DNA from: Desulfosudis oleivorans Hxd3
GTDB taxonomy: Bacteria; Desulfobacterota; Desulfobacteria; Desulfobacterales; Desulfosudaceae
DNA length: 64,000 nt
Direction of reading: 5' to 3'
Assembly: GCF_000018405.1 (NCBI RefSeq)
Contig: NC_009943.1
Span: 1,491,001-1,555,000 of the forward strand
The position numbers and the translations under genes were made by a program. Positions 1 through 64,000 of the stretch are shown piece after piece. The stretch's first letter is position 1, and the number at the start of each line of letters is the position of its first letter. Under the pieces are notes generated by a model that worked only from the letters and a program-made list of their open reading frames with translations, was not told where the DNA came from and searched no databases.

Positions 1-1
1 G

Positions 2-439
2 ATCAACGACAACGGCGGCGTGGTGATCTTCGGCCGGTCCGACGCCACCCTGAATCCCGGCGGGGTCCGCATCGGCACCGCTGAAATCTACCGCCAGGTG
101 GAGACCCTGGACGAGGTGGAAGACGCCCTGGTGGTGGGCCAGAACTGGAAAAACGACGTGCGGGTGATCCTGTTTGTAAAGCCCGCGCCGGGCCACGAGC
201 TGACCGATGCATTAAAAGAAAAGATTCGGGCCGTGATCCGGGCTAATGCCTCGCCCCGCCATGTGCCGGCAAAGATTGTGGCGGCCCCGGACATTCCCTA
301 TACGTTAAACATGAAAAAGGTGGAGCTGGCCGTGAAAAAGATTCTGGACGGCAAAGACCCCGGCAACCGGGACGCTTTGAAAAATCCGGAGTCCCTGGAT
401 TTTTTCATGGGCCTGGAGGATTTGATTGAACACCGTTGA
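2..439 (+). CDS. Acetoacetyl-CoA synthetase, C-terminal part
   Basis: The reading frame is open from base 2, so the start lies outside the window and only the last 145 residues are seen. The visible part is the small C-terminal domain of the ANL adenylate-forming superfamily: a GRSDATLNPGGVRIGTAEIY hinge, then a late lysine in the NMKKVELAVKKIL tail, which matches the acetoacetate-CoA ligase subgroup better than acetyl-CoA synthetase. It would activate acetoacetate (or a similar short 3-oxo acid) with ATP and CoA in the cytoplasm. It overlaps the next gene by 14 bases, which suggests a shared transcript. The substrate is assigned by family resemblance only. Confidence 0.8.
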   Translation: MNDNGGVVIFGRSDATLNPGGVRIGTAEIYRQVETLDEVEDALVVGQNWKNDVRVILFVKPAPGHELTDALKEKIRAVIRANASPRHVPAKIVAAPDIPYTLNMKKVELAVKKILDGKDPGNRDALKNPESLDFFMGLEDLIEHR

Positions 440-2132
440 CAACCAGATCCAGTCGCTGCTGGAAAGAATCTACGACCCGGACACGGCCGGCCAGGCCGCT
501 GGCCATCTGAACCGCCTGATGGCCGGCTTTCCCGCACGGCCCGCACAAAAACAGTCCTTTTTTTCCGAGGCCGACACGGTCCTCATCACCTACGGCAACA
601 CCTTGAACCGGCCGGGCCAGGCCCCGCTGGGAACTTTGGGCGAATTTGCCCGCACCCGGCTGAAGGATGCCTTTTCCGCGGTTCACGTGCTGCCCTTTTT
701 CCCCTATTCATCGGATGACGGGTTTTCCGTGATCGATTTTTACCGGGTGGACCCCGATCTGGGTACCTGGGACGACATCGCCGCCCTGTGCAGGGATTTT
801 GACCTGATGGTGGACCTGGTGCTCAACCACATCTCAGCCCAGAGCCCCTGGTTTTCCCGTTACCTTGCCAAAGAGCAGGGGTTTGAAGACCTGGCCATTG
901 AGGCCCGGCCCGGAGAAGACCTGATGTGCGTGGTGCGGCCCCGCACCACCCCTCTGCTGACCCCCTTTAAAAAGGCGGACGGTACAACCGTTCATGTGTG
1001 GACCACCTTTTCCGTCGACCAGGTGGACTTGAACTACTGCAGCGTGGGCGTGCTGGAAAAGATGGTGGATGTGCTGCTGTTCTACGTGGGGCAGGGGGCC
1101 GCCTTCATCCGGCTGGACGCGGTGGCCTATCTCTGGAAAAAGCCCGGCACTTACTGCATTCACCTGGAACAGACCCACGACATGGTCCGGCTGTTTCGGG
1201 CCGTGCTGGACCGGGTGGCCCCGGACACGGTGCTGGTCACCGAGACCAACGTGCCCCACGCCGAAAACATCAGCTATTTCGGCCATGGCGGGGACGAGGC
1301 CCAGGTGGTGTACAATTTTACACTGCCGCCCCTGCTGCTTCATGCCTTTATTACGGAGAACACCGCAGCCCTGACCCGGTGGGCCGCCACCCTGGAACTG
1401 CCGTCGGACCGCACCACTTTTTTAAACTTTACCGCCTCCCACGACGGTATCGGGGTCCGGCCCCTGGAGGGCATTCTTCCCGAGGCCGAAATCGACCGGC
1501 TGACGGCCCATACCCTGGAAAACGGGGGCCAGGTCTCTTTTCGCACCCGGCCGGACGGCTCCCAGGCCCCTTATGAGCTCAACATCACCTACCTGGACGC
1601 CCTGAGCCGGGCCGGCGACAGCGATACCACCCGTGCCGCCCGCCTGCTGGCCTCCCTGGCCGTGCAACTGGCACTGCCCGGCATACCGGCGGTCTACATT
1701 CACACCCTGCTGGGTACGCGCAACTGGGCCGATGGGGTCAAACAGACCGGCCGGGCCCGCACCATCAATCGCCGGCCTCTGGACACAGACGATGTAAACC
1801 GGGCCATTGATACAGCCGGCACTCTTGGCCACGCGGTTTTTCACGCGGCCCTTTACCTACTGAACCTGCGCCGGCGCCAGCCCGCGTTCCACCCCAACGC
1901 GCCTTTTGCCGTGCTGGACCTCTCTTCCCGTGTTTTTGCCATTCGCCGGACCTGCGCCGAACAGACCCTGGTCGCCGTCACCAGTGTGTCGGGTGCTTCC
2001 CAGACCATTGCATTGCCGCCGGACACCCCGGCCCAAATGACCGACCTGGTGACCGGCCGGCCCATGAACACCGGCGATCTTCACCTGGAACCCTGGCAGA
2101 CGGTATGGCTGGCCGATGCGGCCCCTTTATAA
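426..2132 (+). CDS. GH13 subfamily 18 sugar phosphorylase (sucrose/glucosylglycerate phosphorylase type)
   Basis: This 568-residue protein has a GH13 (alpha/beta)8 barrel with the three acid residues in place: nucleophile Asp231 in FIRLDAVAYLWK, acid/base Glu273 in VTETNVPHAENISYFG and Asp340 in NFTASHDGIG. The ETNVPHAENISYFG form and the length fit the glucosylglycerate phosphorylase/YcjM branch of GH13_18 better than classical sucrose phosphorylase, though I cannot fix the acceptor. The enzyme would split a glucoside with phosphate to give glucose 1-phosphate in the cytoplasm, perhaps turning over a compatible solute. The start is TTG at 426, preceded by GGAGGA five bases upstream and translationally coupled to the synthetase before it. 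Confidence 0.85.
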   Translation: MNTVDNQIQSLLERIYDPDTAGQAAGHLNRLMAGFPARPAQKQSFFSEADTVLITYGNTLNRPGQAPLGTLGEFARTRLKDAFSAVHVLPFFPYSSDDGFSVIDFYRVDPDLGTWDDIAALCRDFDLMVDLVLNHISAQSPWFSRYLAKEQGFEDLAIEARPGEDLMCVVRPRTTPLLTPFKKADGTTVHVWTTFSVDQVDLNYCSVGVLEKMVDVLLFYVGQGAAFIRLDAVAYLWKKPGTYCIHLEQTHDMVRLFRAVLDRVAPDTVLVTETNVPHAENISYFGHGGDEAQVVYNFTLPPLLLHAFITENTAALTRWAATLELPSDRTTFLNFTASHDGIGVRPLEGILPEAEIDRLTAHTLENGGQVSFRTRPDGSQAPYELNITYLDALSRAGDSDTTRAARLLASLAVQLALPGIPAVYIHTLLGTRNWADGVKQTGRARTINRRPLDTDDVNRAIDTAGTLGHAVFHAALYLLNLRRRQPAFHPNAPFAVLDLSSRVFAIRRTCAEQTLVAVTSVSGASQTIALPPDTPAQMTDLVTGRPMNTGDLHLEPWQTVWLADAAPL

Positions 2133-2190
2133 TCTTGACATTGCCGGAACGATACGTTTATATATCGGCATTTCATTTTCCTGCCCCAAT

Positions 2191-2278
2191 GCCTGGGTGG
2201 CGGAATAGGTAGACGCAAGGGACTTAAAATCCCTCGGTCATTATGGCTGTGCCGGTTCGATTCCGGCCCCAGGCACCA
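2191..2278 (+). tRNA. tRNA-Leu (anticodon UAA)
   Basis: The 7-bp acceptor stem GCCTGGG/CCCAGGC closes a class II tRNA with a long variable arm. The anticodon stem AGGGA/TCCCT presents the loop CTTAAAA, so the anticodon is TAA (Leu, UUA). The T arm is GCCGG-TTCGATT-CCGGC. The discriminator A at 2275 is followed by a genome-encoded CCA at 2276-2278. A degenerate second copy lies about 3 kb downstream (5247-5324), consistent with use of this gene as an integration site. Confidence 0.96.
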
Positions 2279-2310
2279 CCACATCAGCCGGACACCCTTG
2301 TGCCTGATTT

Positions 2311-2353
2311 CAAAAGAAAAATCACTGCGGGACGGGTCCCCGCCTTTCTTTTG
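2311..2353. terminator. Bidirectional terminator between tRNA-Leu and the SDR gene
   Basis: CAAAAGAAA (2311-2319) and TTTCTTTTG (2345-2353) are inverted repeats around an inner GCGGG...CCCGC hairpin (2327-2343). Read on the plus strand the stem is followed by a T-rich run and would end the tRNA transcript. Read on the minus strand it is followed by TTTTTCTTTTG and would end the oxidoreductase operon, whose last stop codon is at 2399. Confidence 0.7.
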
Positions 2354-2398
2354 CAAAGCTGCCCCCTGTAATGGCCCCCGTAAAAGTGCCTATTTGCC

Positions 2399-3220
2399 TT
2401 ATTGCCGGTCCCTGATTTTCCGAAAGTCGTCCACCACCTTCCGGGACCCCCAGCCGAAAAAGGCCGGGCACATGCGATACAGTGCCCAGAGGAATCGTGC
2501 ATGGAAGGGAAAAACAATGACGCCCCGGTTGGCCGCGACACCCCGGACAATATATCCGGCCGCCTTTTCCGGGCTTATGGGTTTTATGGGCATGGTCGAC
2601 AGCAGTCCGGCCATATCCCCTTTGACCACGGTCCCCTTGTCAAAAATGGATGTACTCACATATCCCGGGCAGACCACGCTGACCCGGACCCCCGCTTTGG
2701 CCGCCTCCGGCCGCAGGGATATTGAAAGACCCACCACGGCGTGTTTGGTAGTGGCATATGCCGTGATCACCGGAATGGGAACCAGCCCGGCCGTGGAGGC
2801 CGTGTTGATGATGTGGCCAAAACCCTGTTCAACCATTATCCGGTAGGCTGCCAGCGTACCGGTGAGAACGCCCCGGAAATTGACATCCAGGATGCGGGCC
2901 CAATGGTCGTCGCTCATGTCTCTCACTTCCCCGGCGATCAGGATACCGGCGTTGTTGAACATGTAGTCCAGCCGGCCGTACTCGGCGGCTGTTTCATCCA
3001 CCAGCCGCCTGACCGTTTCATCCGCCGTGGTGTCCAGGAACACGCCCGTGGCTCGGCCGCCCGCAGCCGTAATGCCGGCCGCCACCTTTTCAGCGCTTTC
3101 TCCGTCAATATCGGCAATAATCAATATGGCGCCGCGCGTCCCCAGAAGTTCACAAACGGCCCGGCCCATGCCGGACGCCCCGCCGGTTACAATAAAGACT
3201 TTATCGGTGAACAGGTTCAT
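2399..3220 (-). CDS. SDR family oxidoreductase
   Basis: This is a 273-residue classical short-chain dehydrogenase/reductase. The NAD(P)-binding TGGASGMG lies at residues 12-19, NNAG at 89-92, catalytic Ser at about 142 in NTASTAG and the YxxxK pair at Tyr155/Lys159 (YATTKHA). An Asp after the second strand (ADIDG) suggests preference for NAD over NADP. The C-terminal 40 residues carry a hydrophobic patch rich in aromatics, as in membrane-associated SDRs acting on lipid or steroid-like substrates. The substrate is unknown. The start codon overlaps the stop of the upstream membrane protein gene (ATGA), so the two are probably cotranslated. Confidence 0.85.
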   Translation of the reverse strand: MNLFTDKVFIVTGGASGMGRAVCELLGTRGAILIIADIDGESAEKVAAGITAAGGRATGVFLDTTADETVRRLVDETAAEYGRLDYMFNNAGILIAGEVRDMSDDHWARILDVNFRGVLTGTLAAYRIMVEQGFGHIINTASTAGLVPIPVITAYATTKHAVVGLSISLRPEAAKAGVRVSVVCPGYVSTSIFDKGTVVKGDMAGLLSTMPIKPISPEKAAGYIVRGVAANRGVIVFPFHARFLWALYRMCPAFFGWGSRKVVDDFRKIRDRQ

Positions 3221-4059
3221 TGCTCGTTGCTCCTGTCGGCGAATGATCTTATCTGTTCATAAACCTCAATCGCACCGGTTTGATTGGCTTCGCCGATTTC
3301 CTTTATTGTCATATCCGCTTCTGATGTAATGCCCGCATCTTTCAGCGATCTCATGATCATTTTTACGTTGAGGTGGTATTGCGTGCAGAAATCCGCCAGT
3401 GTCAGGTTCCCGGCGCCCGGCGCGGGCTTTTCAGGAAGCCCAACGGATTGTTCAGCGGTTTGTATGGCGTCGGACATTGCCAGGAATACCTGCTGAGGCG
3501 ATACACCATTCTGTTCGGCTATTTCCTTGAGTGTCCAGGCGTCGCTGTCAACCCTGTAACCCGCCTGCCTTAGCAGAAGCATTCCTTTTTCCAGGTCAAT
3601 ATTCATCTGTTTGGCAAACGTTTTAACCGATGAGAGCTCGGCATGGCCATATGGCGGTTCGCCGTATTTTTCCGCGGCAGCGTCTTTGAAACTTTTACCG
3701 AAATGAATGATGGTGGAAAAGGGAGGGACGCCAAAGTATGTACCGAAAACAAACAACGCGGTTAACACTAGGGCGGCATTAAACTCTTTTGTAAATATGC
3801 TTACCTGCTTGGCCTTGTTTTTGAGGTAAGTGACAATCGGCTTCCAGTTGTAATAAATGTGCAGCAGCAGCGACAGCAGAAACAGAAAACCGACATTGAT
3901 ATGAATGGCGCCCCACTCTTCTTTGGAGAGCCCCCAGAGCCGCCAGTCCGCCCAGTATGCGACACGGCCTTCAGGAACGATATACAAAATGATGCTGGTC
4001 AGGAACGTAACAAGGAACGACAAAAAAGCCGTGAGGGATACGATTCTTCTCATACTCAT
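3217..4059 (-). CDS. DUF4405-like membrane protein with cytoplasmic C-terminal repeats
   Basis: The 280-residue protein has three predicted membrane helices (about residues 8-28, 52-70 and 94-112). A pair of histidines, His53 and His67, in IHINVGFLFLLSLLLHIYYNW has the spacing seen in DUF4405/cytochrome b-like membrane proteins, so haem binding is possible but unproven. Residues 140-280 are soluble and hold two similar helix-turn modules ending in 'KEIAEQNG' and 'KEIGEANQ', each in a context such as 'TLKEIAEQNGVSPQQV'. It overlaps the SDR gene by four bases and lies 79 bases after the next membrane protein, suggesting one three-gene minus-strand operon. Confidence 0.6.
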   Translation of the reverse strand: MSMRRIVSLTAFLSFLVTFLTSIILYIVPEGRVAYWADWRLWGLSKEEWGAIHINVGFLFLLSLLLHIYYNWKPIVTYLKNKAKQVSIFTKEFNAALVLTALFVFGTYFGVPPFSTIIHFGKSFKDAAAEKYGEPPYGHAELSSVKTFAKQMNIDLEKGMLLLRQAGYRVDSDAWTLKEIAEQNGVSPQQVFLAMSDAIQTAEQSVGLPEKPAPGAGNLTLADFCTQYHLNVKMIMRSLKDAGITSEADMTIKEIGEANQTGAIEVYEQIRSFADRSNEQ

Positions 4060-4138
4060 CGGGAACTACCTCATACGATCATTACCCGGGATGATCCGTT
4101 GACATACAGATAAACGTTTGCTCCACCCCCCGGTTCAC

Positions 4139-5074
4139 TTACCTGTTTTCTTCTATGATTCGTTTGTAAGCGTTTGATTCCGTATATATTTCATCTTTCA
4201 GCGGATTGAGCCTGTGTATGCGGATTTTATTGAACTGGTAGATGCACAGTGCAACATTGGCGATCAGGGCCAGCAGGCTGACGGCAAAAAAGGCTTTGGG
4301 GTCATGTGTGGTGTGAACCGGAGCGATACGATCCGCAAACGAAGGAATCGTCATGACAAACATGATCCACAAGGCAAGTGTTTGCGCGCGGTGCTGCAAC
4401 CACGCCCCTTTCTTGATAAAAAAAGCAGGGATGGTGCAGGCAAGCAACAATGCCAGTCCGCAGTAAAATGAATGATCGGCAATACAATTGTAGGTATAGG
4501 CAAAGTTCCACAAATCATAAGCGATTATCCAGGGCCAGATCATGTCGGGCCAGATCATGTCTTTGGTTCTGTCTTTGGAGATAAAAATACCAAACCACCC
4601 CGAGATGGCGATGATGTTAAGCAGGCCAGCTATACCATTCATGATATTCCATGGACCGGATATCAGCCAGAGATTGTCAATATACGCTCCTTCCCATGCG
4701 CCATATGCATAGCATTGAAAATCACGAAGACATGCTTCAAAAATATTGAGTGCCAGAATAAGGGGTGGAAAGCATAACGCCCATCTTTTCCGGGCAAGTC
4801 CGGGAATAAAGCGGATAGCCATAAATCCAAGGCACCCCGCAAGAGCCGAGTAGGTTTTTACCCAGTTGAACCAGTTGCCCGTGCCATATTCATTGCCCGG
4901 GGCCGCGGTCGTCGGCCAGACAAAAATGGTTAGTGCCGCAGGAACAATCAGGAAGAGCACAATCCCTCCCCATTTTGTGGTACGGCCAAGTTCATTGAAT
5001 GCCATCAAAGCAAACAATACAAAAAGCCAGATACCCCACCCGGTAAAACTTGTGACTTCATACAAAATTCCCAT
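4139..5074 (-). CDS. Multi-pass membrane protein of unknown function (resembles DUF5692)
   Basis: The 311-residue protein has about eight hydrophobic segments, several with tryptophan at the interface (WGIWLFVLFALMAFNELG; SGPWNIMNGIAGLLNIIAISGW; WPWIIAYDLWNFAYTYNCIADHSFY). It has no recognisable catalytic motif. The overall look, with the DLWNFAYTY segment, resembles the DUF5692 family, but I could not test this. As first gene of the minus-strand set with DUF4405-like and SDR genes, it may act with them in the membrane. Residues 4509-4560 in base coordinates encode a short duplicated MIWPDMIWP stretch. Confidence 0.5.
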   Translation of the reverse strand: MGILYEVTSFTGWGIWLFVLFALMAFNELGRTTKWGGIVLFLIVPAALTIFVWPTTAAPGNEYGTGNWFNWVKTYSALAGCLGFMAIRFIPGLARKRWALCFPPLILALNIFEACLRDFQCYAYGAWEGAYIDNLWLISGPWNIMNGIAGLLNIIAISGWFGIFISKDRTKDMIWPDMIWPWIIAYDLWNFAYTYNCIADHSFYCGLALLLACTIPAFFIKKGAWLQHRAQTLALWIMFVMTIPSFADRIAPVHTTHDPKAFFAVSLLALIANVALCIYQFNKIRIHRLNPLKDEIYTESNAYKRIIEENR

Positions 5075-5246
5075 GGCTTTTTAACTCCTGTGAAATTGAA
5101 AATTTAAAAACTGGAATTCTGCTCGGTTTATAGTGTCGCGTTAGCCTGCGCATCCTTTTGCGTAATATAGCGGGTCCCTGTCCTTTTTGCAAAATCAGAA
5201 TAAACCGATCGCTGGAGAATATAAGGCAGATTATATGGGGTGTATT

Positions 5247-5324
5247 TGGAATTCTGTAGCCGCAAGGGACTTAAAATCCCTGAAGCAAGGCTCTGTGCCG
5301 GTTCGATTTCGGCCTCGAAATTCC
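5247..5324 (+). pseudogene. Decayed tRNA-Leu(UAA) copy
   Basis: The anticodon arm (AGGGA-CTTAAAA-TCCCT, 5265-5281) is identical to the intact tRNA-Leu at 2191, and the T arm GCCGG-TTCGATT-TCGGC differs by one base. A small variable-arm stem AGC-AAG-GCT is still possible. The D arm is too short and the acceptor ends no longer match the intact gene; a GGAATTC/GAAATTCC pairing is possible but has a bulge. There is no encoded CCA. It is most likely a relic copy of the tRNA 3' half, as left by integration at a tRNA gene, though a divergent working tRNA cannot be fully excluded. Confidence 0.7.
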
Positions 5325-5327
5325 CGG

Positions 5328-5654
5328 TCAGACAACGGCGTCAATCTCTTCCCCGTGACGAATGATCTCGTCAATAAGGTTGCCGCCATTTGCAAAGGTT
5401 TTTGAATTAAACGGAATCGGCTCGATCCGGTTGTTGATGGCCCGTCTCAGCGGAACAATTCTGCGCCTGTCTTCAAACCGGTCTCCGGTAAATTTATCAG
5501 AAATAAGGGCAATATCAACATCGCTGTCTTCACCGGCCGCCCCCCTGGCCCATGAGCCGAAAAGCAGAACCCGCTGAACAGGAATGCTGTTTTCCCTGAG
5601 CGTGGCGCCATATCTTCTTATATCGCGGATGACGGCATCTTTTGTTGGAGCCAT
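5328..5654 (-). CDS. Minimal nucleotidyltransferase (MNT) domain protein, orphan antitoxin type
   Basis: The 108-residue protein starts at ATG 5654, which has AGAGGAAA upstream; a longer frame to 5723 lacks such a site. It carries the polymerase-beta-fold signature GSWARGAAGEDSDVD (GSxARG then DxD) of the MNT family. These proteins usually pair with a HEPN ribonuclease and block it by AMPylation. No convincing HEPN gene is next to it: upstream lies a 72-codon frame (5618-5836) without the RxxxxxH-type motif. It sits immediately beside the decayed tRNA-Leu, a typical place for leftover mobile-island cargo. Confidence 0.75.
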   Translation of the reverse strand: MAPTKDAVIRDIRRYGATLRENSIPVQRVLLFGSWARGAAGEDSDVDIALISDKFTGDRFEDRRRIVPLRRAINNRIEPIPFNSKTFANGGNLIDEIIRHGEEIDAVV

Positions 5655-5937
5655 TGTTTTATTTCCTCTATCCGGCGCATATAGTCCGTGGCAAAAGGTT
5701 TTATTCGTCTTGTCCATGGCCACGAGAAAGGTGCCTGCAAAACCATTACTGCTGAATCGAACTGTGCTATTTTAGTACGGTTTTCAGAAATTGCAAACAG
5801 TAAGCGGCGACGGTCAAACATTTCAGTTGACACCATCGGACAACGGCATTATATTTTTATCCAGCTGTTTGACAATCTTGCTTGTGAATCCATTTTTTAA
5901 ATGGACATAATCAGGCCCTGCGAGATCTGAAAAAGTT
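5655..5937. other. Gene-poor stretch upstream of the nucleotidyltransferase
   Basis: About 280 bases hold no gene I can support. A minus-strand frame at 5618-5836 could encode 72 residues ending RRIEEIKQWLQQKMP and overlaps the nucleotidyltransferase start by 37 bases. It has no family signature and may be the worn stump of a toxin partner. The rest is AT-rich leader for the plus-strand genes that begin at 6050. Confidence 0.35.
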
Positions 5938-6028
5938 GGTCTCCTGAGTAATTAGCATTCACTCATGGAGACCATTTTTTATTTTAAAACCTCCATGAGT
6001 GATACCCATCATTCATGGAGGTTTTTTT
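5938..6028 (+). promoter_or_regulatory. Leader with overlapping hairpins, possible attenuator
   Basis: Three mutually exclusive stems can form. Stem A pairs GGTCTCCTGAGT (5938-5949) with ACTCATGGAGACC (5961-5973, one bulge) and is followed by ATTTTTTATTTT. Stem B pairs TCACTCATGGAG (5959-5970) with CTCCATGAGTGA (5991-6002), a perfect 12-bp match. Stem C pairs CTCCATGA (5991-5998) with TCATGGAG (6013-6020) and is followed by seven T. A and C look like intrinsic terminators; B destroys both. They precede the DUF1232 gene by 22 bases, and the gene to the left is transcribed away, so they lie in a leader rather than a trailer. Confidence 0.6.
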
Positions 6029-6049
6029 GTTTTGAAAGGAGGAATCACA

Positions 6050-6385
6050 ATGTCACAGACCCAAAACGCAACAGAAGTTATCGATGTTCCCTCATCTTCG
6101 GAACGGTCCACGCTCATTCCGGTGCTGCTGTTCATTCTGGCGATGCTTTATGTGCTGTCGCCGATAGACCCCATACCGGATGTGCCGGTGGTCGGCCAGA
6201 TCGACGATGTTCTGGTCGCGGCCATTGCCACGCTCAACCTGCTGCAGAGCTGGCTGGAAGACACCAGCGCCTTTCTGTTTGTCCTGCTGGGCCTGATCAA
6301 ATGGGCGCTTGTGTTTATCGGCATCATTGCCTTTTCCGTCCTGGGCATGGCGGTGTGGGGCTTTGTAACGATGGTCACAGGCTGA
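6050..6385 (+). CDS. DUF1232 (YkvA-type) small membrane protein
   Basis: The 111-residue protein starts at ATG 6050, seven bases after AAAGGAGG. It contains the DUF1232 core VLSPIDPIPDVPVVGQIDDVLVA (about residues 41-63) between two hydrophobic helices (24-40 and 80-108). DUF1232 proteins are small membrane proteins of unknown role. It is first in a plus-strand run with the 4-TM protein and the SemiSWEET gene, behind the hairpin leader. Its stop overlaps the left copy of the 70-bp repeat, which shows that the original downstream neighbour was probably the SemiSWEET gene now at 7384. Confidence 0.8.
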   Translation: MSQTQNATEVIDVPSSSERSTLIPVLLFILAMLYVLSPIDPIPDVPVVGQIDDVLVAAIATLNLLQSWLEDTSAFLFVLLGLIKWALVFIGIIAFSVLGMAVWGFVTMVTG

Positions 6386-6447
6386 CAGGTGGGGATCATA
6401 ATGGAAACAGGAAGTGCTTTTCAACTGCTGGGGCGACAGGCGCGTTT
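6378..6447 (+). repeat. Left copy of a 70-bp direct repeat (dead start of a SemiSWEET gene)
   Basis: From CAGGCTGAC through ATGGAAACAGGAAGTG to the stretch before CGCGTTTA, this segment is a diverged copy of 7361-7431, the start region of the PQ-loop gene. Here the frame soon leaves the SemiSWEET sequence, so it is a non-functional stump between two real genes. Confidence 0.75.
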
Positions 6448-6523
6448 ATCCGGGAGAAACAGAGGCGTGGGTTTTTTGTTCCGGCATACAATCAATGTTC
6501 GGCACCATAAGAAAGGGGAAAAA

Positions 6524-7330
6524 ATGGCTATCAGAAAAAGTTTACAAGAGGAAATGGTAGTGTCAGGCGCAAGAGAAGAGTGGTTGTCAAAATGTGTCAG
6601 GGCACTGGAGTCGTCAGGCTTTAAAAAAGTGACAACAAACGAGGACCTCTGCCAGGTCGAGGCGGCCTTCAGAAAATTCATGACATGGGGAACCATCCTG
6701 ATCACTTTGGTTCCTTCGGGGCCTGATACAAAAATGACAGTTGTTTCAACAGCCCATGTGGACAATGCCTATGCGCTGTTCAAGAGCCCCAATAAAACGA
6801 TCCTGTCCGCGTTCAAACAGGGGCTGAATAACAACTCACCCAACAGCGCAATCACACCGCACGAAGTTTCACCGGCTTCTTTTGACAAGGACCACAGTGA
6901 GGCCAAAATGAAATTCGACTGGGAAAACTGGAACTTCGGCGGCAGGGTTGTTTTTGTTGCGGGATGCGTAGCAGTCATTTCCATGCTTATGGACTGGGTG
7001 GATGTGGGTATTGCGTCCCAATCAGGCCTGTCCCAGGGCGCTTTCTGGCTCCTCGGCCTCTGGGTCTATCCACTGCTGAGGCTTTTCAAAAACAGGCCGA
7101 TCAACAGGCTGTGGGGGCTGGCATGCGCAACCGCTTCCATCGTCATTACGATTATTTACATCTCATCAAAGTCGGTCGAACTGTTTGACGAAACAGTCAA
7201 TGCTGCAGCCACCGGGGCATGGTTGTTTTTACTGGCATCGGTTGCATTATCCATCGGCATACTCAAATACCAGCCGGTAAGCACAAAAGAAAACAGTGCG
7301 GAGCCGGGCACTGGGGCAGATGCCGAATAA
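6524..7330 (+). CDS. Unknown protein: soluble N-terminal domain plus four membrane helices
   Basis: I do not recognise this 268-residue protein. The start chosen is ATG 6524 with GAAAGGGG upstream; the frame extends further 5' but there it runs through the dead repeat copy. Residues 1-130 look like a small alpha/beta domain (SSGFKKVTTNEDLCQVEAAFRKFMTWGTILITLVPSG resembles a regulatory or lipid-handling fold). Four hydrophobic helices follow at about 141-158, 172-187, 196-213 and 230-247. It lies between the two copies of the 70-bp repeat and so looks like an insertion into a DUF1232-SemiSWEET operon. Confidence 0.6.
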   Translation: MAIRKSLQEEMVVSGAREEWLSKCVRALESSGFKKVTTNEDLCQVEAAFRKFMTWGTILITLVPSGPDTKMTVVSTAHVDNAYALFKSPNKTILSAFKQGLNNNSPNSAITPHEVSPASFDKDHSEAKMKFDWENWNFGGRVVFVAGCVAVISMLMDWVDVGIASQSGLSQGAFWLLGLWVYPLLRLFKNRPINRLWGLACATASIVITIIYISSKSVELFDETVNAAATGAWLFLLASVALSIGILKYQPVSTKENSAEPGTGADAE

Positions 7331-7360
7331 CCCACAGTTGCTGTGAGAGGCAACGTGTTG

Positions 7361-7431
7361 CAGGCTGACGGCCGGGGATCATGATGGAAACAGGAAGTGT
7401 ATTTGAATTGATGGGAGCGGCAGGCTCGTTT
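7361..7431 (+). repeat. Right copy of the 70-bp direct repeat
   Basis: This copy contains CAGGCTGAC, GGGGATCAT and ATGGAAACAGGAAGTG and runs into the intact SemiSWEET coding sequence. It matches 6378-6447 with scattered changes. The pair brackets the 6524-7330 gene. Confidence 0.75.
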
Positions 7432-7662
7432 GTCATGTGCGTCAGCGCGGTTCCGCAGATCGTCAAGACCTACCGGATGAAATGCGCCGACGGTCTCAGC
7501 GGATCTTATCTGACGGCCCTGGCAACCGGCCTGTCGCTTATCATGGCGTATGCCCTGCACACAGGAGACAGGGTGTTTATTTTCGGCAATGCCCTTTCCC
7601 TCATGCTGACGGTCATACTGGCCGGGCTTTGGTATCAGTACGGGAACAGGCATAAACGATAA
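7384..7662 (+). CDS. PQ-loop (SemiSWEET-type) transporter
   Basis: This 92-residue protein has one triple-helix bundle, the bacterial SemiSWEET unit that works as a homodimer. The PQ motif is in CVSAVPQIVKTYRMK (about residues 20-34), followed by two more membrane helices (about 43-60 and 65-86). Such proteins carry sugars passively across the inner membrane. The ATG at 7384 is preferred over that at 7381 because the repeat copy at 6378 keeps only the later one. The TAA stop overlaps an ATG, and the next gene begins 12 bases later. Confidence 0.85.
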   Translation: METGSVFELMGAAGSFVMCVSAVPQIVKTYRMKCADGLSGSYLTALATGLSLIMAYALHTGDRVFIFGNALSLMLTVILAGLWYQYGNRHKR

Positions 7663-7673
7663 TGGAGGTAGTG

Positions 7674-7925
7674 ATGACCTGGAGACTGCCGCAAACAACC
7701 CTTGCCGACAAGCTTCTTGCCCTGGCCGGCAAAAAAAGGGCCATTCACATTCCAGAGGGCGTCTATAAAGCACTGGGGCCATATGTTACTGTACGGGCCA
7801 GAAAAGAATCTTTCTGGCGGGCACTGTTTCGACCTGAAGGAAAAGTGCCTCCGCGAGGATGGTTCTACCCCGACATTGGTGAGAACCAAGGGCACGGGAC
7901 AAAAAGAAAGGGCCGGCATTTATAA
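7674..7925 (+). CDS. Small hypothetical protein
   Basis: This 83-residue basic protein is not recognised. ATG 7674 is chosen over 7662 because GGAGG lies at 7664-7668, five bases ahead. The sequence has an amphipathic start (MTWRLPQTTLADKLLALAGKKRAIHIP), a middle with VTVRARKESFWRALFRPEGKVPPRGWFYPD, and no membrane segment or signal peptide. It is last in the DUF1232-SemiSWEET run. Confidence 0.5.
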   Translation: MTWRLPQTTLADKLLALAGKKRAIHIPEGVYKALGPYVTVRARKESFWRALFRPEGKVPPRGWFYPDIGENQGHGTKRKGRHL

Positions 7926-8019
7926 TGAAACGGCATACTCGGCCCACCTGTATTAAGGCGCTTTTGGGTGCATCATATCTTGAGCTATATATTATCCATT
8001 CTTTGATAGCTTTTGCTTA

Positions 8020-8048
8020 TTGATACCTGTAGTCATTTATATTATTAA
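8020..8048 (+). promoter_or_regulatory. Sigma-70-type promoter of the sigma-54 activator gene
   Basis: TTGATA (8020-8025) and TATTAA (8043-8048) are separated by 17 bases in an AT-rich intergenic region. The expected start near 8055 gives a leader of about 55 bases before ATG 8111. It would supply the activator constitutively, independent of the sigma-54 promoter downstream. Confidence 0.55.
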
Positions 8049-8110
8049 GCCCAAGACCGGAATAATAAATTATTTGCACCATAACAAAAAATCTTGTATC
8101 GTTCCGAATC

Positions 8111-9622
8111 ATGGGGGAATCAATCCTATTCTGCTGGCTGGGTATGACAGATCTGAGGGCGGCTGCCGGAGAGCCGGCCGCCGGCTTGGGGCCGGTGGCG
8201 CAGTCTCTGGCGGCCCGCTCCTACAGGGAAGTTGTGCTGCTCAACAACTGGGAAAAGGCCAAGGCACAGAAATATATTGCCTGGGTGAAAGACAAAGCTA
8301 CCAGTCCGATCACACTCAGGCAGGTCAAACTTTCTTCCCCCACCAATTTTGGCGAGATTTACGAGGCCGCTGCCGCGATTATTTCCGAGAAACGCCAAGA
8401 GCATGGCCCGGATGCCGATCTGGTCTTTCACCTGAGCCCTGGCACGCCGGCCATGGCAGCCGTGTGGATTATTCTGGCCAAGACACGCTTCCCAGCCGAA
8501 TTAATCGAGTCTTCCAAAGAGCATGGCGTGCTCACAGCCTCGGTTCCCTTTGACATTTCAGCTGACTTCATTCCAGACCTGCTAAGCAAGGCCGACAAAA
8601 CCCTGGAGCATCTGGCTGCCGGCCTCCCTGCCGCCGCCCCCGAATTCGACGACATTATCCACCGTAGCGAGGAAATGCAGCGGATCATACTCATGGCAAG
8701 GCGGGTGGCCCCCCACGCTATTCCTGTATTGATAGAAGGTGAATCCGGAACAGGCAAAGAGCTGCTGGCCCATGCGATCCATAACGCCAGCCCCCGGAAA
8801 GAAAAACCGTTTGTCGCCATCAACTGTGGCGCTATCCCTGCCGAACTGGTCGAGTCTGAGCTGTTTGGTCATGAAAAGGGCGCTTTTACCGGTGCGGCCT
8901 CCAAGCGGATTGGCTATTTTGAGGCAGCGCATCAAGGGACTATCTTCCTGGACGAAATAGGGGACCTGCCCAGGGAAATGCAGGTCAAGCTGCTGCGTGT
9001 CCTTCAGGAAGGCGAAATCCAGTCGATTGGCGGAACCCGCCCCCGAAAGGTGGATGTAAGGGTTGTCGCAGCCACAAACAAAAACTCGATTGATGCTGTG
9101 GCCAATGGCACCTTCCGCGAAGACCTGTTTTACCGTCTGGCCGTTGCAGTGATCCGGTTGCCGGCCCTCCGGGGCCGCAAAGGTGATATCAGCCTGCTGA
9201 TTGATTCCTTCTGGGAACAGATCAACAAAGAAAGTGGTCATGACGCTGCATCGAAACACAAGAAAATTTCTGCACCCGCAAAAAATCTTCTACTTCAGCA
9301 CCCCTGGCCGGGTAATATCAGGGAGCTGCAAAACACCCTGACCAGAGCAGCGGTATGGTCGACAGGCAAGATCCTCACGGAAAAAGATGTCCAAGAGGCT
9401 TTTCTTCCGGTTTCTGTTGATGATAAAACAAACGAACAAGTTCTTAACCGGCCGCTTGCGCAGGGCATTAACCTTCCGGAAATAATAGAAATGGTTGCTG
9501 TGCATTATCTTGAAAGAGGGCTGGCCGAAGCCCATGGCAATAAAACAAAAGCTGCCAGAATGCTGGGTATGCCCAGCTATCAGACACTGACCAACTGGCT
9601 CAAGAAATACGGTTTGGAATGA
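8111..9622 (+). CDS. Sigma-54-dependent activator with CARF-like N-terminal sensor domain
   Basis: The 503-residue protein has three parts. Residues 1-165 form a Rossmann-like domain with ILFCWLGMTDLRAA at the first strand and LVFHLSPGTPAMAAVWIILAKT (about 104-125), the SPGTPxM pattern seen in the CARF domain of RtcR. Residues 185-420 are the AAA+ sigma-54 interaction domain: Walker A GESGTGKE (210-217), GAFTGA loop (257-262), Walker B TIFLDEIGD (277-285). The last 40 residues are a Fis-type helix-turn-helix (GNKTKAARMLGM). There is no receiver domain, so it should sense a ligand, likely a nucleotide or RNA end, not phosphorylation. A consensus sigma-54 promoter starts two bases after its stop. 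No rtcA/rtcB is nearby. The start lacks a clear ribosome site. Confidence 0.88.
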   Translation: MGESILFCWLGMTDLRAAAGEPAAGLGPVAQSLAARSYREVVLLNNWEKAKAQKYIAWVKDKATSPITLRQVKLSSPTNFGEIYEAAAAIISEKRQEHGPDADLVFHLSPGTPAMAAVWIILAKTRFPAELIESSKEHGVLTASVPFDISADFIPDLLSKADKTLEHLAAGLPAAAPEFDDIIHRSEEMQRIILMARRVAPHAIPVLIEGESGTGKELLAHAIHNASPRKEKPFVAINCGAIPAELVESELFGHEKGAFTGAASKRIGYFEAAHQGTIFLDEIGDLPREMQVKLLRVLQEGEIQSIGGTRPRKVDVRVVAATNKNSIDAVANGTFREDLFYRLAVAVIRLPALRGRKGDISLLIDSFWEQINKESGHDAASKHKKISAPAKNLLLQHPWPGNIRELQNTLTRAAVWSTGKILTEKDVQEAFLPVSVDDKTNEQVLNRPLAQGINLPEIIEMVAVHYLERGLAEAHGNKTKAARMLGMPSYQTLTNWLKKYGLE

Positions 9623-9623
9623 G

Positions 9624-9640
9624 TTGGCACGGTCATTGCT
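9624..9640 (+). promoter_or_regulatory. Sigma-54 (-24/-12) promoter of the restriction operon
   Basis: TTGGCACGGTCATTGCT matches the sigma-54 consensus (TGGCACG-N4-TTGCW) at every defining base. The -24 GG is at 9626-9627 and the -12 GC at 9638-9639. Transcription would start near 9650, about 25 bases before hsdR ATG 9676. The partner activator is encoded immediately upstream, which explains how the operon could be switched on. Confidence 0.88.
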
Positions 9641-9675
9641 GTGACAACAGACAACTTTAACTTTGGGTGGCACTG

Positions 9676-12039
9676 ATGAGCCGAAACGAAAAACAGACAT
9701 GCACAGACTTAATTGAACCAGCCCTTACAAAAGCCGGCTGGCAATGGGATAGTCAGGTCACCATCGGCCTCGGGCGGGTCAATATTACTGGCGATACCAT
9801 GTATGATGAAACGCAGACAATTATTGCCGACTATGTTCTGCGCTATTATGGTGCGCCACTGGTCGTCCTTGAAGCCAAAGCAGAGTCGATCTCTGCTGCC
9901 GATGGCATGCAACAGGGATCGCGTTATGCGGGACGGCTGGACATCCGTTTTTCCATCGCCACCAATGGCACCGACTGGGTTCTTACCGACAATGATTCTG
10001 GCAAATACGAAACGCTTTCTGCGCCGCCATCGCCGGAAGCCATCCTCACACATCACGGCATTTCCATTGACTGGGATCAATGGGGCGAGGTCTTTTCAGC
10101 TGGGTACCATATTGATCAAGTCTCTCGCAAAGTAGTCAGGCCATATCAAGATGTGGCCATCCATAAAACCCTCTGGCATTTTGCCGGTGGGAATAACCGA
10201 GCCCTTCTGCTGATGGCAACCGGGACAGGAAAAACATTTGTCGTTTTTCAGTTGGTCTGGAAATTGTTAAACACCAGTATCCTGAAGCGCCAGCACATCC
10301 TTTTCCTGACCGACCGTAATTCGCTTAAAGATCAGGCCTACCGGGCTTTTGCCGCTTTTTCCACCGATGAACGCGTCACCATCAACAAGGATACCGTCGC
10401 CAATGGCCAGCACCAGGTTGGTAAAGTGTTCTTCGCCAATTATCAAAACCTGGATGAAGAACTGGACGGCAAAAAAATCTTTGAGCACTACGACCAGGAC
10501 TTTTTTGATCTGGTCATTATCGACGAATGCCATCGGTCCGGATTCGGCGACTGGTTTGGCGTGCTGGAACATTTTAACTCCGCCCTGCAGATGGGTCTTA
10601 CCGCCACGCCCCGCGAACTTGAAGAAGGCCGCCGCGTTTTGACTGAAGAAGAAAAACGTCGCGATACCTATGAATACTTCGGTGCCCCGATCTACACATA
10701 CAGCCTTAAGCAGGCTATTGAGGACGGCTATCTTGTTCCCTACCTGCTTGAAGAACGCATTACCAACGTCGATGAAGAAGGCTACACCGGGCTGGACGGC
10801 AAACACTATACGACAGCCAACTTTGAACGCGATATCCGCATGCCGGACCGTACCACAGCCATTGCTGAAGACCTTTGGGAAATCTTAGGGCAATACGACT
10901 TGCGAGATGAAAAAAGCATTGTCTTCTGCGTGGACGATACCCATGCGGCGTTCATGGCTGCTGAACTGCGGCGCCTGTCAGGAGACGATGATTATGCCGG
11001 CCGCATAGTTCGTTCAGAACGCAACAGTCATCAGCTGGAACGCAACTTTGCCACTGTCGGTTCCACCAAACCCCGCGTCGCCGTAACCGTGGATCTTTTA
11101 ACCACTGGTTTCGACGCTCCAGATGTAAAAAATATCGTTTTTGTAAGACCACTTCGAAGCGCCATCCTTTACAAGCAGATGAAAGGGCGCGGCACCCGCC
11201 TCTGCGAGGATATCAATAAACGGTATTTTACCATTTTCGATTATTCCGGTGCCAGTCAACTTGAAGATGCGGAATTTGACGGCCATCCGGCCAACCGGCA
11301 GAAAGGGGCTCAACCCAAAACCAAGCCGCGGAAGAAAACCGACGAGCCCGCCGCAAAACCGGCGGGTGAAGGCATCTCGGTGGTTATTTCCGACACCAAC
11401 CGCTATGTCTGCCTGGCGGATGGCCGCAAGATCCCCTTTGAGGAGTATACCGAGCAGTCGAGGAACTTTATCCTCGATGTTTCAGCCAAGTCCCTTGACG
11501 AGCTGCTCACCATCTGGATCGACAAGAACAGCCGCAAGGAGTTGCGTGAGGAGCTGCGGGACCATGATATTTATCCGTCCGCCTTCCGCCATTACCTTGA
11601 ATTGCCGAAGACCGACGATGTGGACATCCTGGCCAAAATCGGCTTCAACCTGGTGCGAGTGCCAACACGCCCACAGCGTGTAGAGCGTTTCTGGAAGGAT
11701 GAGGCCCAATGGCTGGAATATGAATTGGGGGCAAATAGAGTTAATAAAGCACAAGTGTTCTCATTTCCTAAGTCTCAACCCATGGATAAGGTTGCGGACC
11801 CCGAGCCCGGCTACCGTTCGTCAGATCCCTTCAAAGTATTATTCTGGCAATGCGCCCTTGACCATTACCAGTTGTTCGGAATCGATGATCTGGAGCAGGC
11901 CCGGACCTATGGCGCCCCCCAGTTTGTCGCACAGTTCGGCAGTTTTCAAACCCTGACCAGCCGTTACGGCGGGCCGCAACTATTAAAAACCGACCTGGAG
12001 GCGGTAAAGCACCACCTCTATGTACCCATGACTGTATAA
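9676..12039 (+). CDS. hsdR: Type I restriction enzyme R subunit (EcoEI/type IB-like)
   Basis: The 787-residue protein begins with a PD-(D/E)xK nuclease core (Asp52 in ADYVLRYYG; Glu66-Ala-Lys68 in VVLEAKAES). A superfamily 2 translocase follows, with Walker A ATGTGKT (181-187), DECH box (283-286), TATPRE, and the helicase C-terminal motif TTGFDAPDVKNIVFVRP with QMKGRGTR. The end resembles the EcoEI R C-terminal domain that binds the methylase core. It would translocate and cut unmodified foreign DNA. ATG 9676 follows GGGTGG; a GTG nine bases earlier has no site. It is the first gene of the sigma-54 operon. Confidence 0.93.
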   Translation: MSRNEKQTCTDLIEPALTKAGWQWDSQVTIGLGRVNITGDTMYDETQTIIADYVLRYYGAPLVVLEAKAESISAADGMQQGSRYAGRLDIRFSIATNGTDWVLTDNDSGKYETLSAPPSPEAILTHHGISIDWDQWGEVFSAGYHIDQVSRKVVRPYQDVAIHKTLWHFAGGNNRALLLMATGTGKTFVVFQLVWKLLNTSILKRQHILFLTDRNSLKDQAYRAFAAFSTDERVTINKDTVANGQHQVGKVFFANYQNLDEELDGKKIFEHYDQDFFDLVIIDECHRSGFGDWFGVLEHFNSALQMGLTATPRELEEGRRVLTEEEKRRDTYEYFGAPIYTYSLKQAIEDGYLVPYLLEERITNVDEEGYTGLDGKHYTTANFERDIRMPDRTTAIAEDLWEILGQYDLRDEKSIVFCVDDTHAAFMAAELRRLSGDDDYAGRIVRSERNSHQLERNFATVGSTKPRVAVTVDLLTTGFDAPDVKNIVFVRPLRSAILYKQMKGRGTRLCEDINKRYFTIFDYSGASQLEDAEFDGHPANRQKGAQPKTKPRKKTDEPAAKPAGEGISVVISDTNRYVCLADGRKIPFEEYTEQSRNFILDVSAKSLDELLTIWIDKNSRKELREELRDHDIYPSAFRHYLELPKTDDVDILAKIGFNLVRVPTRPQRVERFWKDEAQWLEYELGANRVNKAQVFSFPKSQPMDKVADPEPGYRSSDPFKVLFWQCALDHYQLFGIDDLEQARTYGAPQFVAQFGSFQTLTSRYGGPQLLKTDLEAVKHHLYVPMTV

Positions 12040-12055
12040 GCAAGGAAGTTCATCA

Positions 12056-13528
12056 ATGACCAGTAAAATCGACCATCGCCGCCAGGAAGTCCAGCAGATC
12101 GTGAAAAATGCCTGCGACCAACTGAACCAGGAAGGTGTCGACGCCCGCAACTATGTGGAGCAGTTGGCCTGGCTCTTTTTCCTCAAGGCCTTTGACGAGG
12201 CCGAGACCCGTCGAGAGCAGGAGGCAGATTTTGACGACACCGCCTACGGACGTCGCCTGTCCGGGCAATATGCCTGGTCCAGCTGGGCCAGAAACACCGA
12301 CCATCCTGATCAGATGCTGGAGTTTGTAGATGGTAAGCTGTGGATCAAACTCACCAGCCCGGACCCCCAAAAAGGGCTGGGCGATGATCTGCTGGCTCAG
12401 CGGTTTCGTCGCATTTTTGACAATGTACGCAACTACTGCCGTCGGGGCATCTCTTTTGCCAGAGTGGTTCAACAGGTCGACAAACTGCATTTTTCCAGTG
12501 AGACCGATGTGATTGTGCTCTCGGAAATCTATGAAGACCTGCTGAAACGGGTGGCCGCCGACTCGGCCGGCTATGCTGGCGAGTTTTATACCCAGCGCCA
12601 TATCATCCGGGCCATGGTAGAGGTGGTTCAGCCAAAACCCAAAGACAAGGTGTATGATCCCTGCTTCGGTACTGCCGGCTTTTTGGGAGAAGCCGCAGAT
12701 TATATCCGGCGCAACAATACCTTGAGCGGTCCGCAGCTTGACGCCTTACAAAAGAAGACTTTTTACGGCCTGGAAATCAAGCCGCTTACCTATCTGCTTG
12801 GCACTATGAACATGATCCTGCACGGTATCGAAGGAGCCAACCTGGAGCTGACCAACACTCTGGAAATACACAGCCAGAACGTGGGGGAAAAGGCCAGATA
12901 TGACGTAATCCTCTCCAATCCGCCCTATGGCGGCAAAATGGCTTCGGGAATGCAGACCAATTTCAGGGTGCGTTCCAGCGCCACCGAGTGCCTGTTCCTT
13001 CAACACATTATGGCCAACCTGGCCAAAGGCGGCCGGGCCGGTGTGGTTATCCCCGAAGGCGTCCTTTTCCGGGGTGGCCCGGATCAGAAGGTACGCAAAG
13101 AACTTTTGGAGCAGTTCAACGTCCATACTATCCTCTCCCTGCCGGCTGGCTGCTTTCTGCCATATACCGGCGTCAAAACCAATGTCATCTTTTTTGACCG
13201 GCCCAAAGATGACAGCGGGACAAAAAGCGTCTGGTTCTGTGAGCTGACCAACGACGGCTTTGAGCTGAAGTCCACCAGAAAGCCCATAGAAGGGGACCAG
13301 CTTCCGGACTTTCTGGCCAAGTGGGAAAAAAGAAAGGCGGGCGACAACTCCTGGACCGTGCCGATCGAAAAAATTATCGAGCAAGGCTACGATCTGTCGG
13401 CCAAAAACCCGAACCGCAAGGATGAATACGAGCACCGCCCGGCCCTGGAGCTGGTTCAGTCCATCAAGGCCAAGGAAGAGCGGATCATGGATCTACTGAA
13501 TGAGCTGGAAGGGATTTTGGAGAAATAG
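12056..13528 (+). CDS. hsdM: Type I restriction-modification methylase M subunit
   Basis: The 490-residue protein has the HsdM N-terminal helical domain (1-140) and the N6-adenine methylase domain. Motif I is DPCFGTAG (201-208), and the catalytic motif IV is NPPY (288-291) within VILSNPPYGG; both are intact. With HsdS it would protect host DNA by adenine methylation, and with HsdR it would form the restriction complex. It begins 16 bases after hsdR and ends two bases before hsdS. Confidence 0.95.
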   Translation: MTSKIDHRRQEVQQIVKNACDQLNQEGVDARNYVEQLAWLFFLKAFDEAETRREQEADFDDTAYGRRLSGQYAWSSWARNTDHPDQMLEFVDGKLWIKLTSPDPQKGLGDDLLAQRFRRIFDNVRNYCRRGISFARVVQQVDKLHFSSETDVIVLSEIYEDLLKRVAADSAGYAGEFYTQRHIIRAMVEVVQPKPKDKVYDPCFGTAGFLGEAADYIRRNNTLSGPQLDALQKKTFYGLEIKPLTYLLGTMNMILHGIEGANLELTNTLEIHSQNVGEKARYDVILSNPPYGGKMASGMQTNFRVRSSATECLFLQHIMANLAKGGRAGVVIPEGVLFRGGPDQKVRKELLEQFNVHTILSLPAGCFLPYTGVKTNVIFFDRPKDDSGTKSVWFCELTNDGFELKSTRKPIEGDQLPDFLAKWEKRKAGDNSWTVPIEKIIEQGYDLSAKNPNRKDEYEHRPALELVQSIKAKEERIMDLLNELEGILEK

Positions 13529-13530
13529 GA

Positions 13531-14688
13531 ATGCTGCCGACTTTAAATTCTTCCTGGAAAACACAGCCACTTAACCAATTATGTTTGGTTGTTATGGGCC
13601 AAGCACCTAAAGGGGACACTTATAATGAAAATACCCTTGGGACTCCTTTGATTGCAGGGGCTGCTGATTTGGGACTCATTCATCCATCCCCCAAAAAATG
13701 GACGACTTCTCCAACAAAAACAGGCAAGGCTGGGGATATCATTCTGTGCGTGCGCGCTACAATTGGAGATTTGAACTGGGCAGACTCGAAGTATTGTTAT
13801 GGTCGTGGCGTATGCGGCCTTCGTATAATTGAAGGACATGATCCAGAATTTTTATGGTTTTGGTTGATGGCGTGCAAGGATCATTTATTGAGCTTAGGCC
13901 GAGGTGCGACATTTAAACAAATTTCAAAAACTGACATTGCGAATTTGCCAGTCCCAGCGTTAGCCGTCGACGAACAGCGCCGCATCGTCGCCCGCATCAA
14001 GGAGTGCATGGAGCGGGTGGAGGAGATTGAGGGACTACGGGCGGAGGCCATGCGGGAGCGTGGCTATCTCCTGGAGTCCCTGATTGAGGCAGAATATCAG
14101 GAGGCTGATGGAGAAAAGGTTACGCTCGCTGATGTTTGCGCAATCACGTCCAGCCTAGTTGATCCAAGAGCGCCTCAATATATCGACTTATTACATATCG
14201 GAGGCGGAAACATCGAAGCGAAAACAAGTAAGCTTGTTAATTTGAAAACAGCCCGAGCGGAGAAACTCAAATCAAGCAAGTTTACCTTTAATGATTCAAT
14301 GGTGCTGTACAATAAAATTCGTCCTTACCTGATGAAGGTCGCTCGTCCTGGTTTCTCAGGTCTTTGCAGTGCCGATATGTATCCGTTATTCCCTGCTCCT
14401 CAAAAATTGACCAGAGATTATCTATTCTATTTACTTCTTTCTCGACATTTTACGGATTACGTAATTGCTGGCTCTAATCGTGCTGGTATGCCAAAAGTTA
14501 ACCGCAAACACCTTTTTGCCTATAAATTCACTTTACCTTCGACCCAGAAACAGCAGCAGATCACCGAATCTCTAGACGATGCTGTTGCTGCAGTTGAAGA
14601 GTTGCAAACAGACATGGCAGCAAGCACCTCGGAGGTAAATGCTTTACGCCAATCCATTCTCCATAAAGCCTTTGCCGGAGAACTGTAA
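13531..14688 (+). CDS. hsdS: Type I restriction specificity S subunit
   Basis: The 385-residue protein has the usual two target-recognition domains, each followed by a helical spacer. TRD1 covers about residues 8-145, followed by the helix DEQRRIVARIKECMERVEEIEGLRAEAMRERG. TRD2 covers about 195-350, ending in KQQQITESLDDAVAAVEELQTDM. Both should each read half of a split DNA target. The DNA is clearly more AT-rich than hsdM, which is common for exchanged specificity genes. It is tightly packed between hsdM and the fusion gene. Confidence 0.92.
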   Translation: MLPTLNSSWKTQPLNQLCLVVMGQAPKGDTYNENTLGTPLIAGAADLGLIHPSPKKWTTSPTKTGKAGDIILCVRATIGDLNWADSKYCYGRGVCGLRIIEGHDPEFLWFWLMACKDHLLSLGRGATFKQISKTDIANLPVPALAVDEQRRIVARIKECMERVEEIEGLRAEAMRERGYLLESLIEAEYQEADGEKVTLADVCAITSSLVDPRAPQYIDLLHIGGGNIEAKTSKLVNLKTARAEKLKSSKFTFNDSMVLYNKIRPYLMKVARPGFSGLCSADMYPLFPAPQKLTRDYLFYLLLSRHFTDYVIAGSNRAGMPKVNRKHLFAYKFTLPSTQKQQQITESLDDAVAAVEELQTDMAASTSEVNALRQSILHKAFAGEL

Positions 14689-14693
14689 AAGCC

Positions 14694-17600
14694 ATGACAA
14701 CGCCTGATCAAAAAGAAATAAATGACCGGCTAAAAAATTTTTTAAAAGCGGATATGAAGCTGGCTATCGCCACCTTGCTTTATCTGCGCTGGGCTGACTT
14801 TCAGGAGGCAGAACTGGAAGCCATGGCCGCCTTTGAAGGCACGGAGTATGAGCCTGTTTTACCGGCATCCCTCCACTGGCGCACCTGGCATCAACTGTCT
14901 CCGGAAGATCTCTCCAATGTTTTAACCAGGCAGTTGCCTGTCGCCCTGGACCAGCTCAAAAATTTTCGGCACAATCCAATGGCCACGCATTTGCACCGTC
15001 TCGCGGCGCCAACCAGAAAATTGGGAGATCTCCCCCCCAAAATATTGGCTAATACTGTAAGCCGTTTGGCTGAAAAGCCCTTTGAGACCCCGGCAGATCA
15101 CCGCCGGGCGTTAAAAGACATTGATGGCCGTTTTGGTGAAGCCAAAGATGGCTATCATACGACACCACTTTATCTTACCAAGTTTATGGTCGAATTAGCC
15201 GCGCCTTCAAAAGGGGAGAGCATCTATGACCCCTGCTTCGGGACAGCTGATTTACTGATCACGACCATTGATCATGTTTCCGGGCAGCAGGAAAATACCG
15301 GGTATAACATGGAAAGTGTAAATATATCAGGGGTCGAAAAGAATATTTCCGCATATATCGTGGGGATGACGCGTTTGGTGCTGGCCGGCGCCAGTGACCC
15401 AAAGATTGAGCTGGGCAACAGCTTGGAACGCACAGCCCCTGCCAACCCACAGCAGGATGGATTTGATGTGGTTTTGGCCACCCCGCCCTGGGGGGCGATT
15501 CACAAGATACTTAAAGAAGAAATTGAGCTGAATGGAAAGTATTATCCTGTAAGGACAAGAGGGCGTGCAGGGCTCTTCATCCAGCATGCACTTGCCAACC
15601 TGCGGCCCGACGGCCGGGCAATTATTGCCGTCCCCCAGAGCCTGCTTTTCGGAGACACGGAAATAAATCTTCGCGCGTGGCTTATCGAAAATCATACTGT
15701 CGAAGCTGTCATCTCCCTCCCGCCGAATGTCTTTGGGGCCTTGATCAGCATACCATCAGGTATCCTGGTATTGCGGCGTGGGGGCAGCACAAAACAGATC
15801 CGCATGGTCAATGCTGAACCGTTTTTCGAGCAAGGTCGAGGTAAACAGCCCACGACTATTTCAGACAGTCAGATACACTCGCTGGTTGCCATGATACGCA
15901 ACCCGGAACAGTCCCAGTACTGCTGGGACGTTGAGGTGGAGTCTCTCGCTGAATTAGGATTTGACCTCACACCCCGTCGCCGTGATCGAAGCAGTCTTCT
16001 CGGTGTGCTTGATGAACTGAACAAGCTGCGTTCCATACCCATAGAACCTCTCAAGGAATGTTGTGAGATATTACATGGCTGCTCTATCCGATCTCATGAC
16101 TTGAAAGACACGTCTCCAGTAAGCCAAGAACTGGCGGCATTATCACTGGGTGCCATTAAAGAAGAGAGTATGGGGGAAAAGCAGCCAGGCAGCCTATCGT
16201 TAACCATTGAACCTGTTCCATATATTCGCATCAAAGACATTGAGAAAGGCCAGGTAACCAAAGGGACCTCCTGGATTTCAGAAAAAGCGATAGAGTTGGT
16301 TAAGGCATCCTGGAAACTACGAGCCGGTGATGTGTTAATCTCCAAGTCGGGCACCATAGGAAAGGTTGGCATAGTTTGCAACGGCGCCGTGGGAGCTGTT
16401 GCTGCAAGCGGTCTGTATGTACTGCGGCCGAAGGATGGCCGGATTGATCCTCATTTTTTGGTTGCCTATCTTGACAGCAACGAATGCCGGGCTTGGTTGA
16501 AAGACCGCGCCTCCGGTGGCGTTATTAACCATCTGAATAAACGGGCCATAGAAAACCTTCCCGTACCGATTCCTCCGCTGCAGATTCAGCATCGCGTGGC
16601 TGATGAGTTTCGGGAACATAAGGTAGACGCTCTTAATTATCTTATGGTAATTCTCTCTGGGAAAGGGCACGACTCAATTGCCGAATGGATCGAAAAGACG
16701 ATTAAAAAACTACCCTCTGATATGGAAAATAAAAGATTTCCGTTAGACCTTTCACTACTTGACCAACTTGCAAAAGAGGCGCAGGCCTTTGCTGATGAGA
16801 GGAACAGCGATGATAATAACAACGACCTGTTACCCTGGCTTCTTGCTTTTAGCCATTCTCTTAGGCCGCTTCAGGGGATTAATAGTCTGCCTCAAGGTCC
16901 TGGGATGCTCATTGCACTTAAAGAGTCAAAGCAGCGGATTGTAGGCATCACTAATATTAAGGGGGACAAACCAGCAAAAACCTTACGGAAAGTTATAGGT
17001 GCTGCTGTTGGGATAGGTGCAGCTGCTGGGACCACTTTTGCTGCAGGACCTTTAGGAGGGATCTTAGCCACCCCGTTTTTGCTCAAGGGGCTAACAGCAA
17101 AAACTAAAAAAAATATTAGTGAACTACCTGATATTGTATCAAAGTTGATTGATCTGGGTATGTCCACCCTTTTGGATGATATTAAGCTGGTCTTTACTGG
17201 CGAAGTTTCTTTTACCCAGCCAGGTGAGCTCCAGGAAATCGACCTGACCGTACAAAACCAAAGCCCATTGCCTTTGCGTGAAGTGGCTATATATGTTGAC
17301 ACAGCGAATGAAGGCAAACGGGTTGAATACTTGGCCGAAAACACAACAGAAACCTTAACTTTCAAGTTAACAACACCCCCAGCACCAGGAACATATATGA
17401 GAATGGTGCAGTGGTCTGCCGTAACCCTTGATGGCCTGCAATTAAATGGTGAACAAGAGATAGCATTTGAGTTTTCAGCCGACGGTGATCCGGATGAAGC
17501 TTCCCCAACAGAACTTGGTGGCAGCCCTTATGTGTGTGGGGACCCCATTGGTCCCGAGAGCAACGAAGTCTTTTTTGGTCGAGAGAAACTGCTTGAGCAA

Positions 17601-18782
17601 ATCCGTCGTCAAGTTGTTAAAAGCGGCAATGTTGTTCTACTGGAAGGGAACCGCAGGGCCGGAAAGTCATCTGTGCTTTGTCACCTGGAAGGTAATGGGC
17701 CTGTGCCGGGCTGGCTGGGCGTCTATTGCAGTCTGCAAGGCGCCGAAGGCAGCAAAGAGGGTGTCGGGGTCCCCACTGCCTCTGTTTTCCGTACGATTGC
17801 CATAAACATTGCCAAAGGACTGGCTACACTTGATGTCGAAGTGCCTTTGCCTGATGGCAGCCTTCTGCCAATGGGGGAGAAAAGAGGTATTGCAAAGGCC
17901 TGCCGCAAAGGGATCGGTGAAGAATCTCCTTTTGAGGATTTTTGTGAATATGCCGAGGTAGCACTTGATCTTGCCGCACAAAACAAACTGGGTATTCTGC
18001 TGATGCTGGATGAGTTTGACAAACTTCAGGAAGGCATTGATAACGGTATTACGTCTCCGCAGGTCCCGGAAAATATCCGTTATATGGTTCAGACTTATTC
18101 TGGATTCTCGGCCATTCTGACCGGCTCACGGCGACTGAAAAAATTGCGAGAAGAATACTGGTCGGCGCTCTATGGGCTGGGCACGCTTTTTAACGTATCC
18201 TCTCTTTCCCATGGAGCCGCGTCCAGGCTGGTGACAGAACCGGTTAAGGGCCGGTTGACCTATACCAGGGAGTCGGTTGAAAAGGCGATTTTTCTCACCA
18301 ATGGTCAGCCATTTCTATTGCAATGCCTTTGTAATCGGGTATTTGATATGGTAGCACAACTTAAAATCCGGGCCATTAGATTAGATATCGTAGAGCAGGC
18401 AGCCGACCGACTGGCCGAAAATAACGAGCATTTCGCCAGTCTCTGGGATTACGCCCAATCAGACCGTCGTCGATTTATTCTTGGGTTGATCAATAAGCAG
18501 ATGAAAGAGTCTGGCCTTATTACTTTGGCGCTACTTATTGAGCTGTTGGCTAATGATGGAATTAACGTGACTGATGATGAGCTCATTGAAGACATCGAAT
18601 TCCTGAGAGAATTGGAACTGATTGACCTTACTGGTGGCGCTGACAGTGGCGAATATACTTTATCAATTCCTCTTATGGGTAGATGGATTGACCGGCAGCA
18701 TGATTTTGCAATGTTAAGAAACAAAGCGCAAAGAGAAACAGAGGACCATGCGCAAGGTGAAACGGAGGACAATGATGACTGA
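14694..18782 (+). CDS. Giant fusion: HsdM-like methylase, HsdS-like TRD, beta-sandwich and AAA/STAND-type ATPase
   Basis: This 1362-residue protein joins modules not normally found together. Residues 1-430 are HsdM-like: motif I DPCFGTA (179-185) is intact, but motif IV reads TPPW (263-266) where D, N or S should stand, so catalysis is doubtful. Residues 450-645 are a single HsdS-like recognition domain (KLRAGDVLISKSGTIGKVGIV; NLPVPIPPLQIQHRV). Residues 766-800 are glycine/alanine-rich and hydrophobic. Residues 830-930 look like an Ig-like beta-sandwich. Residues 955-1250 are a P-loop ATPase with FFGREKLLEQI, Walker A GNRRAGKSS (985-993), Walker B ILLMLDEFDK (1101-1110) and a TGSRR sensor. 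A winged-helix-like end and an acidic tail follow. It starts five bases after hsdS and overlaps the next gene. Confidence 0.85.
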   Translation: MTTPDQKEINDRLKNFLKADMKLAIATLLYLRWADFQEAELEAMAAFEGTEYEPVLPASLHWRTWHQLSPEDLSNVLTRQLPVALDQLKNFRHNPMATHLHRLAAPTRKLGDLPPKILANTVSRLAEKPFETPADHRRALKDIDGRFGEAKDGYHTTPLYLTKFMVELAAPSKGESIYDPCFGTADLLITTIDHVSGQQENTGYNMESVNISGVEKNISAYIVGMTRLVLAGASDPKIELGNSLERTAPANPQQDGFDVVLATPPWGAIHKILKEEIELNGKYYPVRTRGRAGLFIQHALANLRPDGRAIIAVPQSLLFGDTEINLRAWLIENHTVEAVISLPPNVFGALISIPSGILVLRRGGSTKQIRMVNAEPFFEQGRGKQPTTISDSQIHSLVAMIRNPEQSQYCWDVEVESLAELGFDLTPRRRDRSSLLGVLDELNKLRSIPIEPLKECCEILHGCSIRSHDLKDTSPVSQELAALSLGAIKEESMGEKQPGSLSLTIEPVPYIRIKDIEKGQVTKGTSWISEKAIELVKASWKLRAGDVLISKSGTIGKVGIVCNGAVGAVAASGLYVLRPKDGRIDPHFLVAYLDSNECRAWLKDRASGGVINHLNKRAIENLPVPIPPLQIQHRVADEFREHKVDALNYLMVILSGKGHDSIAEWIEKTIKKLPSDMENKRFPLDLSLLDQLAKEAQAFADERNSDDNNNDLLPWLLAFSHSLRPLQGINSLPQGPGMLIALKESKQRIVGITNIKGDKPAKTLRKVIGAAVGIGAAAGTTFAAGPLGGILATPFLLKGLTAKTKKNISELPDIVSKLIDLGMSTLLDDIKLVFTGEVSFTQPGELQEIDLTVQNQSPLPLREVAIYVDTANEGKRVEYLAENTTETLTFKLTTPPAPGTYMRMVQWSAVTLDGLQLNGEQEIAFEFSADGDPDEASPTELGGSPYVCGDPIGPESNEVFFGREKLLEQIRRQVVKSGNVVLLEGNRRAGKSSVLCHLEGNGPVPGWLGVYCSLQGAEGSKEGVGVPTASVFRTIAINIAKGLATLDVEVPLPDGSLLPMGEKRGIAKACRKGIGEESPFEDFCEYAEVALDLAAQNKLGILLMLDEFDKLQEGIDNGITSPQVPENIRYMVQTYSGFSAILTGSRRLKKLREEYWSALYGLGTLFNVSSLSHGAASRLVTEPVKGRLTYTRESVEKAIFLTNGQPFLLQCLCNRVFDMVAQLKIRAIRLDIVEQAADRLAENNEHFASLWDYAQSDRRRFILGLINKQMKESGLITLALLIELLANDGINVTDDELIEDIEFLRELELIDLTGGADSGEYTLSIPLMGRWIDRQHDFAMLRNKAQRETEDHAQGETEDNDD

Positions 18783-20382
18783 TGTTAAATTCCCGATTTT
18801 AGGTATAGGTATCCCCCCTATGGTTGGCCGGGCAGATCTCATGCAGTGGTTATGGAATAACCTTACCAAGAAGTCGCCAAGCAATCTATCGATTGTGGGG
18901 CCGCGTTATGTCGGCAAAACAGTTTTAATGAATAATCTTGCCGAAAGAATGCGTCAGCCGGATTCGCCATATAATGCGGTTGTTTTTTGGGATCTGGGGC
19001 ATCAAACCCCGGACTCAGACCATGCCTTTTTAAAATCCTTTTGTCATAAGTTGGGACAAGAGCTGGCGGTGATTGGGAATGAATATGCAGAACACATTTT
19101 AGCACTTCAAGAAGAGGAGGGGATATATGAGGAATTGAAAGAAATTATCGATGCTATGCATAGCGATAAAATCAAAACGTTGATGGTTTGGGATGGTTTT
19201 GATCAACCGCTCAATAAAGACAACCTCACAAGAAATCATTGGGATAATTTACGGGAACTTTTTTCTAAGACGACGAGCCTGCGTTTGGTTACGGCCACCC
19301 GTCAGCCTATGAGTGAGTTACTCCGGAGTACAACGACCGCATCAAGTGATTTCTGGAATATTTTTGATCCGACACCATTGCAGGTGGGTATCTTTGATGC
19401 TCAGGACATAGTAGCGCTTATGAGTAAGGTCCCGGACCTTACGTTTACAAGCGGAGCTATGAGCGAACTGCAAAACTGGACGGCCGGTTATCCCATACTG
19501 TATTTATTTTTAATTAATCAAATTGTAAAAACAAGGGCTACTGGAGACATTGACAACCAGATAGTGAACCAGGTGGCAGAGGCCATCTCAGGCTCTGTTA
19601 ATAGCTATATCAGCTTTCTGTGGAAGGACTGTCCGGCCTCAGCAAAAGAGGCTTATCGATATCTGATAGAGCACAAAAAGGTCGACGCTGCCGATATTAA
19701 CAGCGTTGACCGTAAGTGTCTCGAGGAAAAGGGCTTTATCAAGGTCACTGGAAACAAGATAGAAAGTGGGTGTCGCTTTGCTGAACAATATGTAAAACAG
19801 AACGGGGATAACATCGGGAACATGGCGCGCTTGTTTCGTTTTTGGAAAGACTATCAAGAAAACATCCGCAGTGTACTTGAATTCCGCCTTGACCACTTGG
19901 TCTCGCTCAACGCCGACCTCCGAAGGCTTATCCAGAAAAGCATCGAAGATATTCCAGAACATCCGAGGGTCTGTCTTACCAATATTCGAGGGGTTGTCGA
20001 TCGTGCTTTGGATCTGATTTGGGACGCTGAGTTTGGGACAGGCAGGGCTGTGCCCGAAGCATGGTTTACAGAGTGGAAATATAACGGCGAGAAAGGTCCA
20101 CAAGATTATTGGGACAAAAAGTTTCCTTTCGCCAAACGTGGCCATCAAATTCACCTTTTAAAACTTATAACCGGAACAGACAAGAGCGACTCCAAGGCAA
20201 AACATATTTCCAGCAACACTTGGGCTCTCGCCAATTCAGCGCATGGATTCGGTGATTTTGGTCAACATCTCCCCCCAGGTGATATTCCTGTCGGAGTGGC
20301 AATCGCTGCTGTAAATACGTGCCTTGAACTGGCAGCGTGCCTGGAAAGTGAGCTGGGAGGGATTAACCCTGTCAATGCATAA
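18775..20382 (+). CDS. P-loop ATPase, partner of the fusion protein
   Basis: The 535-residue protein begins at ATG 18775, six bases after GGAGG, and overlaps the fusion gene by eight bases. Residues 1-300 are an AAA/STAND-like ATPase: MVGRADLMQWLWNNL, Walker A GPRYVGKT (42-49), Walker B LMVWDGFDQ (about 136-143) and a late GYPILYLF helix, the same order as in the fusion's ATPase. Residues 300-535 hold a winged-helix-like stretch and a helical domain I do not recognise (EAWFTEWKYNGEKGPQDYWD). It may form mixed assemblies with the fusion protein. No nuclease or membrane segment is visible. Confidence 0.75.
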   Translation: MTDVKFPILGIGIPPMVGRADLMQWLWNNLTKKSPSNLSIVGPRYVGKTVLMNNLAERMRQPDSPYNAVVFWDLGHQTPDSDHAFLKSFCHKLGQELAVIGNEYAEHILALQEEEGIYEELKEIIDAMHSDKIKTLMVWDGFDQPLNKDNLTRNHWDNLRELFSKTTSLRLVTATRQPMSELLRSTTTASSDFWNIFDPTPLQVGIFDAQDIVALMSKVPDLTFTSGAMSELQNWTAGYPILYLFLINQIVKTRATGDIDNQIVNQVAEAISGSVNSYISFLWKDCPASAKEAYRYLIEHKKVDAADINSVDRKCLEEKGFIKVTGNKIESGCRFAEQYVKQNGDNIGNMARLFRFWKDYQENIRSVLEFRLDHLVSLNADLRRLIQKSIEDIPEHPRVCLTNIRGVVDRALDLIWDAEFGTGRAVPEAWFTEWKYNGEKGPQDYWDKKFPFAKRGHQIHLLKLITGTDKSDSKAKHISSNTWALANSAHGFGDFGQHLPPGDIPVGVAIAAVNTCLELAACLESELGGINPVNA

Positions 20383-20423
20383 ATGCGTCACGACAATGGT
20401 GCGTTTTGTTACTGGAGGAATAC

Positions 20424-21050
20424 ATGGCAAACGAGAATGAGAAAAAAAGCAACGCTTTAGATAAACTTATCGGTTGGGCGATAGAAGCCGGGCAACAGGA
20501 TATTGACCAGTACGTTGAGAAATTAAGATCCCAAAATCCCGGCATCTCCCGTGAGGCTTTAGCCAAAAAAATCGTTCGCCGGAAATCGGTAAAAAGCGGG
20601 CTGGTCGGTGCCGGCACAGGGCTGGGAGGGATTCTGTCTCTTCCTGTGGCTATCCCGTTTGATTTGGCGGCTTCATGGAAAATTCAAATTTGCATGGCCC
20701 TTGCTGTGGCCCGTGTTTATGGCCACAATACAAAGACGGTTGATGTGAAAACCGACATCTACCTTATACTGGCTGGCGATGCCGTTAAAGAAGTTTTTAA
20801 AAAAATCGGAGTGGAAGCCGCAAAAGATGTAACAAAAAAGGCGGTGGAAAAATATATTACAAAGGATGTCATGAAAAAAATATGGAAAGTGGTTTCTCGC
20901 AAAATCATTACAAAAGCCGGCGAAAAATCGACCACAAGTTTTACGAAGATGGTTCCACTCGTTGGCGCCCCGGTTGGCTATGCGTTCGATTGGTTTGCCA
21001 CAAAAGCCGTAGGAAAAACCGCAATCCATTACTATAGCGGCGAGGGGTAA
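20424..21050 (+). CDS. EcsC-family protein
   Basis: The 208-residue protein has a helical N-terminus (ALDKLIGWAIEAGQQDIDQYVEKLR) and the EcsC-type core SGLVGAGTGLGGILSLPVAIPFDLAASW (about 58-85), followed by IQICMALAVARVYGHN. The glycine-rich hydrophobic segments suggest membrane contact. EcsC family function is not settled, though such proteins occur as likely membrane effectors beside defence and signalling genes. The start has GGAGG four to five bases upstream, 41 bases after the ATPase gene. The lysine-rich middle (KKIGVEAAKDVTKKAVEKY) is typical of the family's basic helices. Confidence 0.65.
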   Translation: MANENEKKSNALDKLIGWAIEAGQQDIDQYVEKLRSQNPGISREALAKKIVRRKSVKSGLVGAGTGLGGILSLPVAIPFDLAASWKIQICMALAVARVYGHNTKTVDVKTDIYLILAGDAVKEVFKKIGVEAAKDVTKKAVEKYITKDVMKKIWKVVSRKIITKAGEKSTTSFTKMVPLVGAPVGYAFDWFATKAVGKTAIHYYSGEG

Positions 21051-21088
21051 AGCAAGGCGCGATTTTTGTGATCTTCTGTGACAGACAG

Positions 21089-21118
21089 TTGCTTGCTATA
21101 AAAACAATTTTCTATTAA
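21089..21118 (+). promoter_or_regulatory. Possible internal promoter for the last island gene
   Basis: TTGCTT (21089-21094) and TATTAA (21113-21118) are 18 bases apart in an AT-rich gap, 24 bases before ATG 21143. This would allow the DUF3825-like gene to be made without the sigma-54 operon. The match is only moderate. Confidence 0.35.
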
Positions 21119-21142
21119 CGACATAAAAGGAGAGGCGACGAA

Positions 21143-21979
21143 ATGGCTACATATCAAGCACTTTTTAAAAGATACAAGGAGCAGAAAGGCTCAGAAGTGT
21201 TTTCTCATTTTGGATGGAATGCCGCAGATGGGGAAAACTGGGAAACTCCTTTTGAAAAACTCGCACACATGGCAAAAAAAGAGGATTGGAATTTTAGGAG
21301 CCCTCAATTCAGAAAAGACGGGCAGAAATACCCTATTCTAATGAACTACCTTAACTACACATTTCTACGGATACAAGAATTAGGGTTGATTGCCTACTCT
21401 GATGATGGATCAAAGTCTTGTTTCAATACCGGCCTTCAAACAAAAAATGAAAAAGATATTTATGCTACTTTCTTTTTTAACCAAAATGCCGAAGAGTTGG
21501 GGAAACCTCAGTGGACGTTTTATAGTTTCGCCGATTCATACTCAGAGAAATTAAAACCGTTCAACCCTCTTCCTGAAGTTGCAACTTATATATCATACGC
21601 TAGAGATCTCGTATTTGAAACAGGTTACGAAATAGAAGTAAACACAGATCATATCGTCGACCACAATAAAGACAGACTGCCTGCTAATCTGAGAGAGGAA
21701 AGGACACTCTCTATCGCCGCGATTGAAGGTTCAACCCGTTTTCTAAAAGAAAAAATACGACGGAATTATAAAGTCGCCATACCTCATTGGTATTCTGGGA
21801 GAATACAACTTCTTTTGCCGCTAAATCTCACAAGCGACTATGAAGCGGATTTGGCCTTAGTCGCTGATCGTGACGATGACAGGAAAATATACAGAATCAG
21901 GACTGCACTTTCTATGGATATGGCTTATGTCAACGCCCGATTACTGTGCAGGCCAGACAGGGATTGGCTTAATCCATAA
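21143..21979 (+). CDS. DUF3825-like protein
   Basis: The 278-residue protein starts after GGAGAGG. It contains MNYLNYTFLRIQELGLIAYSDDG, FNTGLQTKNEKDIYATFFFN, a YEIEVNTDHIVDHNKDRLP segment and a C-terminal RIQLLLPLNL with LSMDMAYVNARLL, which together recall the DUF3825 family. That family has no established activity but is often next to defence genes. The DNA is AT-rich compared with the following pgpA gene, and the stop codon overlaps pgpA's start (TAATG). This makes it the right edge of the accessory region. Confidence 0.6.
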   Translation: MATYQALFKRYKEQKGSEVFSHFGWNAADGENWETPFEKLAHMAKKEDWNFRSPQFRKDGQKYPILMNYLNYTFLRIQELGLIAYSDDGSKSCFNTGLQTKNEKDIYATFFFNQNAEELGKPQWTFYSFADSYSEKLKPFNPLPEVATYISYARDLVFETGYEIEVNTDHIVDHNKDRLPANLREERTLSIAAIEGSTRFLKEKIRRNYKVAIPHWYSGRIQLLLPLNLTSDYEADLALVADRDDDRKIYRIRTALSMDMAYVNARLLCRPDRDWLNP

Positions 21980-22443
21980 TGACACGTTCTGAAAAACTGA
22001 TCATGTTTCTGGCCACCGGGTTCGGGGCCGGATCTATTCCCTTTGCGCCGGGCACGTTCGGCAGTGTGGTGGGGGTGGGGTGCACCTTTCTGGTGTCCGG
22101 CCTTGGCCTGGCGTGGGCCATCGGAGTGCTGGTGGTGGTTATCGGCGTGTCGGTGTGGGTCTCTGACCGGGCCGAAAAGATTCTGGGAAAGACCGATCCG
22201 GGGTGCATTGTCATTGACGAGATCGCGGGCATGATGGTGGCCATGCTGGGCCTGCCGTTTACGTTCTGGCATGCGGTGGCCGGGTTTGCGGCGTTCCGGG
22301 TGTTTGATATTATCAAGCCGTTTCCCATTCGAAAGGTGGAGACACTGTTTCCCGGCGGGGCCGGCATTGTGGCCGATGACCTGCTTGCCGGGGTGGCGGC
22401 CAATCTTGCGGTGCGGGTTCTGTTTTTGTTTTTCGCGGCATGA
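21979..22443 (+). CDS. pgpA: Phosphatidylglycerophosphatase A
   Basis: The 154-residue integral membrane protein carries the PgpA signatures GSIPFAPGTFGS (about 18-29), VIDEIAGMMVA (about 72-82) and FRVFDIIKPFPI (about 106-117), with four membrane helices. It removes the phosphate from phosphatidylglycerophosphate in the inner membrane to give phosphatidylglycerol. GC content jumps back up here relative to the genes on its left. It is followed one base later by thpR, so the native operon is pgpA-thpR. Confidence 0.93.
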   Translation: MTRSEKLIMFLATGFGAGSIPFAPGTFGSVVGVGCTFLVSGLGLAWAIGVLVVVIGVSVWVSDRAEKILGKTDPGCIVIDEIAGMMVAMLGLPFTFWHAVAGFAAFRVFDIIKPFPIRKVETLFPGGAGIVADDLLAGVAANLAVRVLFLFFAA

Positions 22444-22444
22444 T

Positions 22445-23026
22445 ATGGAGAGCAAGCCTTCGAAAATACGATGTTTCATGGCCTTTGACCTGCCGGCGGA
22501 GGTGATTGATGATCTGGCCGGCATTCAGAAAACAGTTGCGGCCGGCGGCGTGAAGATCGGCTGGGTGGCGCCTCAAAATATTCATCTTACAGTCAAATTT
22601 CTTGGCGAGATATCGCCGGAGGCGGTTCAAAAAGCCCTGGCAGCTGCCGAACAGGCAGTTAAGGGCATTTCCCCCATGCAGATTCGAGCTCAGGGCATCG
22701 GGGTGTTTCCGGATATGAACCGGCCCAGGGTGTTGTGGGCAGGGCTTTCCGGGGACCTGCGATCTCTTGTTGACTTTCACGGCATCCTGGATGAAAATCT
22801 GTTTTCTGCCGGTTTTGGTAAGGAAAAGCGCCGGTTTACGGCCCATGTGACGCTGGGTCGTATCAAGCGTGCCGTGGATGTGCGGCAACTGGCCGCTGCC
22901 ATGGCGCCCTGTCTTGATTTTCAATCAAAGCCCTTTTGCATCGACAGGCTGATGGTGTATAAAAGCGATTTGACCGCAGCCGGGCCTGTTTACAGCCGGC
23001 TGGCGGCGTTTGCGTTGGGCGGGTAA
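22445..23026 (+). CDS. thpR: RNA 2',3'-cyclic phosphodiesterase
   Basis: The 193-residue protein is of the 2H phosphoesterase superfamily with both HxTx motifs: HLTV in NIHLTVKFLGE (about 47-50) and HVTL in FTAHVTLGRIK (about 137-140). It opens 2',3'-cyclic phosphate ends of RNA to 2'-phosphates. The ATG at 22445 is chosen because the longer frame runs back through pgpA. ThpR next to pgpA, recA and alaS is a common deltaproteobacterial order. Confidence 0.93.
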   Translation: MESKPSKIRCFMAFDLPAEVIDDLAGIQKTVAAGGVKIGWVAPQNIHLTVKFLGEISPEAVQKALAAAEQAVKGISPMQIRAQGIGVFPDMNRPRVLWAGLSGDLRSLVDFHGILDENLFSAGFGKEKRRFTAHVTLGRIKRAVDVRQLAAAMAPCLDFQSKPFCIDRLMVYKSDLTAAGPVYSRLAAFALGG

Positions 23027-23032
23027 TTGAAA

Positions 23033-23103
23033 TCGGTATCGGTATCGGGATCGGGATCGACGCGGCCGGGTGTTTCGATCCCGATCCCGATAGCGATACC
23101 GAC
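23033..23103. repeat. 28-bp fold-back repeat upstream of recA
   Basis: The left arm (about 23033-23060) and right arm (23075-23102) are near-perfect inverted repeats with one mismatch, built of TCGGGA/TCCCGA units, around a 14-base loop. There is no T run, so it is a poor intrinsic terminator. The right arm shares TCGATCCCGATCCCGATAGC with 28534-28553. Confidence 0.8.
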
Positions 23104-23180
23104 TCCGATGGTAAGAGGTTAAGTTGAAGTAGAAATCATTGCCGTACCAACCATATTAAAGGAACAGACAGGAGGGTGAG

Positions 23181-24257
23181 ATGAGTAACGCAGAAAAGAC
23201 CAAGGCGGTTGAAAGCGCGATTACCCAGATCGAGCGGCAGTTCGGCAAGGGCGCCATCATGAAGCTGGGCACCGGAACCGTGATCAATGTTCCGTCCATA
23301 TCCACCGGCTCCATTGCCCTGGATGTGGCCCTGGGCGTGGGCGGGCTTCCCAGGGGCCGGGTGACCGAGATATACGGGCAGGAGTCGTCGGGCAAGACCA
23401 CCATTGCCCTTCATACCGTTGCCGAGGCCCAGAAAAAGGGTGGCATTGCCGCCTTTATCGACGCCGAGCACGCTCTGGACACGGCCTATGCCAAAAAGCT
23501 GGGGGTCAACACCGATGAACTGCTGGTCTCCCAGCCCGACACCGGCGAGCAGGCCCTGGAGATCGCGGACATGCTGGTGAGAAGCGGCGCCATCGACATC
23601 CTGGTAATCGACTCGGTGGCGGCCCTGGTGCCCAAGGCCGAGATCGAGGGCGAGATGGGCGACTCCCACATGGGACTGCAGGCCCGGCTTATGTCCCAGG
23701 CCCTGCGAAAGCTCACCGGCGTGATCGGCAAAACCAATACATCCATTATTTTTATCAACCAGATCCGTGAAAAGATCGGCGTGTTTTTCGGCAACCCCGA
23801 GACCACGCCCGGCGGCAACGCCCTGAAGTTTTACGCGTCTGTGCGGCTGGACATTCGCCGCAGCGCGGCCATCAAGGACGGCCAGGAGGTGGTGGGCAAC
23901 CGGGTGCGGGTCAAGGTGGTCAAGAACAAGATCGCGCCCCCCTTCAAGACCGTGGAGTTTGACATGATGTATGGCGAAGGCATATCGAAAACCGGTGAAC
24001 TGCTGGACATCGGCGTGGAAAACAACATTATTGAAAAGAGCGGCTCGTGGTACTCATATAACGGCGAGCGCATCGGCCAGGGCCGGGAGAATGTGAAGCA
24101 GTTTTTTGCCGACAAGCCCGAGGTGTTTAACGAACTCTATGCCAAAGTGCGCGAGAGCGTTGGCCTTGCCGGCGGGCAGCCCGCCGCGGTGGAGAAACCG
24201 GACAAGGCCGACAAGGCCGATAAGGCGGCAAAGGCCACTGAAGCGGATAAAGCATAG
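23181..24257 (+). CDS. recA: Recombinase RecA
   Basis: The 358-residue protein is a full-length RecA. It has Walker [10 protein letters not shown] (about 64-72), the [10 protein letters not shown] and [21 protein letters not shown] segments, loop [27 protein letters not shown] and a lysine/alanine/aspartate-rich tail with repeated KAD units. It forms ATP-dependent filaments on single-stranded DNA for recombination and triggers LexA cleavage. It starts 9 bases after AGGAGG. I see no clear LexA box in the 78 bases between the fold-back repeat and the start. alaS follows. Confidence 0.98.
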
Positions 24258-24313
24258 CCTATTCGGGCCATGGCGTTTGGCGGTTGAACCGTGTTGGAAG
24301 GAAAAGAGAACGA

Positions 24314-26944
24314 ATGACGGGAAACGAGGCACGAAAAACGTTTCTGGACTATTTTGAAAACCAGGGCCACCGGGTGGTGCGCAGCTCCTCCCTGGTGCCC
24401 CAGGCCGATCCCACCCTGCTGTTTGTCAATGCCGGCATGGTGCAGTTCAAACGGGTGTTCATGGGCGAGGAGAAGCGGGACTACACCACCGCCACCACCT
24501 CCCAGAAATGCGTCCGGGCCGGGGGCAAGCACAACGACCTGGAAAATGTGGGATACACGGCCCGGCACCACACCTTTTTCGAGATGCTGGGTAATTTTTC
24601 GTTCGGCGACTACTTCAAGGAGCGGGCCATTGAGCTGGCCTGGGACCTGCTGCTCAACGGCTACAAACTGCCTGAAGACAAATTGTCGGTTTCCGTGTTT
24701 CACGAGGATGATGAGGCCTTTTCCATCTGGAAAGACAGAATCGGTCTGGCCGAGAGCCGGATCGCCCGGCTGGGGGAGAAGGACAACTTCTGGTCCATGG
24801 GCGACACCGGTCCCTGCGGACCGTGCAGTGAAATCTATATGGACCGGGGAGAGAAATACGGCTGCGGCCGGCCCGACTGCGCGCCCGGATGCGACTGCGA
24901 CCGGTTCATGGAGATCTGGAACATGGTGTTCATGCAGTACAACCGCCAGGCCTCGGGCGAGCTGACGCCGCTGCCCCATCCGAGCATTGACACGGGCATG
25001 GGCCTGGAGCGGATCTGCGCGGTGATCCAGGACCGGGACACCAACTACGAGACTGACCTGTTTATTCCCATCATTCGTGGCATTGAGGCGGCTTCCGGCA
25101 AAACCTACGGCCAGGCTCCGGACATGGATGTGTGCATGAAGGTGATCGCGGACCACAGCCGGGCCGCGGCCTTTCTGATCGGCGACGGGGTCCTGCCCTC
25201 CAACGAGGGCAAGGGCTATGTGCTGCGCCGCATTCTGCGGCGGGCCATTCGCTACGGCCGCCAGCTCGGCCTGACCCGGCCATTTCTTTCCCGGACCGCC
25301 GGCACGGTGTTTGAAGTCATGGCCGAGCCTTACCCGGAACTCAAAGAGAACGCTTCTTTTATCACCAACGTGCTTGAAAACGAGGAGGTCCGGTTTTCTG
25401 AGACCCTGGACAACGGCCTGCGCCTGCTCTCCGAGACCCTGGACGGCATGGCGGCAAAGGGAGAGTCCGTCATTCCCGGCGGCGTGATCTTCAAGCTGTA
25501 CGATACCTACGGGTTTCCGGTGGATATTGTGCGGGACGTGGTGCGGGAGAAAATGATCGGCCTGGACATGGAGGGGTTTGACGCGGCCATGGCTGAGCAG
25601 AAGGCCAAATCCCGGTCAGTAGTCGACTTTTCAAAGCAGCCAGAGGCCTACCGCAACCTTTCCGCAAAAGGGATGAAAACCGGTTTCGTGGGCTATGCCG
25701 GCCTGGCCGCCCAAGCCACGGTGCTGGCCCTGGTCAATGGCGGCAGTGAGTTGGAGACCGCAACCGCCGGCCAGGAGATTGAAATCGTGACCGATACCAC
25801 GCCTTTTTACGGGGCGTCCGGTGGCCAGATGGGCGACGTGGGTGTCATCACCGCCGACGGCCTGGAAATAACAGTGACCGATACCATCAAGGACCCTACC
25901 GGCCTTGTCATTCACAAGGGGCAAGTGGCTTCCGGAACGGTGAAAAAGGGCCAGACCATTAGCCTGGCCGTGGATGAGGACCGGCGCCGGGCCACGGCCG
26001 CCAACCACACGGCCACCCACCTGCTGCACGCGGCCCTGGGCGGGATTGTGGGCGACCATGTGAAACAGGCCGGCTCCATGGTGTCGCCGGACCGGATGCG
26101 GTTTGACTTTACCCATTTTTCCATGCTGGACCGGGCCACCCTGGACCGTATCGAGGTGTTTGTCAACGACCGGATTCGGGAAAACCGGGCCGTGACCATC
26201 TCCGAGATGAGCATGGACCAGGCCATGGAACAGGGGGCTACGGCCCTGTTTGAGGAAAAATACGGAGACACGGTGCGTGTAGTCGCGGTTGATGGGGTGA
26301 GCAAGGAATTGTGCGGCGGCACCCATGCCCAACGGACCGGAGACATCGGCCTGTTCAAAATTCTTTCCGAAGCCAGCGTGGCTTCCGGGGTGCGCCGTAT
26401 CGAAGCCGTGACCGGGGCCGGGGCTGTGGCCTTTGTTCAGGAACAGATGGGCATCCTTGCCGAAGCGGCCGGCATGCTTAAAGAGTCGCCGGCAGCTCTT
26501 GCGGCCCGCATTCAGAAGCTGCTGGCCGAGTCCAGGACCATGGCAAAAGAGATTGCCGGATTAAAGACTTCCCTTGCCACCGCCTCCATGGAGGGGCCGA
26601 AAAGCGACGACGCCAAAACCCTTAACGGGGTAAAGGTGATCGCCCGCACGGTGACGGCGGACAACCCGGCGGCCCTGCGGGATCTGGCCGACCGGCTCAA
26701 GGACAAGCTGGGCTCCGGCGTGGTGGTGCTGGGGGCAGCTGCCGACGGCAAGGCGTTTCTGATCGTGTCGGTGTCCAGGGATTTGACCGGCCGGTTCAAG
26801 GCCGGCGATATTGTGCGCGAGGCAGCGGCTGTTGTGGGCGGCAAGGGCGGTGGCCGGCCCGATATGGCCCAGGCCGGGGGCCCCCAGCCGGAGCACCTGG
26901 AGGCCGCCATTCAGAAGGCCTGCGACATGATTGGAAAAGGTTGA
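24314..26944 (+). CDS. alaS: Alanine-tRNA ligase
   Basis: The 876-residue enzyme starts at MTGNEARKTFLDYFENQGH. It shows the class II catalytic core (VNAGMVQFKRVF; GNFSFGDYFK; DTGPCGPCSEIY), an editing domain with HTATHLLHAALG and CGGTHAQRTGDIG zinc ligands, and a C-terminal DHHA1 domain ending in GGGRPDMAQAGG. It charges tRNA-Ala and removes mischarged serine. Position right after recA is common in bacteria. Confidence 0.97.
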   Translation: MTGNEARKTFLDYFENQGHRVVRSSSLVPQADPTLLFVNAGMVQFKRVFMGEEKRDYTTATTSQKCVRAGGKHNDLENVGYTARHHTFFEMLGNFSFGDYFKERAIELAWDLLLNGYKLPEDKLSVSVFHEDDEAFSIWKDRIGLAESRIARLGEKDNFWSMGDTGPCGPCSEIYMDRGEKYGCGRPDCAPGCDCDRFMEIWNMVFMQYNRQASGELTPLPHPSIDTGMGLERICAVIQDRDTNYETDLFIPIIRGIEAASGKTYGQAPDMDVCMKVIADHSRAAAFLIGDGVLPSNEGKGYVLRRILRRAIRYGRQLGLTRPFLSRTAGTVFEVMAEPYPELKENASFITNVLENEEVRFSETLDNGLRLLSETLDGMAAKGESVIPGGVIFKLYDTYGFPVDIVRDVVREKMIGLDMEGFDAAMAEQKAKSRSVVDFSKQPEAYRNLSAKGMKTGFVGYAGLAAQATVLALVNGGSELETATAGQEIEIVTDTTPFYGASGGQMGDVGVITADGLEITVTDTIKDPTGLVIHKGQVASGTVKKGQTISLAVDEDRRRATAANHTATHLLHAALGGIVGDHVKQAGSMVSPDRMRFDFTHFSMLDRATLDRIEVFVNDRIRENRAVTISEMSMDQAMEQGATALFEEKYGDTVRVVAVDGVSKELCGGTHAQRTGDIGLFKILSEASVASGVRRIEAVTGAGAVAFVQEQMGILAEAAGMLKESPAALAARIQKLLAESRTMAKEIAGLKTSLATASMEGPKSDDAKTLNGVKVIARTVTADNPAALRDLADRLKDKLGSGVVVLGAAADGKAFLIVSVSRDLTGRFKAGDIVREAAAVVGGKGGGRPDMAQAGGPQPEHLEAAIQKACDMIGKG

Positions 26945-26970
26945 CGGTCACCGCCATCGACAAATGTAGG

Positions 26971-26988
26971 GGCGGTCTTCAGACCGCC
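26971..26988. repeat. Short palindrome after alaS
   Basis: GGCGGTCT-TC-AGACCGCC forms an 8-bp hairpin with a two-base loop, preceded by TGTAGG. It resembles REP-type intergenic palindromes. There is no T run, so I do not call it an intrinsic terminator. Confidence 0.55.
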
Positions 26989-27048
26989 ACCCACCCGGGA
27001 TGTCATTTCCTTTGAAACCGGAAACCGGTGTGGTAGCATGGATACCTT

Positions 27049-27789
27049 ATGAAAAAGATTATCAGTGTCGTCAATCAGCGGCAGGGCGCGGGCAAAACCG
27101 CCACGGCGGTAAACCTTGCGGTCTGCCTGGGCCTGATGGAAAAATCCACCCTGCTGGTGGATTTTGATCCCCAGGGGGATGCCAGCGCCTGTCTGGGCGT
27201 AACCCCTGAGCAGACCTCCGGCAACGGCATCTACCAGGCCCTGGCCGGCCGGCGCACCCTTGCCGACCTGGAAAGGGACACAGATTTTGAATTTTTAAAG
27301 CTGGTGCCCGCCGGCATCGACCTGTTTGCCGCCGAAGCCGAGGCCTCGGCCATGGCGGGAAAAGAGACCTTTTTGCGGGACCTTCTGGCCGGCGCGGACA
27401 ATGCGGATTATGTGGTTGTCGATACCCCGTCGTCCATGGGATTTCTCACTGTCAGCGCCCTGGCCGCGGCCCATGTCGTGGTGGTGCCGGTGCAGTGTCA
27501 TCGGGAGGCCCTGCTGCACCTGGGATACCTGCTTAAGGTGGTGGCCAAAGTCCGAAGCGGCCTCAATATGGGCCTCAGGATCGGGGCTGTGGTGTTTACC
27601 CGGTGCGACACCATGGAAGACGCATATGCCCGGGTGGACGCCGACGCTTTAAAAAACATGAGCAGCAGCGTGTTTGTAACCACGGTTGCAAAGTTCGACG
27701 GGTTGCAGGGACCGGTTGCAGCCGCAGACATCATGGCAAAGGCGTTTGAGGACTATTTTGACCTGGCGGCCCGTTTGATTCAGGAATAA
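27049..27789 (+). CDS. ParA/MinD-family ATPase with altered signature lysine
   Basis: The 246-residue protein has the ParA fold: P-loop QRQGAGKTATA (about 11-19), LLVDFDPQGDASACLG, DYVVVDTPSSMGFLT and VVPVQCHREALLHL. In place of the deviant Walker A signature lysine (KGGxGKT) it has arginine followed by glutamine (RQGAGKT). That lysine normally contacts ATP across the dimer, so nucleotide switching may differ. It is not beside a parB gene or an origin, so it is more likely an orphan positioning ATPase than a chromosome-partition protein. It precedes the unknown 163-residue gene by 41 bases. Confidence 0.8.
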   Translation: MKKIISVVNQRQGAGKTATAVNLAVCLGLMEKSTLLVDFDPQGDASACLGVTPEQTSGNGIYQALAGRRTLADLERDTDFEFLKLVPAGIDLFAAEAEASAMAGKETFLRDLLAGADNADYVVVDTPSSMGFLTVSALAAAHVVVVPVQCHREALLHLGYLLKVVAKVRSGLNMGLRIGAVVFTRCDTMEDAYARVDADALKNMSSSVFVTTVAKFDGLQGPVAAADIMAKAFEDYFDLAARLIQE

Positions 27790-27830
27790 GCCTGTTGCCG
27801 CGCGGCAGTTGCTTTTAGGAGGTGATGTAA

Positions 27831-28322
27831 ATGAAAATTACCGACGCCAAAGCGATTCAGACCGGCGAAAAAGATCTGATGGACGCCATTCTTCGGGACC
27901 TGGACTGGGCCATGATCGAGGAGACGCTCAAGACCAAGTACAGCCTGAACCTGGGGGCCGACCGCATGGCGTTCCGGCAGGGGGATCTTGTGGTGCACCA
28001 GAACCAGGTGGCCTATAAACTTGATTTTGATGTACAGGTGACCCTGTCGGTGATGGTGGACCGAAAGGGTGAATGTTTTGACGTGGTGACAACAGCGGCC
28101 GAGGAAAAATCTCCCACCACGGAGGCCTCTTCCCCGGCGGCCGCGGAACCGCCCGCCGCCGGTCCGGAACATACGGAAGATGCAGCGGCAATCGACCCGG
28201 CCCCGGACAGCCCACCGGCCCCGGCTCCGGCCGAAGCGTCCCCTTTCATAACCTCCAATATGGATACCTCCCGGATGGCCTCTGAGATCGCGGACCTGAT
28301 CGCCGACATCAACCGGTCGTGA
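27831..28322 (+). CDS. Unknown protein, likely partner of the ParA-like ATPase
   Basis: This 163-residue protein is not recognised. Residues 1-85 form a compact domain (EETLKTKYSLNLGADRMAFRQGDLVVHQNQVAYKLDFDVQVTLSVMVDRKGE). Residues 90-140 are a proline/alanine/glutamate-rich linker. A short C-terminal helix follows (MASEIADLIADINRS). The ribosome-binding site AGGAGGTGAT is a complete anti-Shine-Dalgarno match, which points to high expression. A GC palindrome TGCCGCGCGGCA lies between it and the ATPase gene. The arrangement of folded domain, flexible linker and terminal helix is compatible with an adaptor. Confidence 0.55.
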   Translation: MKITDAKAIQTGEKDLMDAILRDLDWAMIEETLKTKYSLNLGADRMAFRQGDLVVHQNQVAYKLDFDVQVTLSVMVDRKGECFDVVTTAAEEKSPTTEASSPAAAEPPAAGPEHTEDAAAIDPAPDSPPAPAPAEASPFITSNMDTSRMASEIADLIADINRS

Positions 28323-28334
28323 CGCGGTATATCC

Positions 28335-28440
28335 CCGTCATTGCGAGGAGCGGAGCGTATTCCGTCATTGCGAGGAGCAACGCGACAAAGCAATCTCCTT
28401 CGCATATGGACAAGATTGCTTCGCTGCGCTCGCAATGACA
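28335..28440. repeat. CGTCATTGCGAGG-type intergenic repeat cluster
   Basis: CCGTCATTGCGAGGAGC occurs twice as a direct repeat (from 28335 and 28362), and an inverted copy GCTCGCAATGACA ends the block at 28440. Between them AAGCAATCT and AGATTGCTT form inner arms around CCTTCGCATATGGACA. The same kind of element is scattered in intergenic regions of many bacterial genomes. Confidence 0.85.
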
Positions 28441-28500
28441 TTATTTGTGGTCGCTCAATGACACCGGAAAGTAAACACGCCGTTCTGTTTTATTGAATAT

Positions 28501-28558
28501 GCTATCGGGATCGATAGTTGTTTTTGTTTCGATCCCGATCCCGATAGCGATTCCGACA
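28501..28558. repeat. Second copy of the TCGATCCCGATCCCGATAGC repeat
   Basis: GCTATCGGGATC (28501-28512) pairs exactly with GATCCCGATAGC (28537-28548) across a T-rich loop. The right arm and its flank match the repeat upstream of recA. It lies 25 bases before mqnE. Confidence 0.75.
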
Positions 28559-28582
28559 ATAGGGAAACATCGGTTGTAAAAG

Positions 28583-29686
28583 ATGGAAACAGTGCTCTCA
28601 GACCGCCGGCTTTTGCCGGTGTGGGAAAAGGTGAAAAACAGCGTACGGCTGGATGCCGAAGACGGCATGCGGCTTTACGAGAGCAACGACCTTGCCGGCA
28701 TCGGCGGCATCGCCGATTATGTGCGCAAAAAACGCCACGGCAACAAGGCCTTCTACGTTCATAACCGCCACATCAACTACACCAACATCTGCGTCAACCG
28801 CTGCCTGTTCTGCGCCTATTCAAAGGACAAGGGCGATACCGGCACCTATGTGCTTTCTCCGGACCAGGTGGGCAGTGACGCAAAAAAACCGGAAAATGCC
28901 GGGGTCCGGGAGTTTCACATTGTGGGCGGAATCAACCCGGACCTGCCCTTTGATTATTACCTGGACCTGATCCGGGCTCTCAAAAAGGCCCGGCCCGATG
29001 CCACGGTCAAGGCCTTTACCGCCGTTGAGATCGACTTTATCGCCCGCATGGCCGGCCTCTCCCTGGAGGACACCATCGCCGGGCTGAAGGCGGCCGGCCT
29101 TGCCATGCTGCCCGGTGGCGGGGCCGAGGTGCTGTGCGACCGGGTGAGGCAGAAGCTTTTTGCCAAAAAAATTTCAGCGGCCCGTTGGCTGGAGGTGATG
29201 GAGACGGTGCACCGGGCCGGGCTGGTCACCAACGCAACGCTGCTGTACGGCCATATTGAGACCCTCGAAGAGCGGGTGGACCATCTGCTGACCCTGCGCC
29301 GGCTTCAGGACACCACCGGCGGGTTTTCCGCCTTTATTCCCCTGGCCTTTCACTCGGCCAACACAAAGCTTTCAGCACTTCCGCCTACCACCGCCTACGA
29401 TGATTTAAAGACCATTGCCGTTGCCCGGCTGCTTCTGGACAACATCGATCATATCAAGGCCTACTGGGTGATGATCGGAGAAAAGCTGGCCCAGGTGGCG
29501 CTCTCCTTCGGCGCCGATGACCTGGACGGCACCATCATCGAGGAGCGGATCACCCACACGGCAGGGGCCACATCGGCAAAGGGACTGACGGTTTCCCAGC
29601 TGCGGCACATGGTTGAATCGGCCGGGTTCGAGGCTGTTGAGCGGGACTCGTTTTACCGGCCGGTGCCGGAAGAAGGGGGCGCCTGA
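28583..29686 (+). CDS. mqnE: Aminofutalosine synthase (radical SAM)
   Basis: The 367-residue radical SAM enzyme has the cluster motif CVNRCLFC (Cys70, Cys74, Cys77) after HINYTNI, as in the MqnE/MqnC pair. The GGINPDLPFDYYLDL and LPGGGAEVLCDRVRQKL segments are typical. It joins 3-(1-carboxyvinyloxy)benzoate to SAM-derived adenosine, giving 6-amino-6-deoxyfutalosine. The paralogue mqnC starts two bases after its stop codon ends. The 47-residue gap between 28536 and the start contains only the repeat, and the ribosome site is weak. Confidence 0.92.
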   Translation: METVLSDRRLLPVWEKVKNSVRLDAEDGMRLYESNDLAGIGGIADYVRKKRHGNKAFYVHNRHINYTNICVNRCLFCAYSKDKGDTGTYVLSPDQVGSDAKKPENAGVREFHIVGGINPDLPFDYYLDLIRALKKARPDATVKAFTAVEIDFIARMAGLSLEDTIAGLKAAGLAMLPGGGAEVLCDRVRQKLFAKKISAARWLEVMETVHRAGLVTNATLLYGHIETLEERVDHLLTLRRLQDTTGGFSAFIPLAFHSANTKLSALPPTTAYDDLKTIAVARLLLDNIDHIKAYWVMIGEKLAQVALSFGADDLDGTIIEERITHTAGATSAKGLTVSQLRHMVESAGFEAVERDSFYRPVPEEGGA

Positions 29687-29687
29687 C

Positions 29688-30755
29688 ATGGACCGGCTGA
29701 AACCCGCAATCGAAAAAGCCATGGAAGGAGCCCGGCTGGACATCGAAGAGGCCCTGGCCCTTTATACGAAAGCCGACCTGCTTGTCCTGGGCCAGCTGGC
29801 GGTTCGGCAGCGGTGGCGGCTGCGGCCCGAGCCGGTGGCCACCTTTGTGGTGGACAGAAACATCAACTACACCAATATCTGCGTGTCCGGCTGCCTGTTC
29901 TGCGCCTTTCACGCGGCTCCGGGCAGCGCGGCCGGGTATGTGCTGTCCGAGGCGGAACTGAAAAAAAAGCTGGATGAGACCGTTATACTGGGCGGCACCC
30001 AGGTGCTGCTTCAGGGCGGCATGAACCCGGACCTGGACCTGGCCTATTACAAAGATCTGCTGAAGTTCATCAAGTCCGTATCCGGCCTCCATATTCACGG
30101 GTTTTCCCCGCCGGAGATCGCCTTTTTCTCAAAGCAGTGGGGGCTCTCCGTGGAGGCGGTGCTGGGGGAGCTTGTAGCCGCCGGCCTGGATTCGATTCCC
30201 GGCGGCGGGGCCGAAATTCTGGCCGATGAGATTCGCAACAAAATATCGCCGGGCAAGTGCGATACTGCCACCTGGCTGGGTGTGATGGAGACGGCCCACG
30301 CTATTGGCCTTCGGTCCTCGGCTACCATGATGTTCGGCCATGTTGAAACACCGCGCCACCTGATTGACCACCTGCTGGCGATCCGGGATCTTCAGGACCG
30401 CACCAGTGGTTTTACCGCCTTTATTCCCTGGAGCTTTCAGCCGCAAAACACCCGGCTGAAAGGAACCCCGGCGTCGGCCGTGGATTACCTGAAGGTGGTG
30501 GCCCTCTCCCGGCTGGTGCTGGACAATGTGCCCAACATTCAGGCGTCCTGGGTGACCCAGGGAGACAAGATCTCCCAGGTGGCCCTGGGGTTCGGCGCCA
30601 ACGACATGGGCAGCACTATGATCGAAGAGAACGTGGTGGCTGCCGCCGGAGTCCGTTTCCGCCTGCCCAGGGAGGCCATCATCCGCCTCATTGAAGGGGC
30701 CGGGCTTCGAGCCGCCCAGCGGGACTTCTTTTATCGGATTCTGCAGTACCACTGA
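29688..30755 (+). CDS. mqnC: Cyclic dehypoxanthinylfutalosine synthase (radical SAM)
   Basis: The 355-residue enzyme has the motif CVSGCLFC (Cys65, Cys69, Cys72) and the MqnC features LLQGGMNPDLDLAYYKDL, SPPEIAFFSKQWGLS and SIPGGGAEIL. It cyclises dehypoxanthinylfutalosine, the product of MqnB. It is coupled to mqnE by a one-base gap. The later genes of the pathway lie about 5 kb further, beyond two opposite-strand genes. Confidence 0.93.
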   Translation: MDRLKPAIEKAMEGARLDIEEALALYTKADLLVLGQLAVRQRWRLRPEPVATFVVDRNINYTNICVSGCLFCAFHAAPGSAAGYVLSEAELKKKLDETVILGGTQVLLQGGMNPDLDLAYYKDLLKFIKSVSGLHIHGFSPPEIAFFSKQWGLSVEAVLGELVAAGLDSIPGGGAEILADEIRNKISPGKCDTATWLGVMETAHAIGLRSSATMMFGHVETPRHLIDHLLAIRDLQDRTSGFTAFIPWSFQPQNTRLKGTPASAVDYLKVVALSRLVLDNVPNIQASWVTQGDKISQVALGFGANDMGSTMIEENVVAAAGVRFRLPREAIIRLIEGAGLRAAQRDFFYRILQYH

Positions 30756-30804
30756 CATCCGGTCAGTGTGACGGATCGGTTTCTGTTTTCACAGATACGT
30801 TTCA

Positions 30805-33444
30805 TTATTTTTCGGTTGATTTTTGCATGCGTTCCAGCAGGCCGGGGTAGTATTGGCTTTTTCTGATGTTTTCCAGGTCGGGGTCGGTCTCCAGCAGGCG
30901 TTGCAGACGGAGCCCCCTGTCAATGGCCCTGTTCAGCCATGTGGCCGCATTTTCCAGGTCTCCGCGGATGGAGTGGATGCAGGCAATGTTGTAGCTGATG
31001 CTGGCGGCGCTGTCCGGCGCCGCGGCCAGCAGGTTCTTCAGCACGGTCAGGGCTTTGTCATACGCTCCGGCAGCACTGTAGGTCAGCACCAGGCTGTTGG
31101 CCGCCTCCGTAAAACCGGGCTGAATGGCAAGTGCCCGGGTAAAATGATCAATGGCTTTCTGCCGTCTGTTCAGAGAAAGCAGGGTCAGGGCCATGTTGTT
31201 ATGGACTTCAGCAAAATCGGGTTTCAGAGCCAGGGCATGTTTAAAATAGTAAATAGCCTTTTTTGTCTGGTTTTGTTCAGCATAAATGTTCCCCATGCCG
31301 TTGTATACATCGGCCAGAAGATTAACGTTATCTGCCGCCGGCGCGTTGGACAGAATATAATTGTAATGGGATACGGCAGCTGCCGTATCACCTGTCTCAG
31401 CCGACAGCAGGGCTAGCTGGTAACGGGCCTCGGCGTAATCCGGATCAAGGACAACGGCCCTTGAGAAGGACTCCAGTGCTGTGCTCTTTCGGCCCGCCTT
31501 AATCATCAGCAGGCCGAGGTTGTTGTGAAACATGGGGGAGTCGGGAGCCAGGCACAGGGCACGGGAAAGGTGATCTTTCGCAACCTCCAGCTCGTGCCGG
31601 CGGGTATAAATAACCCCCAGGTCATTATGAATGCTGGCCAGCAGGTCGGGGCCGGTTGTCTCGTCGTGGACCAGGAAATTATAATGGACCATGGCTTTTT
31701 CGGCCTGGCCGCTGTCGTACAGTACCTGGGCCAGGTTGTACCGGGCTTCAGCATAGTCGGGCTTCATGGCAAGGGCTTCTGAAAAGGCGTCAATAGCCTT
31801 GTCAAACTGTTCCGCCCGGCGCAGCAGCACTCCCAGGTCGTTGTATCCTTCCGGGAAAAAGGGTTTCAGCTCCAGAGCGGCCCGGAGATGAGTTTCAGCC
31901 GCTTCGATCTGGTCACGATGGACCAGTATCATTGCCATGTCGTAATGGACATCCACCAGCAGCTTGGGTGAGATTTCCGGGCTATTCTCCAGCAGGTCCG
32001 TGTAATAGCGTATTGCCGCTTCATGGTCGCCCTTATAAAAAAGCGTGCGGGCCAGGTTGAAACGGGTTTCGGGATAATCTAGCCCCATCTTCAGAGTGGC
32101 TGCAAAAATGTCATAGGCCTGGCCCAGCTTATCAGGCTGGGACATCAGCACGCACCCCAGGTTGTTTAATGCCAGATAGCAGTCGGGATTTTTTCTTATG
32201 GTGTCCTCCCACAGGGCTTGCAGGTTCTTGTATTTGTCCTGCTCCTGCCAGGTGCGAACCCCCAACGCCAAAAGGGTCAGAGTACAGAATCCCATCGCGA
32301 GAGTTCGAGCCCGGCGTCTCCCGGTGCTGGTCATGCGGTGCAGTCCTTGAATGACGAGCGTAATCAGAGCAATGGTGGCCAGGTACTGAAAGTGGTCCGC
32401 CACAAAGGAAAAAAGCATGGGGAAATAACTGATAAACCCAAGGGCCGGAAACAGTGTCACTGCAAATATGGCCACGCCGGCAACCGGCCCTCTGCCGACG
32501 CGGTTTTTTGCGGCAAAGAGAATCGCGAAAAGCAGAATAACGGCAGCAGGAAAAAGGTATTGCCACCCGGCGGTGGAATCAATCTCCCATCGAGGGTAGG
32601 TGAACATTATCTCCGACGGCCAGATTAACTTGTATGCGTAAAACCACAGGGCCCTGCCGGCAATCAGCATCCGTTCAAGAAGGTTGAACTCCCAATCCGC
32701 ACCCTGTGCCCCCACATGGAGCTTTTCCACCAGGCTGGTGTTGATGCCCGCCACGATGCCGGCGATAAAAAAAGGAACTGTCGCGCCGATTGTGCCAAGC
32801 GGGGTTTTGCCTCGTTTCCACCAGACCAGGACCAGGAACACCACCGGCATCATGCAGGTGACGCTTTTGCTCAGCAGGGCAAGGATGAAAAGAAAAAAGG
32901 AAGCCCCATAGAGGGCATACGCATTCTTCTTCGGAGAAGGGGGCGTTTGTACGGTTTTATCGGTATCGGTCAGATAAAGACGGACCAGAAGCAGAAGAGA
33001 GGAAAGCGCAAAAAGGCCGGAAAGCACATTTTTGCGTTCAGATATCCATGCCACGGACTCCACGTTGACCGGGTGCAAAGCAAAAACAGCGGCCGCCAGC
33101 CATGCCCAGGGCAGGCCCAGCCGCATCAGGATCAGCCAGACCAGGATGGCGTTGATGCCGTGCAGCATCATGTTGGTAAGGTGAAACACCATCGGCTCCG
33201 GTCCAAATATTTGGTATTCGACCCAGAAGCTGGAAAAGACCATGGGGTAGTACTGGGGCGTGGCGCTCCGCGACAGCCATATCCGTTTCAGCCCGTCAAG
33301 ACTTGTCAGCGTAAGGTTTTGATGGACGTAGGCATCATCATCCCAGATAAAGCCATTGTGCAGGGATGGCTGGTAGACGGCCAGCACCAGGACCACCAGG
33401 GCCGTCGCCTGAAGAAGCCTGCGTTTGAACGTGCTGTTCGCCAT
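30805..33444 (-). CDS. TMTC-like membrane glycosyltransferase with TPR repeats (long form)
   Basis: The 879-residue protein begins with a GT-C-type membrane region: about ten helices over residues 10-400, with WDDDAYV (an acidic pair in the first outer loop) and FALHPVNVESVAWISERKNVLSGLFAL. Residues 410-870 are at least ten TPR units (NNLGCVL, YNDLGVLL, NNMALTLL). This is the plan of TMTC-type O-mannosyltransferases and related bacterial proteins, suggesting transfer of a lipid-linked sugar to proteins or glycans outside the cytoplasm. The substrate is unknown. A shorter paralogue lies directly upstream. Confidence 0.75.
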   Translation of the reverse strand: MANSTFKRRLLQATALVVLVLAVYQPSLHNGFIWDDDAYVHQNLTLTSLDGLKRIWLSRSATPQYYPMVFSSFWVEYQIFGPEPMVFHLTNMMLHGINAILVWLILMRLGLPWAWLAAAVFALHPVNVESVAWISERKNVLSGLFALSSLLLLVRLYLTDTDKTVQTPPSPKKNAYALYGASFFLFILALLSKSVTCMMPVVFLVLVWWKRGKTPLGTIGATVPFFIAGIVAGINTSLVEKLHVGAQGADWEFNLLERMLIAGRALWFYAYKLIWPSEIMFTYPRWEIDSTAGWQYLFPAAVILLFAILFAAKNRVGRGPVAGVAIFAVTLFPALGFISYFPMLFSFVADHFQYLATIALITLVIQGLHRMTSTGRRRARTLAMGFCTLTLLALGVRTWQEQDKYKNLQALWEDTIRKNPDCYLALNNLGCVLMSQPDKLGQAYDIFAATLKMGLDYPETRFNLARTLFYKGDHEAAIRYYTDLLENSPEISPKLLVDVHYDMAMILVHRDQIEAAETHLRAALELKPFFPEGYNDLGVLLRRAEQFDKAIDAFSEALAMKPDYAEARYNLAQVLYDSGQAEKAMVHYNFLVHDETTGPDLLASIHNDLGVIYTRRHELEVAKDHLSRALCLAPDSPMFHNNLGLLMIKAGRKSTALESFSRAVVLDPDYAEARYQLALLSAETGDTAAAVSHYNYILSNAPAADNVNLLADVYNGMGNIYAEQNQTKKAIYYFKHALALKPDFAEVHNNMALTLLSLNRRQKAIDHFTRALAIQPGFTEAANSLVLTYSAAGAYDKALTVLKNLLAAAPDSAASISYNIACIHSIRGDLENAATWLNRAIDRGLRLQRLLETDPDLENIRKSQYYPGLLERMQKSTEK

Positions 33445-33475
33445 TTATACTCCCATCAGCGATTGTGCCTGCCCC

Positions 33476-35155
33476 TCATCGGGCGGTCCGTTTTTCCCGG
33501 AGTTGCTCCAGTGCCCGGTTATAATAATCGGTATGCCTGATATTCTCAAGGTCCCTGTCCCGTTCCAGCAGAGGGAGCAGGCCGAACCCCCTGTCAATGG
33601 CCTTTTGCAGGTATGTCACAGCGGTTTCCGTCTCGCCCTTGAGAGAGTAGAGGCAGGCAAGGTTGTAGTAAACAGTGGCGCTGCTGTCCGGCCGCAGTTG
33701 AAGCAGGGTTTGCAGCATTCCAATGGCATGGTCGTAATCTTCTGTTTCCCGGTAATAGGCGATCAGGTTGTTGGTCGCATCAAAGTAGTCCGGCTTGATC
33801 GCAAGGGCCCTCTGAAAACAGGCGACCGCGCTTTGCGTTTTTCCCTTGCCGGCGAGTGTGGTCCCCAGGTTGTTGTGGGCCATCCAGCAGCCTGGGTTGT
33901 GGGTAATCGTATGTTCCCATAACGGCTGCAGCCCTCGGTATTTTTCCTGCGCGTTCCAGGTTCGCAGGCCGAGCACAACGATCAGCACCAGAAAGCCGCC
34001 GGTTGCGAGGGCTTTTCCCCGGAACTGATACCTCCTGTCTGCAAGACGGTGTGCGCCGGCCACGATCATGGCGATCAGGACAGGAGTGGCAAAATATTGA
34101 AAATGGTCGGCCACAAAGGAGAATTGCATGGGGTAGTAGTCGATAGACCCCAGTGCCGGAAACAGGATAACGGTAAACAGGGCCACGCCGGCAACAGGCC
34201 CTTTGCTGATACGATTTCTTGCTGAAAAAAGAAAGGTCAGCAGAAGCAGCACGGCCAGGGGAAACAGGTACTGCCACCATGCTGAAGCATTGATCTCCCA
34301 CCGGGGATAAATAAAAATCAGTTCCGCCGGCCAGACCAGCTTGTATGCGTAAAACCAGAGGGCACGGCCTGCGATCAGCACCCGTTCAACAGCGGTGATG
34401 TCCCATTCCGGACCGGATGCGCCCACAAGGGTTTTTTCTATCCATGAGGTGTTGATGCCGGCCGCGAGCCCGGCGGCAAAAAACGGGAGCATTGCATAGA
34501 TGATGTTTACGGGAACCTTTTTTTGTTTCCACCATGCCAGAATCAGGAAAACCACCGGCAGCATGGCGGTCACGCTCTTGCTCAGCAGGGCAAGGACGAA
34601 AAGCAGCAGAGAGATCGCATACAGAGTGTACCGCTTTCGGGTTTGGAGCCTGTCTTTTTCTTCCGTTTCTCTTGCACCGGGCAGATAGAGACGGATCAGG
34701 ATCAGCAGGGAGGAGAGCGCGAAAAGACCGGAAAGCACGTTTTTCCGTTCCGTGATCCATGCCACGGATTCCACGTTCACCGGATGGAGGGCAAAGATGG
34801 CCGCGGCCGGCCAGGCCCATGGCAGGCCCAGGGCCGCCAGTACCAGCCAGACAAGAACGGTATTGGTGCCGTGAAGCATCATGTTGGTGGCGTGAAACAC
34901 CATCGGTTCAGGTCCGAAGAGCTGGTACTCGGCCCAGAAGCTGGTAAACACCATGGGATAGTACTGGACCGTGACGCCCCGAACGGTCCAGATCCGTTTT
35001 AATCCTTCAGGACTTCGCAACGTGGTGTTGTGGGTGACATACAGGTCGTCATCCCAGATAAACCCATTGTGAAGGGACGGCTGATAGGCAACCAGCACCA
35101 GTACAAGCAGGATGGACGCCTGGATGGGCCTGGAAATTTTCAGACGGTCCAGCAT
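33476..35155 (-). CDS. TMTC-like membrane glycosyltransferase with TPR repeats (short form)
   Basis: The 559-residue protein is a paralogue of the neighbouring 879-residue gene, with the same start (YQPSLHNGFIWDDD) and FALHPVNVESVAWITERKNVLSGLF segment but only about three TPR units. ATG 35155 is chosen because GAGGAGA lies just upstream. A longer frame to 35278 reads into the dispersed repeat and is rejected. The pair is 31 bases apart, so likely cotranscribed. The tandem order suggests duplication with loss or gain of TPR units. Confidence 0.75.
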   Translation of the reverse strand: MLDRLKISRPIQASILLVLVLVAYQPSLHNGFIWDDDLYVTHNTTLRSPEGLKRIWTVRGVTVQYYPMVFTSFWAEYQLFGPEPMVFHATNMMLHGTNTVLVWLVLAALGLPWAWPAAAIFALHPVNVESVAWITERKNVLSGLFALSSLLILIRLYLPGARETEEKDRLQTRKRYTLYAISLLLFVLALLSKSVTAMLPVVFLILAWWKQKKVPVNIIYAMLPFFAAGLAAGINTSWIEKTLVGASGPEWDITAVERVLIAGRALWFYAYKLVWPAELIFIYPRWEINASAWWQYLFPLAVLLLLTFLFSARNRISKGPVAGVALFTVILFPALGSIDYYPMQFSFVADHFQYFATPVLIAMIVAGAHRLADRRYQFRGKALATGGFLVLIVVLGLRTWNAQEKYRGLQPLWEHTITHNPGCWMAHNNLGTTLAGKGKTQSAVACFQRALAIKPDYFDATNNLIAYYRETEDYDHAIGMLQTLLQLRPDSSATVYYNLACLYSLKGETETAVTYLQKAIDRGFGLLPLLERDRDLENIRHTDYYNRALEQLREKRTAR

Positions 35156-35462
35156 TGTTCTCCTCGTTAAACCGGATACCTCATCCTTCGGGCGAGTCGC
35201 CTTGGCCGCATTCACTGTGTTTTGGGACATTCGCGGATACAGCAGGGGCGAACCTTGTGTTCGGCCGTTGATGGGCAACCACAGGGAGTGCCCTTACAAT
35301 GTTTTGTCCCGCGCCTTGCACATGCGCCCAAATCAACTCGTGAAATATCCTGGCTATAATAGCCGGGATGACGCCGGTTCTCAAGGCCCTTGTGTCCCGG
35401 TCGGAATCTTCCGCGGATCAGCGAAATAAAAAAGGTGTACCGCGCCTGAAAATCCGGATAAC
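35156..35462. other. Divergent intergenic region with a dispersed repeat
   Basis: This 307-base gap separates the minus-strand TMTC-like genes from the plus-strand mqnX-mqnA pair. It is largely filled by the dispersed repeat at 35184-35350. I see no gene in it. GATAATAGCC-like text near 35355 suggests a possible promoter region but no clear boxes. Confidence 0.5.
35184..35350. repeat. Dispersed repeat, copy 1
   Basis: CCTTCGGGCGAGTCGCCTTG, then GGACATTCGCGG, TCCCGCGCCTTGCA and AAATCAACTCGTGAAA occur in the same order as at 59636-59755. Between GCGG and TGTCCCGC this copy carries about 60 extra bases. It is non-coding in both places. Confidence 0.8.
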
Positions 35463-36662
35463 ATGCCGCTTATGGCTTCCATTATACATAAGGCCGGATG
35501 GGTAGTGGTCCATGGACACCGGGTGATCCGTGACGGGTTTGTGCGCGTGGCCGGCGGCGTGATCACCGAAGTGGGGACCGGCGCGGCGGGAAACGGAACC
35601 GTTGTCGACCACGGGGAGGGCGCCCTTGTGCCGGCCTTTGTCAATGCCCATACCCACCTGGAGCTTTCCGCCCTGGCCGGACGGCTTTCCACCGGCCAGG
35701 GGTTTGAATCGTGGGTGCGGGAGCTCCTGGCCCTGCGCCAGGAACAGACCAGAGACCATCTGCGCCGGGAGGCACGCGTCGCCGCTGATCGCATGATAAA
35801 AGCCGGTACACTGGTGGCCGGTGAGGTATCCACCCTCGGCATCACGGCGGATCTGTTTCGGGATGCCGGCCTGGCCGGCGTCTGGTTTTCCGAGGTGCTG
35901 GGCCAGCACCTGCCTGAATCCATGGACCTGCCGCCTGCCGACCAATGGCGCGCCTCTTCTTTTGCGGCCCACGCGCCGCACACCACGGCGCCGGAAGTGT
36001 TGTGCCGCCTGAAACAGATGTGTGATGAACGGGGCCTGCCGTTTTCCATTCATCTGGCTGAATCGCCCGAGGAGGCTGAGTTTATTCAAACCGGAAAGGG
36101 CAGGTGGGCCGATTTTTTAAGCGAGCGGGGCATCGGTTTTTTCAAGTGGCCGGTCCCGTCAAAAAGTCCGGTGGGCTATCTGGCCGATCTGGGCCTGCTG
36201 GGACCGAACCTGCTGGCGGTTCACCTGGTTTACGCCGATGCAGCAGATATAGAGATGCTGGCCCGGAACCGGGTCCATGGGTGCCTGTGTCTGCGGAGTA
36301 ACATGGCCCTGCACGGCCGGATGCCGGATGTAGCCCGAATGGTGGATGCCGGGTTTTACCTGTGCCTGGGCACCGACAGCCTGGCCTGCGTGGATTCCCT
36401 GAGCATGGTTGACGAGATGGCCTTTGTGGCATATAAGTGTCCTGCCCTCCGGCCGGAAGACCTGCTGAACATGGCGACAATCAACGGTGCAGCGGCGCTT
36501 GGCGTGGCCGACCGGTTCGGCTCGCTGGAACCGGGAAAAAAAGGCGCCCTGGTGTATCTGCCGGTAAAGGCGGAAAACCCAAAGGCCCTGCTTGAGCGGA
36601 TCGTCTCCGGCGAGGGCGGGCCGGTCTCAACCTGGTGGCCGGAAGAAAGAAAACGGGAGTAA
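35463..36662 (+). CDS. mqnX: Amidohydrolase, probable aminofutalosine deaminase
   Basis: The 399-residue protein is a metal-dependent amidohydrolase of the ATZ/TRZ type. Metal ligands are visible as H63-T-H65 in VNAHTHLEL, HLAES, HLVYADAAD and GTDSLAC. Right beside mqnA, and with mqnB in the same cluster, it is most likely the deaminase that turns 6-amino-6-deoxyfutalosine into futalosine, which MqnB needs. The sequence alone would also allow another S-adenosylhomocysteine/adenosine-type deaminase; context decides. mqnA starts three bases after its stop. Confidence 0.75.
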   Translation: MPLMASIIHKAGWVVVHGHRVIRDGFVRVAGGVITEVGTGAAGNGTVVDHGEGALVPAFVNAHTHLELSALAGRLSTGQGFESWVRELLALRQEQTRDHLRREARVAADRMIKAGTLVAGEVSTLGITADLFRDAGLAGVWFSEVLGQHLPESMDLPPADQWRASSFAAHAPHTTAPEVLCRLKQMCDERGLPFSIHLAESPEEAEFIQTGKGRWADFLSERGIGFFKWPVPSKSPVGYLADLGLLGPNLLAVHLVYADAADIEMLARNRVHGCLCLRSNMALHGRMPDVARMVDAGFYLCLGTDSLACVDSLSMVDEMAFVAYKCPALRPEDLLNMATINGAAALGVADRFGSLEPGKKGALVYLPVKAENPKALLERIVSGEGGPVSTWWPEERKRE

Positions 36663-36664
36663 AC

Positions 36665-37501
36665 ATGGAATCCACAAGGGTCGGACGCATTCGGTATATC
36701 AATGTGGCACCCGTGTACCACGGGTTTGACTCCGGCCAGGTGGCCGCGCCCTTTTCCTTTATTTCACGGGCGCCGGCGACATTAAACTCAATGATTTTAA
36801 ACAGCGCGCTGGACATCAGTCCGGTTTCTTCGATTGCCTATGCCCGGCATCACAACCATTTGATGGTCCTGCCCGACCTTTCGATTTCGTGTTTTGGGGA
36901 TGTGATGAGCGTGGTACTGGCCTCCCGTTTCCCCATTGACCAACTGGATGGGAAAACCATTGTCTTCAGCAGCGAGTCCGAGACAGCCGTCGGTTTTCTG
37001 CGGCTCTATTTTGCACAGAAAAAGATCGCACCGGTTTTTGTGGCCACCCAGATCAACTCCCCGGAAGACCGGGTGTGTGCCGATGCCGCCGGCGTGCTGA
37101 CCATCGGCGACCTGGCCCTGACCGGGGAGTGGGAGCGGCGGTTTGATCATGTGTGGGACATCGGCCGGTTGTGGCAGGAGCTGGCGGGCCGGCCCTTTGT
37201 TTTCGGCCTGTGGGTGGTCCGACGGGCGTTCGCGGAGGCACGTCCCGAGGTGGTGGCGGAGATACTCAAGCGGTTTCACGCGTCAAAGCAGAAGGGTCTG
37301 GCCCAGATTGACCAGGTCATTGTCCGTGCCGCCGGGGTGACGGGCCTGGATGTGGAAACCTGTCGCCGCTACTACCGCCTGCTGCAATACGATCTGGGGC
37401 CGGAACAGATCGCCGGGGCCGAGACCTTTTTTGACATGCTTTTTGCCCAGGGCATGCTGGCTGAGGCGGTCCGCCTTTCTTTTTTCAATCCGTCGCCGTG
37501 A
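36665..37501 (+). CDS. mqnA: Chorismate dehydratase
   Basis: The 278-residue periplasmic-binding-protein fold enzyme begins VGRIRYINVAPVYHGF, the MqnA hallmark, followed by SALDISPVSSIAYARH and the late RRYYRLLQYDLG. It dehydrates chorismate to 3-(1-carboxyvinyloxy)benzoate, the first step of the futalosine route. ATG 36665 with GGGAG upstream is preferred over the GTG at 36635. It converges on mqnD, with only 21 bases between the stop codons. Confidence 0.92.
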   Translation: MESTRVGRIRYINVAPVYHGFDSGQVAAPFSFISRAPATLNSMILNSALDISPVSSIAYARHHNHLMVLPDLSISCFGDVMSVVLASRFPIDQLDGKTIVFSSESETAVGFLRLYFAQKKIAPVFVATQINSPEDRVCADAAGVLTIGDLALTGEWERRFDHVWDIGRLWQELAGRPFVFGLWVVRRAFAEARPEVVAEILKRFHASKQKGLAQIDQVIVRAAGVTGLDVETCRRYYRLLQYDLGPEQIAGAETFFDMLFAQGMLAEAVRLSFFNPSP

Positions 37502-37522
37502 ACCGGTTTTTTACAATCGTGG

Positions 37523-38371
37523 TCATGTGGCAAAGGCCGGCATGACTGACCGGGGAATAATGCCGGCTGCCGCCGCTTCCTCAAAGAGCCGGCGAATGGC
37601 CTGCTCCCCTGTTTCGCCGATATTCCCGGTAAAGTCGTTCACATAAAGTTCAATATGCTGTTGAATCACGTTCTCTGAAAGTTCCTGGGCGTGCTGCCGC
37701 ACGTAAGGTCCGGGGGCGGCGGGGTGTTGCCGGGCATAGGCAACGCTTTGTCCTATGATTTGCTCAATCACGCGGCACTGTTCTGCCGGAACATCCCGGC
37801 GCACACCGATCAGGCCAAGGGGAATGGGCAACCGCGTTTTTTCTTCCCACCATCGGCCCAGGTCCACCAGGCAGTCCAGGCCGTAATTCGAATAGGTGAA
37901 CCGCCCTTCGTGGATGATCACGCCATAGTCGCACTTCCCGTCCTGAACGGCCGGCATGATCCGGTCAAACCCCATGGGTACCGGTGTAAAATCGTTTTTC
38001 AAATAGAGGGAGGCCAGCAGGCAGGCCGTGGTCCACATGCCCGGCACCGCGAGTGTCGCGCCGGCAAGCGGCTTGCGCTGCCCTTCTTTTTTGGTCACGA
38101 TCAACGGCCCGCACCCCCGGCCCAGGGCCGCTCCGCTTCTTAACATGCCGTAGGACTCCCCCAGGTGGGCCATGGCGGCCACCGAGAGCTTGGACACGTC
38201 AAAACGGGCTTTGGCCGCGCTTCGGTTCAAGGCTTCCACATCATTTAACATGATGTCAAAGGTCAGGCCGTGCAGGTCAACCCGGCCGTGGGCCAGGGCA
38301 TAAAAAAGAAAGGTGTCGTTGGGGCAGGGAGAGTAGGCCAGTGTGACCGTGCCGGTTTTAACATTTGCCAT
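37523..38371 (-). CDS. mqnD: 1,4-dihydroxy-6-naphthoate synthase
   Basis: The 282-residue enzyme starts MANVKTGTVTLAYSPCPNDTFLFYALAHG, matching the MqnD SPCPNDTF signature, with IHEGRFTYSNYGL in the middle. It splits cyclic dehypoxanthinylfutalosine to 1,4-dihydroxy-6-naphthoate. ATG 38371 is chosen; the longer frame reads through mqnB in the wrong frame. It overlaps the end of mqnB by 14 bases, so translation is coupled. Confidence 0.93.
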   Translation of the reverse strand: MANVKTGTVTLAYSPCPNDTFLFYALAHGRVDLHGLTFDIMLNDVEALNRSAAKARFDVSKLSVAAMAHLGESYGMLRSGAALGRGCGPLIVTKKEGQRKPLAGATLAVPGMWTTACLLASLYLKNDFTPVPMGFDRIMPAVQDGKCDYGVIIHEGRFTYSNYGLDCLVDLGRWWEEKTRLPIPLGLIGVRRDVPAEQCRVIEQIIGQSVAYARQHPAAPGPYVRQHAQELSENVIQQHIELYVNDFTGNIGETGEQAIRRLFEEAAAAGIIPRSVMPAFAT

Positions 38372-39116
38372 CGCACGCCTCCGGTCTTTTGGTCCATTCC
38401 GCAATAAAGGCGCAAACGCTAATGGCCGCGTTGGTGGCGGCCAGGGGAATATCCCAATCGGCCCTGTCCCGGCGGCCCGCGATGTTGCTGGCCCCACGGA
38501 TTTCAAGAAAGGGGACGCCGTAGTGCAGGCAGACATGGGCGGCGGCCGCTCCTTCCATGGCCTCCATGCAGAGGCCGAACCGGTCAAACAGGGCCTGGGC
38601 CCGGAGGTCTGTGGCGGTGATGGTGACCACCGATCCGATGGGACCCATGGCCGCGCCGCAGCCCGTTGCCATGGGAGCGTTGCGGGCGGCCCGGCAGGCC
38701 GTGTCGGCAAGGCGAATATCCGCCGGATAGCGGTTGGTGATCTCCCCGGCAGGGGTTTTTAGAACCGGAAACGGCAGCGCATCCACGATATCCGGGGGGG
38801 TTGCCGGTTCGACGCCTGACTGCACGTCGATCATTTCCGTTGCCACCACCACATCCCCTTTGTTGATGCCGGCCTGGGCGAACCCGCCGCCGCAGCCGGT
38901 CTGAAGGACCAGCGCGGGAAGCGTTTTTTCCATTACAGCGGTAAGGGCCATGGCCGTGTTCACCGGCCCGGGGCCGGGGACGAGCACCCGTACCGGCGTG
39001 CCGCCCAGCATGCCGGTTACCCTGTTGCCGGCGGCATTGGCCCCGGAAATCCGGTCAACAAGGGGGGCGGCCTCCACGGGGGTGGCTGTGAGAATGAGAA
39101 TGCGGGGGTCAGGCAT
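38358..39116 (-). CDS. mqnB: Futalosine hydrolase
   Basis: The 252-residue protein is of the nucleoside phosphorylase/MTA-SAH nucleosidase fold: PGPGPVNTAMALTAVME, QTGCGGGFAQAGINKGDVVVATEMID, and the active-site stretch MEAMEGAAAAHVCLHYGVPFLEIRGASN with its Glu and Met for ribose binding. It releases hypoxanthine from futalosine. It is first in the minus-strand pair mqnB-mqnD. Confidence 0.92.
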   Translation of the reverse strand: MPDPRILILTATPVEAAPLVDRISGANAAGNRVTGMLGGTPVRVLVPGPGPVNTAMALTAVMEKTLPALVLQTGCGGGFAQAGINKGDVVVATEMIDVQSGVEPATPPDIVDALPFPVLKTPAGEITNRYPADIRLADTACRAARNAPMATGCGAAMGPIGSVVTITATDLRAQALFDRFGLCMEAMEGAAAAHVCLHYGVPFLEIRGASNIAGRRDRADWDIPLAATNAAISVCAFIAEWTKRPEACDGKC

Positions 39117-39218
39117 GGGTATGTTTCATCGGTTTATCGGTTTCGCCGGCCGGTTCGCTACCGCCGTGCTTTTCTGTTTTCATATCACGGAAGGCCCGCG
39201 CCTGCCATGAAAAAACGC

Positions 39219-39247
39219 TTGATAGGGCCGGGTATCCCCTGTATAAA
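39219..39247 (+). promoter_or_regulatory. Promoter of the nucleotide-sugar operon
   Basis: TTGATA (39219-39224) and TATAAA (39242-39247) are 17 bases apart, 94 bases before ugd. It is the clearest sigma-70-type promoter in the polysaccharide region and would drive ugd-uxs-gmd-fcl, which follow with short gaps. Confidence 0.65.
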
Positions 39248-39340
39248 AGAGCAACAATCCAATTTTATGAAATTTTTCGATGGAGCTGGAAGTGTTCGGA
39301 CTTGAAAAAAGGCCCTGCCCTGCTTTTGAAAGGGAGGTTG

Positions 39341-40723
39341 ATGGCACAATCATTTGAAAAGAAAATTCTGTGTATCGGCGCCGGCTATGTGGGCGGTCCC
39401 ACCATGGCGGTGATTGCCGATAAATGCCCCCGGTACAAGGTCACGGTGGTGGATATCGACGCCGGTAAGATCGCGGCCTGGAACTCTGATACCCTGCCGG
39501 TGTACGAGCCGGGCCTCCTGGATGTCGTTCAACGGGCAAGGGGGAAAAATCTTTTCTTTTCCACGGACGTGCCTGCCGCCATTGCCGAGGCGGACATCAT
39601 TTTTGTCAGCGTGAACACCCCTACCAAGGCCACCGGCGTGGGCGCGGGCATGGCCGCCGACCTTCGTTACTGGGAGAACACGGCCCGGCAGATTCGCCAG
39701 TGCGCGGACACCCCCAAGATCGTGGTGGAAAAGAGCACGGTGCCGGTAAAAACCGCTGAAGCCATGGCCCAGATCCTGTCCATGGAAAACGGCGGCAATC
39801 TGTTCGAGGTGCTTTCCAACCCGGAATTTCTGGCCGAAGGCACGGCCGTTGCCGACCTGGAAAACCCGGACCGGGTCGTGATCGGTTCCCGGCAGACACC
39901 CGAAGGTGTGGCGGCCCGGGATGTGCTGGTGGAGGTCTACGCCAACTGGGTGCCCCGTGAAAAGATTCTCACCTCCAACATCTGGAGCAGTGAAATGGCC
40001 AAGCTGGCGGCCAATGCCTTTCTGGCCCAGCGGGTCTCCTCCATCAACACCATTGCCAACATCTGCGAAAGTTCCGGCGCCAACGTGCAGGAAGTCTCCA
40101 GGGCCGTGGGCATGGACCGGCGCATCGGGCCGAAGTTCCTCAATGCCGGGGTGGGGTTCGGCGGGTCGTGCTTTAAAAAAGACATTCTGAGCCTGGCCTA
40201 TCTGTGCCGGGAGGCCGGGGCCGACGCCGAGGCCGACTACTGGGAAAGCGTGGTGCGCATCAACGAGCACCAGAAGGAGCGGTTTGTCCGGCGCATGCTG
40301 GACGCCATGTTCCACAGCATGGCGGATAAGCGGATCGCCCTGTTCGGGTTTGCCTTCAAGCCCGATACCGGCGATATTCGGGACGCGCCGGCCATCACCA
40401 TCGCCGGGCGGCTCCTTGATGAAGGGGCCGTGCTGGCCATCAGCGATCCCAGGGCCCTGGACGGGGCCCGGTCCGTGTTCGGCGATGCCGATGGCCGGGT
40501 GGAGTACGTGGAAGATCCCTACGAGGCCGCAAAAAAGAGCCATGCCATTGCCGTTCTCACCGAGTGGCAGGCATACCGGGATCTCGATTATACCGCGATA
40601 TATGCCGCCATGGAGAAGCCGGCCTTTTTCTTTGACGGCCGGAACGTGGCCGACCATGCCGCGCTTTTTGACATGGGGTTTAATGTCTATCCGGTGGGGA
40701 TGCCGGCAATGACCCATTTTTAA
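39341..40723 (+). CDS. ugd: UDP-glucose 6-dehydrogenase (long, animal-type form)
   Basis: The 460-residue enzyme has the NAD motif GAGYVG (13-18), NPEFLAEGTA, SNIWSSEMAKLAANAFLAQRVSSINTIA and the catalytic Cys277 in GFGGSCFKKD. It oxidises UDP-glucose to UDP-glucuronate in two steps. Its length and the SNIWSSE segment place it with the longer eukaryote-like group rather than the 390-residue bacterial form. ATG 39341 follows AGGGAGG. The next gene uses its product. Confidence 0.93.
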   Translation: MAQSFEKKILCIGAGYVGGPTMAVIADKCPRYKVTVVDIDAGKIAAWNSDTLPVYEPGLLDVVQRARGKNLFFSTDVPAAIAEADIIFVSVNTPTKATGVGAGMAADLRYWENTARQIRQCADTPKIVVEKSTVPVKTAEAMAQILSMENGGNLFEVLSNPEFLAEGTAVADLENPDRVVIGSRQTPEGVAARDVLVEVYANWVPREKILTSNIWSSEMAKLAANAFLAQRVSSINTIANICESSGANVQEVSRAVGMDRRIGPKFLNAGVGFGGSCFKKDILSLAYLCREAGADAEADYWESVVRINEHQKERFVRRMLDAMFHSMADKRIALFGFAFKPDTGDIRDAPAITIAGRLLDEGAVLAISDPRALDGARSVFGDADGRVEYVEDPYEAAKKSHAIAVLTEWQAYRDLDYTAIYAAMEKPAFFFDGRNVADHAALFDMGFNVYPVGMPAMTHF

Positions 40724-40749
40724 AACCAGACCACGGAGACTGAATACGA

Positions 40750-41709
40750 ATGGGACACATGGATAAAAAACGGGTCCTGGTGACCGGCGGCGCCGGTTTT
40801 CTGGGGTCTCACCTGTGTGAGCGGCTTCTGGCCGACGGCTGCGAGGTGGTTTGCCTGGACAATTTTTTTACCGGCCGAAAGCGCAATATCGCCCATCTGC
40901 TGGCCAACCCGGATTTTGAACTGCTGCGCCACGACCTGGCCCACCAGCTCTTTATTGAGACCGATGAAATTTATAACCTGGCCTGCCCGGCATCGCCGGT
41001 CCACTACCAGTACAATCCGGTCAAGACCGTTAAAACCAGCGTACTGGGGGCCATTCACATGCTGGGGCTGGCCAAGCGGGTCAAGGCGAAAATTCTTCAG
41101 GCATCCACCAGCGAGGTCTACGGAGACCCGGACGTGCACCCCCAGACCGAGTATTACCGGGGCAACGTGAACCCCATCGGCCCCCGGGCCTGCTACGATG
41201 AAGGCAAACGGTGCGCCGAGACCCTGTTTTTTGACTACCACCGCCAGAACCGGGTCAACATCCGGGTGGTGCGGATTTTCAACACCTACGGCCCCCGTAT
41301 GCACCCCGACGACGGCCGGGTGGTGAGCAACTTCATCATGGCGGCCCTTCAGAACAGGGACATCACGGTTTACGGTGACGGCACCCAGACCCGCTCCTTC
41401 TGCTACGTGGATGACATGATCGACGGGTTTATTCGCATGATGAACGCGGACGATGACTTTACCGGGCCGGTGAACCTGGGCAATCCCCAGGAGATGACCG
41501 TGTTGGAGCTGGCAAAGGCGGTAATCGACCTGACCGGATCCCGGTCGAAAATCGTTTTTAAGCCCCTTCCGGCAGACGATCCCCGTCAGCGGCGGCCCGA
41601 CATCACCCTGGCACGGGAACGGCTCGGCTGGCAGCCCGGGGTGGGCCTGGCCGAAGGCCTTGAAAAAACGGTGCGCTATTTCGAAGCTCTGATCGCGGGC
41701 AAACTTTAA
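40750..41709 (+). CDS. uxs: UDP-glucuronate decarboxylase (UDP-xylose synthase)
   Basis: The 319-residue extended SDR has TGGAGFLG (12-19), the UXS-specific [19 protein letters not shown] and [17 protein letters not shown] with catalytic Tyr149 and Lys153. It converts UDP-glucuronate to UDP-xylose. A second ATG at 40759 is possible. It follows ugd by 26 bases, so the pair makes a UDP-glucose to UDP-xylose route. Confidence 0.92.
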
Positions 41710-41740
41710 TATATCAACCACCGAGAATGAGGATTGTATC

Positions 41741-42904
41741 GTGACATTAAAAAAAGCCCTGATAACCGGTATCACGGGCCAGGACGGCGCCTACCTGGCT
41801 GAGTTTCTGCTGGAAAAAGGCTACGAGGTCCATGGCATCAAGCGACGGGCGTCACTTTTCAATACGGCCAGGATCGATCACCTGTATCATGATCCCCATG
41901 AGGAAGATGTTCGTTTTTTCATGCACTACGGGGACCTGACCGATTCTTCCAACCTGGTGCGCATCATTCAGCATGTGCAACCCGATGAGATTTACAACCT
42001 GGGGGCACAGAGCCATGTCCAGGTCTCTTTTGAATCCCCGGAGTACACGGGGGACGTGGACGGCCTGGGCACTTTGCGATTGCTGGAGGCCATGCGGATT
42101 CTGGGCGTGGAAAAGGATGTTCGGTTCTACCAGGCTTCTACCTCGGAACTTTACGGTAAGGTGCAGGAGGTGCCGCAGACCGAGAAAACCCCTTTTTATC
42201 CCCGTTCACCCTACGGGTGTGCCAAACTTTATGCCTACTGGTGCACGGTGAATTACCGGGAGGCTTATGGCATGTTTGCCTGCAACGGCATTCTGTTCAA
42301 TCACGAGTCGCCCATTCGCGGCGAGACCTTTGTCACCCGCAAGATCACCCGGGCCGCGGCGCGCATCGCCGGCGGAGTCCAAGATCGGCTTTACCTTGGC
42401 AACCTGGGCGCTTTGCGGGACTGGGGCCATGCCAGAGATTATGTGCGGGCGCAGTGGCTCATGCTTCAGCAGTCCGAACCCGAGGATTTTGTCATTGCCA
42501 CGGGCAAACAGCATTCCGTGCGGGAGTTCTGCGAAAAGGCCTTTGCCAACGCCGGTATTCATCTGGCCTGGAAGGGCACCGGTGTGGAGGAGCATGGAAT
42601 TGTCGATTCAGTCAATAAAGAGGCCCCCCTGGTCGGGAAATACGGCATGAAGCAGGCTTTGTCCCGGCTGGCCCCCGGCACGACGGTGATCTGCGTGGAC
42701 GCGGCCTATTTTCGGCCCGCGGACGTGGTCTCCCTGGTGGGCGACGCCACAAAAGCCAGGGAGAAGCTGGGGTGGGAACCGCTAATCACCCTTGACGAGA
42801 TGGTTTTTGAGATGGTGGACTCTGATTTTCAGGATGCCCGGCGGGAAGCGGTGTGTAAGGCCAACGGCTTTCCCCTGCCGGCCAGCTGCGAGGCTCACAT
42901 GTGA
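41741..42904 (+). CDS. gmd: GDP-mannose 4,6-dehydratase
   Basis: The 387-residue enzyme starts with GTG 41741 behind TGAGGA. It shows [55 protein letters not shown] and [12 protein letters not shown] (Tyr158, Lys162). It makes GDP-4-keto-6-deoxymannose. The C-terminal part beyond residue 340 is the usual GMD end. The stop codon overlaps the fcl start (TGATG). Confidence 0.94.
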
Positions 42905-43866
42905 TGGAAAAGGATGCTGTTATCTATATAGCCGGCCATCGGGGTCTGGCCGGATCGGCTCTGGTAAGACAACTGGAAGCACAGGGGTATACCGACCTGC
43001 TGACCCGGACCCATGCCGAACTGGACCTGACCTGCCAGGCTGACACAGAGTCCTTTTTTCAGGCCCACCGGCCGGCGTATGTGTTTATGGCGGCGGCAAA
43101 AGTGGGCGGCATTCTGGCCAACAATACTTTTCCGGCTGAGTTCATCTATCAGAACCTGGCCATTCAGACCAATATCATTCACGCGGCTTATCGTGCCGGG
43201 GTCCGGCGGTTGCTGTTTCTGGGCTCGTCGTGTATTTATCCCAGGGAGTGTCCTCAGCCCATGAAAGAGGGACACCTGCTCACCGGTCCCCTGGAGCCGA
43301 CCAACGAGCCCTATGCCGTGGCCAAGATCGCGGGCATCAAGATGTGCCAGTCCTACAACCGGCAGTACAACACCCGGTTTGTGGCGGTGATGCCCACCAA
43401 TCTTTACGGCCCCAATGATAATTTTGATCTGGAGACCAGCCACGTGCTGCCGGCCCTGATCCGCAAGTTTCACGAGGCCAAAAAAAGCGGCGCAAAAGAT
43501 GTGGTTGTCTGGGGCACGGGCAAACCCCGGCGGGAGTTTCTGCATGTCGATGACCTGGCGCATGCCGGCCTGTTTATAATGAACCTGCCGGACGCCGATT
43601 TCGACCGGCTGGCCGGCGGCAGCGGTGCCCCGTTGATCAACATCGGCACGGGCAAAGACATTTCCATCGCCGAGCTGGCCGGGCTGATTAAAGAAATAAC
43701 CGGGTTTGAAGGCGATATCCGTTTTGACGCGACAAAACCGGACGGCACCTTTCAGAAACTGCTGGACGTGTCCCGTATGACAGCCCTGGGATGGCAGGCA
43801 AAAACCGACCTGCGAACCGGAATCCAAAGCACCTACCAGTGGTGTCTGGATCATCATGTCTTCTGA
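42904..43866 (+). CDS. fcl: GDP-L-fucose synthase
   Basis: The 320-residue epimerase/reductase has GHRGLAGSALV at the NADP site, the AAAKVGGILANNTFPAEFIYQNLAIQTNII segment and FLGSSCIYPRECPQPMKE, which are diagnostic. YAVAKIAG provides the Tyr/Lys pair. It completes GDP-fucose synthesis from the gmd product. ATG 42904 overlaps the gmd stop; the GTG at 42901 is an alternative. Confidence 0.94.
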   Translation: MEKDAVIYIAGHRGLAGSALVRQLEAQGYTDLLTRTHAELDLTCQADTESFFQAHRPAYVFMAAAKVGGILANNTFPAEFIYQNLAIQTNIIHAAYRAGVRRLLFLGSSCIYPRECPQPMKEGHLLTGPLEPTNEPYAVAKIAGIKMCQSYNRQYNTRFVAVMPTNLYGPNDNFDLETSHVLPALIRKFHEAKKSGAKDVVVWGTGKPRREFLHVDDLAHAGLFIMNLPDADFDRLAGGSGAPLINIGTGKDISIAELAGLIKEITGFEGDIRFDATKPDGTFQKLLDVSRMTALGWQAKTDLRTGIQSTYQWCLDHHVF

Positions 43867-43916
43867 TTTATCTTTATTTTTCCTTGATTTACATATGATC
43901 AGGTGGTTAAATACGC

Positions 43917-43935
43917 ATGTTCAAAAAATGAACAT
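43917..43935. promoter_or_regulatory. Inverted repeat upstream of the winged-helix regulator
   Basis: ATGTTCA-AAAAA-TGAACAT is a perfect 7-bp dyad with a 5-base centre, 86 bases before the regulator's start. Its size and spacing suit a dimeric winged-helix protein, so it may be an autoregulatory operator. It lacks a T run on the plus strand and is not a good terminator. Confidence 0.45.
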
Positions 43936-44020
43936 ACGCTACTGATGGCATTGTCATGACGCGGTGTTCCGGACCTGCAAAGCCGCAGGCGCTGTTTCGT
44001 TTGACAATGGACAAGAGCTG

Positions 44021-44599
44021 ATGGACAAAATCGATCTTCGTACATTGCAGATTTTAGAAGAGATTGGTCAGGACGGGCAGTTGAGCCAGCGACGGCTGGC
44101 CGATCGACTAGGGATTTCCCTGGGGCTGGTTAACTCTTTTGTCAAGCGGCTGGCCAATAAGGGGTATTTTAAAATCATCAATACACCGCCCAACCGGTTT
44201 GTATACGTGCTCACCCCCAAGGGGTTCGCGGAAAAGGCGAGGCTCTCTTATAAGTACATTACCTATTCCTACCGGTTTTACAGAAATGCCCGGCATCAGC
44301 TCCGCGAATTGTTTATCGAACTGACCGGAGCGGGAGTTGGATCGGTGGTGTTCGCCGGCATCAGCGATTTTGCGGAGATCGCCTATCTTTCCCTTCAGGA
44401 GGTTCCGGTGACCCTTGCAGGGGTTGTGGATGACGCAGACGGACGACATCTTTTTTTCGGTCATGTGGTGCGGCCGGTGCATGAGATTGCCGGTTTTTCT
44501 TATGATCGGGTTCTGATTACCGACATTGAGCATCACGAACGGCTGCAGACCCTCCTGGAGCAGATGGGAATCGCAAGGTCACGAATTCGGGTGCCATGA
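44021..44599 (+). CDS. Winged-helix transcriptional regulator of the polysaccharide locus
   Basis: The 192-residue protein opens with a MarR-like winged helix: LRTLQILEEIGQDGQLSQRRLADRLGISLGLVNSFVKRLANKGYFKI (about residues 6-52). A basic linker follows (RHQLRELFIELTGAG), then a Rossmann-like domain GSVVFAGISDFAEIAYLSLQEVPVTLAGVVDD, similar to a CoA/nucleotide-binding sensor. Such two-part proteins are often seen inside exopolysaccharide clusters. Two dyads lie in front of the next gene. ATG 44021 is preferred over the GTG at 43964 because the HTH begins only after it. Confidence 0.72.
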   Translation: MDKIDLRTLQILEEIGQDGQLSQRRLADRLGISLGLVNSFVKRLANKGYFKIINTPPNRFVYVLTPKGFAEKARLSYKYITYSYRFYRNARHQLRELFIELTGAGVGSVVFAGISDFAEIAYLSLQEVPVTLAGVVDDADGRHLFFGHVVRPVHEIAGFSYDRVLITDIEHHERLQTLLEQMGIARSRIRVP

Positions 44600-44706
44600 G
44601 GACGGTTTTGACGGAAGCCGGACAAAGCAATTACCGGTTTTCCCGGAATCGGCACAGTGCGGTTGAGTTCCGTTTTGATTAAAAAGTTGCATTTTCTTAA
44701 TAGAGA

Positions 44707-44754
44707 GGATAAGCGGTATCCTGTTTTTTACTACAGAGGGATAGAACGGTATCC
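44707..44754. promoter_or_regulatory. Tandem operator-like dyads before the ABC exporter
   Basis: GGATA-AGCGG-TATCC (44707-44721) and GGATA-GAACGG-TATCC (44739-44754) are two similar inverted repeats with centres 32 to 33 bases apart, close to three helical turns. They lie 47 bases before the exporter start and just after the regulator gene. They look like sites for a regulator that binds on one face of the helix. Confidence 0.55.
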
Positions 44755-44800
44755 GTTTGATTTTTCGTCGACAGTGCATATTAATTTTTGAAATTTTGCC

Positions 44801-45598
44801 ATGAAGCTCAATACAGTTGCCAGCGCAAACCACAGAGACTGGGGTCATATCGTTGATCTGGTCATACAGAAGTCCAAAGCCGGGTTGCGGGCCGAGGCCT
44901 CCCGCGGATATCTCGGGGTTTTGTGGTGGGTCCTTGAGCCTCTGCTGTACATGTCTATTTTCTATGTCATCTTTGTCCACCTGTTTCACCGGGGAGATGA
45001 GAACTTTATCATGTTCCTGCTGACCGGGCTGATCGTATGGAAATGGTTTGCCACAACCGTCATGAACGGCGCCAACAGTCTCATGGCCAACTCAAGCCTC
45101 ATGAATCAGGTTTATTTGCCCAAAATAATCTTTCCATTGACTGCCGTTGTCACCAATACGTTTAAATTTTTGCTGATTCTTTCGCTGTTCCTTGTTTTTC
45201 TGCAATTTACGTCGATACAAGTGTCATGGACATGGCTTCTGCTGCCGTTGCTGGTGCTGACCCAGTTATTGTTGATGATCGGACTTTGCAGCCTGCTCGC
45301 AGCCATTATGCCCTTTTTCCCTGATCTGCAGGCCATCTTGCAAAACATCATGATGATGATGCTTTTTCTTTCCGGCGTTTTTTTTGATATCGGTCGGTTG
45401 CCGACGTCTGTCCAATCCTATTTCTGGTTAAATCCAATGGCGACTCTTATCGCCATGTATCGCAAGCTGCTGCTGGATGGTGTGGCGCCGGACTTTAAGC
45501 AACTTTTTTGGATTGTATTGTTTTCGCTGATGGTGCTGGCATTGTCACTAATGCTGCTGCGCCGTTTTGATCGGGTATACCCCAAAATTATTCTTTAA
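44801..45598 (+). CDS. wzm: ABC-2 polysaccharide export permease
   Basis: The 265-residue protein has six hydrophobic helices and the ABC-2 pattern: LVIQKSKAGLRAEASRGYLGVLWWVLEPLLYMSIFYVIF at the start and FLSGVFFDIGRLPTSVQSYFWLNPMATLIAMYRKLLLDG near the end. It forms the membrane channel for a lipid-linked glycan or O-antigen, with the ATPase 12 bases downstream. The symbol is by analogy. Confidence 0.85.
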   Translation: MKLNTVASANHRDWGHIVDLVIQKSKAGLRAEASRGYLGVLWWVLEPLLYMSIFYVIFVHLFHRGDENFIMFLLTGLIVWKWFATTVMNGANSLMANSSLMNQVYLPKIIFPLTAVVTNTFKFLLILSLFLVFLQFTSIQVSWTWLLLPLLVLTQLLLMIGLCSLLAAIMPFFPDLQAILQNIMMMMLFLSGVFFDIGRLPTSVQSYFWLNPMATLIAMYRKLLLDGVAPDFKQLFWIVLFSLMVLALSLMLLRRFDRVYPKIIL

Positions 45599-45610
45599 AT
45601 ATTCGTGCCG

Positions 45611-46366
45611 ATGGTATCAAACACATTGAAAAGACAGACCCCCGCCACTGAAGACAAAATTCTGAGTCTGGAAAACATCGGCCTGTATTACAGCCGGCGC
45701 CAGGGGATTTTGAAACGTTCCCGCTTCTGGGCATTGAAGGACGTCTCTTTTGATCTGTATACCGGTGAAACCCTGGGTGTGATCGGCAGGAACGGAGTAG
45801 GCAAAAGCACTCTGCTGCGGGTTCTGGCCGGTATTGTGGCCCCTGATACCGGAAGGGTGGTGGTGCATCGCCCGGGACTTCGCATTTCCCTGATTTCCAT
45901 TGGTGCAGGATTTGTCGGGCATTTAAGCGGCCGTGAGAATGCGATCCTGAGCGGCATGATGCTGGGCGCCAAGAAGGAGGAGATCCTTTCCCGAATGGAT
46001 CAGATCATGGCTTTTGCCGATCTGGGCAGCTTCTTCGATGAACCGGTCAATACCTATTCTACCGGCATGCGCGCCCGTCTGGGTTTTTCCGCGGCGTATT
46101 ATCTTGATCCGGATGTTATTCTGCTGGATGAAGTTCTGGGTGTGGGGGACGAAGCGTTTCGTATCAAATCTACTGACGCCATGAAGGAACGCATCAAGTC
46201 TGAAAAAACAGTGGTGCTGGTCTCCCACACCGTGCCCTTGATTCGGGAGCTTTGCGACCGGCTGGTATGGATTGAGGGTGGAAAGACCATGGCCCATGGC
46301 GATGTGGCCGATGTGCTGGATGCGTATCTGAGCGGTGCAGGGCAGGGGAGACCCCCGTCAAAGTAA
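45611..46366 (+). CDS. wzt: ABC transporter ATPase for polysaccharide export
   Basis: The 251-residue ATPase has Walker A GRNGVGKST (59-67), signature YSTGMRARLGFS (about 146-157), Walker B VILLDEVLGVGDEAF and a switch His in VLVSHT. The ALKDVSFDLYTGE start and GMRARL signature are those of Wzt/TagH-type exporters. It has no C-terminal carbohydrate-binding domain, which long Wzt proteins use to check the glycan end. A GTG at 45605 is an alternative start. Confidence 0.87.
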   Translation: MVSNTLKRQTPATEDKILSLENIGLYYSRRQGILKRSRFWALKDVSFDLYTGETLGVIGRNGVGKSTLLRVLAGIVAPDTGRVVVHRPGLRISLISIGAGFVGHLSGRENAILSGMMLGAKKEEILSRMDQIMAFADLGSFFDEPVNTYSTGMRARLGFSAAYYLDPDVILLDEVLGVGDEAFRIKSTDAMKERIKSEKTVVLVSHTVPLIRELCDRLVWIEGGKTMAHGDVADVLDAYLSGAGQGRPPSK

Positions 46367-46402
46367 CGCATGTGAATCGGTTTTACGTTTAAAGGGTTGA
46401 GG

Positions 46403-47191
46403 ATGAAACGGTTTTTTCTTATGACGCGGGGCCGTACCGGTTCTACGGCGATTGTTGATGAGCTGAACAATCTGAAGGGTGTTTTTGCGGAGCAGGAGAT
46501 CTTCAGGAAAGGGGATTTCAGGGACGCTCTGAAAGAACCCTTCATGCAGGATTTTCAATTTCAGTTTGCGATTCCATTTGATTTGTGGAAACTCTGGAAG
46601 ACGCAAGGGTCCTGGTGGCGGCAGACCTGGAAATGCATGTTTGATAATCGCCAGATGGCCGGTGATTACCTTCGGGAACTGGAGGAGATCATGGCACGAA
46701 GAAAAGACGCGTCGGCCTTTGGCTTTAAGGCGTTGAGTCACCACTTCAGCCAGAAGCCATTCCTTAAAAAAGTGCTGATCGATCAGGGCTATCGGGCGAT
46801 CTATCTGACCCGTAACATCCCCCGCCAGGTGATTTCCGGTATGATCGCCAAACAGCGGGGCGTCTATAACCAGAAAGATTACAAGGACGACGGCCGCTAT
46901 AGAATTGACCTTGACGAATTTGAGAGGTCGGTTGTGTATGGGATCCGGGGAGTTCAGAAAGATCTGACCTTTCTTCGGCGGCGCAGGTTTGATTTTATTG
47001 AAGTCTCCTATGAGGATTTTACCACTGACCGCGAAGCCTTTTTTGCGCGGGTGCTGGAGTTCCTGGATATCGCCTTTGAGGTGCCCAGGGCAAGCGACTA
47101 CTCAGTTATGATTAAAGACCTGCGCCATACCGTTGAAAATTATGACGCCATTCTCAAGCGGGCATCGGCAATGGGTCTGGAAATCGCGTAG
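46403..47191 (+). CDS. Sulfotransferase-like protein
   Basis: The 262-residue protein begins RFFLMTRGRTGSTAIVDELNN, the 5'-phosphosulfate-binding loop of PAPS-dependent sulfotransferases, and has AIYLTRNIPRQVISGM, which fits the 3'-phosphate-binding part. A late helix FEVPRASDYSVMIKDLRHTVENYD is typical of the family. It may sulfate a sugar of the exported glycan, which suits a sulfate-reducing marine-type lifestyle. AAAGGG precedes ATG 46403. Confidence 0.7.
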   Translation: MKRFFLMTRGRTGSTAIVDELNNLKGVFAEQEIFRKGDFRDALKEPFMQDFQFQFAIPFDLWKLWKTQGSWWRQTWKCMFDNRQMAGDYLRELEEIMARRKDASAFGFKALSHHFSQKPFLKKVLIDQGYRAIYLTRNIPRQVISGMIAKQRGVYNQKDYKDDGRYRIDLDEFERSVVYGIRGVQKDLTFLRRRRFDFIEVSYEDFTTDREAFFARVLEFLDIAFEVPRASDYSVMIKDLRHTVENYDAILKRASAMGLEIA

Positions 47192-47324
47192 GGGAAGTGG
47201 TATCTGTAACCGGCTATAAAAAAGCATATCCCGCGCCAGTGAGGTTGTTGACAGGCTTTGTGTTTTATCTGAATCCCCGGCGAATTGAAGCGGCGCAAAC
47301 AGTCGGGAACCGTTGGAGGGCTTA

Positions 47325-48806
47325 ATGCCTTTGTTTCGAGACAACAGATCGATGCGGCACGATGCCTTACGTCACCCGCTGCCTTCGAATATTGCCATCT
47401 GGTCACCATCCGATGATGATGGCGTTTTCCCGCTCGATGGCTTGCGCCCCGCTATCCGTCATATAAACACGTCATCTAAAAAAAAAGGCGACCCCCTTGC
47501 CAGGCTGCGGGTGACCTGGATGGGAAGGTTTTACACAAAGCATTTCAAGCGGTACGCCTTTATTCGATGGCTGGCGTCCTGGCTGTGGCGCAACCTGTAT
47601 CCGGTTTATCTCAATTTTATTGCGGGCCTTTCCATTTATTTCCGTAACAGGAAGGCGATGAGACGGCGGCGCCTGATAACCCTGACGGAATACGCGGCGG
47701 CGCAGCATCTGCAGAAAGTAAAACTGGCCGATGCCGGCCTGGTAAAAACACCGGCACCGGCAGTCTATCCTGCCGGTGACCGGGACTGCCTGCAATCACC
47801 TCACGAGGAGTACATATTTCCGGAAGTGTTTGTCGCCAGCATTAAAAACGGTATGGTCTATGGCGGCACCAATCTTATATTGCTTGAAGACCAGGTGATT
47901 TGCCACGACCTGTACGATTTCAAACGGGACTACACATCCGAGGAGATGCACGGCCGGACAGTGATTGACCCCGCAGGCCGCCGTATTCGATGGATACTCC
48001 ATGATGAGACGCCTGAACAGATTCCCATGGCCGCCGCCTTTGTCGATGCCTGCGCGCCTAACTATGCCCACTGGATGACCGAGGTACTGCCCCGTATCGC
48101 CCTTTTTTGTAATGAGCCCCGGTTTAATCGTATTCCCATTGTGGTGAACGACGGGCTTCATGAAAACATAATGGAATCGCTGTTCTTCGTGGCCGGTCCG
48201 GAGCGTGAAATCATCACCCTGCCGATCGGCAGGGCCTTGGCCATCGACACCCTGTACCTAACATCAGTGGCCGGTTATGTGCCTTTTGAACGTCGCACCA
48301 CCAAGCTTTCGGGACACTCTCACGGCAGGTTCAGCCCACGGGCGTTTGAACTGCTACGCGAGCGCATGGCAGTGCTTGACCCAAAGACCGGGAACCGGGA
48401 CTGGCCGGAAAAAATTGTTTTGCACCGGAATTCGGGTTACAGAAAGGTCGTCAATATAGATGAAATCGAAAGTGAACTGGTCGGCCGGGGTTATGCTGTT
48501 GTTCAGCCTGAAAAGCTGACCTTTTTACAGCAGGTCCACCTGTTCAGCCATGTAAAGCATATCGTGGGATCATCCGGTTCGGCCCTGGCAAACATGATGT
48601 TTGCTCCAAAAGATGCGAAAATAATAATCCTTTTGAATAAACATCCGGATACCAGTTACTGGTATTGGCAGAACATGGCCTGCACCTGCGGTAACAGGAT
48701 TCACTACGTGCTGGGAAAGTCGCGTGACATCGGTAACAACGGCATCCATGCTGATTTTGAAATCCGCATGGATCATCTGATTGCGTCGATAGAGGGAGAA
48801 TCATGA
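47325..48806 (+). CDS. Glycosyltransferase family 61 protein
   Basis: The 493-residue protein has the GT61/DUF563 core in its second half: DACAPNYAHWMTEVLPRIALF (about 235-256), KIVLHRNSGYRKVVN and HIVGSSGSALANMMFAPKDAKIIIL. The first 120 residues are basic and hold an amphipathic helix (YAFIRWLASWLWRNLYPVYLNFIAGLSIYF), probably for membrane contact. It should add a sugar such as xylose or a related residue. ATG 47325 follows GGAGGG. It overlaps the next gene by four bases. Confidence 0.8.
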   Translation: MPLFRDNRSMRHDALRHPLPSNIAIWSPSDDDGVFPLDGLRPAIRHINTSSKKKGDPLARLRVTWMGRFYTKHFKRYAFIRWLASWLWRNLYPVYLNFIAGLSIYFRNRKAMRRRRLITLTEYAAAQHLQKVKLADAGLVKTPAPAVYPAGDRDCLQSPHEEYIFPEVFVASIKNGMVYGGTNLILLEDQVICHDLYDFKRDYTSEEMHGRTVIDPAGRRIRWILHDETPEQIPMAAAFVDACAPNYAHWMTEVLPRIALFCNEPRFNRIPIVVNDGLHENIMESLFFVAGPEREIITLPIGRALAIDTLYLTSVAGYVPFERRTTKLSGHSHGRFSPRAFELLRERMAVLDPKTGNRDWPEKIVLHRNSGYRKVVNIDEIESELVGRGYAVVQPEKLTFLQQVHLFSHVKHIVGSSGSALANMMFAPKDAKIIILLNKHPDTSYWYWQNMACTCGNRIHYVLGKSRDIGNNGIHADFEIRMDHLIASIEGES

Positions 48807-49555
48807 TGGGCAGGGAGAACATTCATCCTACGGCACTTGTTGATCCATGTGCCAAAATCGCCGATAAGGTGAAAATCGGCCCATTCAGTATTGTTCACGC
48901 CAATGTTGTCCTGGAGGAGGGCTGTGATATTGGTGCTTATTGCGAACTGGGAGTGAAAACCGCTTTGGGTGACGGCTCACCACTGCTGGTGGGTAAAAAC
49001 GCCTTAATCCGATCCCACTCTGTTTTTTATGAATCTTCCTGTTTTGCCGAAGGCCTGACCACAGGACACCGTGTAACGGTACGAGAAAAAACCATTGCCG
49101 GGAAAAACCTTCAGATAGGCACACTGAGTGATATACAAGGTGATTGCGTGATCGGAGATTACGTCCGCTTCCACTCCAATGTACATATCGGAAAGGGGGC
49201 CTGTATCGGAAATTTTGTGTGGATTTTTCCATATGTTGTGCTTACAAATGATCCTCATCCGCCGAGTAGCGTATTGAAGGGTGTCACGGTGGAGGATTTC
49301 GCGGTCATTGCAACAATGACCGTGGTGTTGCCGGGTGTAAACATCGGGAAGGGGGCGCTGATTGCAGCACATGCGTTGCTGAAAACGGATGCCGAGCCAG
49401 GCATGTTATATATGGGGGTGCCGGCAAAAAAAATCTGCAATGCTTCCCAGATAAAACTTCAGGACGGGACAGAGCGGCCAGCCTATCCATGGATATCGCA
49501 TTTTTCAAGGGGGTACCCCGACACTGTTGTAAAGGATTGGAAAAAAAATGAATAA
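48803..49555 (+). CDS. fdtC: Left-handed beta-helix acetyltransferase (FdtC-like)
   Basis: The 250-residue protein is made of hexapeptide repeats (IHPTALVDPCAKIADKVKIGPFSIVHANVVLEEGCDIG; VRFHSNVHIGKGACIGNFVWIFPYVVLTNDPHPPS). Located beside FdtA- and FdtB-like genes, it probably acetylates the 3-amino group of a dTDP-3-amino-3,6-dideoxyhexose. The active histidine should be in the RFHSNVHIG coil. ATG 48803 overlaps the GT61 stop codon. Confidence 0.72.
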   Translation: MMGRENIHPTALVDPCAKIADKVKIGPFSIVHANVVLEEGCDIGAYCELGVKTALGDGSPLLVGKNALIRSHSVFYESSCFAEGLTTGHRVTVREKTIAGKNLQIGTLSDIQGDCVIGDYVRFHSNVHIGKGACIGNFVWIFPYVVLTNDPHPPSSVLKGVTVEDFAVIATMTVVLPGVNIGKGALIAAHALLKTDAEPGMLYMGVPAKKICNASQIKLQDGTERPAYPWISHFSRGYPDTVVKDWKKNE

Positions 49556-49630
49556 ACATGTACACAATATCAGAAATTCCTGCCTTTTGATGTCAACGAT
49601 GAGTGAAAACCGCTAGAACAGGAAGAGATA

Positions 49631-50047
49631 ATGAGCCTGGATAAATGCCAAATTATTCATCTGCCCCGCATCAATGACCCCCGCGGGAACCTCACTTTCG
49701 TGGAAGCCGGGCGGCACATTCCGTTTTCCATACAGCGGGTTTACTACCTGTATGACGTCCCCGGTGGCGCCGAGCGCGGCGGGCATGCCCACAAGGAACT
49801 GCACCAGCTCATCATTGCCATGTCCGGTTCTTTTGATATCCATCTTGACGACGGACGGTCAAAAAAGTCCGTGCACATGAACCGGAGTTACTACGGTCTT
49901 TATGTGTGCCCCATGATCTGGAGAGAAATTGACAATTTTTCATCCGGGGCAGTGTGCATGGTGCTGGCCTCCAATTATTATGACGAGGCCGATTATTACC
50001 GGGACTACCATCAATTTATCGATGTGGTGAAAGGGAATGCCGGATGA
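49631..50047 (+). CDS. fdtA: dTDP-4-keto-6-deoxyglucose 3,4-ketoisomerase (FdtA/QdtA-like)
   Basis: The 138-residue cupin has the family run [44 protein letters not shown] with two active histidines, and [19 protein letters not shown]. It moves the keto group of dTDP-4-keto-6-deoxyglucose from C4 to C3. Whether the product is the galacto (Fdt) or gluco (Qdt) isomer cannot be told by eye. It overlaps the aminotransferase gene by four bases. Confidence 0.85.
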
Positions 50048-51162
50048 GAACCGTTCCTTTTCTGGATCTCGGCCGGCTGCACCGGTCTATTCGGGAACCC
50101 CTTGACGCGGCCTACCACCGGGTCATGGATTCCGGGTGGTTTATCATGGGGCCGGAGCTGGAAGCCTTTGAAACGGAATTCGCCCGGTATTGCGAGGTCC
50201 GGCATTGCATCGGCGTGGGCAACGGGCTTGAAGCCCTGCGCCTGCTGCTGCAGGCTTACGGTATCGGCCCGGGGGATGAGGTGGTTGTCCCGTCCAACAC
50301 ATTTATTGCCACCTGGCTGGCGGTGACCGAATGCGGGGCCACACCCGTGCCGGTGGAGCCGGACATCAGAACCCATAATATGAATCCGGTAGAGATCGGA
50401 CAGGTTATCAACAGCCGCACCCGCGCGATTATTCCCGTTCACCTGTACGGGCAGACGGCCGACATGGATCCGATCAATGCCATTGCGGCCCGGCACGGTC
50501 TGGTCGTAATTGAGGATGCGGCCCAGGCCCAGGGGGCCCGATACAAGGGCCGGCGCGCCGGTTCCCTGGGCCATGCCGCCGGCACCAGCTTTTATCCCGG
50601 CAAGAACCTTGGAGCGCTGGGTGATGGCGGCGCCGTACTGACCAGTGATGATGCAATTGCCGACAGGGTGAGGCAGCTTCGCAATTATGGTTCGAAATTA
50701 AAATACCGGCATGACCTCATGGGATGCAACAGCCGGCTGGACGAACTGCAGGCCGCTTTTCTGCGGGTGAAGTTGACCGTGCTGGATGAGTGGAATACCC
50801 TTCGCGGGACAGTGGCGGATCAATATGGGGCGCTGCTGGCCCAAGCCGACATGATATTGCCTGACGTACCTTCATTTGCGGAGCCGGTCTGGCACCTTTA
50901 TGTGATCCGCTGCAGGCACCGGGATGCGTTGCAAGCCCACCTGACGCAGCAGGGCATATCCACGGTGATCCATTACCCGGTGCCGCCGCACCGGCAGGCC
51001 TGTTACCAGATTTTTGCCGGCCACAACCTGCCGATTGCCGATCAGCTGGCAGGCGAGGTTCTGAGCCTGCCCATGTTTCCACTGCTGGCACCAGACGAGA
51101 TAAACGCTGTGGCCCATGCGATTATGAACTTTTCACAAGAGATCGTGCAGGAGATGCGATGA
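50044..51162 (+). CDS. fdtB: dTDP-3-amino-3,6-dideoxyhexose aminotransferase (DegT/DnrJ/EryC1 family)
   Basis: The 372-residue PLP enzyme has the DegT core: [50 protein letters not shown] and PLP lysine Lys187 in [16 protein letters not shown]. After the ketoisomerase it would aminate C3 of the sugar nucleotide. With fdtA and fdtC it makes dTDP-Fuc3NAc or dTDP-Qui3NAc. The rmlA/rmlB genes needed for the precursor are not in this window. Confidence 0.87.
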
Positions 51163-52517
51163 GACTGTTTAAGCACCCATTTTTTTTATTGGGGATGGTT
51201 TATTTTCTGATTCTGATGAGTATTGCGCTCTGGGTGCGTGACATTCCGAATCAGCCGGATGCTTGGCATATCACACTTCAGCAGATTGCAAACGGGGAGA
51301 CGCCGGGCAATACGTCCAGTGGCGACCGTGCGAGTTTTGCCGCTGCCGCCATTGACGTAGCGGAACACGGCCGGATCCGCCCCGAAAAAGAGTGGGTGTT
51401 CAACCTGTGGCCCCCCGGGTTTATTTTTCTGGAAGCCTTGATTATGAAGATTTTTGGCCCGGGAACACCGGTGATCCTGATTTTGCAGATATTGGCGGCC
51501 GTGCTGTTTTCAATCGTGCTGGCGCTGCTTTATGACAATCTGAAGATACACATGCGGCGCCCGGTGCTTGCGGCAGTTCTGCCGCTGTTGATGTTTACAT
51601 TTCCGATGGTCCGCATGTTTCTACTTCAACCCGCCGGGATAACATTGGGGGAGAGCTTTTCCATTGGGTTCTTTCTGGTTTGTATGCTACTGGCCATCCG
51701 CTCGGCCCGGCAGCGCTCGTTGCGGGATGCGGTTTGCGCCGGAATCTGTCTGGCTTTGTCCGCGTATTTCCGGTCGCAATTTGAGTTTATTCTGCTTGTC
51801 CTGACCGCTTGGGGCGTTTTGTTGGTGATTGTGATCCGGATTGCCCGTTTCAGCACCATTGAGCCAGGGTTTCTAAAAGCAACCGCAAAAACTATAGGGG
51901 TTATGCTCCTGGTGGCCCACATCACAATGGTTCCATGGAGAATTTATCGGTGGACCCATTTTTATGAAGGAAACCCACGATGGGTGATGACTACCGATTT
52001 GTACTATGGGAATTCAGTGATGAGGTCTGAAGATTTAAGAGAAATCGGCGGCGGCTGGCTTGTCGCCGGTGGGGGTAATCTGGTGTGCCGGATTGATCCA
52101 TCTGCCTGCGGTGATACGAAAAATGCAAAAAAGCTGTTTTTTAGAATTTTTTTCAGGCACCCGATTCAGTGGTATTCATTAAAATTCAGCGCCATTGGAG
52201 AATACTGGTTCTCATCACCGAGAAATTTTGGAGGCGTAAAAATAGAGCCGGCACGCATGGACTTGGCAGCCAATGGGCTGCTTCTCATGACAGTGGTTGC
52301 AGGAGGGGTTCTGCTATTTACGCGCAGGGTGAGATGTCACGGCCCCTGGATTTTTCTCTCATGGTTCACTATCTCTTTGTTCTCGGCCTATGGGGTAATA
52401 TTCTCACTAGCCCCCCTTGAAGTCCGTTATTTTTATTTTCCCAAAATTGTCGGGCTTTTATTTTTTCTGATGCTGTTAAGCCTTCATTTTTCCCAAAAGA
52501 GAACTTTATACCAATAG
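51159..52517 (+). CDS. Polytopic GT-C-like membrane glycosyltransferase
   Basis: The 452-residue protein has about ten hydrophobic helices. The first outer loop ([18 protein letters not shown]) carries acidic residues, and [22 protein letters not shown] follows, the plan of PMT/ArnT-like enzymes that use polyprenyl-phosphate sugars outside the inner membrane. No close match is evident. It starts inside the end of fdtB (ATGA). Confidence 0.6.
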
Positions 52518-52559
52518 GGCAGTATCGGTATCGCCGTTCATAAGACAGGGAAGATCGTG

Positions 52560-53258
52560 ATGGTTATCGGTTCCGGTCTGCTGGCGCGGGCCTTTTCACC
52601 AACATGGGCTCAACGGGATGATGTGTGCGTCTATGCCGCGGGTGTCTCCAACTCCACCTGTTGCGACTCACAAGAGTTTGCCCGGGAGCGACAGCGCCTT
52701 TCAAAGGCCCTGGAGCAGGCAAAAACCGTTGATGCTTTTGTCTATTTCGGCACGTGCAGCGCAATGGACCCGGCTTCAAACAATACGCCTTATGTACAAC
52801 ACAAGCTGGCCATGGAACAGCTCGTTCTGTCGCATCCGTGCCCCCTGGTTCTGCGCCTGCCCCAGGTCGCCGGCAGAACCCCCAACCCTCACACCCTGTT
52901 GAATTTTCTGTATGCGCGAATCACGCGAAGCGAGGCTTTTACCGTTTGGCGCCAGGCGAAGCGAAATATCATTGATGTGGCTGATGTGGTTGCCATTGCG
53001 GCTCATCTGGTCAACAACCAGAAACATCGCAACACCATCATCAACATAGCAAATCCCGTCAGCTCCCCCATAATCGATATCGTGGCCGCCATGGAGCGTG
53101 CTGTCGGGAAACAGGCGATATACCGTTCCGTGGATCGTGGGGCGGAATACCCGATTGATGTCAGTGTCATATTGCCGCTGGTATCTGAAGCCGGCGTGAA
53201 ATTTGGCAAAAACTATCTTAACCGTGTGACAGGTAAATATTATGGGAAAACGCAGTGA
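52560..53258 (+). CDS. NAD-dependent epimerase/dehydratase-like protein
   Basis: The 232-residue protein is a short SDR-fold protein. VIGSGLLARAF stands for the nucleotide loop, followed by YFGTCSAMD and a YVQHKLAMEQL Tyr/Lys pair (about residues 80-84), then LRLPQVAGRTPNPHTLLNF and NIIDVADVVAIAAHLV. It lacks about 80 residues of the usual sugar epimerase. It may be a reductase for a sugar nucleotide. GTG at 52557 is an alternative start. It overlaps the next gene by 17 bases. Confidence 0.65.
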   Translation: MVIGSGLLARAFSPTWAQRDDVCVYAAGVSNSTCCDSQEFARERQRLSKALEQAKTVDAFVYFGTCSAMDPASNNTPYVQHKLAMEQLVLSHPCPLVLRLPQVAGRTPNPHTLLNFLYARITRSEAFTVWRQAKRNIIDVADVVAIAAHLVNNQKHRNTIINIANPVSSPIIDIVAAMERAVGKQAIYRSVDRGAEYPIDVSVILPLVSEAGVKFGKNYLNRVTGKYYGKTQ

Positions 53259-54213
53259 CTCAGCCGTCAAATTGTCTATTGTCGTTCCAGTGTACCAGAG
53301 CGCTGATATTTTGCCGAAACTGGTAGAGGAAGTGCTTGCAGCAGTGGAGCCCCTGGGACTGGCGGACCGGTTTGAACTGTTGCTGGTCAATGATGCAAGC
53401 CCGGATCAGAGCTGGCCGGTTATTCAGTCGCTTGCCCGGTCTCACGCTTTTATCAGAGGTATCTCCCTGCGTCGAAATTTTGGTCAGCACAATGCCCTGA
53501 TGGCCGGCCTCAATCACGTTAACGGCGATTTTGTGGTGATGATGGATGATGATCTGCAACATCCCCCCGATGCTATTGGTGATTTGCTGGACGCCCTGGA
53601 GCAGGGCTACGACGTGTGCTACACCCGTTACCGGCACCGGCGGCATGCCTTGTGGAAACAGGTGGGAAGCCGCTTCAACGACTGGGTGGCCACCCGTCTG
53701 CTGGATAAGCCCAAGAATCTCTATCTCTCTTCTTTTAAAGCGATGCGCAAGGAGATCACGCGTGAGATAGTGAAATATGATGGCCCTTATGCCTATCTGG
53801 ATGGACTCATTCTTGATGTCACACGTTCAATCACGGTGGTAGAGATTGCGCACCAGCCCCGTTATGCCGGGGAAAGCAACTATACCCTGCGCCGCCTGCT
53901 CTCGCTGTGGCTGAAAATGGCCACCGGTTTTTCAGTCTTCCCACTGCGCCTGGCCACCTATGCCGGCTTTCTTCTTTCCGCTCTGAGTTTTATCATGATG
54001 GCGTTTTTTGTTATTCAGAAACTGCTGTATCCCGAGATTCCCAGAGGCTGGGCGTCATTGATCGCAACCATTTTATTTCTGGGCGGCATGCAGACTTTTT
54101 TTCTGGGTTTGATTGGTGAATATCTGGGACGCACCTATCTCAAGCTTAACCAGAAAGCGCAGTTTGTTGTTGGCAGCACAACCTGGGACAGGAATAGCGA
54201 TGAAGTGTCATGA
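53242..54213 (+). CDS. Glycosyltransferase family 2, polyprenyl-phosphate type (GtrB/ArnC-like)
   Basis: The 323-residue protein has the GT2 domain (LSIVVPVYQSADILPKLVEEV; LLLVNDASPDQSW; MMDDDLQHPPDAI), then two C-terminal membrane helices (about 235-258 and 268-290) and GLIGEYLGRTYLKLNQKAQF. This is the form that makes undecaprenyl-phosphate sugars for GT-C enzymes, so the membrane protein encoded at 51159 is a likely user. Confidence 0.87.
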   Translation: MGKRSDSAVKLSIVVPVYQSADILPKLVEEVLAAVEPLGLADRFELLLVNDASPDQSWPVIQSLARSHAFIRGISLRRNFGQHNALMAGLNHVNGDFVVMMDDDLQHPPDAIGDLLDALEQGYDVCYTRYRHRRHALWKQVGSRFNDWVATRLLDKPKNLYLSSFKAMRKEITREIVKYDGPYAYLDGLILDVTRSITVVEIAHQPRYAGESNYTLRRLLSLWLKMATGFSVFPLRLATYAGFLLSALSFIMMAFFVIQKLLYPEIPRGWASLIATILFLGGMQTFFLGLIGEYLGRTYLKLNQKAQFVVGSTTWDRNSDEVS

Positions 54214-54470
54214 ACAAACCAACGTTTGATAAGTATGCTGAAACATATACCCGCATACTGGACAAATCGATCCCGGACAGCCTGAGTGAAGACGGCTACT
54301 TTGCTGCATATAAAGTGGCCCTGATGGCAAGGTGTTTGCGCAACTGTATTCCGGCGTTTGTCTCGGATATCTCACAGTCAATTCGGCCGAACATGTATGC
54401 CAAAGGCAGGTGCAAAGTGCTGTATGTGATGCTGCAGCCGGCTTACCGCAGCTTAACTATAATTTTTTAA
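54210..54470 (+). pseudogene. Truncated SAM-dependent methyltransferase remnant
   Basis: The first 40 residues (FDKYAETYTRILDKSIPDSLSEDGYFAAYKVAL) are the start of a common class I methyltransferase that sits next to GT2 genes in polysaccharide loci. After it the frame turns into unrelated sequence (LRNCIPAFVSDISQSIRPNMYAKG) and stops at 86 residues. The SAM-binding motif is missing. Its start overlaps the GT2 stop (ATGA), so the original operon layout survives. Confidence 0.6.
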
Positions 54471-54501
54471 ATTTATAAAACTTAAACATCGGACACATTA
54501 A

Positions 54502-56070
54502 ATGAAAATGCTGGTCCTGATACGCAACAATTTAAAAATCGACAAACGCATACGGAACAATGTCTCCGCACTGGCTGAACATATGGATTCGATTCATGTG
54601 CTGGCCAGGCCCGTGCCGGATGATACTTTTCATCTGAACCATCCCAATGTGACACACAGTTTTTTTAAATACAGGGCCACGGAATCCGATCTTTGCAACA
54701 AGATTAAGCGGTTTGCCGAGGAGCGAAAGCTTTTTGCGCAGTTGGCGCGGGCGTTTCCCTTAATCCGTACCACTGACTATTATGATGCGGCGGCGATAGC
54801 CCAAAGCAAACGGTATTTGGATATATTGATGCGTTCTGAAAGATGGCATGAGATAAGGAGCAGGAAAAGCGAGCCCATGGAAGACCATATCGCCGTATCT
54901 TATCCGCTTGCCTTTTATGATACATCCATGCAATGGGCACTTGAAGCGGAAGCCATAGAGGCGGATATCGTTTACTGCTCCGGTCTGGATACACTGTTAT
55001 GCGGCGTGGTTCACAAGCAGAAATATGGCAGCCGCCTGATATATGATGCCAGAGATATCTTTTGTGACCTCGCAGCCTATGTTTTCCCTCAATACTACAG
55101 TAATGTGCTGGCCCTGTTCGAGCAGCAGTTTATCAAATATGCCGATCTGGTAATAACAACGTCAGACGGCCATGCATCATGGATGAAAAAACATTTTGGG
55201 TGCCGTTGCCCTATCTTGACGATTCATAATTGTGTGTCCGCGGATCTTGATGCAATAAAGCCCAAAACATACGCTGGCGGGCCCATCAAACTTTATTTCC
55301 ACGGATTAAGCGATGCCCCCAAAAAAATTGATGTCATGGTGAAGGCGATCAGCCGGGTCCCCGGGATCGAGCTTGTTTTAAGGTGCGTGGCGTCGGAGAA
55401 TTTATTGGCAGTCAAAAAACTCGTAAATGATCTGGGTGTGTCTCACAAAGTCCATTTTCTGGATTTGGTGACACCGGAAGAGGTGGCGTTCTATGCAAAC
55501 AGGGATGGTGATCTGGGGATTCATATTTGGGAAACAGAGAACTGCGTAAATACATTAAGGGCACTGACAAACAAGTTTATTGAATATTTATCGGCAGGCC
55601 TGCCGGTGATCACCTCCCCTTTGATTGAGCAGGCGAATATCGTTAACCGGTATGATTGCGGTTATATTCTCAAAGACAATAGCGTTGACAACCTTGTTGA
55701 TGTGCTGGAAAGCATCCTGGCGCAGGGCCATCAGGAACTGGCGGTTAAATCAGAAAATGCGCTGGCGGCGGCGAAACAGTATTTTGATTGGCATCATTAT
55801 AAAGAGGTGCTGGTTCAGGCCGTCTTGAACAATAAACATGTGATTAACAGGCTCTCCTTGCGCAAATTGCCGAAAGAAAGCAGGAAAAAATGCAAGAAAT
55901 GGGAGCGGGAAGACAAAAAAGCGTATAACCTGTATCGCAAGGCGCTGAGGGCATATGAAAAAAGCACTCAGCCAGAGGCCGGACGCCTGGGCCTGGGACG
56001 GCCACGAAGTCCGGAAACAAATATCCGGTCGCGTCTATTCGGGAAATTGGCAGCATGGAGAAAAAGATAA
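54502..56070 (+). CDS. Glycosyltransferase, GT-B fold (GT4-like)
   Basis: The 522-residue protein has a GT-B C-terminal domain: IKLYFHGLSDAPKKIDVMVKAISRVPGIELVLRC (about 253-286) and ALTNKFIEYLSAGLPVITSPLIEQANIV (about 355-382), which carries the donor-site pattern. The N-terminal domain includes ADIVYCSGLDTLLCGVVHKQKYGSRLIYDARDIF. A basic coiled tail from residue 450 (KLPKESRKKCKKWEREDKKAYN) is unusual and may bind membrane or partner. It overlaps the next GT2 by 16 bases. Confidence 0.75.
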   Translation: MKMLVLIRNNLKIDKRIRNNVSALAEHMDSIHVLARPVPDDTFHLNHPNVTHSFFKYRATESDLCNKIKRFAEERKLFAQLARAFPLIRTTDYYDAAAIAQSKRYLDILMRSERWHEIRSRKSEPMEDHIAVSYPLAFYDTSMQWALEAEAIEADIVYCSGLDTLLCGVVHKQKYGSRLIYDARDIFCDLAAYVFPQYYSNVLALFEQQFIKYADLVITTSDGHASWMKKHFGCRCPILTIHNCVSADLDAIKPKTYAGGPIKLYFHGLSDAPKKIDVMVKAISRVPGIELVLRCVASENLLAVKKLVNDLGVSHKVHFLDLVTPEEVAFYANRDGDLGIHIWETENCVNTLRALTNKFIEYLSAGLPVITSPLIEQANIVNRYDCGYILKDNSVDNLVDVLESILAQGHQELAVKSENALAAAKQYFDWHHYKEVLVQAVLNNKHVINRLSLRKLPKESRKKCKKWEREDKKAYNLYRKALRAYEKSTQPEAGRLGLGRPRSPETNIRSRLFGKLAAWRKR

Positions 56071-57086
56071 ATGTATCGGTGGTTGTCCCGGTATATGATG
56101 TGGAAGCCTATATAGCGGATTGCTTAAGTTCAATCGTGTCCCAGACCTTGACGGACATGGAAATCATCTGCATTAATGACGGGACCCCTGATGATTCAAT
56201 GGCAATCGTCCGCGTATTTGCCGGCAGAGACGACAGGATTAAAATTATTAACAAGGAAAACGGTGGGTTGTCTGATACGCGCAATGTGGGAATCGATAAT
56301 GCCAACGGAGAGTACATCTATTTTATAGACAGTGATGACTATCTGGACATCAGGGCGCTGGAGATGCTGTATGCAAAGGCCGTACAAGAAAACCTGGATA
56401 TTGTTTATTTCGACACCAAGCCGGTTTTTGAGACCCGTGAACTGAAAGAAAGATTCAGGGGGTGTGAAGCCTATTATTCAAGAAAAAAGGCATACGACGA
56501 TGTTGTCACCGGACAGGAGAAGCTGGTGGAGATGGCTGAGAATAACGATGTCCTGGTTCCGGTATTTTTGCAGTTTTTCAAAAGAAGTTTCATTCGCGAC
56601 AATAATATAAAATTTTACAAGGGGATCCTTCATGAAGACAATTTGTTTTCCATGCAGGTTGCCGCCCTGGCCCAACGGGTCAGCCACATAAATGAATGTT
56701 TACACATAAGACGCATCAGGCCTGGTTCCATCATGACAGGAGAAAAACGCTTTGCAAATTCCTACGGGTATTTCATCTGTGAGATGGAGCTGATCGAATT
56801 TTTAAAGGGCAGGGATGTTTCGGCCGCATTCGGCAAATACATTGATGCCTTTCTCTCTAGTACAAGGCGGTTGGCGATTGATATCATCGACAATTTACCC
56901 TTGGAAGAGGTTTTTTATGGTGTGAAGACAATGCCCCCGGACATGCGGAAGGCATATGAGGATATGATTTTAAGCCAGAGTAATAAGAAACCCCATTATG
57001 ATAGAATAAAAAACAGGAAAAGGGTGTCGGTACTGGCAAAAATCATTGGCATGGGAAAAAAGGGAGAATGCCGTTTCGTCGGTTGA
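56055..57086 (+). CDS. Glycosyltransferase family 2
   Basis: The 343-residue enzyme has a standard GT2 fold: VSVVVPVYDVEAYIADCLSSIVSQTLTDMEIICINDGTPDDS, NGGLSDTRNVGIDNANGEYIYFIDSDDYLD with the DSDD metal site, and HEDNLFSMQVAALA. It transfers a sugar from a nucleotide donor in the cytoplasm. The specificity is unknown. The DNA is less GC-rich than the neighbouring biosynthetic genes. Confidence 0.85.
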   Translation: MEKKINVSVVVPVYDVEAYIADCLSSIVSQTLTDMEIICINDGTPDDSMAIVRVFAGRDDRIKIINKENGGLSDTRNVGIDNANGEYIYFIDSDDYLDIRALEMLYAKAVQENLDIVYFDTKPVFETRELKERFRGCEAYYSRKKAYDDVVTGQEKLVEMAENNDVLVPVFLQFFKRSFIRDNNIKFYKGILHEDNLFSMQVAALAQRVSHINECLHIRRIRPGSIMTGEKRFANSYGYFICEMELIEFLKGRDVSAAFGKYIDAFLSSTRRLAIDIIDNLPLEEVFYGVKTMPPDMRKAYEDMILSQSNKKPHYDRIKNRKRVSVLAKIIGMGKKGECRFVG

Positions 57087-57126
57087 GCGGCTTTCGCATC
57101 CGAAAAGAATGGAGTCATGAACAGCC

Positions 57127-58587
57127 ATGAAGGGCGCTTCTAAGTACGTGTCAGCCTGTTCGCTTGTCCAGTATGGTTATGAACTGGTCAACGCCGAAAA
57201 GCTGGATCAATCCTTACGATTGGTCCACGATTTTGTAGAGCGGATTATTACCGAGCCCCTGTGTACGGCCCGGGTGTTTGGCTCAAAAGATCTGGATGCG
57301 CTCTGTCAGCGGATCGGCAAGGCCAGTCTTGCCTCCGTCACCCGGCAAAAGCAGGGGGACGGAGTTGCCGGCCGGGATTCTGTTTTCGTCTATGTGGTCA
57401 CAAAGCTGGAAAATTCGGGCGGGCTTCGGCAGGTGATTGAAGACCTTATCAAGGTCCGATTCGAAGCCCGGCACATTATCCTGTCAACGGAACTGGAAGG
57501 CCGGTCGGATGTAGGGTACCTGCAGAGCGGCCTGGGCAGACAGGCAAGTGTTCGATTTGAAGGGGCGCCGCAGGGGTCTTACCAGCAACGGCTGGCCTGG
57601 CTTCAGCAGCGCCTCCTGGATATCCACCCTCAAAAGGTTTTTTTGTTTAATTATCATCAGGACAGCGTGGCCGTGGCGGCGATTCAACCGGAGATGGGGC
57701 TGACCGGCAGTTTCTATCATCATGGCGACCACCATCTGTGTCTGGGCGTATACCTGGACCATCTTGAGCATATTGATCCGCACCCGATGGGGTATCATAA
57801 CTGCCGTGACGTGTTGTATATTGAAAACAGCTACATTCCGCTGGTTGTTGAGGACAAGGGGCCGCGGCCGCCGGAGCTGCCTTTTTTTTATGACGGGCGG
57901 CTCACCACCTGCACGGCGGCCCGGTCCAACAAGGTGGATATACCTTATTTTGTCCGGTATTTTGAAATGGTCCCCCGGCTGTTGAAGACAACCGGAGGCC
58001 GGCATGTGCATATCGGCCGACTGCACCCCTGGACATTGTTTAAAATACGACGGGGGCTGAAACGATATGGCATTGCACCGGACAGGTTTGTTTATATTCC
58101 CTGGGTGCCGAGTGTCTGGAAGACCCTGCACGAATACCGGGTGGACCTTTATGTCGCGTCTTTCCCCTATGGCGGAGGGCTGACGTTGATTGAGGCCATG
58201 GGGGCGGGTGTCCCTGTCGCCCTGCACCGGCATGTGTTTTCAAGGATACTGAGCGGCCTTGATTTGGCTTACCCGGAAGCGTTTTCCTGGCGTTTCCCGG
58301 ATGAACTGCTGACGTTCTGCGGTTCTGTGACAGCCGATACGCTCAAGGAGGCCAGTCGCCTGGGCCGCAGGCAGTATGAACGGTTTCACCGCCCGGAGAT
58401 GCTGCGACGGATACTTCAGGGCAACGCCGATGACCTGCCGGCACCGGCCAACCTGTCGGACAGGTTTTCCCCCGAACCCCTTGAGTGGGCGTCATGGATG
58501 GAAAAACAGGTAAATATTAAAAATGTTCTGTATAAAGCCGCCTATCGGTTTTACAGACGGCTCAGGGGGCGGTGGCACTTCATGTGA
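57127..58587 (+). CDS. Glycosyltransferase, GT-B fold
   Basis: The 486-residue protein ends with a GT-B donor motif FPYGGGLTLIEAMGAGVPVALHRH (about 348-371), preceded by HVHIGRLHPWTLFKIRRGLKRYGIAPDRFVYIPWVP. The N-terminal 80 residues are a helical extension with no match. It contains a histidine-rich FYHHGDHHLCLGVYLDHLEHIDPHPMGYH stretch near residue 200, the region where related O-antigen and protein-modifying transferases bind acceptors. It overlaps nothing but precedes the next GT2 by 32 bases. Confidence 0.65.
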   Translation: MKGASKYVSACSLVQYGYELVNAEKLDQSLRLVHDFVERIITEPLCTARVFGSKDLDALCQRIGKASLASVTRQKQGDGVAGRDSVFVYVVTKLENSGGLRQVIEDLIKVRFEARHIILSTELEGRSDVGYLQSGLGRQASVRFEGAPQGSYQQRLAWLQQRLLDIHPQKVFLFNYHQDSVAVAAIQPEMGLTGSFYHHGDHHLCLGVYLDHLEHIDPHPMGYHNCRDVLYIENSYIPLVVEDKGPRPPELPFFYDGRLTTCTAARSNKVDIPYFVRYFEMVPRLLKTTGGRHVHIGRLHPWTLFKIRRGLKRYGIAPDRFVYIPWVPSVWKTLHEYRVDLYVASFPYGGGLTLIEAMGAGVPVALHRHVFSRILSGLDLAYPEAFSWRFPDELLTFCGSVTADTLKEASRLGRRQYERFHRPEMLRRILQGNADDLPAPANLSDRFSPEPLEWASWMEKQVNIKNVLYKAAYRFYRRLRGRWHFM

Positions 58588-58619
58588 TCCCCGGTTCATT
58601 CCAGCAGGAAGCGCATGTG

Positions 58620-59489
58620 ATGGATGTTTCGATTATTATCGTCAACTATAACACGGCGGCACTCACCCGGTCGTGTGTGGATTCCATTTTTCAGGAGACT
58701 CGGGATATCCGGTTTGAAGTTATTGTTGTGGACAATGGCTCCACCGACGGGTCTTATGCGCTTTTGTCAGGTCTGGGTTATGAAAATTATCAGTATATTT
58801 TCAACCAAGACAACCTGGGCTTTTCCAGGGCCAATAACCAGGGGGTGGAAGCGGCAGCCGGTCGTTATCTGTTTTTTTTAAACAGCGACACGGTGTTGCT
58901 CAATAACGTTGCCGGTCTGTTGCTCGAATATATGGCACACCATCCCGAGGCCGGCATTGCCGGCCCGCAGTTTTTTAACCCTGACATGAGCCTTCAGGTG
59001 TCATGCCGGCGTTTTCCCACAATAGGGTTCGGGCTGATCAAGTTCTTCCCGTTTTTAAAAATACTGTTGCCGCCCTGGTACCGGGCCTACTATATGGCGG
59101 ATCAGGACTATCGCTCGGTGCAACCGGTTGATACGGTGTCGGCCGGGGCGTTGATGATTTCAAAAGAGCTGTTTGAAGAGATCGGCAGGTTCGATGAAAT
59201 CAGTTTCATGTACGGAGAGGATGCCGATCTATGCCGGCGTGCCAGGGACAGGGGGAAAAAGGTCGTTTTTTCCCCCGACGCACACCTGATTCATTACGGA
59301 GGACAGAGCAGCCGGCTGAACAGCCGGAAAGCCATCTGGTCTTATTATATGGCGTTTTATCATCTTTATAAAAAATATTATTTCAAACAGTTTGCCGTAT
59401 TGATCAAGCCGCTGTTTATGGCCCGCGCCCTTGTTGCGATGGGGATCGGCCTGTTTAAAAAAGACAAGCGCCTCACCTGGAACAATTAG
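58620..59489 (+). CDS. Glycosyltransferase family 2 (WbbL-like rhamnosyltransferase type)
   Basis: The 289-residue enzyme begins VSIIIVNYNTAALTRSCVDSIF, with VVDNGSTDGS, NLGFSRANNQGVEAAAGRYLFFLNSDTVL and SAGALMISKELFEEIGRFDEISFMYGEDADLCRRARDRGKKV, the classic WbbL layout. ATG 58620 is chosen with AGGAAG eight bases upstream. It probably adds an early sugar, often rhamnose. It is the last gene before the dispersed repeat and the wbpV-like set. Confidence 0.82.
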   Translation: MDVSIIIVNYNTAALTRSCVDSIFQETRDIRFEVIVVDNGSTDGSYALLSGLGYENYQYIFNQDNLGFSRANNQGVEAAAGRYLFFLNSDTVLLNNVAGLLLEYMAHHPEAGIAGPQFFNPDMSLQVSCRRFPTIGFGLIKFFPFLKILLPPWYRAYYMADQDYRSVQPVDTVSAGALMISKELFEEIGRFDEISFMYGEDADLCRRARDRGKKVVFSPDAHLIHYGGQSSRLNSRKAIWSYYMAFYHLYKKYYFKQFAVLIKPLFMARALVAMGIGLFKKDKRLTWNN

Positions 59490-59871
59490 CCCGAATATTT
59501 CATGAAATTTTTCGACTTTTGTTAATTTTTATATAAGATACAGCATGTTGTAATGTATTTCAGGCGTTTTTAAAAATACAAACTGTCATAAGCGGCTTGA
59601 GGCATTTTGTGCCATATTTATGCCGAAAAACTTCACCCTTCGGGCGAGTCGCCTTGACCGCAGCTGCTGTGTTGCGGGACATTCGCGGTAGATTGACTAC
59701 AGCTTCATGTCCCGCGCCTTGCATCTGCGGCCAAATCAACTCGTGAAACATCCGGGTTAGCCCGTATATTTTATGAATCAAATCAATCCGTGCAAGTCCC
59801 GGGTTGGATGTGTTCAGACGATTTGCGGGCTGGATTAAATGGCTGATATTTTCTGCCGGGGAAGATAAACG
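59490..59871. other. Intergenic region with dispersed repeat copy 2
   Basis: This 382-base gap divides the transferase block from the epimerase/acyltransferase/GT4 block. It opens with an AT-rich part (59500-59600) that may hold a promoter or a 3' end, and its middle is the repeat at 59636-59755. A minus-strand frame across it is not supported as a gene. Confidence 0.5.
59636..59755. repeat. Dispersed repeat, copy 2
   Basis: CCCTTCGGGCGAGTCGCCTT, GCGGGACATTCGCGG, TGTCCCGCGCCTTGCA and CCAAATCAACTCGTGAAA occur in the same order as in copy 1 at 35184. GCGGGACA and TGTCCCGC in this copy are exact inverted repeats, so the element can fold. Confidence 0.8.
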
Positions 59872-60858
59872 ATGGAACATGCCGGTCAATGCAGGACAAA
59901 AACGCCAGGGGTGCTTGTCACGGGTGCCAGTGGTTTTATCGGCAGTGCCCTGGTACGGACGTTGGCGGACAAGGCCGTGGTGAAATGTGCCTCACGGGCC
60001 TGCTCCACGGTTTCTCCTGTTCAGGGTCTATCGCATGAATGGTTCCATTATGAAAATCTTGCGTCGGCGGACTGGCAGGCCGCTCTGGACGGTGTCGATA
60101 TGGTGATACATCTGGCGGCCCGTGCCCATGTTCTCAGGGAAACTGCGGCCGATCCTTTTGCGGCCTATGCCAGGGTCAACTGCGACGGCACTCTGGCGTT
60201 GGCCGAGCAGGCGGCGAACAACGGGGTCAGACGGTTTGTTTTTGTAAGCACCCTCGGCGTCAACGGCAGAATCACGACACAGGCCGGGTTTACTGAAGAG
60301 GACCCGGCAGCGCCCCATGATGATTACAGCCGGTCCAAGCAAATGGCTGAAACCGGATTGAGGCGGCTGGCATCGCAGTCAGATATGGAGGTCGTGGTGA
60401 TTCGACCGCCCTTGGTTTACGGTCCTGGCGTCAAGGCCAATTTGCTTCACCTGCTTGACTGGGTGTATAAGGGGTGGCCCCTGCCGCTGGCCAACACGGA
60501 GAATCGGCGCAGCTTTATCGCTCTGGACAATCTGGTGGATGCCATCATCTGTTGCCTCCACCATCCGGGAGCGGCTGGCCAGACCTTTCTGGTCAGTGAC
60601 GGCGAGGACTTATCCACTGCCGATCTGGTCAGTCGGATTGCACATTATATGCGGAAACCGGCCCGGCTCTTTCCGGTTCCGGTCTCACTTATGGGGACCG
60701 TGCTGCATGCGGCCGGAAAATCAAAGCTGTATGACCGGTTGTGGGGATCGCTGGTGGTGGACTCCCAAAAAATTCGGCGGGTGCTTGGATGGACGCCGCC
60801 TATCTCCGTGGATGAGGGGATCCAAAAAATGGTTGAGTGGTATCTTTATGGGCGTTAA
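59872..60858 (+). CDS. NAD-dependent sugar epimerase (WbpV-like)
   Basis: The 328-residue extended SDR has VTGASGFIGSALVRTL at the nucleotide loop, STLGVNGR, a DDYSRSKQMAETGL Tyr/Lys pair and VYGPGVKANLLHLLDWVYKGWPLPL. Its size and VKANLLHL segment match the WbpV-like family that modifies a UDP-HexNAc for the first sugar. It is followed by an acyltransferase and then the GT4 and WbpM-like genes. Confidence 0.75.
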   Translation: MEHAGQCRTKTPGVLVTGASGFIGSALVRTLADKAVVKCASRACSTVSPVQGLSHEWFHYENLASADWQAALDGVDMVIHLAARAHVLRETAADPFAAYARVNCDGTLALAEQAANNGVRRFVFVSTLGVNGRITTQAGFTEEDPAAPHDDYSRSKQMAETGLRRLASQSDMEVVVIRPPLVYGPGVKANLLHLLDWVYKGWPLPLANTENRRSFIALDNLVDAIICCLHHPGAAGQTFLVSDGEDLSTADLVSRIAHYMRKPARLFPVPVSLMGTVLHAAGKSKLYDRLWGSLVVDSQKIRRVLGWTPPISVDEGIQKMVEWYLYGR

Positions 60859-60891
60859 TCTGTCACATTTCATGAAGCATCCGGGCCGGTG

Positions 60892-62016
60892 ATGACCACT
60901 GATCGGAGGGCATATTCATTGCAACAGAGCAGTTATCGGTTGAGAAAAAATAATTTTGATTTGCTTCGTCTGCTGTTCGCCGGAACGGTTTGCCTGGTGC
61001 ACGTTTATAAGCTTTCCGGATATCCGGAGTTGATGACCGTTACGCGGTATCTGTCATCGGAGGTGGCGGTAAAGGGCTTTTTCGTGATCAGCGGGTTTTT
61101 GATTTTTATGAGTTTTGAACGTTCCGCCTCTATGCGTTCCTATGCCGTTAAACGCGTGAGGCGAATTTATCCCGCTTACGGAACGGTAGTCCTGTTATGC
61201 GCCATCGGCCTGATAGCGGCCAGTTCCAGAAGCATTGGAGACTATTTTTCACTTGCATGGGTCAAGTATCTTTTTGCCAATCTTACCTTCTTGAACTTTC
61301 TGGAGCACACACTGCCAGGTGTTTTTGCCACCAACCGGGTAACGGCCGTTAACGGGGCGTTGTGGACCCTCAAGATTGAAGTGATGTTTTACATGGCGGT
61401 TCCCTTCCTTGTGTTTCTGTTCCGCCGGTTCGGTTACTTTCCCATTCTTGTGCTGCTTTATTGTGCATCAGTGGGTTATGCCTTGGGGTGTGCCCGGATG
61501 GCCCACCACACCGGCATAGCCATGTACAACGAACTGGGCCGTCAACTGCCGGGGCAGCTTTCCTATTTTGTGGCAGGTGGTTTTTTGTATTATTATCTTC
61601 CTGCTTTTGAGCAACGGGCCAGATATTTTGTCGCAGCGGCAGCCGCAGCTCTTGTCGTGGATAAGGTTTACGCCCTGCCGCTTCTTGAGCCGTTGGCCCT
61701 TGCCACGGTGGTTGTTTTTTTCGGGCTCTTTTTTTATGTGGGTAATTTTGGGAAGTATGGCGATTTTTCCTACGGTGTTTACATTATACATTTTCCGATC
61801 ATTCAATTGATTTTTTATTTCGGCTGGTTCCATGGCTCTCCGTGGTTGTTTCTGGCCACCGTGACCGCAACCACGGCTGTCGGCGCAATCGCCATGTGGC
61901 ATCTTGTGGAAAAACGGTTCTTGCTCCACAGCAGTCACTATGTCGCCGCCACTATTTCGGCTCTGGATGATGGCGTCAGCCGTCATATGGATACCCCGGT
62001 TCCAGGGATTTCATAA
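60892..62016 (+). CDS. Acyltransferase family 3 (OafA-like) membrane protein
   Basis: The 374-residue integral protein has about ten helices, with the acyltransferase-3 motifs NNFDLLRLLFAGTVCLVHVYKLSG (catalytic His), SEVAVKGFFVISGFLIFMSFERS and RRIYPAYGTVVL. It would add acetyl or another acyl group to sugars of the glycan. The GTG at 60889 is an alternative start. The insertion between the epimerase and GT4 is unusual for this family of loci. Confidence 0.85.
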   Translation: MTTDRRAYSLQQSSYRLRKNNFDLLRLLFAGTVCLVHVYKLSGYPELMTVTRYLSSEVAVKGFFVISGFLIFMSFERSASMRSYAVKRVRRIYPAYGTVVLLCAIGLIAASSRSIGDYFSLAWVKYLFANLTFLNFLEHTLPGVFATNRVTAVNGALWTLKIEVMFYMAVPFLVFLFRRFGYFPILVLLYCASVGYALGCARMAHHTGIAMYNELGRQLPGQLSYFVAGGFLYYYLPAFEQRARYFVAAAAAALVVDKVYALPLLEPLALATVVVFFGLFFYVGNFGKYGDFSYGVYIIHFPIIQLIFYFGWFHGSPWLFLATVTATTAVGAIAMWHLVEKRFLLHSSHYVAATISALDDGVSRHMDTPVPGIS

Positions 62017-62038
62017 GAGGCCCAGGATGGGAATTTAG

Positions 62039-63043
62039 ATGACAATCGGTAGCTTCTGGACATACGCGGCATCCCTGCTGCTGGGGGCTGCCGGAGCGTG
62101 GGCGGTGGTGCGATGGGGCCACCGCCTGGCCCTGCTGGACCGGCCCGGCCACAGAAGCTCCCATTCGCAAACCACCCCTAAAGGAGGCGGTATCGGTCTG
62201 CTGGCGGCGTTTGTTTTGTGCAGCCTTGGGGTTGGCGTGCCTGCCGGCTTTTGGATACCGGCCGTGGTGGTGTCTGGCGCCAGCTTTTTAAACGACCGGC
62301 GGGAGATGGGTATAAAGTGGCGGCTGGGGATCCAGTTTCTTGCCGCCGGTCTGTTCCTGGCGGCCTGCGCCATTCCGGGGTTCGATTCCCTTTCTTTCGG
62401 CGCGTTCATCGGGCTGGCGCTTTTTTACGCGGTGTTTGTGGCGGGCACGGCCAACTACTACAACTTCATGGACGGGATCAACGGCATTGCCGCCATCACC
62501 GGCATGGTGGGGTTCGGTCTGCTGGCGGCTTATGGCTACATGGCCGGAAAACCGGATGCGTTATGGTGTGCCAGCCTGGGAATGGTCTTTGCCTGTGCCG
62601 GGTTTCTGCCCTTTAACATTCCCGGCGCTCAGGTTTTCATGGGGGACGTGGGCAGCGTTCTGCTGGGGTTTGTATTTGCGGCCCTGGTGGTGGCCTTTTC
62701 CGCATCACCGGCCGAGTTTGTGGCCTGTGCCGGTTTCCTGTTTCCGTTTTATGCCGACGAGCTGTTTACCCTGGTCGAACGGGTGAAGGCCGGCGAGAAA
62801 ATCACCCATGCCCATCGCCGGCATTTATACCAGGTGCTGGCCAACGAACTGGGCGTGGCCCACTGGAAGGTCTCCGCGGGATATGGTATGGTCCAACTGG
62901 CTGTGGGCCTCTGCATCTGGATGCTTGCCGGGGCCGGCCTGTTGTATGCGGCGGCGGCTGTCGGGGTCTTTTCGGTAATATGGGGCGGGGTGGACAGGCG
63001 TATCAAAAACCAAGCAAATCTAATTTCACGGGAACGGTCATGA
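62039..63043 (+). CDS. Undecaprenyl-phosphate sugar-1-phosphate transferase (WbpL/WecA-like GT4)
   Basis: The 334-residue membrane protein has the MraY/WecA family pattern: DRPGHRSSHSQTTPKGGGIGLLAAF, NFMDGINGIAAITG, FNIPGAQVFMGDVGSVLLGF and the late cytoplasmic HAHRRHLYQVLANE. It puts the first HexNAc-1-phosphate on undecaprenyl phosphate and so begins glycan assembly. It overlaps the WbpM-like gene by four bases. Confidence 0.87.
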   Translation: MTIGSFWTYAASLLLGAAGAWAVVRWGHRLALLDRPGHRSSHSQTTPKGGGIGLLAAFVLCSLGVGVPAGFWIPAVVVSGASFLNDRREMGIKWRLGIQFLAAGLFLAACAIPGFDSLSFGAFIGLALFYAVFVAGTANYYNFMDGINGIAAITGMVGFGLLAAYGYMAGKPDALWCASLGMVFACAGFLPFNIPGAQVFMGDVGSVLLGFVFAALVVAFSASPAEFVACAGFLFPFYADELFTLVERVKAGEKITHAHRRHLYQVLANELGVAHWKVSAGYGMVQLAVGLCIWMLAGAGLLYAAAAVGVFSVIWGGVDRRIKNQANLISRERS

Positions 63044-64000
63044 ACGCATTCTCAGACAGACGTGTGCTGGTTACCGGGTGTTGCGGTACTGTGGGCAGCG
63101 AGCTGGTCCGCCAGCTGCTGGAGGTCTACGGCGTTGGCGAACTGGTTGGCATTGACAACAACGAAAGTGAGCTTTTTTTTGCCCAGCAGCGGTTTGCCGG
63201 CCGGCCGGCCCGGTTCTTTCTGGCCGATGTTCGGGACGAGGCCCGGCTGAAGCGGCTTTTCTCCGGCATCGACATCGTGTTTCACACAGCGGCGTTTAAA
63301 CACGTGGAGCTGTGCGAGGTATCGCCCTTTGAGGCGGTGCAGACCAATATTCACGGGGTTCAGAACGTGGTGTGGGCCGCTGTTGAAAACAGGGTCCGAA
63401 CGGTGGTGTTCACCAGCTCCGACAAGGCGGTCAACCCCACCAACGTGATGGGCACCTCCAAGCTGATGGGCGAGCGGCTCATGACAGCGGCCAACAGCAA
63501 CCTGCGGTCCGGCAAAACCGTGTTTGCCGCCACCCGGTTCGGCAATGTGCTGGGCTCCCGGGGTTCGGTGATTCCCATCTTTCGCGAACAGATTCGAAAA
63601 GGCGGGCCCGTGACCCTCACCGATCCGGACATGACCCGGTTTATCATGAGCATTCGCCAGGCCGTGCAACTGGTCATTGATTCCGCGGATATCGCCAGGG
63701 GCGGGGAGGTGTTTGTCACCAAGATGCCGGTGATCCGCATTGAAGACCTGGCCCGGGTGATGATTGACGATCTGGCCCCCCGGTACGGACATGATCCGGC
63801 AGCGGTCACGACAGAGGTGATCGGCACCAAGGCCGGCGAAAAACTCTACGAAGAGTTGATGACCGACGAGGAGACCCGCCGGAGTCTGGAGCTGGCCCGC
63901 TATTTTGTGGTGCGGCCTGCGTTCCTTTCTCTTTACCGGGAAATTGATTACACCTATGCGGATATGATCAGCGACAGGGTGGACCGGCCTTACCACTCCG
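63040..64000 (+). CDS. UDP-HexNAc 4,6-dehydratase (WbpM/FlaA1-like), start only
   Basis: The visible 320 residues begin with RRVLVTGCCGTVGSELVRQLL and continue to the window end without a stop. SSDKAVNPTNVMGTSKLMGE contains the Ser-Met-Lys triad (Met137, Lys141) that marks the WbpM/FlaA1 dehydratases in place of Tyr-Lys. It lacks the N-terminal membrane domain of full WbpM, so it is the short soluble form. It dehydrates UDP-GlcNAc to a 4-keto-6-deoxy sugar, probably the first sugar used by the GT4 before it. It overlaps GT4 by four bases. Confidence 0.85.
   Translation, partial: MNAFSDRRVLVTGCCGTVGSELVRQLLEVYGVGELVGIDNNESELFFAQQRFAGRPARFFLADVRDEARLKRLFSGIDIVFHTAAFKHVELCEVSPFEAVQTNIHGVQNVVWAAVENRVRTVVFTSSDKAVNPTNVMGTSKLMGERLMTAANSNLRSGKTVFAATRFGNVLGSRGSVIPIFREQIRKGGPVTLTDPDMTRFIMSIRQAVQLVIDSADIARGGEVFVTKMPVIRIEDLARVMIDDLAPRYGHDPAAVTTEVIGTKAGEKLYEELMTDEETRRSLELARYFVVRPAFLSLYREIDYTYADMISDRVDRPYHS

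Follow-up and report, generated by a model that had tools for sequence, protein, structure and literature searches.

A type I restriction-modification (R-M) operon of Desulfosudis oleivorans Hxd3 encodes its own HsdM and HsdS, together with a further protein in which a methyltransferase (MTase), a target recognition domain (TRD) and an ATPase are joined in one chain. This protein, referred to here as MEGA, raises the question of whether it writes DNA methylation, reads it, or serves another function. All positions given below refer to the window, that is, the whole analysed stretch of 64,000 nucleotides. The preferred answer, held at roughly even probability, is that MEGA senses DNA at a fixed target of its own; it would signal via paired ATPases (MEGA and its neighbour ATP2), and methyl transfer would be dispensable for it.

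Operon organization and regulation

The genes and the promoter that make up the operon are as follows.

8111..9622, plus strand: RtcR/PspF2-type regulator (CARF + sigma-54 activator + HTH); PADLOC RtcR_PspF2 672.6 bits, Sigma54_activat E 6.1e-72
9625..9640, plus strand: putative sigma-54 (-24/-12) promoter, TGGCACGGTCATTGCT, located after the regulator gene and before hsdR; 11/11 against the typed consensus
9667..12039, plus strand: HsdR, type I restriction subunit, EcoAI-like, carrying a LEAK nuclease motif; 510.2 bits with the NCBIfam EcoAI-type profile, short of its cut-off (550)
12056..13528, plus strand: HsdM, NPPY intact; PF02384 231.6 bits
13531..14688, plus strand: HsdS, two TRD stretches (PF01420)
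14694..18782, plus strand: MEGA, 1362-aa fusion of MTase, TRD, insert, CARDB/Ig, ATPase and winged helix
18748..20382, plus strand: ATP2, second STAND/ORC-type ATPase, directly 3' of MEGA
20406..21050, plus strand: EcsC-family protein, putative cargo (Pfam; PADLOC candidate PDC-S29)
21143..21979, plus strand: DUF3825 protein, putative cargo (Pfam)

The regulator shows both the profile and the downstream promoter match of an RtcR-type CARF sigma-54 activator; taken alone, the Pfam RtcR profile stays below its cut-off (17.7 against 23.1 bits). The same 16 promoter bases recur in the related loci L037 and L038 and an 11/11 match in L040, right behind the regulator gene, and the genome of the strain itself codes for a sigma-54 DNA-binding domain. 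R-M, sensor and further genes would be controlled by a single CARF/sigma-54 switch, and one may ask how an R-M system that is inducible keeps from cutting the genome of its host. The separate hsdM and hsdS of the preliminary description are borne out by the NPPY motif of the former and the two TRDs of the latter. EcsC and DUF3825 are absent from the identified downstream genes of L037, L038, L039, L041 and L042, and no literature linking EcsC with R-M was found.

Domain layout of MEGA and ATP2

MEGA begins with ATG and is a genuine open reading frame, confirmed as first described. Its parts are the following.

15228..15254, plus strand: motif I DPCFGTADL, with D186 in place of a conserved Gly
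15480..15491, plus strand: motif IV TPPW, residues 263-266, with T263 in place of Asn
16215..16604, plus strand: single TRD, Methylase_S PF01420, residues 508-637, E 1.8e-12
16935..17093 (approximate limits), plus strand: glycine-rich hydrophobic insert, residues ~748-800
17187..17474, plus strand: CARDB/Ig-like beta sandwich, residues ~832-927, from an AlphaFold2 model and a weak CARDB match
17511..18749, plus strand: ATPase of probable STAND/ORC type and winged helix, with Walker A at 17643-17672 and Walker B at 18000-18023

The preliminary description had proposed one chain of 1362 residues combining an HsdM-like part, one HsdS-like TRD, a glycine-rich hydrophobic segment, a beta sandwich and a P-loop ATPase, and this layout holds. 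The N6_Mtase fold of an active HsdM is recognised at residues 151-429 (Pfam PF02384, E 1.7e-41, 143 bits against a cut-off of 20.4), and Pfam finds one TRD stretch where an HsdS has two. The glycine-rich insert is present in the window MEGA and missing in six aligned homologues. For the beta sandwich, an AlphaFold2 model of residues 631-1362 of moderate confidence (mean pLDDT 68, pTM 0.38) places seven strands at ~832-927, the CARDB profile matches weakly (E 0.11), and Foldseek returns CARDB/Ig-type matches for the C-terminal half far down its list, at low TM-scores that indicate domain class only.

The MEGA ATPase retains both nucleotide-binding motifs intact, with EGNRRAGKSS as Walker A and LMLDEFD as Walker B. 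The AAA_16 and nSTAND1 profiles match weakly, under the Pfam cut-offs (nSTAND1 18.8 bits against 27.1), and the model, of moderate confidence here as well, gives Foldseek matches to ORC/Cdc6 at low TM-score. For ATP2, homologues point to the ATG at 18775 as the actual start, with an 8-nt overlap with MEGA. A HEPN RNase was considered for its C-terminus, where His507 is invariant in the 10 aligned rows; a profile scan of four ATP2 C-termini gave one weak match (HEPN_Swt1, E 0.098, in L042) and none for the window. No MTase-STAND fusion was found in the portions of the literature that were available.

The MEGA family and its loci

Ten members of the MEGA family were found, nine of them readable through the MTase. 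MEGA is not a chance reading frame, because three phyla have full-length homologues and a plasmid from a fourth phylum carries one too; a chance frame or misassembly is ruled out by these homologues and by the R-M layout shared by six. ATP2 lies directly 3' of MEGA in all ten loci, and a type I R-M cassette surrounds MEGA in 7/9. The plasmid of Acinetobacter ursingii (L060) carries a stripped-down form consisting of HsdR, a dead-looking MEGA and ATP2; the plasmid has no HsdM apart from MEGA, and the fetched stretch holds no further reading frame matching the window HsdS. In the L072 stretch, from a genome of the phylum Verrucomicrobiota, the HsdR, HsdM and HsdS of the window have no match outside MEGA.

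Seven weaker matches were also obtained; both of the two loci examined among them encode related STAND ATPase pairs with TIR or TPR domains. Among 117 viral-contig stretches matching the search pattern there were no MEGA relatives, phage records gave no match to the ATPase part, and no close relatives of the window MEGA were found in this analysis.

These loci bear on the possibility that MEGA is a weak or inactive partner of HsdM in a mixed M1-M2 type complex, shaping assembly without signalling. The MTase_I profile covers residues 25-428 of MEGA, N-terminal region included, and both M subunits of structure entry 7vru, presumably PacII, are among the nearest solved structures. The available text of PMC9613975 describes PacII M1M2S as a mixed MTase of type I. 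However, such a role leaves both the ATPase and the ATP2 partner unexplained, and for the MEGAs of L060 and L072 no HsdM was found in the vicinity. It is judged distinctly unlikely.

Catalytic motifs and their history

Active type I N6-adenine MTases (HsdM) carry a motif IV of the form (N/D/S)PP(Y/F/W). Motif I DPCFGTA (residues 179-185) and motif IV TPPW are present in the window MEGA exactly as the preliminary description had them, and TPPW falls outside this formula. In the alignment, the Asn replaced by T263 occurs in 39/39 HsdMs, and the Gly replaced by D186, which an active HsdM would be expected to carry, in 38/39 HsdMs and 6/9 MEGAs. The D186 substitution had been missed in the preliminary description. 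The HsdM background leaves out L002 (the window HsdM again), the HsdM of L041, which is truncated, and L030, whose frame has 900 aa; no motif count includes the half copy L055 or the two broken copies from A. ursingii. From these two changes at HsdM-conserved positions, catalysis has probably been lost in the window MEGA. No literature pairing TPPY with NPPY was found.

Six of the nine readable MEGAs (L037-L042) keep N/D-PP-W/F at motif IV, with Asn in five and Asp in L041; all six keep the motif I Gly and Thr157 of motif X. Both positions are altered in L060 and L072 too, where the motifs are more degraded than in the window and the copies also look dead. The claim of a dead motif consequently stands for the window copy and falls as a property of the family: an MTase dead throughout is ruled out, and, as far as the motif is concerned, the alignment agrees with what the preliminary description had named as telling against it. 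Since a plausible catalytic motif is kept in most copies, methylation may matter in most family members.

In the trees, the window MEGA pairs with the motif-keeping L037 (support 95/97 for the full length and 83/80 for the MTase); the ATPase tree does not resolve this grouping. Because of this pairing, the motif changes of the window MEGA likely arose on its own lineage, and on the tree they lie apart from the losses in L060 and L072. Three separate losses are not shown, because no more than two changes of the kept/lost label are required by the branches with good support, and a single one in the MTase tree. Over the whole protein, the branch of the window MEGA has about twice the length of the L037 branch, and the ratio is about the same in the MTase and in the ATPase. 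Faster evolution of the MTase domain alone is ruled out, the ATPase branch being equally lengthened.

This even lengthening and the motifs kept in six copies are what would be expected if MEGA were a working second modification enzyme, built like BREX PglX/BrxX and marking a single strand at a site that is fixed and its own, with TPPW tolerated or leaving residual activity. BrxX shares the fused MTase+TRD layout, according to the available part of PMC12839542. However, the window copy has lost both the Asn and the Gly, and methylation is lowered in PacII by double mutations of the pocket in which this motif IV Asn is one of the residues changed, as given in the accessible text of PMC9613975. 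A working enzyme is consequently considered unlikely for the window.

Conservation of the TRD and the ATPase

The TRD core of MEGA shows 42-71% identity in 21/21 pairs among seven MEGAs, and the window TRD is conserved to the same degree as the other copies. The HsdS TRDs of the cassettes, in contrast, show at most 31% identity in 38/42 comparisons. HsdS specificity is, on these alignments, exchanged between cassettes and the MEGA TRD is not swapped. Such conservation suggests that MEGA recognises one fixed DNA target, which does not change along with the companion HsdS. Among the same seven MEGAs the ATPase domain is 54-77% identical, the highest range of all domains.

The preliminary description had proposed that MEGA may read DNA methylation instead of writing it and relay the result to its ATPase. 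The idea is taken here for the mark that the HsdM and HsdS of the same operon set. A probably dead catalytic site beside an intact TRD and ATPase, with HsdM and HsdS encoded alongside, agrees with this idea. The TRD comparison disfavours it: since HsdS TRDs are swapped and the MEGA TRD is conserved, MEGA cannot follow a changing HsdS site. Moreover, MEGA occurs on the L060 plasmid, where it is accompanied by no other HsdM and, in the fetched stretch, by no recognised HsdS, and in L072 without HsdM or HsdS nearby. Reading of the operon's own mark is accordingly rated very improbable.

Simple decay of the window gene, to which the two motif lesions and the twofold branch might point, is hardly credible, as the frame of 1362 codons and the P-loop are intact, the TRD is as conserved as elsewhere and the ATP2 start overlaps MEGA.

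Proposed mechanism

In the sensor model, MEGA and ATP2 would form a sensor with two ATPases that is attached to a type I R-M cassette, and MEGA would be the subunit that recognises DNA. The N-terminal half of MEGA, an HsdM-like core with half an HsdS, would bind one fixed DNA target, and presumably SAM; most family members probably also methylate that target with this half. In the window MEGA and two other copies, methyl transfer has probably been lost and the TRD and ATPase kept, so that target binding, not catalysis, would be the retained function. Engaging the target would act as a switch on MEGA's STAND-type ATPase and on the partner ATP2, and this hetero-ATPase signal may license a response via HsdR and/or co-transcribed genes (in the window, the candidates EcsC and DUF3825).

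Counted in favour of this model were the invariable ATP2 pairing, the own-lineage motif changes, the conservation of TRD and ATPase, L060 without HsdM, the STAND pairs with TIR or TPR and the BREX precedent of BrxX. Counted against it were the six plausible catalytic motifs, the long window branch over the whole protein, the two forced label changes, the five loci in which EcsC and DUF3825 were not found, and L072 without R-M matches. A further proposal, regarded as unlikely, makes MEGA an immune sensor derived from an MTase: a dead MTase-TRD scaffold would recognise the fixed target by base flipping and thereby trigger the paired STAND ATPases, and the L060 form would direct restriction of a type I-like kind with no self-modification.

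If the sensor model is true, a fusion of a modification enzyme with a STAND-type ATPase, stripped of catalysis in some lineages, would link R-M self-marking to NLR-like sensing. It would also make it possible to test directly how restriction can distinguish self from foreign when the system writes no mark.

Comparison with known systems

MEGA resembles type I R-M systems (the EcoAI-like cassette and PacII M1M2S) in its MTase core and TRD profiles, and it adjoins HsdR, HsdM and HsdS. It differs from them in that one TRD is fused to MTase, CARDB/Ig and STAND ATPase, with ATP2 as partner, and in the catalytic positions lost in the window copy.

The methylation-associated defence system (MADS) gives weak profile matches to MAD2, MAD5 and mad8. 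MEGA scores 56.7/720 and 66.2/400 bits, far under the equivalog cut-offs, which rules out membership, and the ATP2-mad8 match reaches 21 bits.

RtcR/CARF-regulated superoperons (type I R-M, Druantia III, CoCoNuTs) likewise have an RtcR-like regulator up front. In the available text of PMC4012209 and PMC11090510, such a regulator precedes type I R-M and further defence genes, and the MEGA/ATP2 pair does not appear in the descriptions given there. CoCoNuT membership is ruled out, as Pfam finds no McrB-type GTPase core among the eight operon proteins.

BREX membership is likewise ruled out: the Pfam scan of the same eight proteins gives no match to PglZ, BrxC/PglY or BrxL, and the NCBIfam BREX-1 PglX profile scores MEGA at 20.6/500 bits. 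Unlike in BREX, MTase and ATPase share one chain in MEGA, and the Walker motifs of this ATPase are intact. The likeness lies in the plan, since BrxX/PglX is an MTase+TRD fusion that acts together with STAND/ORC-type ATPases, namely BrxB (an inactive STAND) and BrxC (an ORC/Cdc6 ATPase), and methylation by BrxX in vivo requires BrxB, BrxC and BrxZ, according to the accessible portion of PMC11842806.

Architecture and gene context of the fusion protein

The reading frame at 14694-18782 is intact, and domain analysis bore out the layout that the preliminary description had assigned to it: a methyltransferase (MTase), one target-recognition domain (TRD), a glycine-rich part, a beta sandwich and a P-loop ATPase. 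The encoded protein (MEGA) belongs to an operon-like run on a single strand, comprising genes for a CARF activator, HsdR, HsdM, HsdS, MEGA, a second ATPase (ATP2), an EcsC-family protein and a DUF3825 protein. The main features are as follows:

8111-9622, RtcR/PspF2-type CARF sigma-54 activator, first gene of the run
9625-9640, sigma-54 -24/-12 consensus match (11/11), filling the gap between regulator and hsdR
14694-18782 (+), MEGA: N6_Mtase, residues 151-429; single TRD, residues 508-637; C-terminal to it, glycine-rich insert, beta sandwich and P-loop ATPase
18748-20382 (+), ATP2

The 16 bases of 9625-9640 recur directly after the regulator gene in two homologous loci, L037 and L038; L040 also matches at 11/11 but differs in the spacer. 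The same scan returned scattered 10/11 matches (e.g., window 17027, L042 222); in L041 the regulator-hsdR gap had no match, and L039 gave none. Sigma-54 is encoded by the window genome. The EcsC-family protein (20406-21050) contains a glycine-rich hydrophobic stretch that, by eye, resembles the glycine-rich insert of MEGA (16935-17093) in composition, and a membrane role common to both is possible. Outside the window, the genome carries several further type I-like MTase loci (L003-L007), which could act on the MEGA system in trans. A small ORF at 5328-5723 (-), which by its MNT-type motif, judged by eye, we take to be nucleotidyltransferase-like, is a possible toxin-antitoxin partner.

Family members and neighboring genes

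A genome scan yielded six full-length homologues (L037-L042) in Desulfobacterota, Armatimonadota and Verrucomicrobiota; a seventh match, L043, spans MTase residues only. Further members are L060, an intact plasmid-borne copy from Acinetobacter ursingii; L055, of which only the C-terminal half lies on its contig of 4447 bases; and L072, a distant copy from the phylum of L041. This gives ten members in all, nine of them readable through the MTase. Another two plasmid copies from A. ursingii seem, as recorded, to be broken and were left out of the counts.

The family seems rare. With a C-terminal MEGA query, matches at E <= 1e-30, already known carriers included, were found in 4 of 389 genomes of the window's order (weaker ones, E 1e-11 to 1e-24, in seven more), the same four among 389 of its class, 2/288 and 2/236 in the phylum and class of L041, 2/93 in the family of L037 and 1/113 in the class of L039. 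The full-length query matched 69 of 395 genomes of the phylum at E <= 1e-20; among the matches listed, all but the window's own lie in the MTase region, one extending into the TRD. Since only a few candidates were scored per genome, copies may have been missed.

ATP2 directly follows MEGA in all ten loci. HsdR, HsdM and HsdS lie upstream in 7/9 (window, L037-L042), with HsdR as two ORFs in L037 and a truncated HsdM ORF in L041, and RtcR-like regulators occur in 5/9 (window, L037, L038, L041 and, as a 3' end only, L040). The genes beyond ATP2 are either system components or mere defence-island neighbors.

Genes following ATP2 in the loci surveyed (for L072, see below)
Window: EcsC and DUF3825
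L037: Hhe/PDC-S37-like helicase-nuclease
L038: Druantia III DruH and DruE
L039: DrmD-like and TmtA-like
L041: secretin-type and Vps62-type, not recognisably defence
L042: SAVED-type protein and CD-NTase, i.e., CBASS-like
L060: IS5 transposase (next annotated gene)

In L042, a TIR-domain gene (4859-5812) lies between hsdM and hsdS. In L039, an RmuC-family gene (4094-4873) lies immediately 5' of hsdR; RmuC-like ShdA is mentioned alongside type I R-M in Pseudomonas in the CoCoNuT paper (PMC11090510).

Catalytic state of the methyltransferase

The motif IV Asn is present in 35/35 aligned HsdM-type proteins from loci L002-L036, window HsdM included. In a second alignment of 39 HsdMs, Asn occupies position 263 in all and the motif I Gly position 186 in 38. 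Window MEGA has Thr263 and Asp186. Published work reports lower methylation in PacII pocket double mutants that include the motif IV Asn (PMC9613975) and places the side chain of the Asn close to the target amino group in BrxX (PMC11842806). Methyl transfer has probably been lost in window MEGA. The dead motif proposed earlier is supported for this protein but not for the full-length homologues L037-L042, which have N, N, N, N, D and N at motif IV and all retain the motif I Gly. L060 has His at motif IV (HPPV), Asn at the motif I Gly position, Ser for the motif X Thr and Asp for the motif II Glu; in L072 the motif IV residue is Ala (APPW), and motif I cannot be recognised. The window protein retains 17 of 26 HsdM-conserved positions, against 19-21 in L037-L042, 16 in L060 and 9 in L072.

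The window protein groups with L037 (support 95/97 in the full-length tree, 83/80 in the MTase-only tree; not resolved in the ATPase tree), so its MTase loss is likely its own. Well-supported branches force only two changes between kept and lost; the placement of L060 and L072 is unsure because their branches are long. In the full-length, MTase and ATPase trees alike, the branch of the window protein has roughly double the length of the L037 branch; the MTase therefore does not stand out.

The A. ursingii plasmid encodes a WYL-domain protein and HsdR; no HsdM was found on it besides MEGA, its sole other N6_Mtase match lying in a 2216-aa frame elsewhere, and ORF similarity to window HsdS revealed no HsdS in the L060 stretch. 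At L060 11684-19467, HsdR with an intact-looking nuclease motif lies beside a dead-looking MEGA and ATP2; the plasmid system may restrict without modifying, or the chromosome may assist it. Apart from MEGA, no L072 ORF matched window HsdR, HsdM or HsdS. The upstream genes there are biotin carboxylase-like and pseudouridine synthase-like, a 186-aa ORF without a family match follows ATP2, and the genome has three further N6_Mtase matches elsewhere.

Target recognition

Across the seven R-M cassettes, 38 of the 42 pairwise comparisons of HsdS TRD1 and TRD2 give at most 31% identity and the remaining four give 69-83%, which is the signature of swapped specificity; HsdM, by contrast, is 78-93% identical among six full-length copies. 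Window HsdS (13531-14688) shares TRD1 with L040 (69%) and TRD2 with L037 (83%), so TRDs have clearly been shuffled between genera. For the core of the MEGA TRD (residues 500-640), identity is 42-71% in 21/21 pairs, comparable to the MEGA MTase domain (40-65%). Because the HsdS TRDs are swapped but the MEGA TRD is conserved, MEGA seems to keep its own target. The earlier suggestion that MEGA reads methylation is therefore unlikely for the mark of the operon's own HsdM/HsdS, since the sequence carrying that mark varies with HsdS. MEGA could read methylation at a site of its own. Alternatively, the same conservation might reflect a TRD that binds protein rather than DNA.

Proposed mechanism and comparison with known systems

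Both ATPases resemble the STAND/ORC group and have intact P-loops, the MEGA model being of moderate confidence only. Related STAND-type ATPase pairs (L058 9643-15352, L059 5430-10804) carry CARDB, TPR or TIR domains and no MTase domain; TIR and TPR domains in such pairs are as expected of sensor-effector switches. On this view, MEGA would sense a fixed DNA target, with ATP2 passing on the signal. In most family members, methylation would serve as a self mark, as in BREX. With MEGA of the window type, self would have to be spared by other means, perhaps through sigma-54/CARF control or because the site is absent.

A 2014 study noted RtcR-like regulators adjoining R-M systems (PMC4012209), and a 2024 study reported superoperons that combine RtcR homologues with type I R-M, Druantia III and CoCoNuTs (PMC11090510). 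In BREX, an MTase+TRD protein is paired with STAND/ORC ATPases (PMC12839542). A literature search, mostly of papers outside subscription, turned up no account of an MTase-TRD-CARDB-STAND fusion paired with ATP2.
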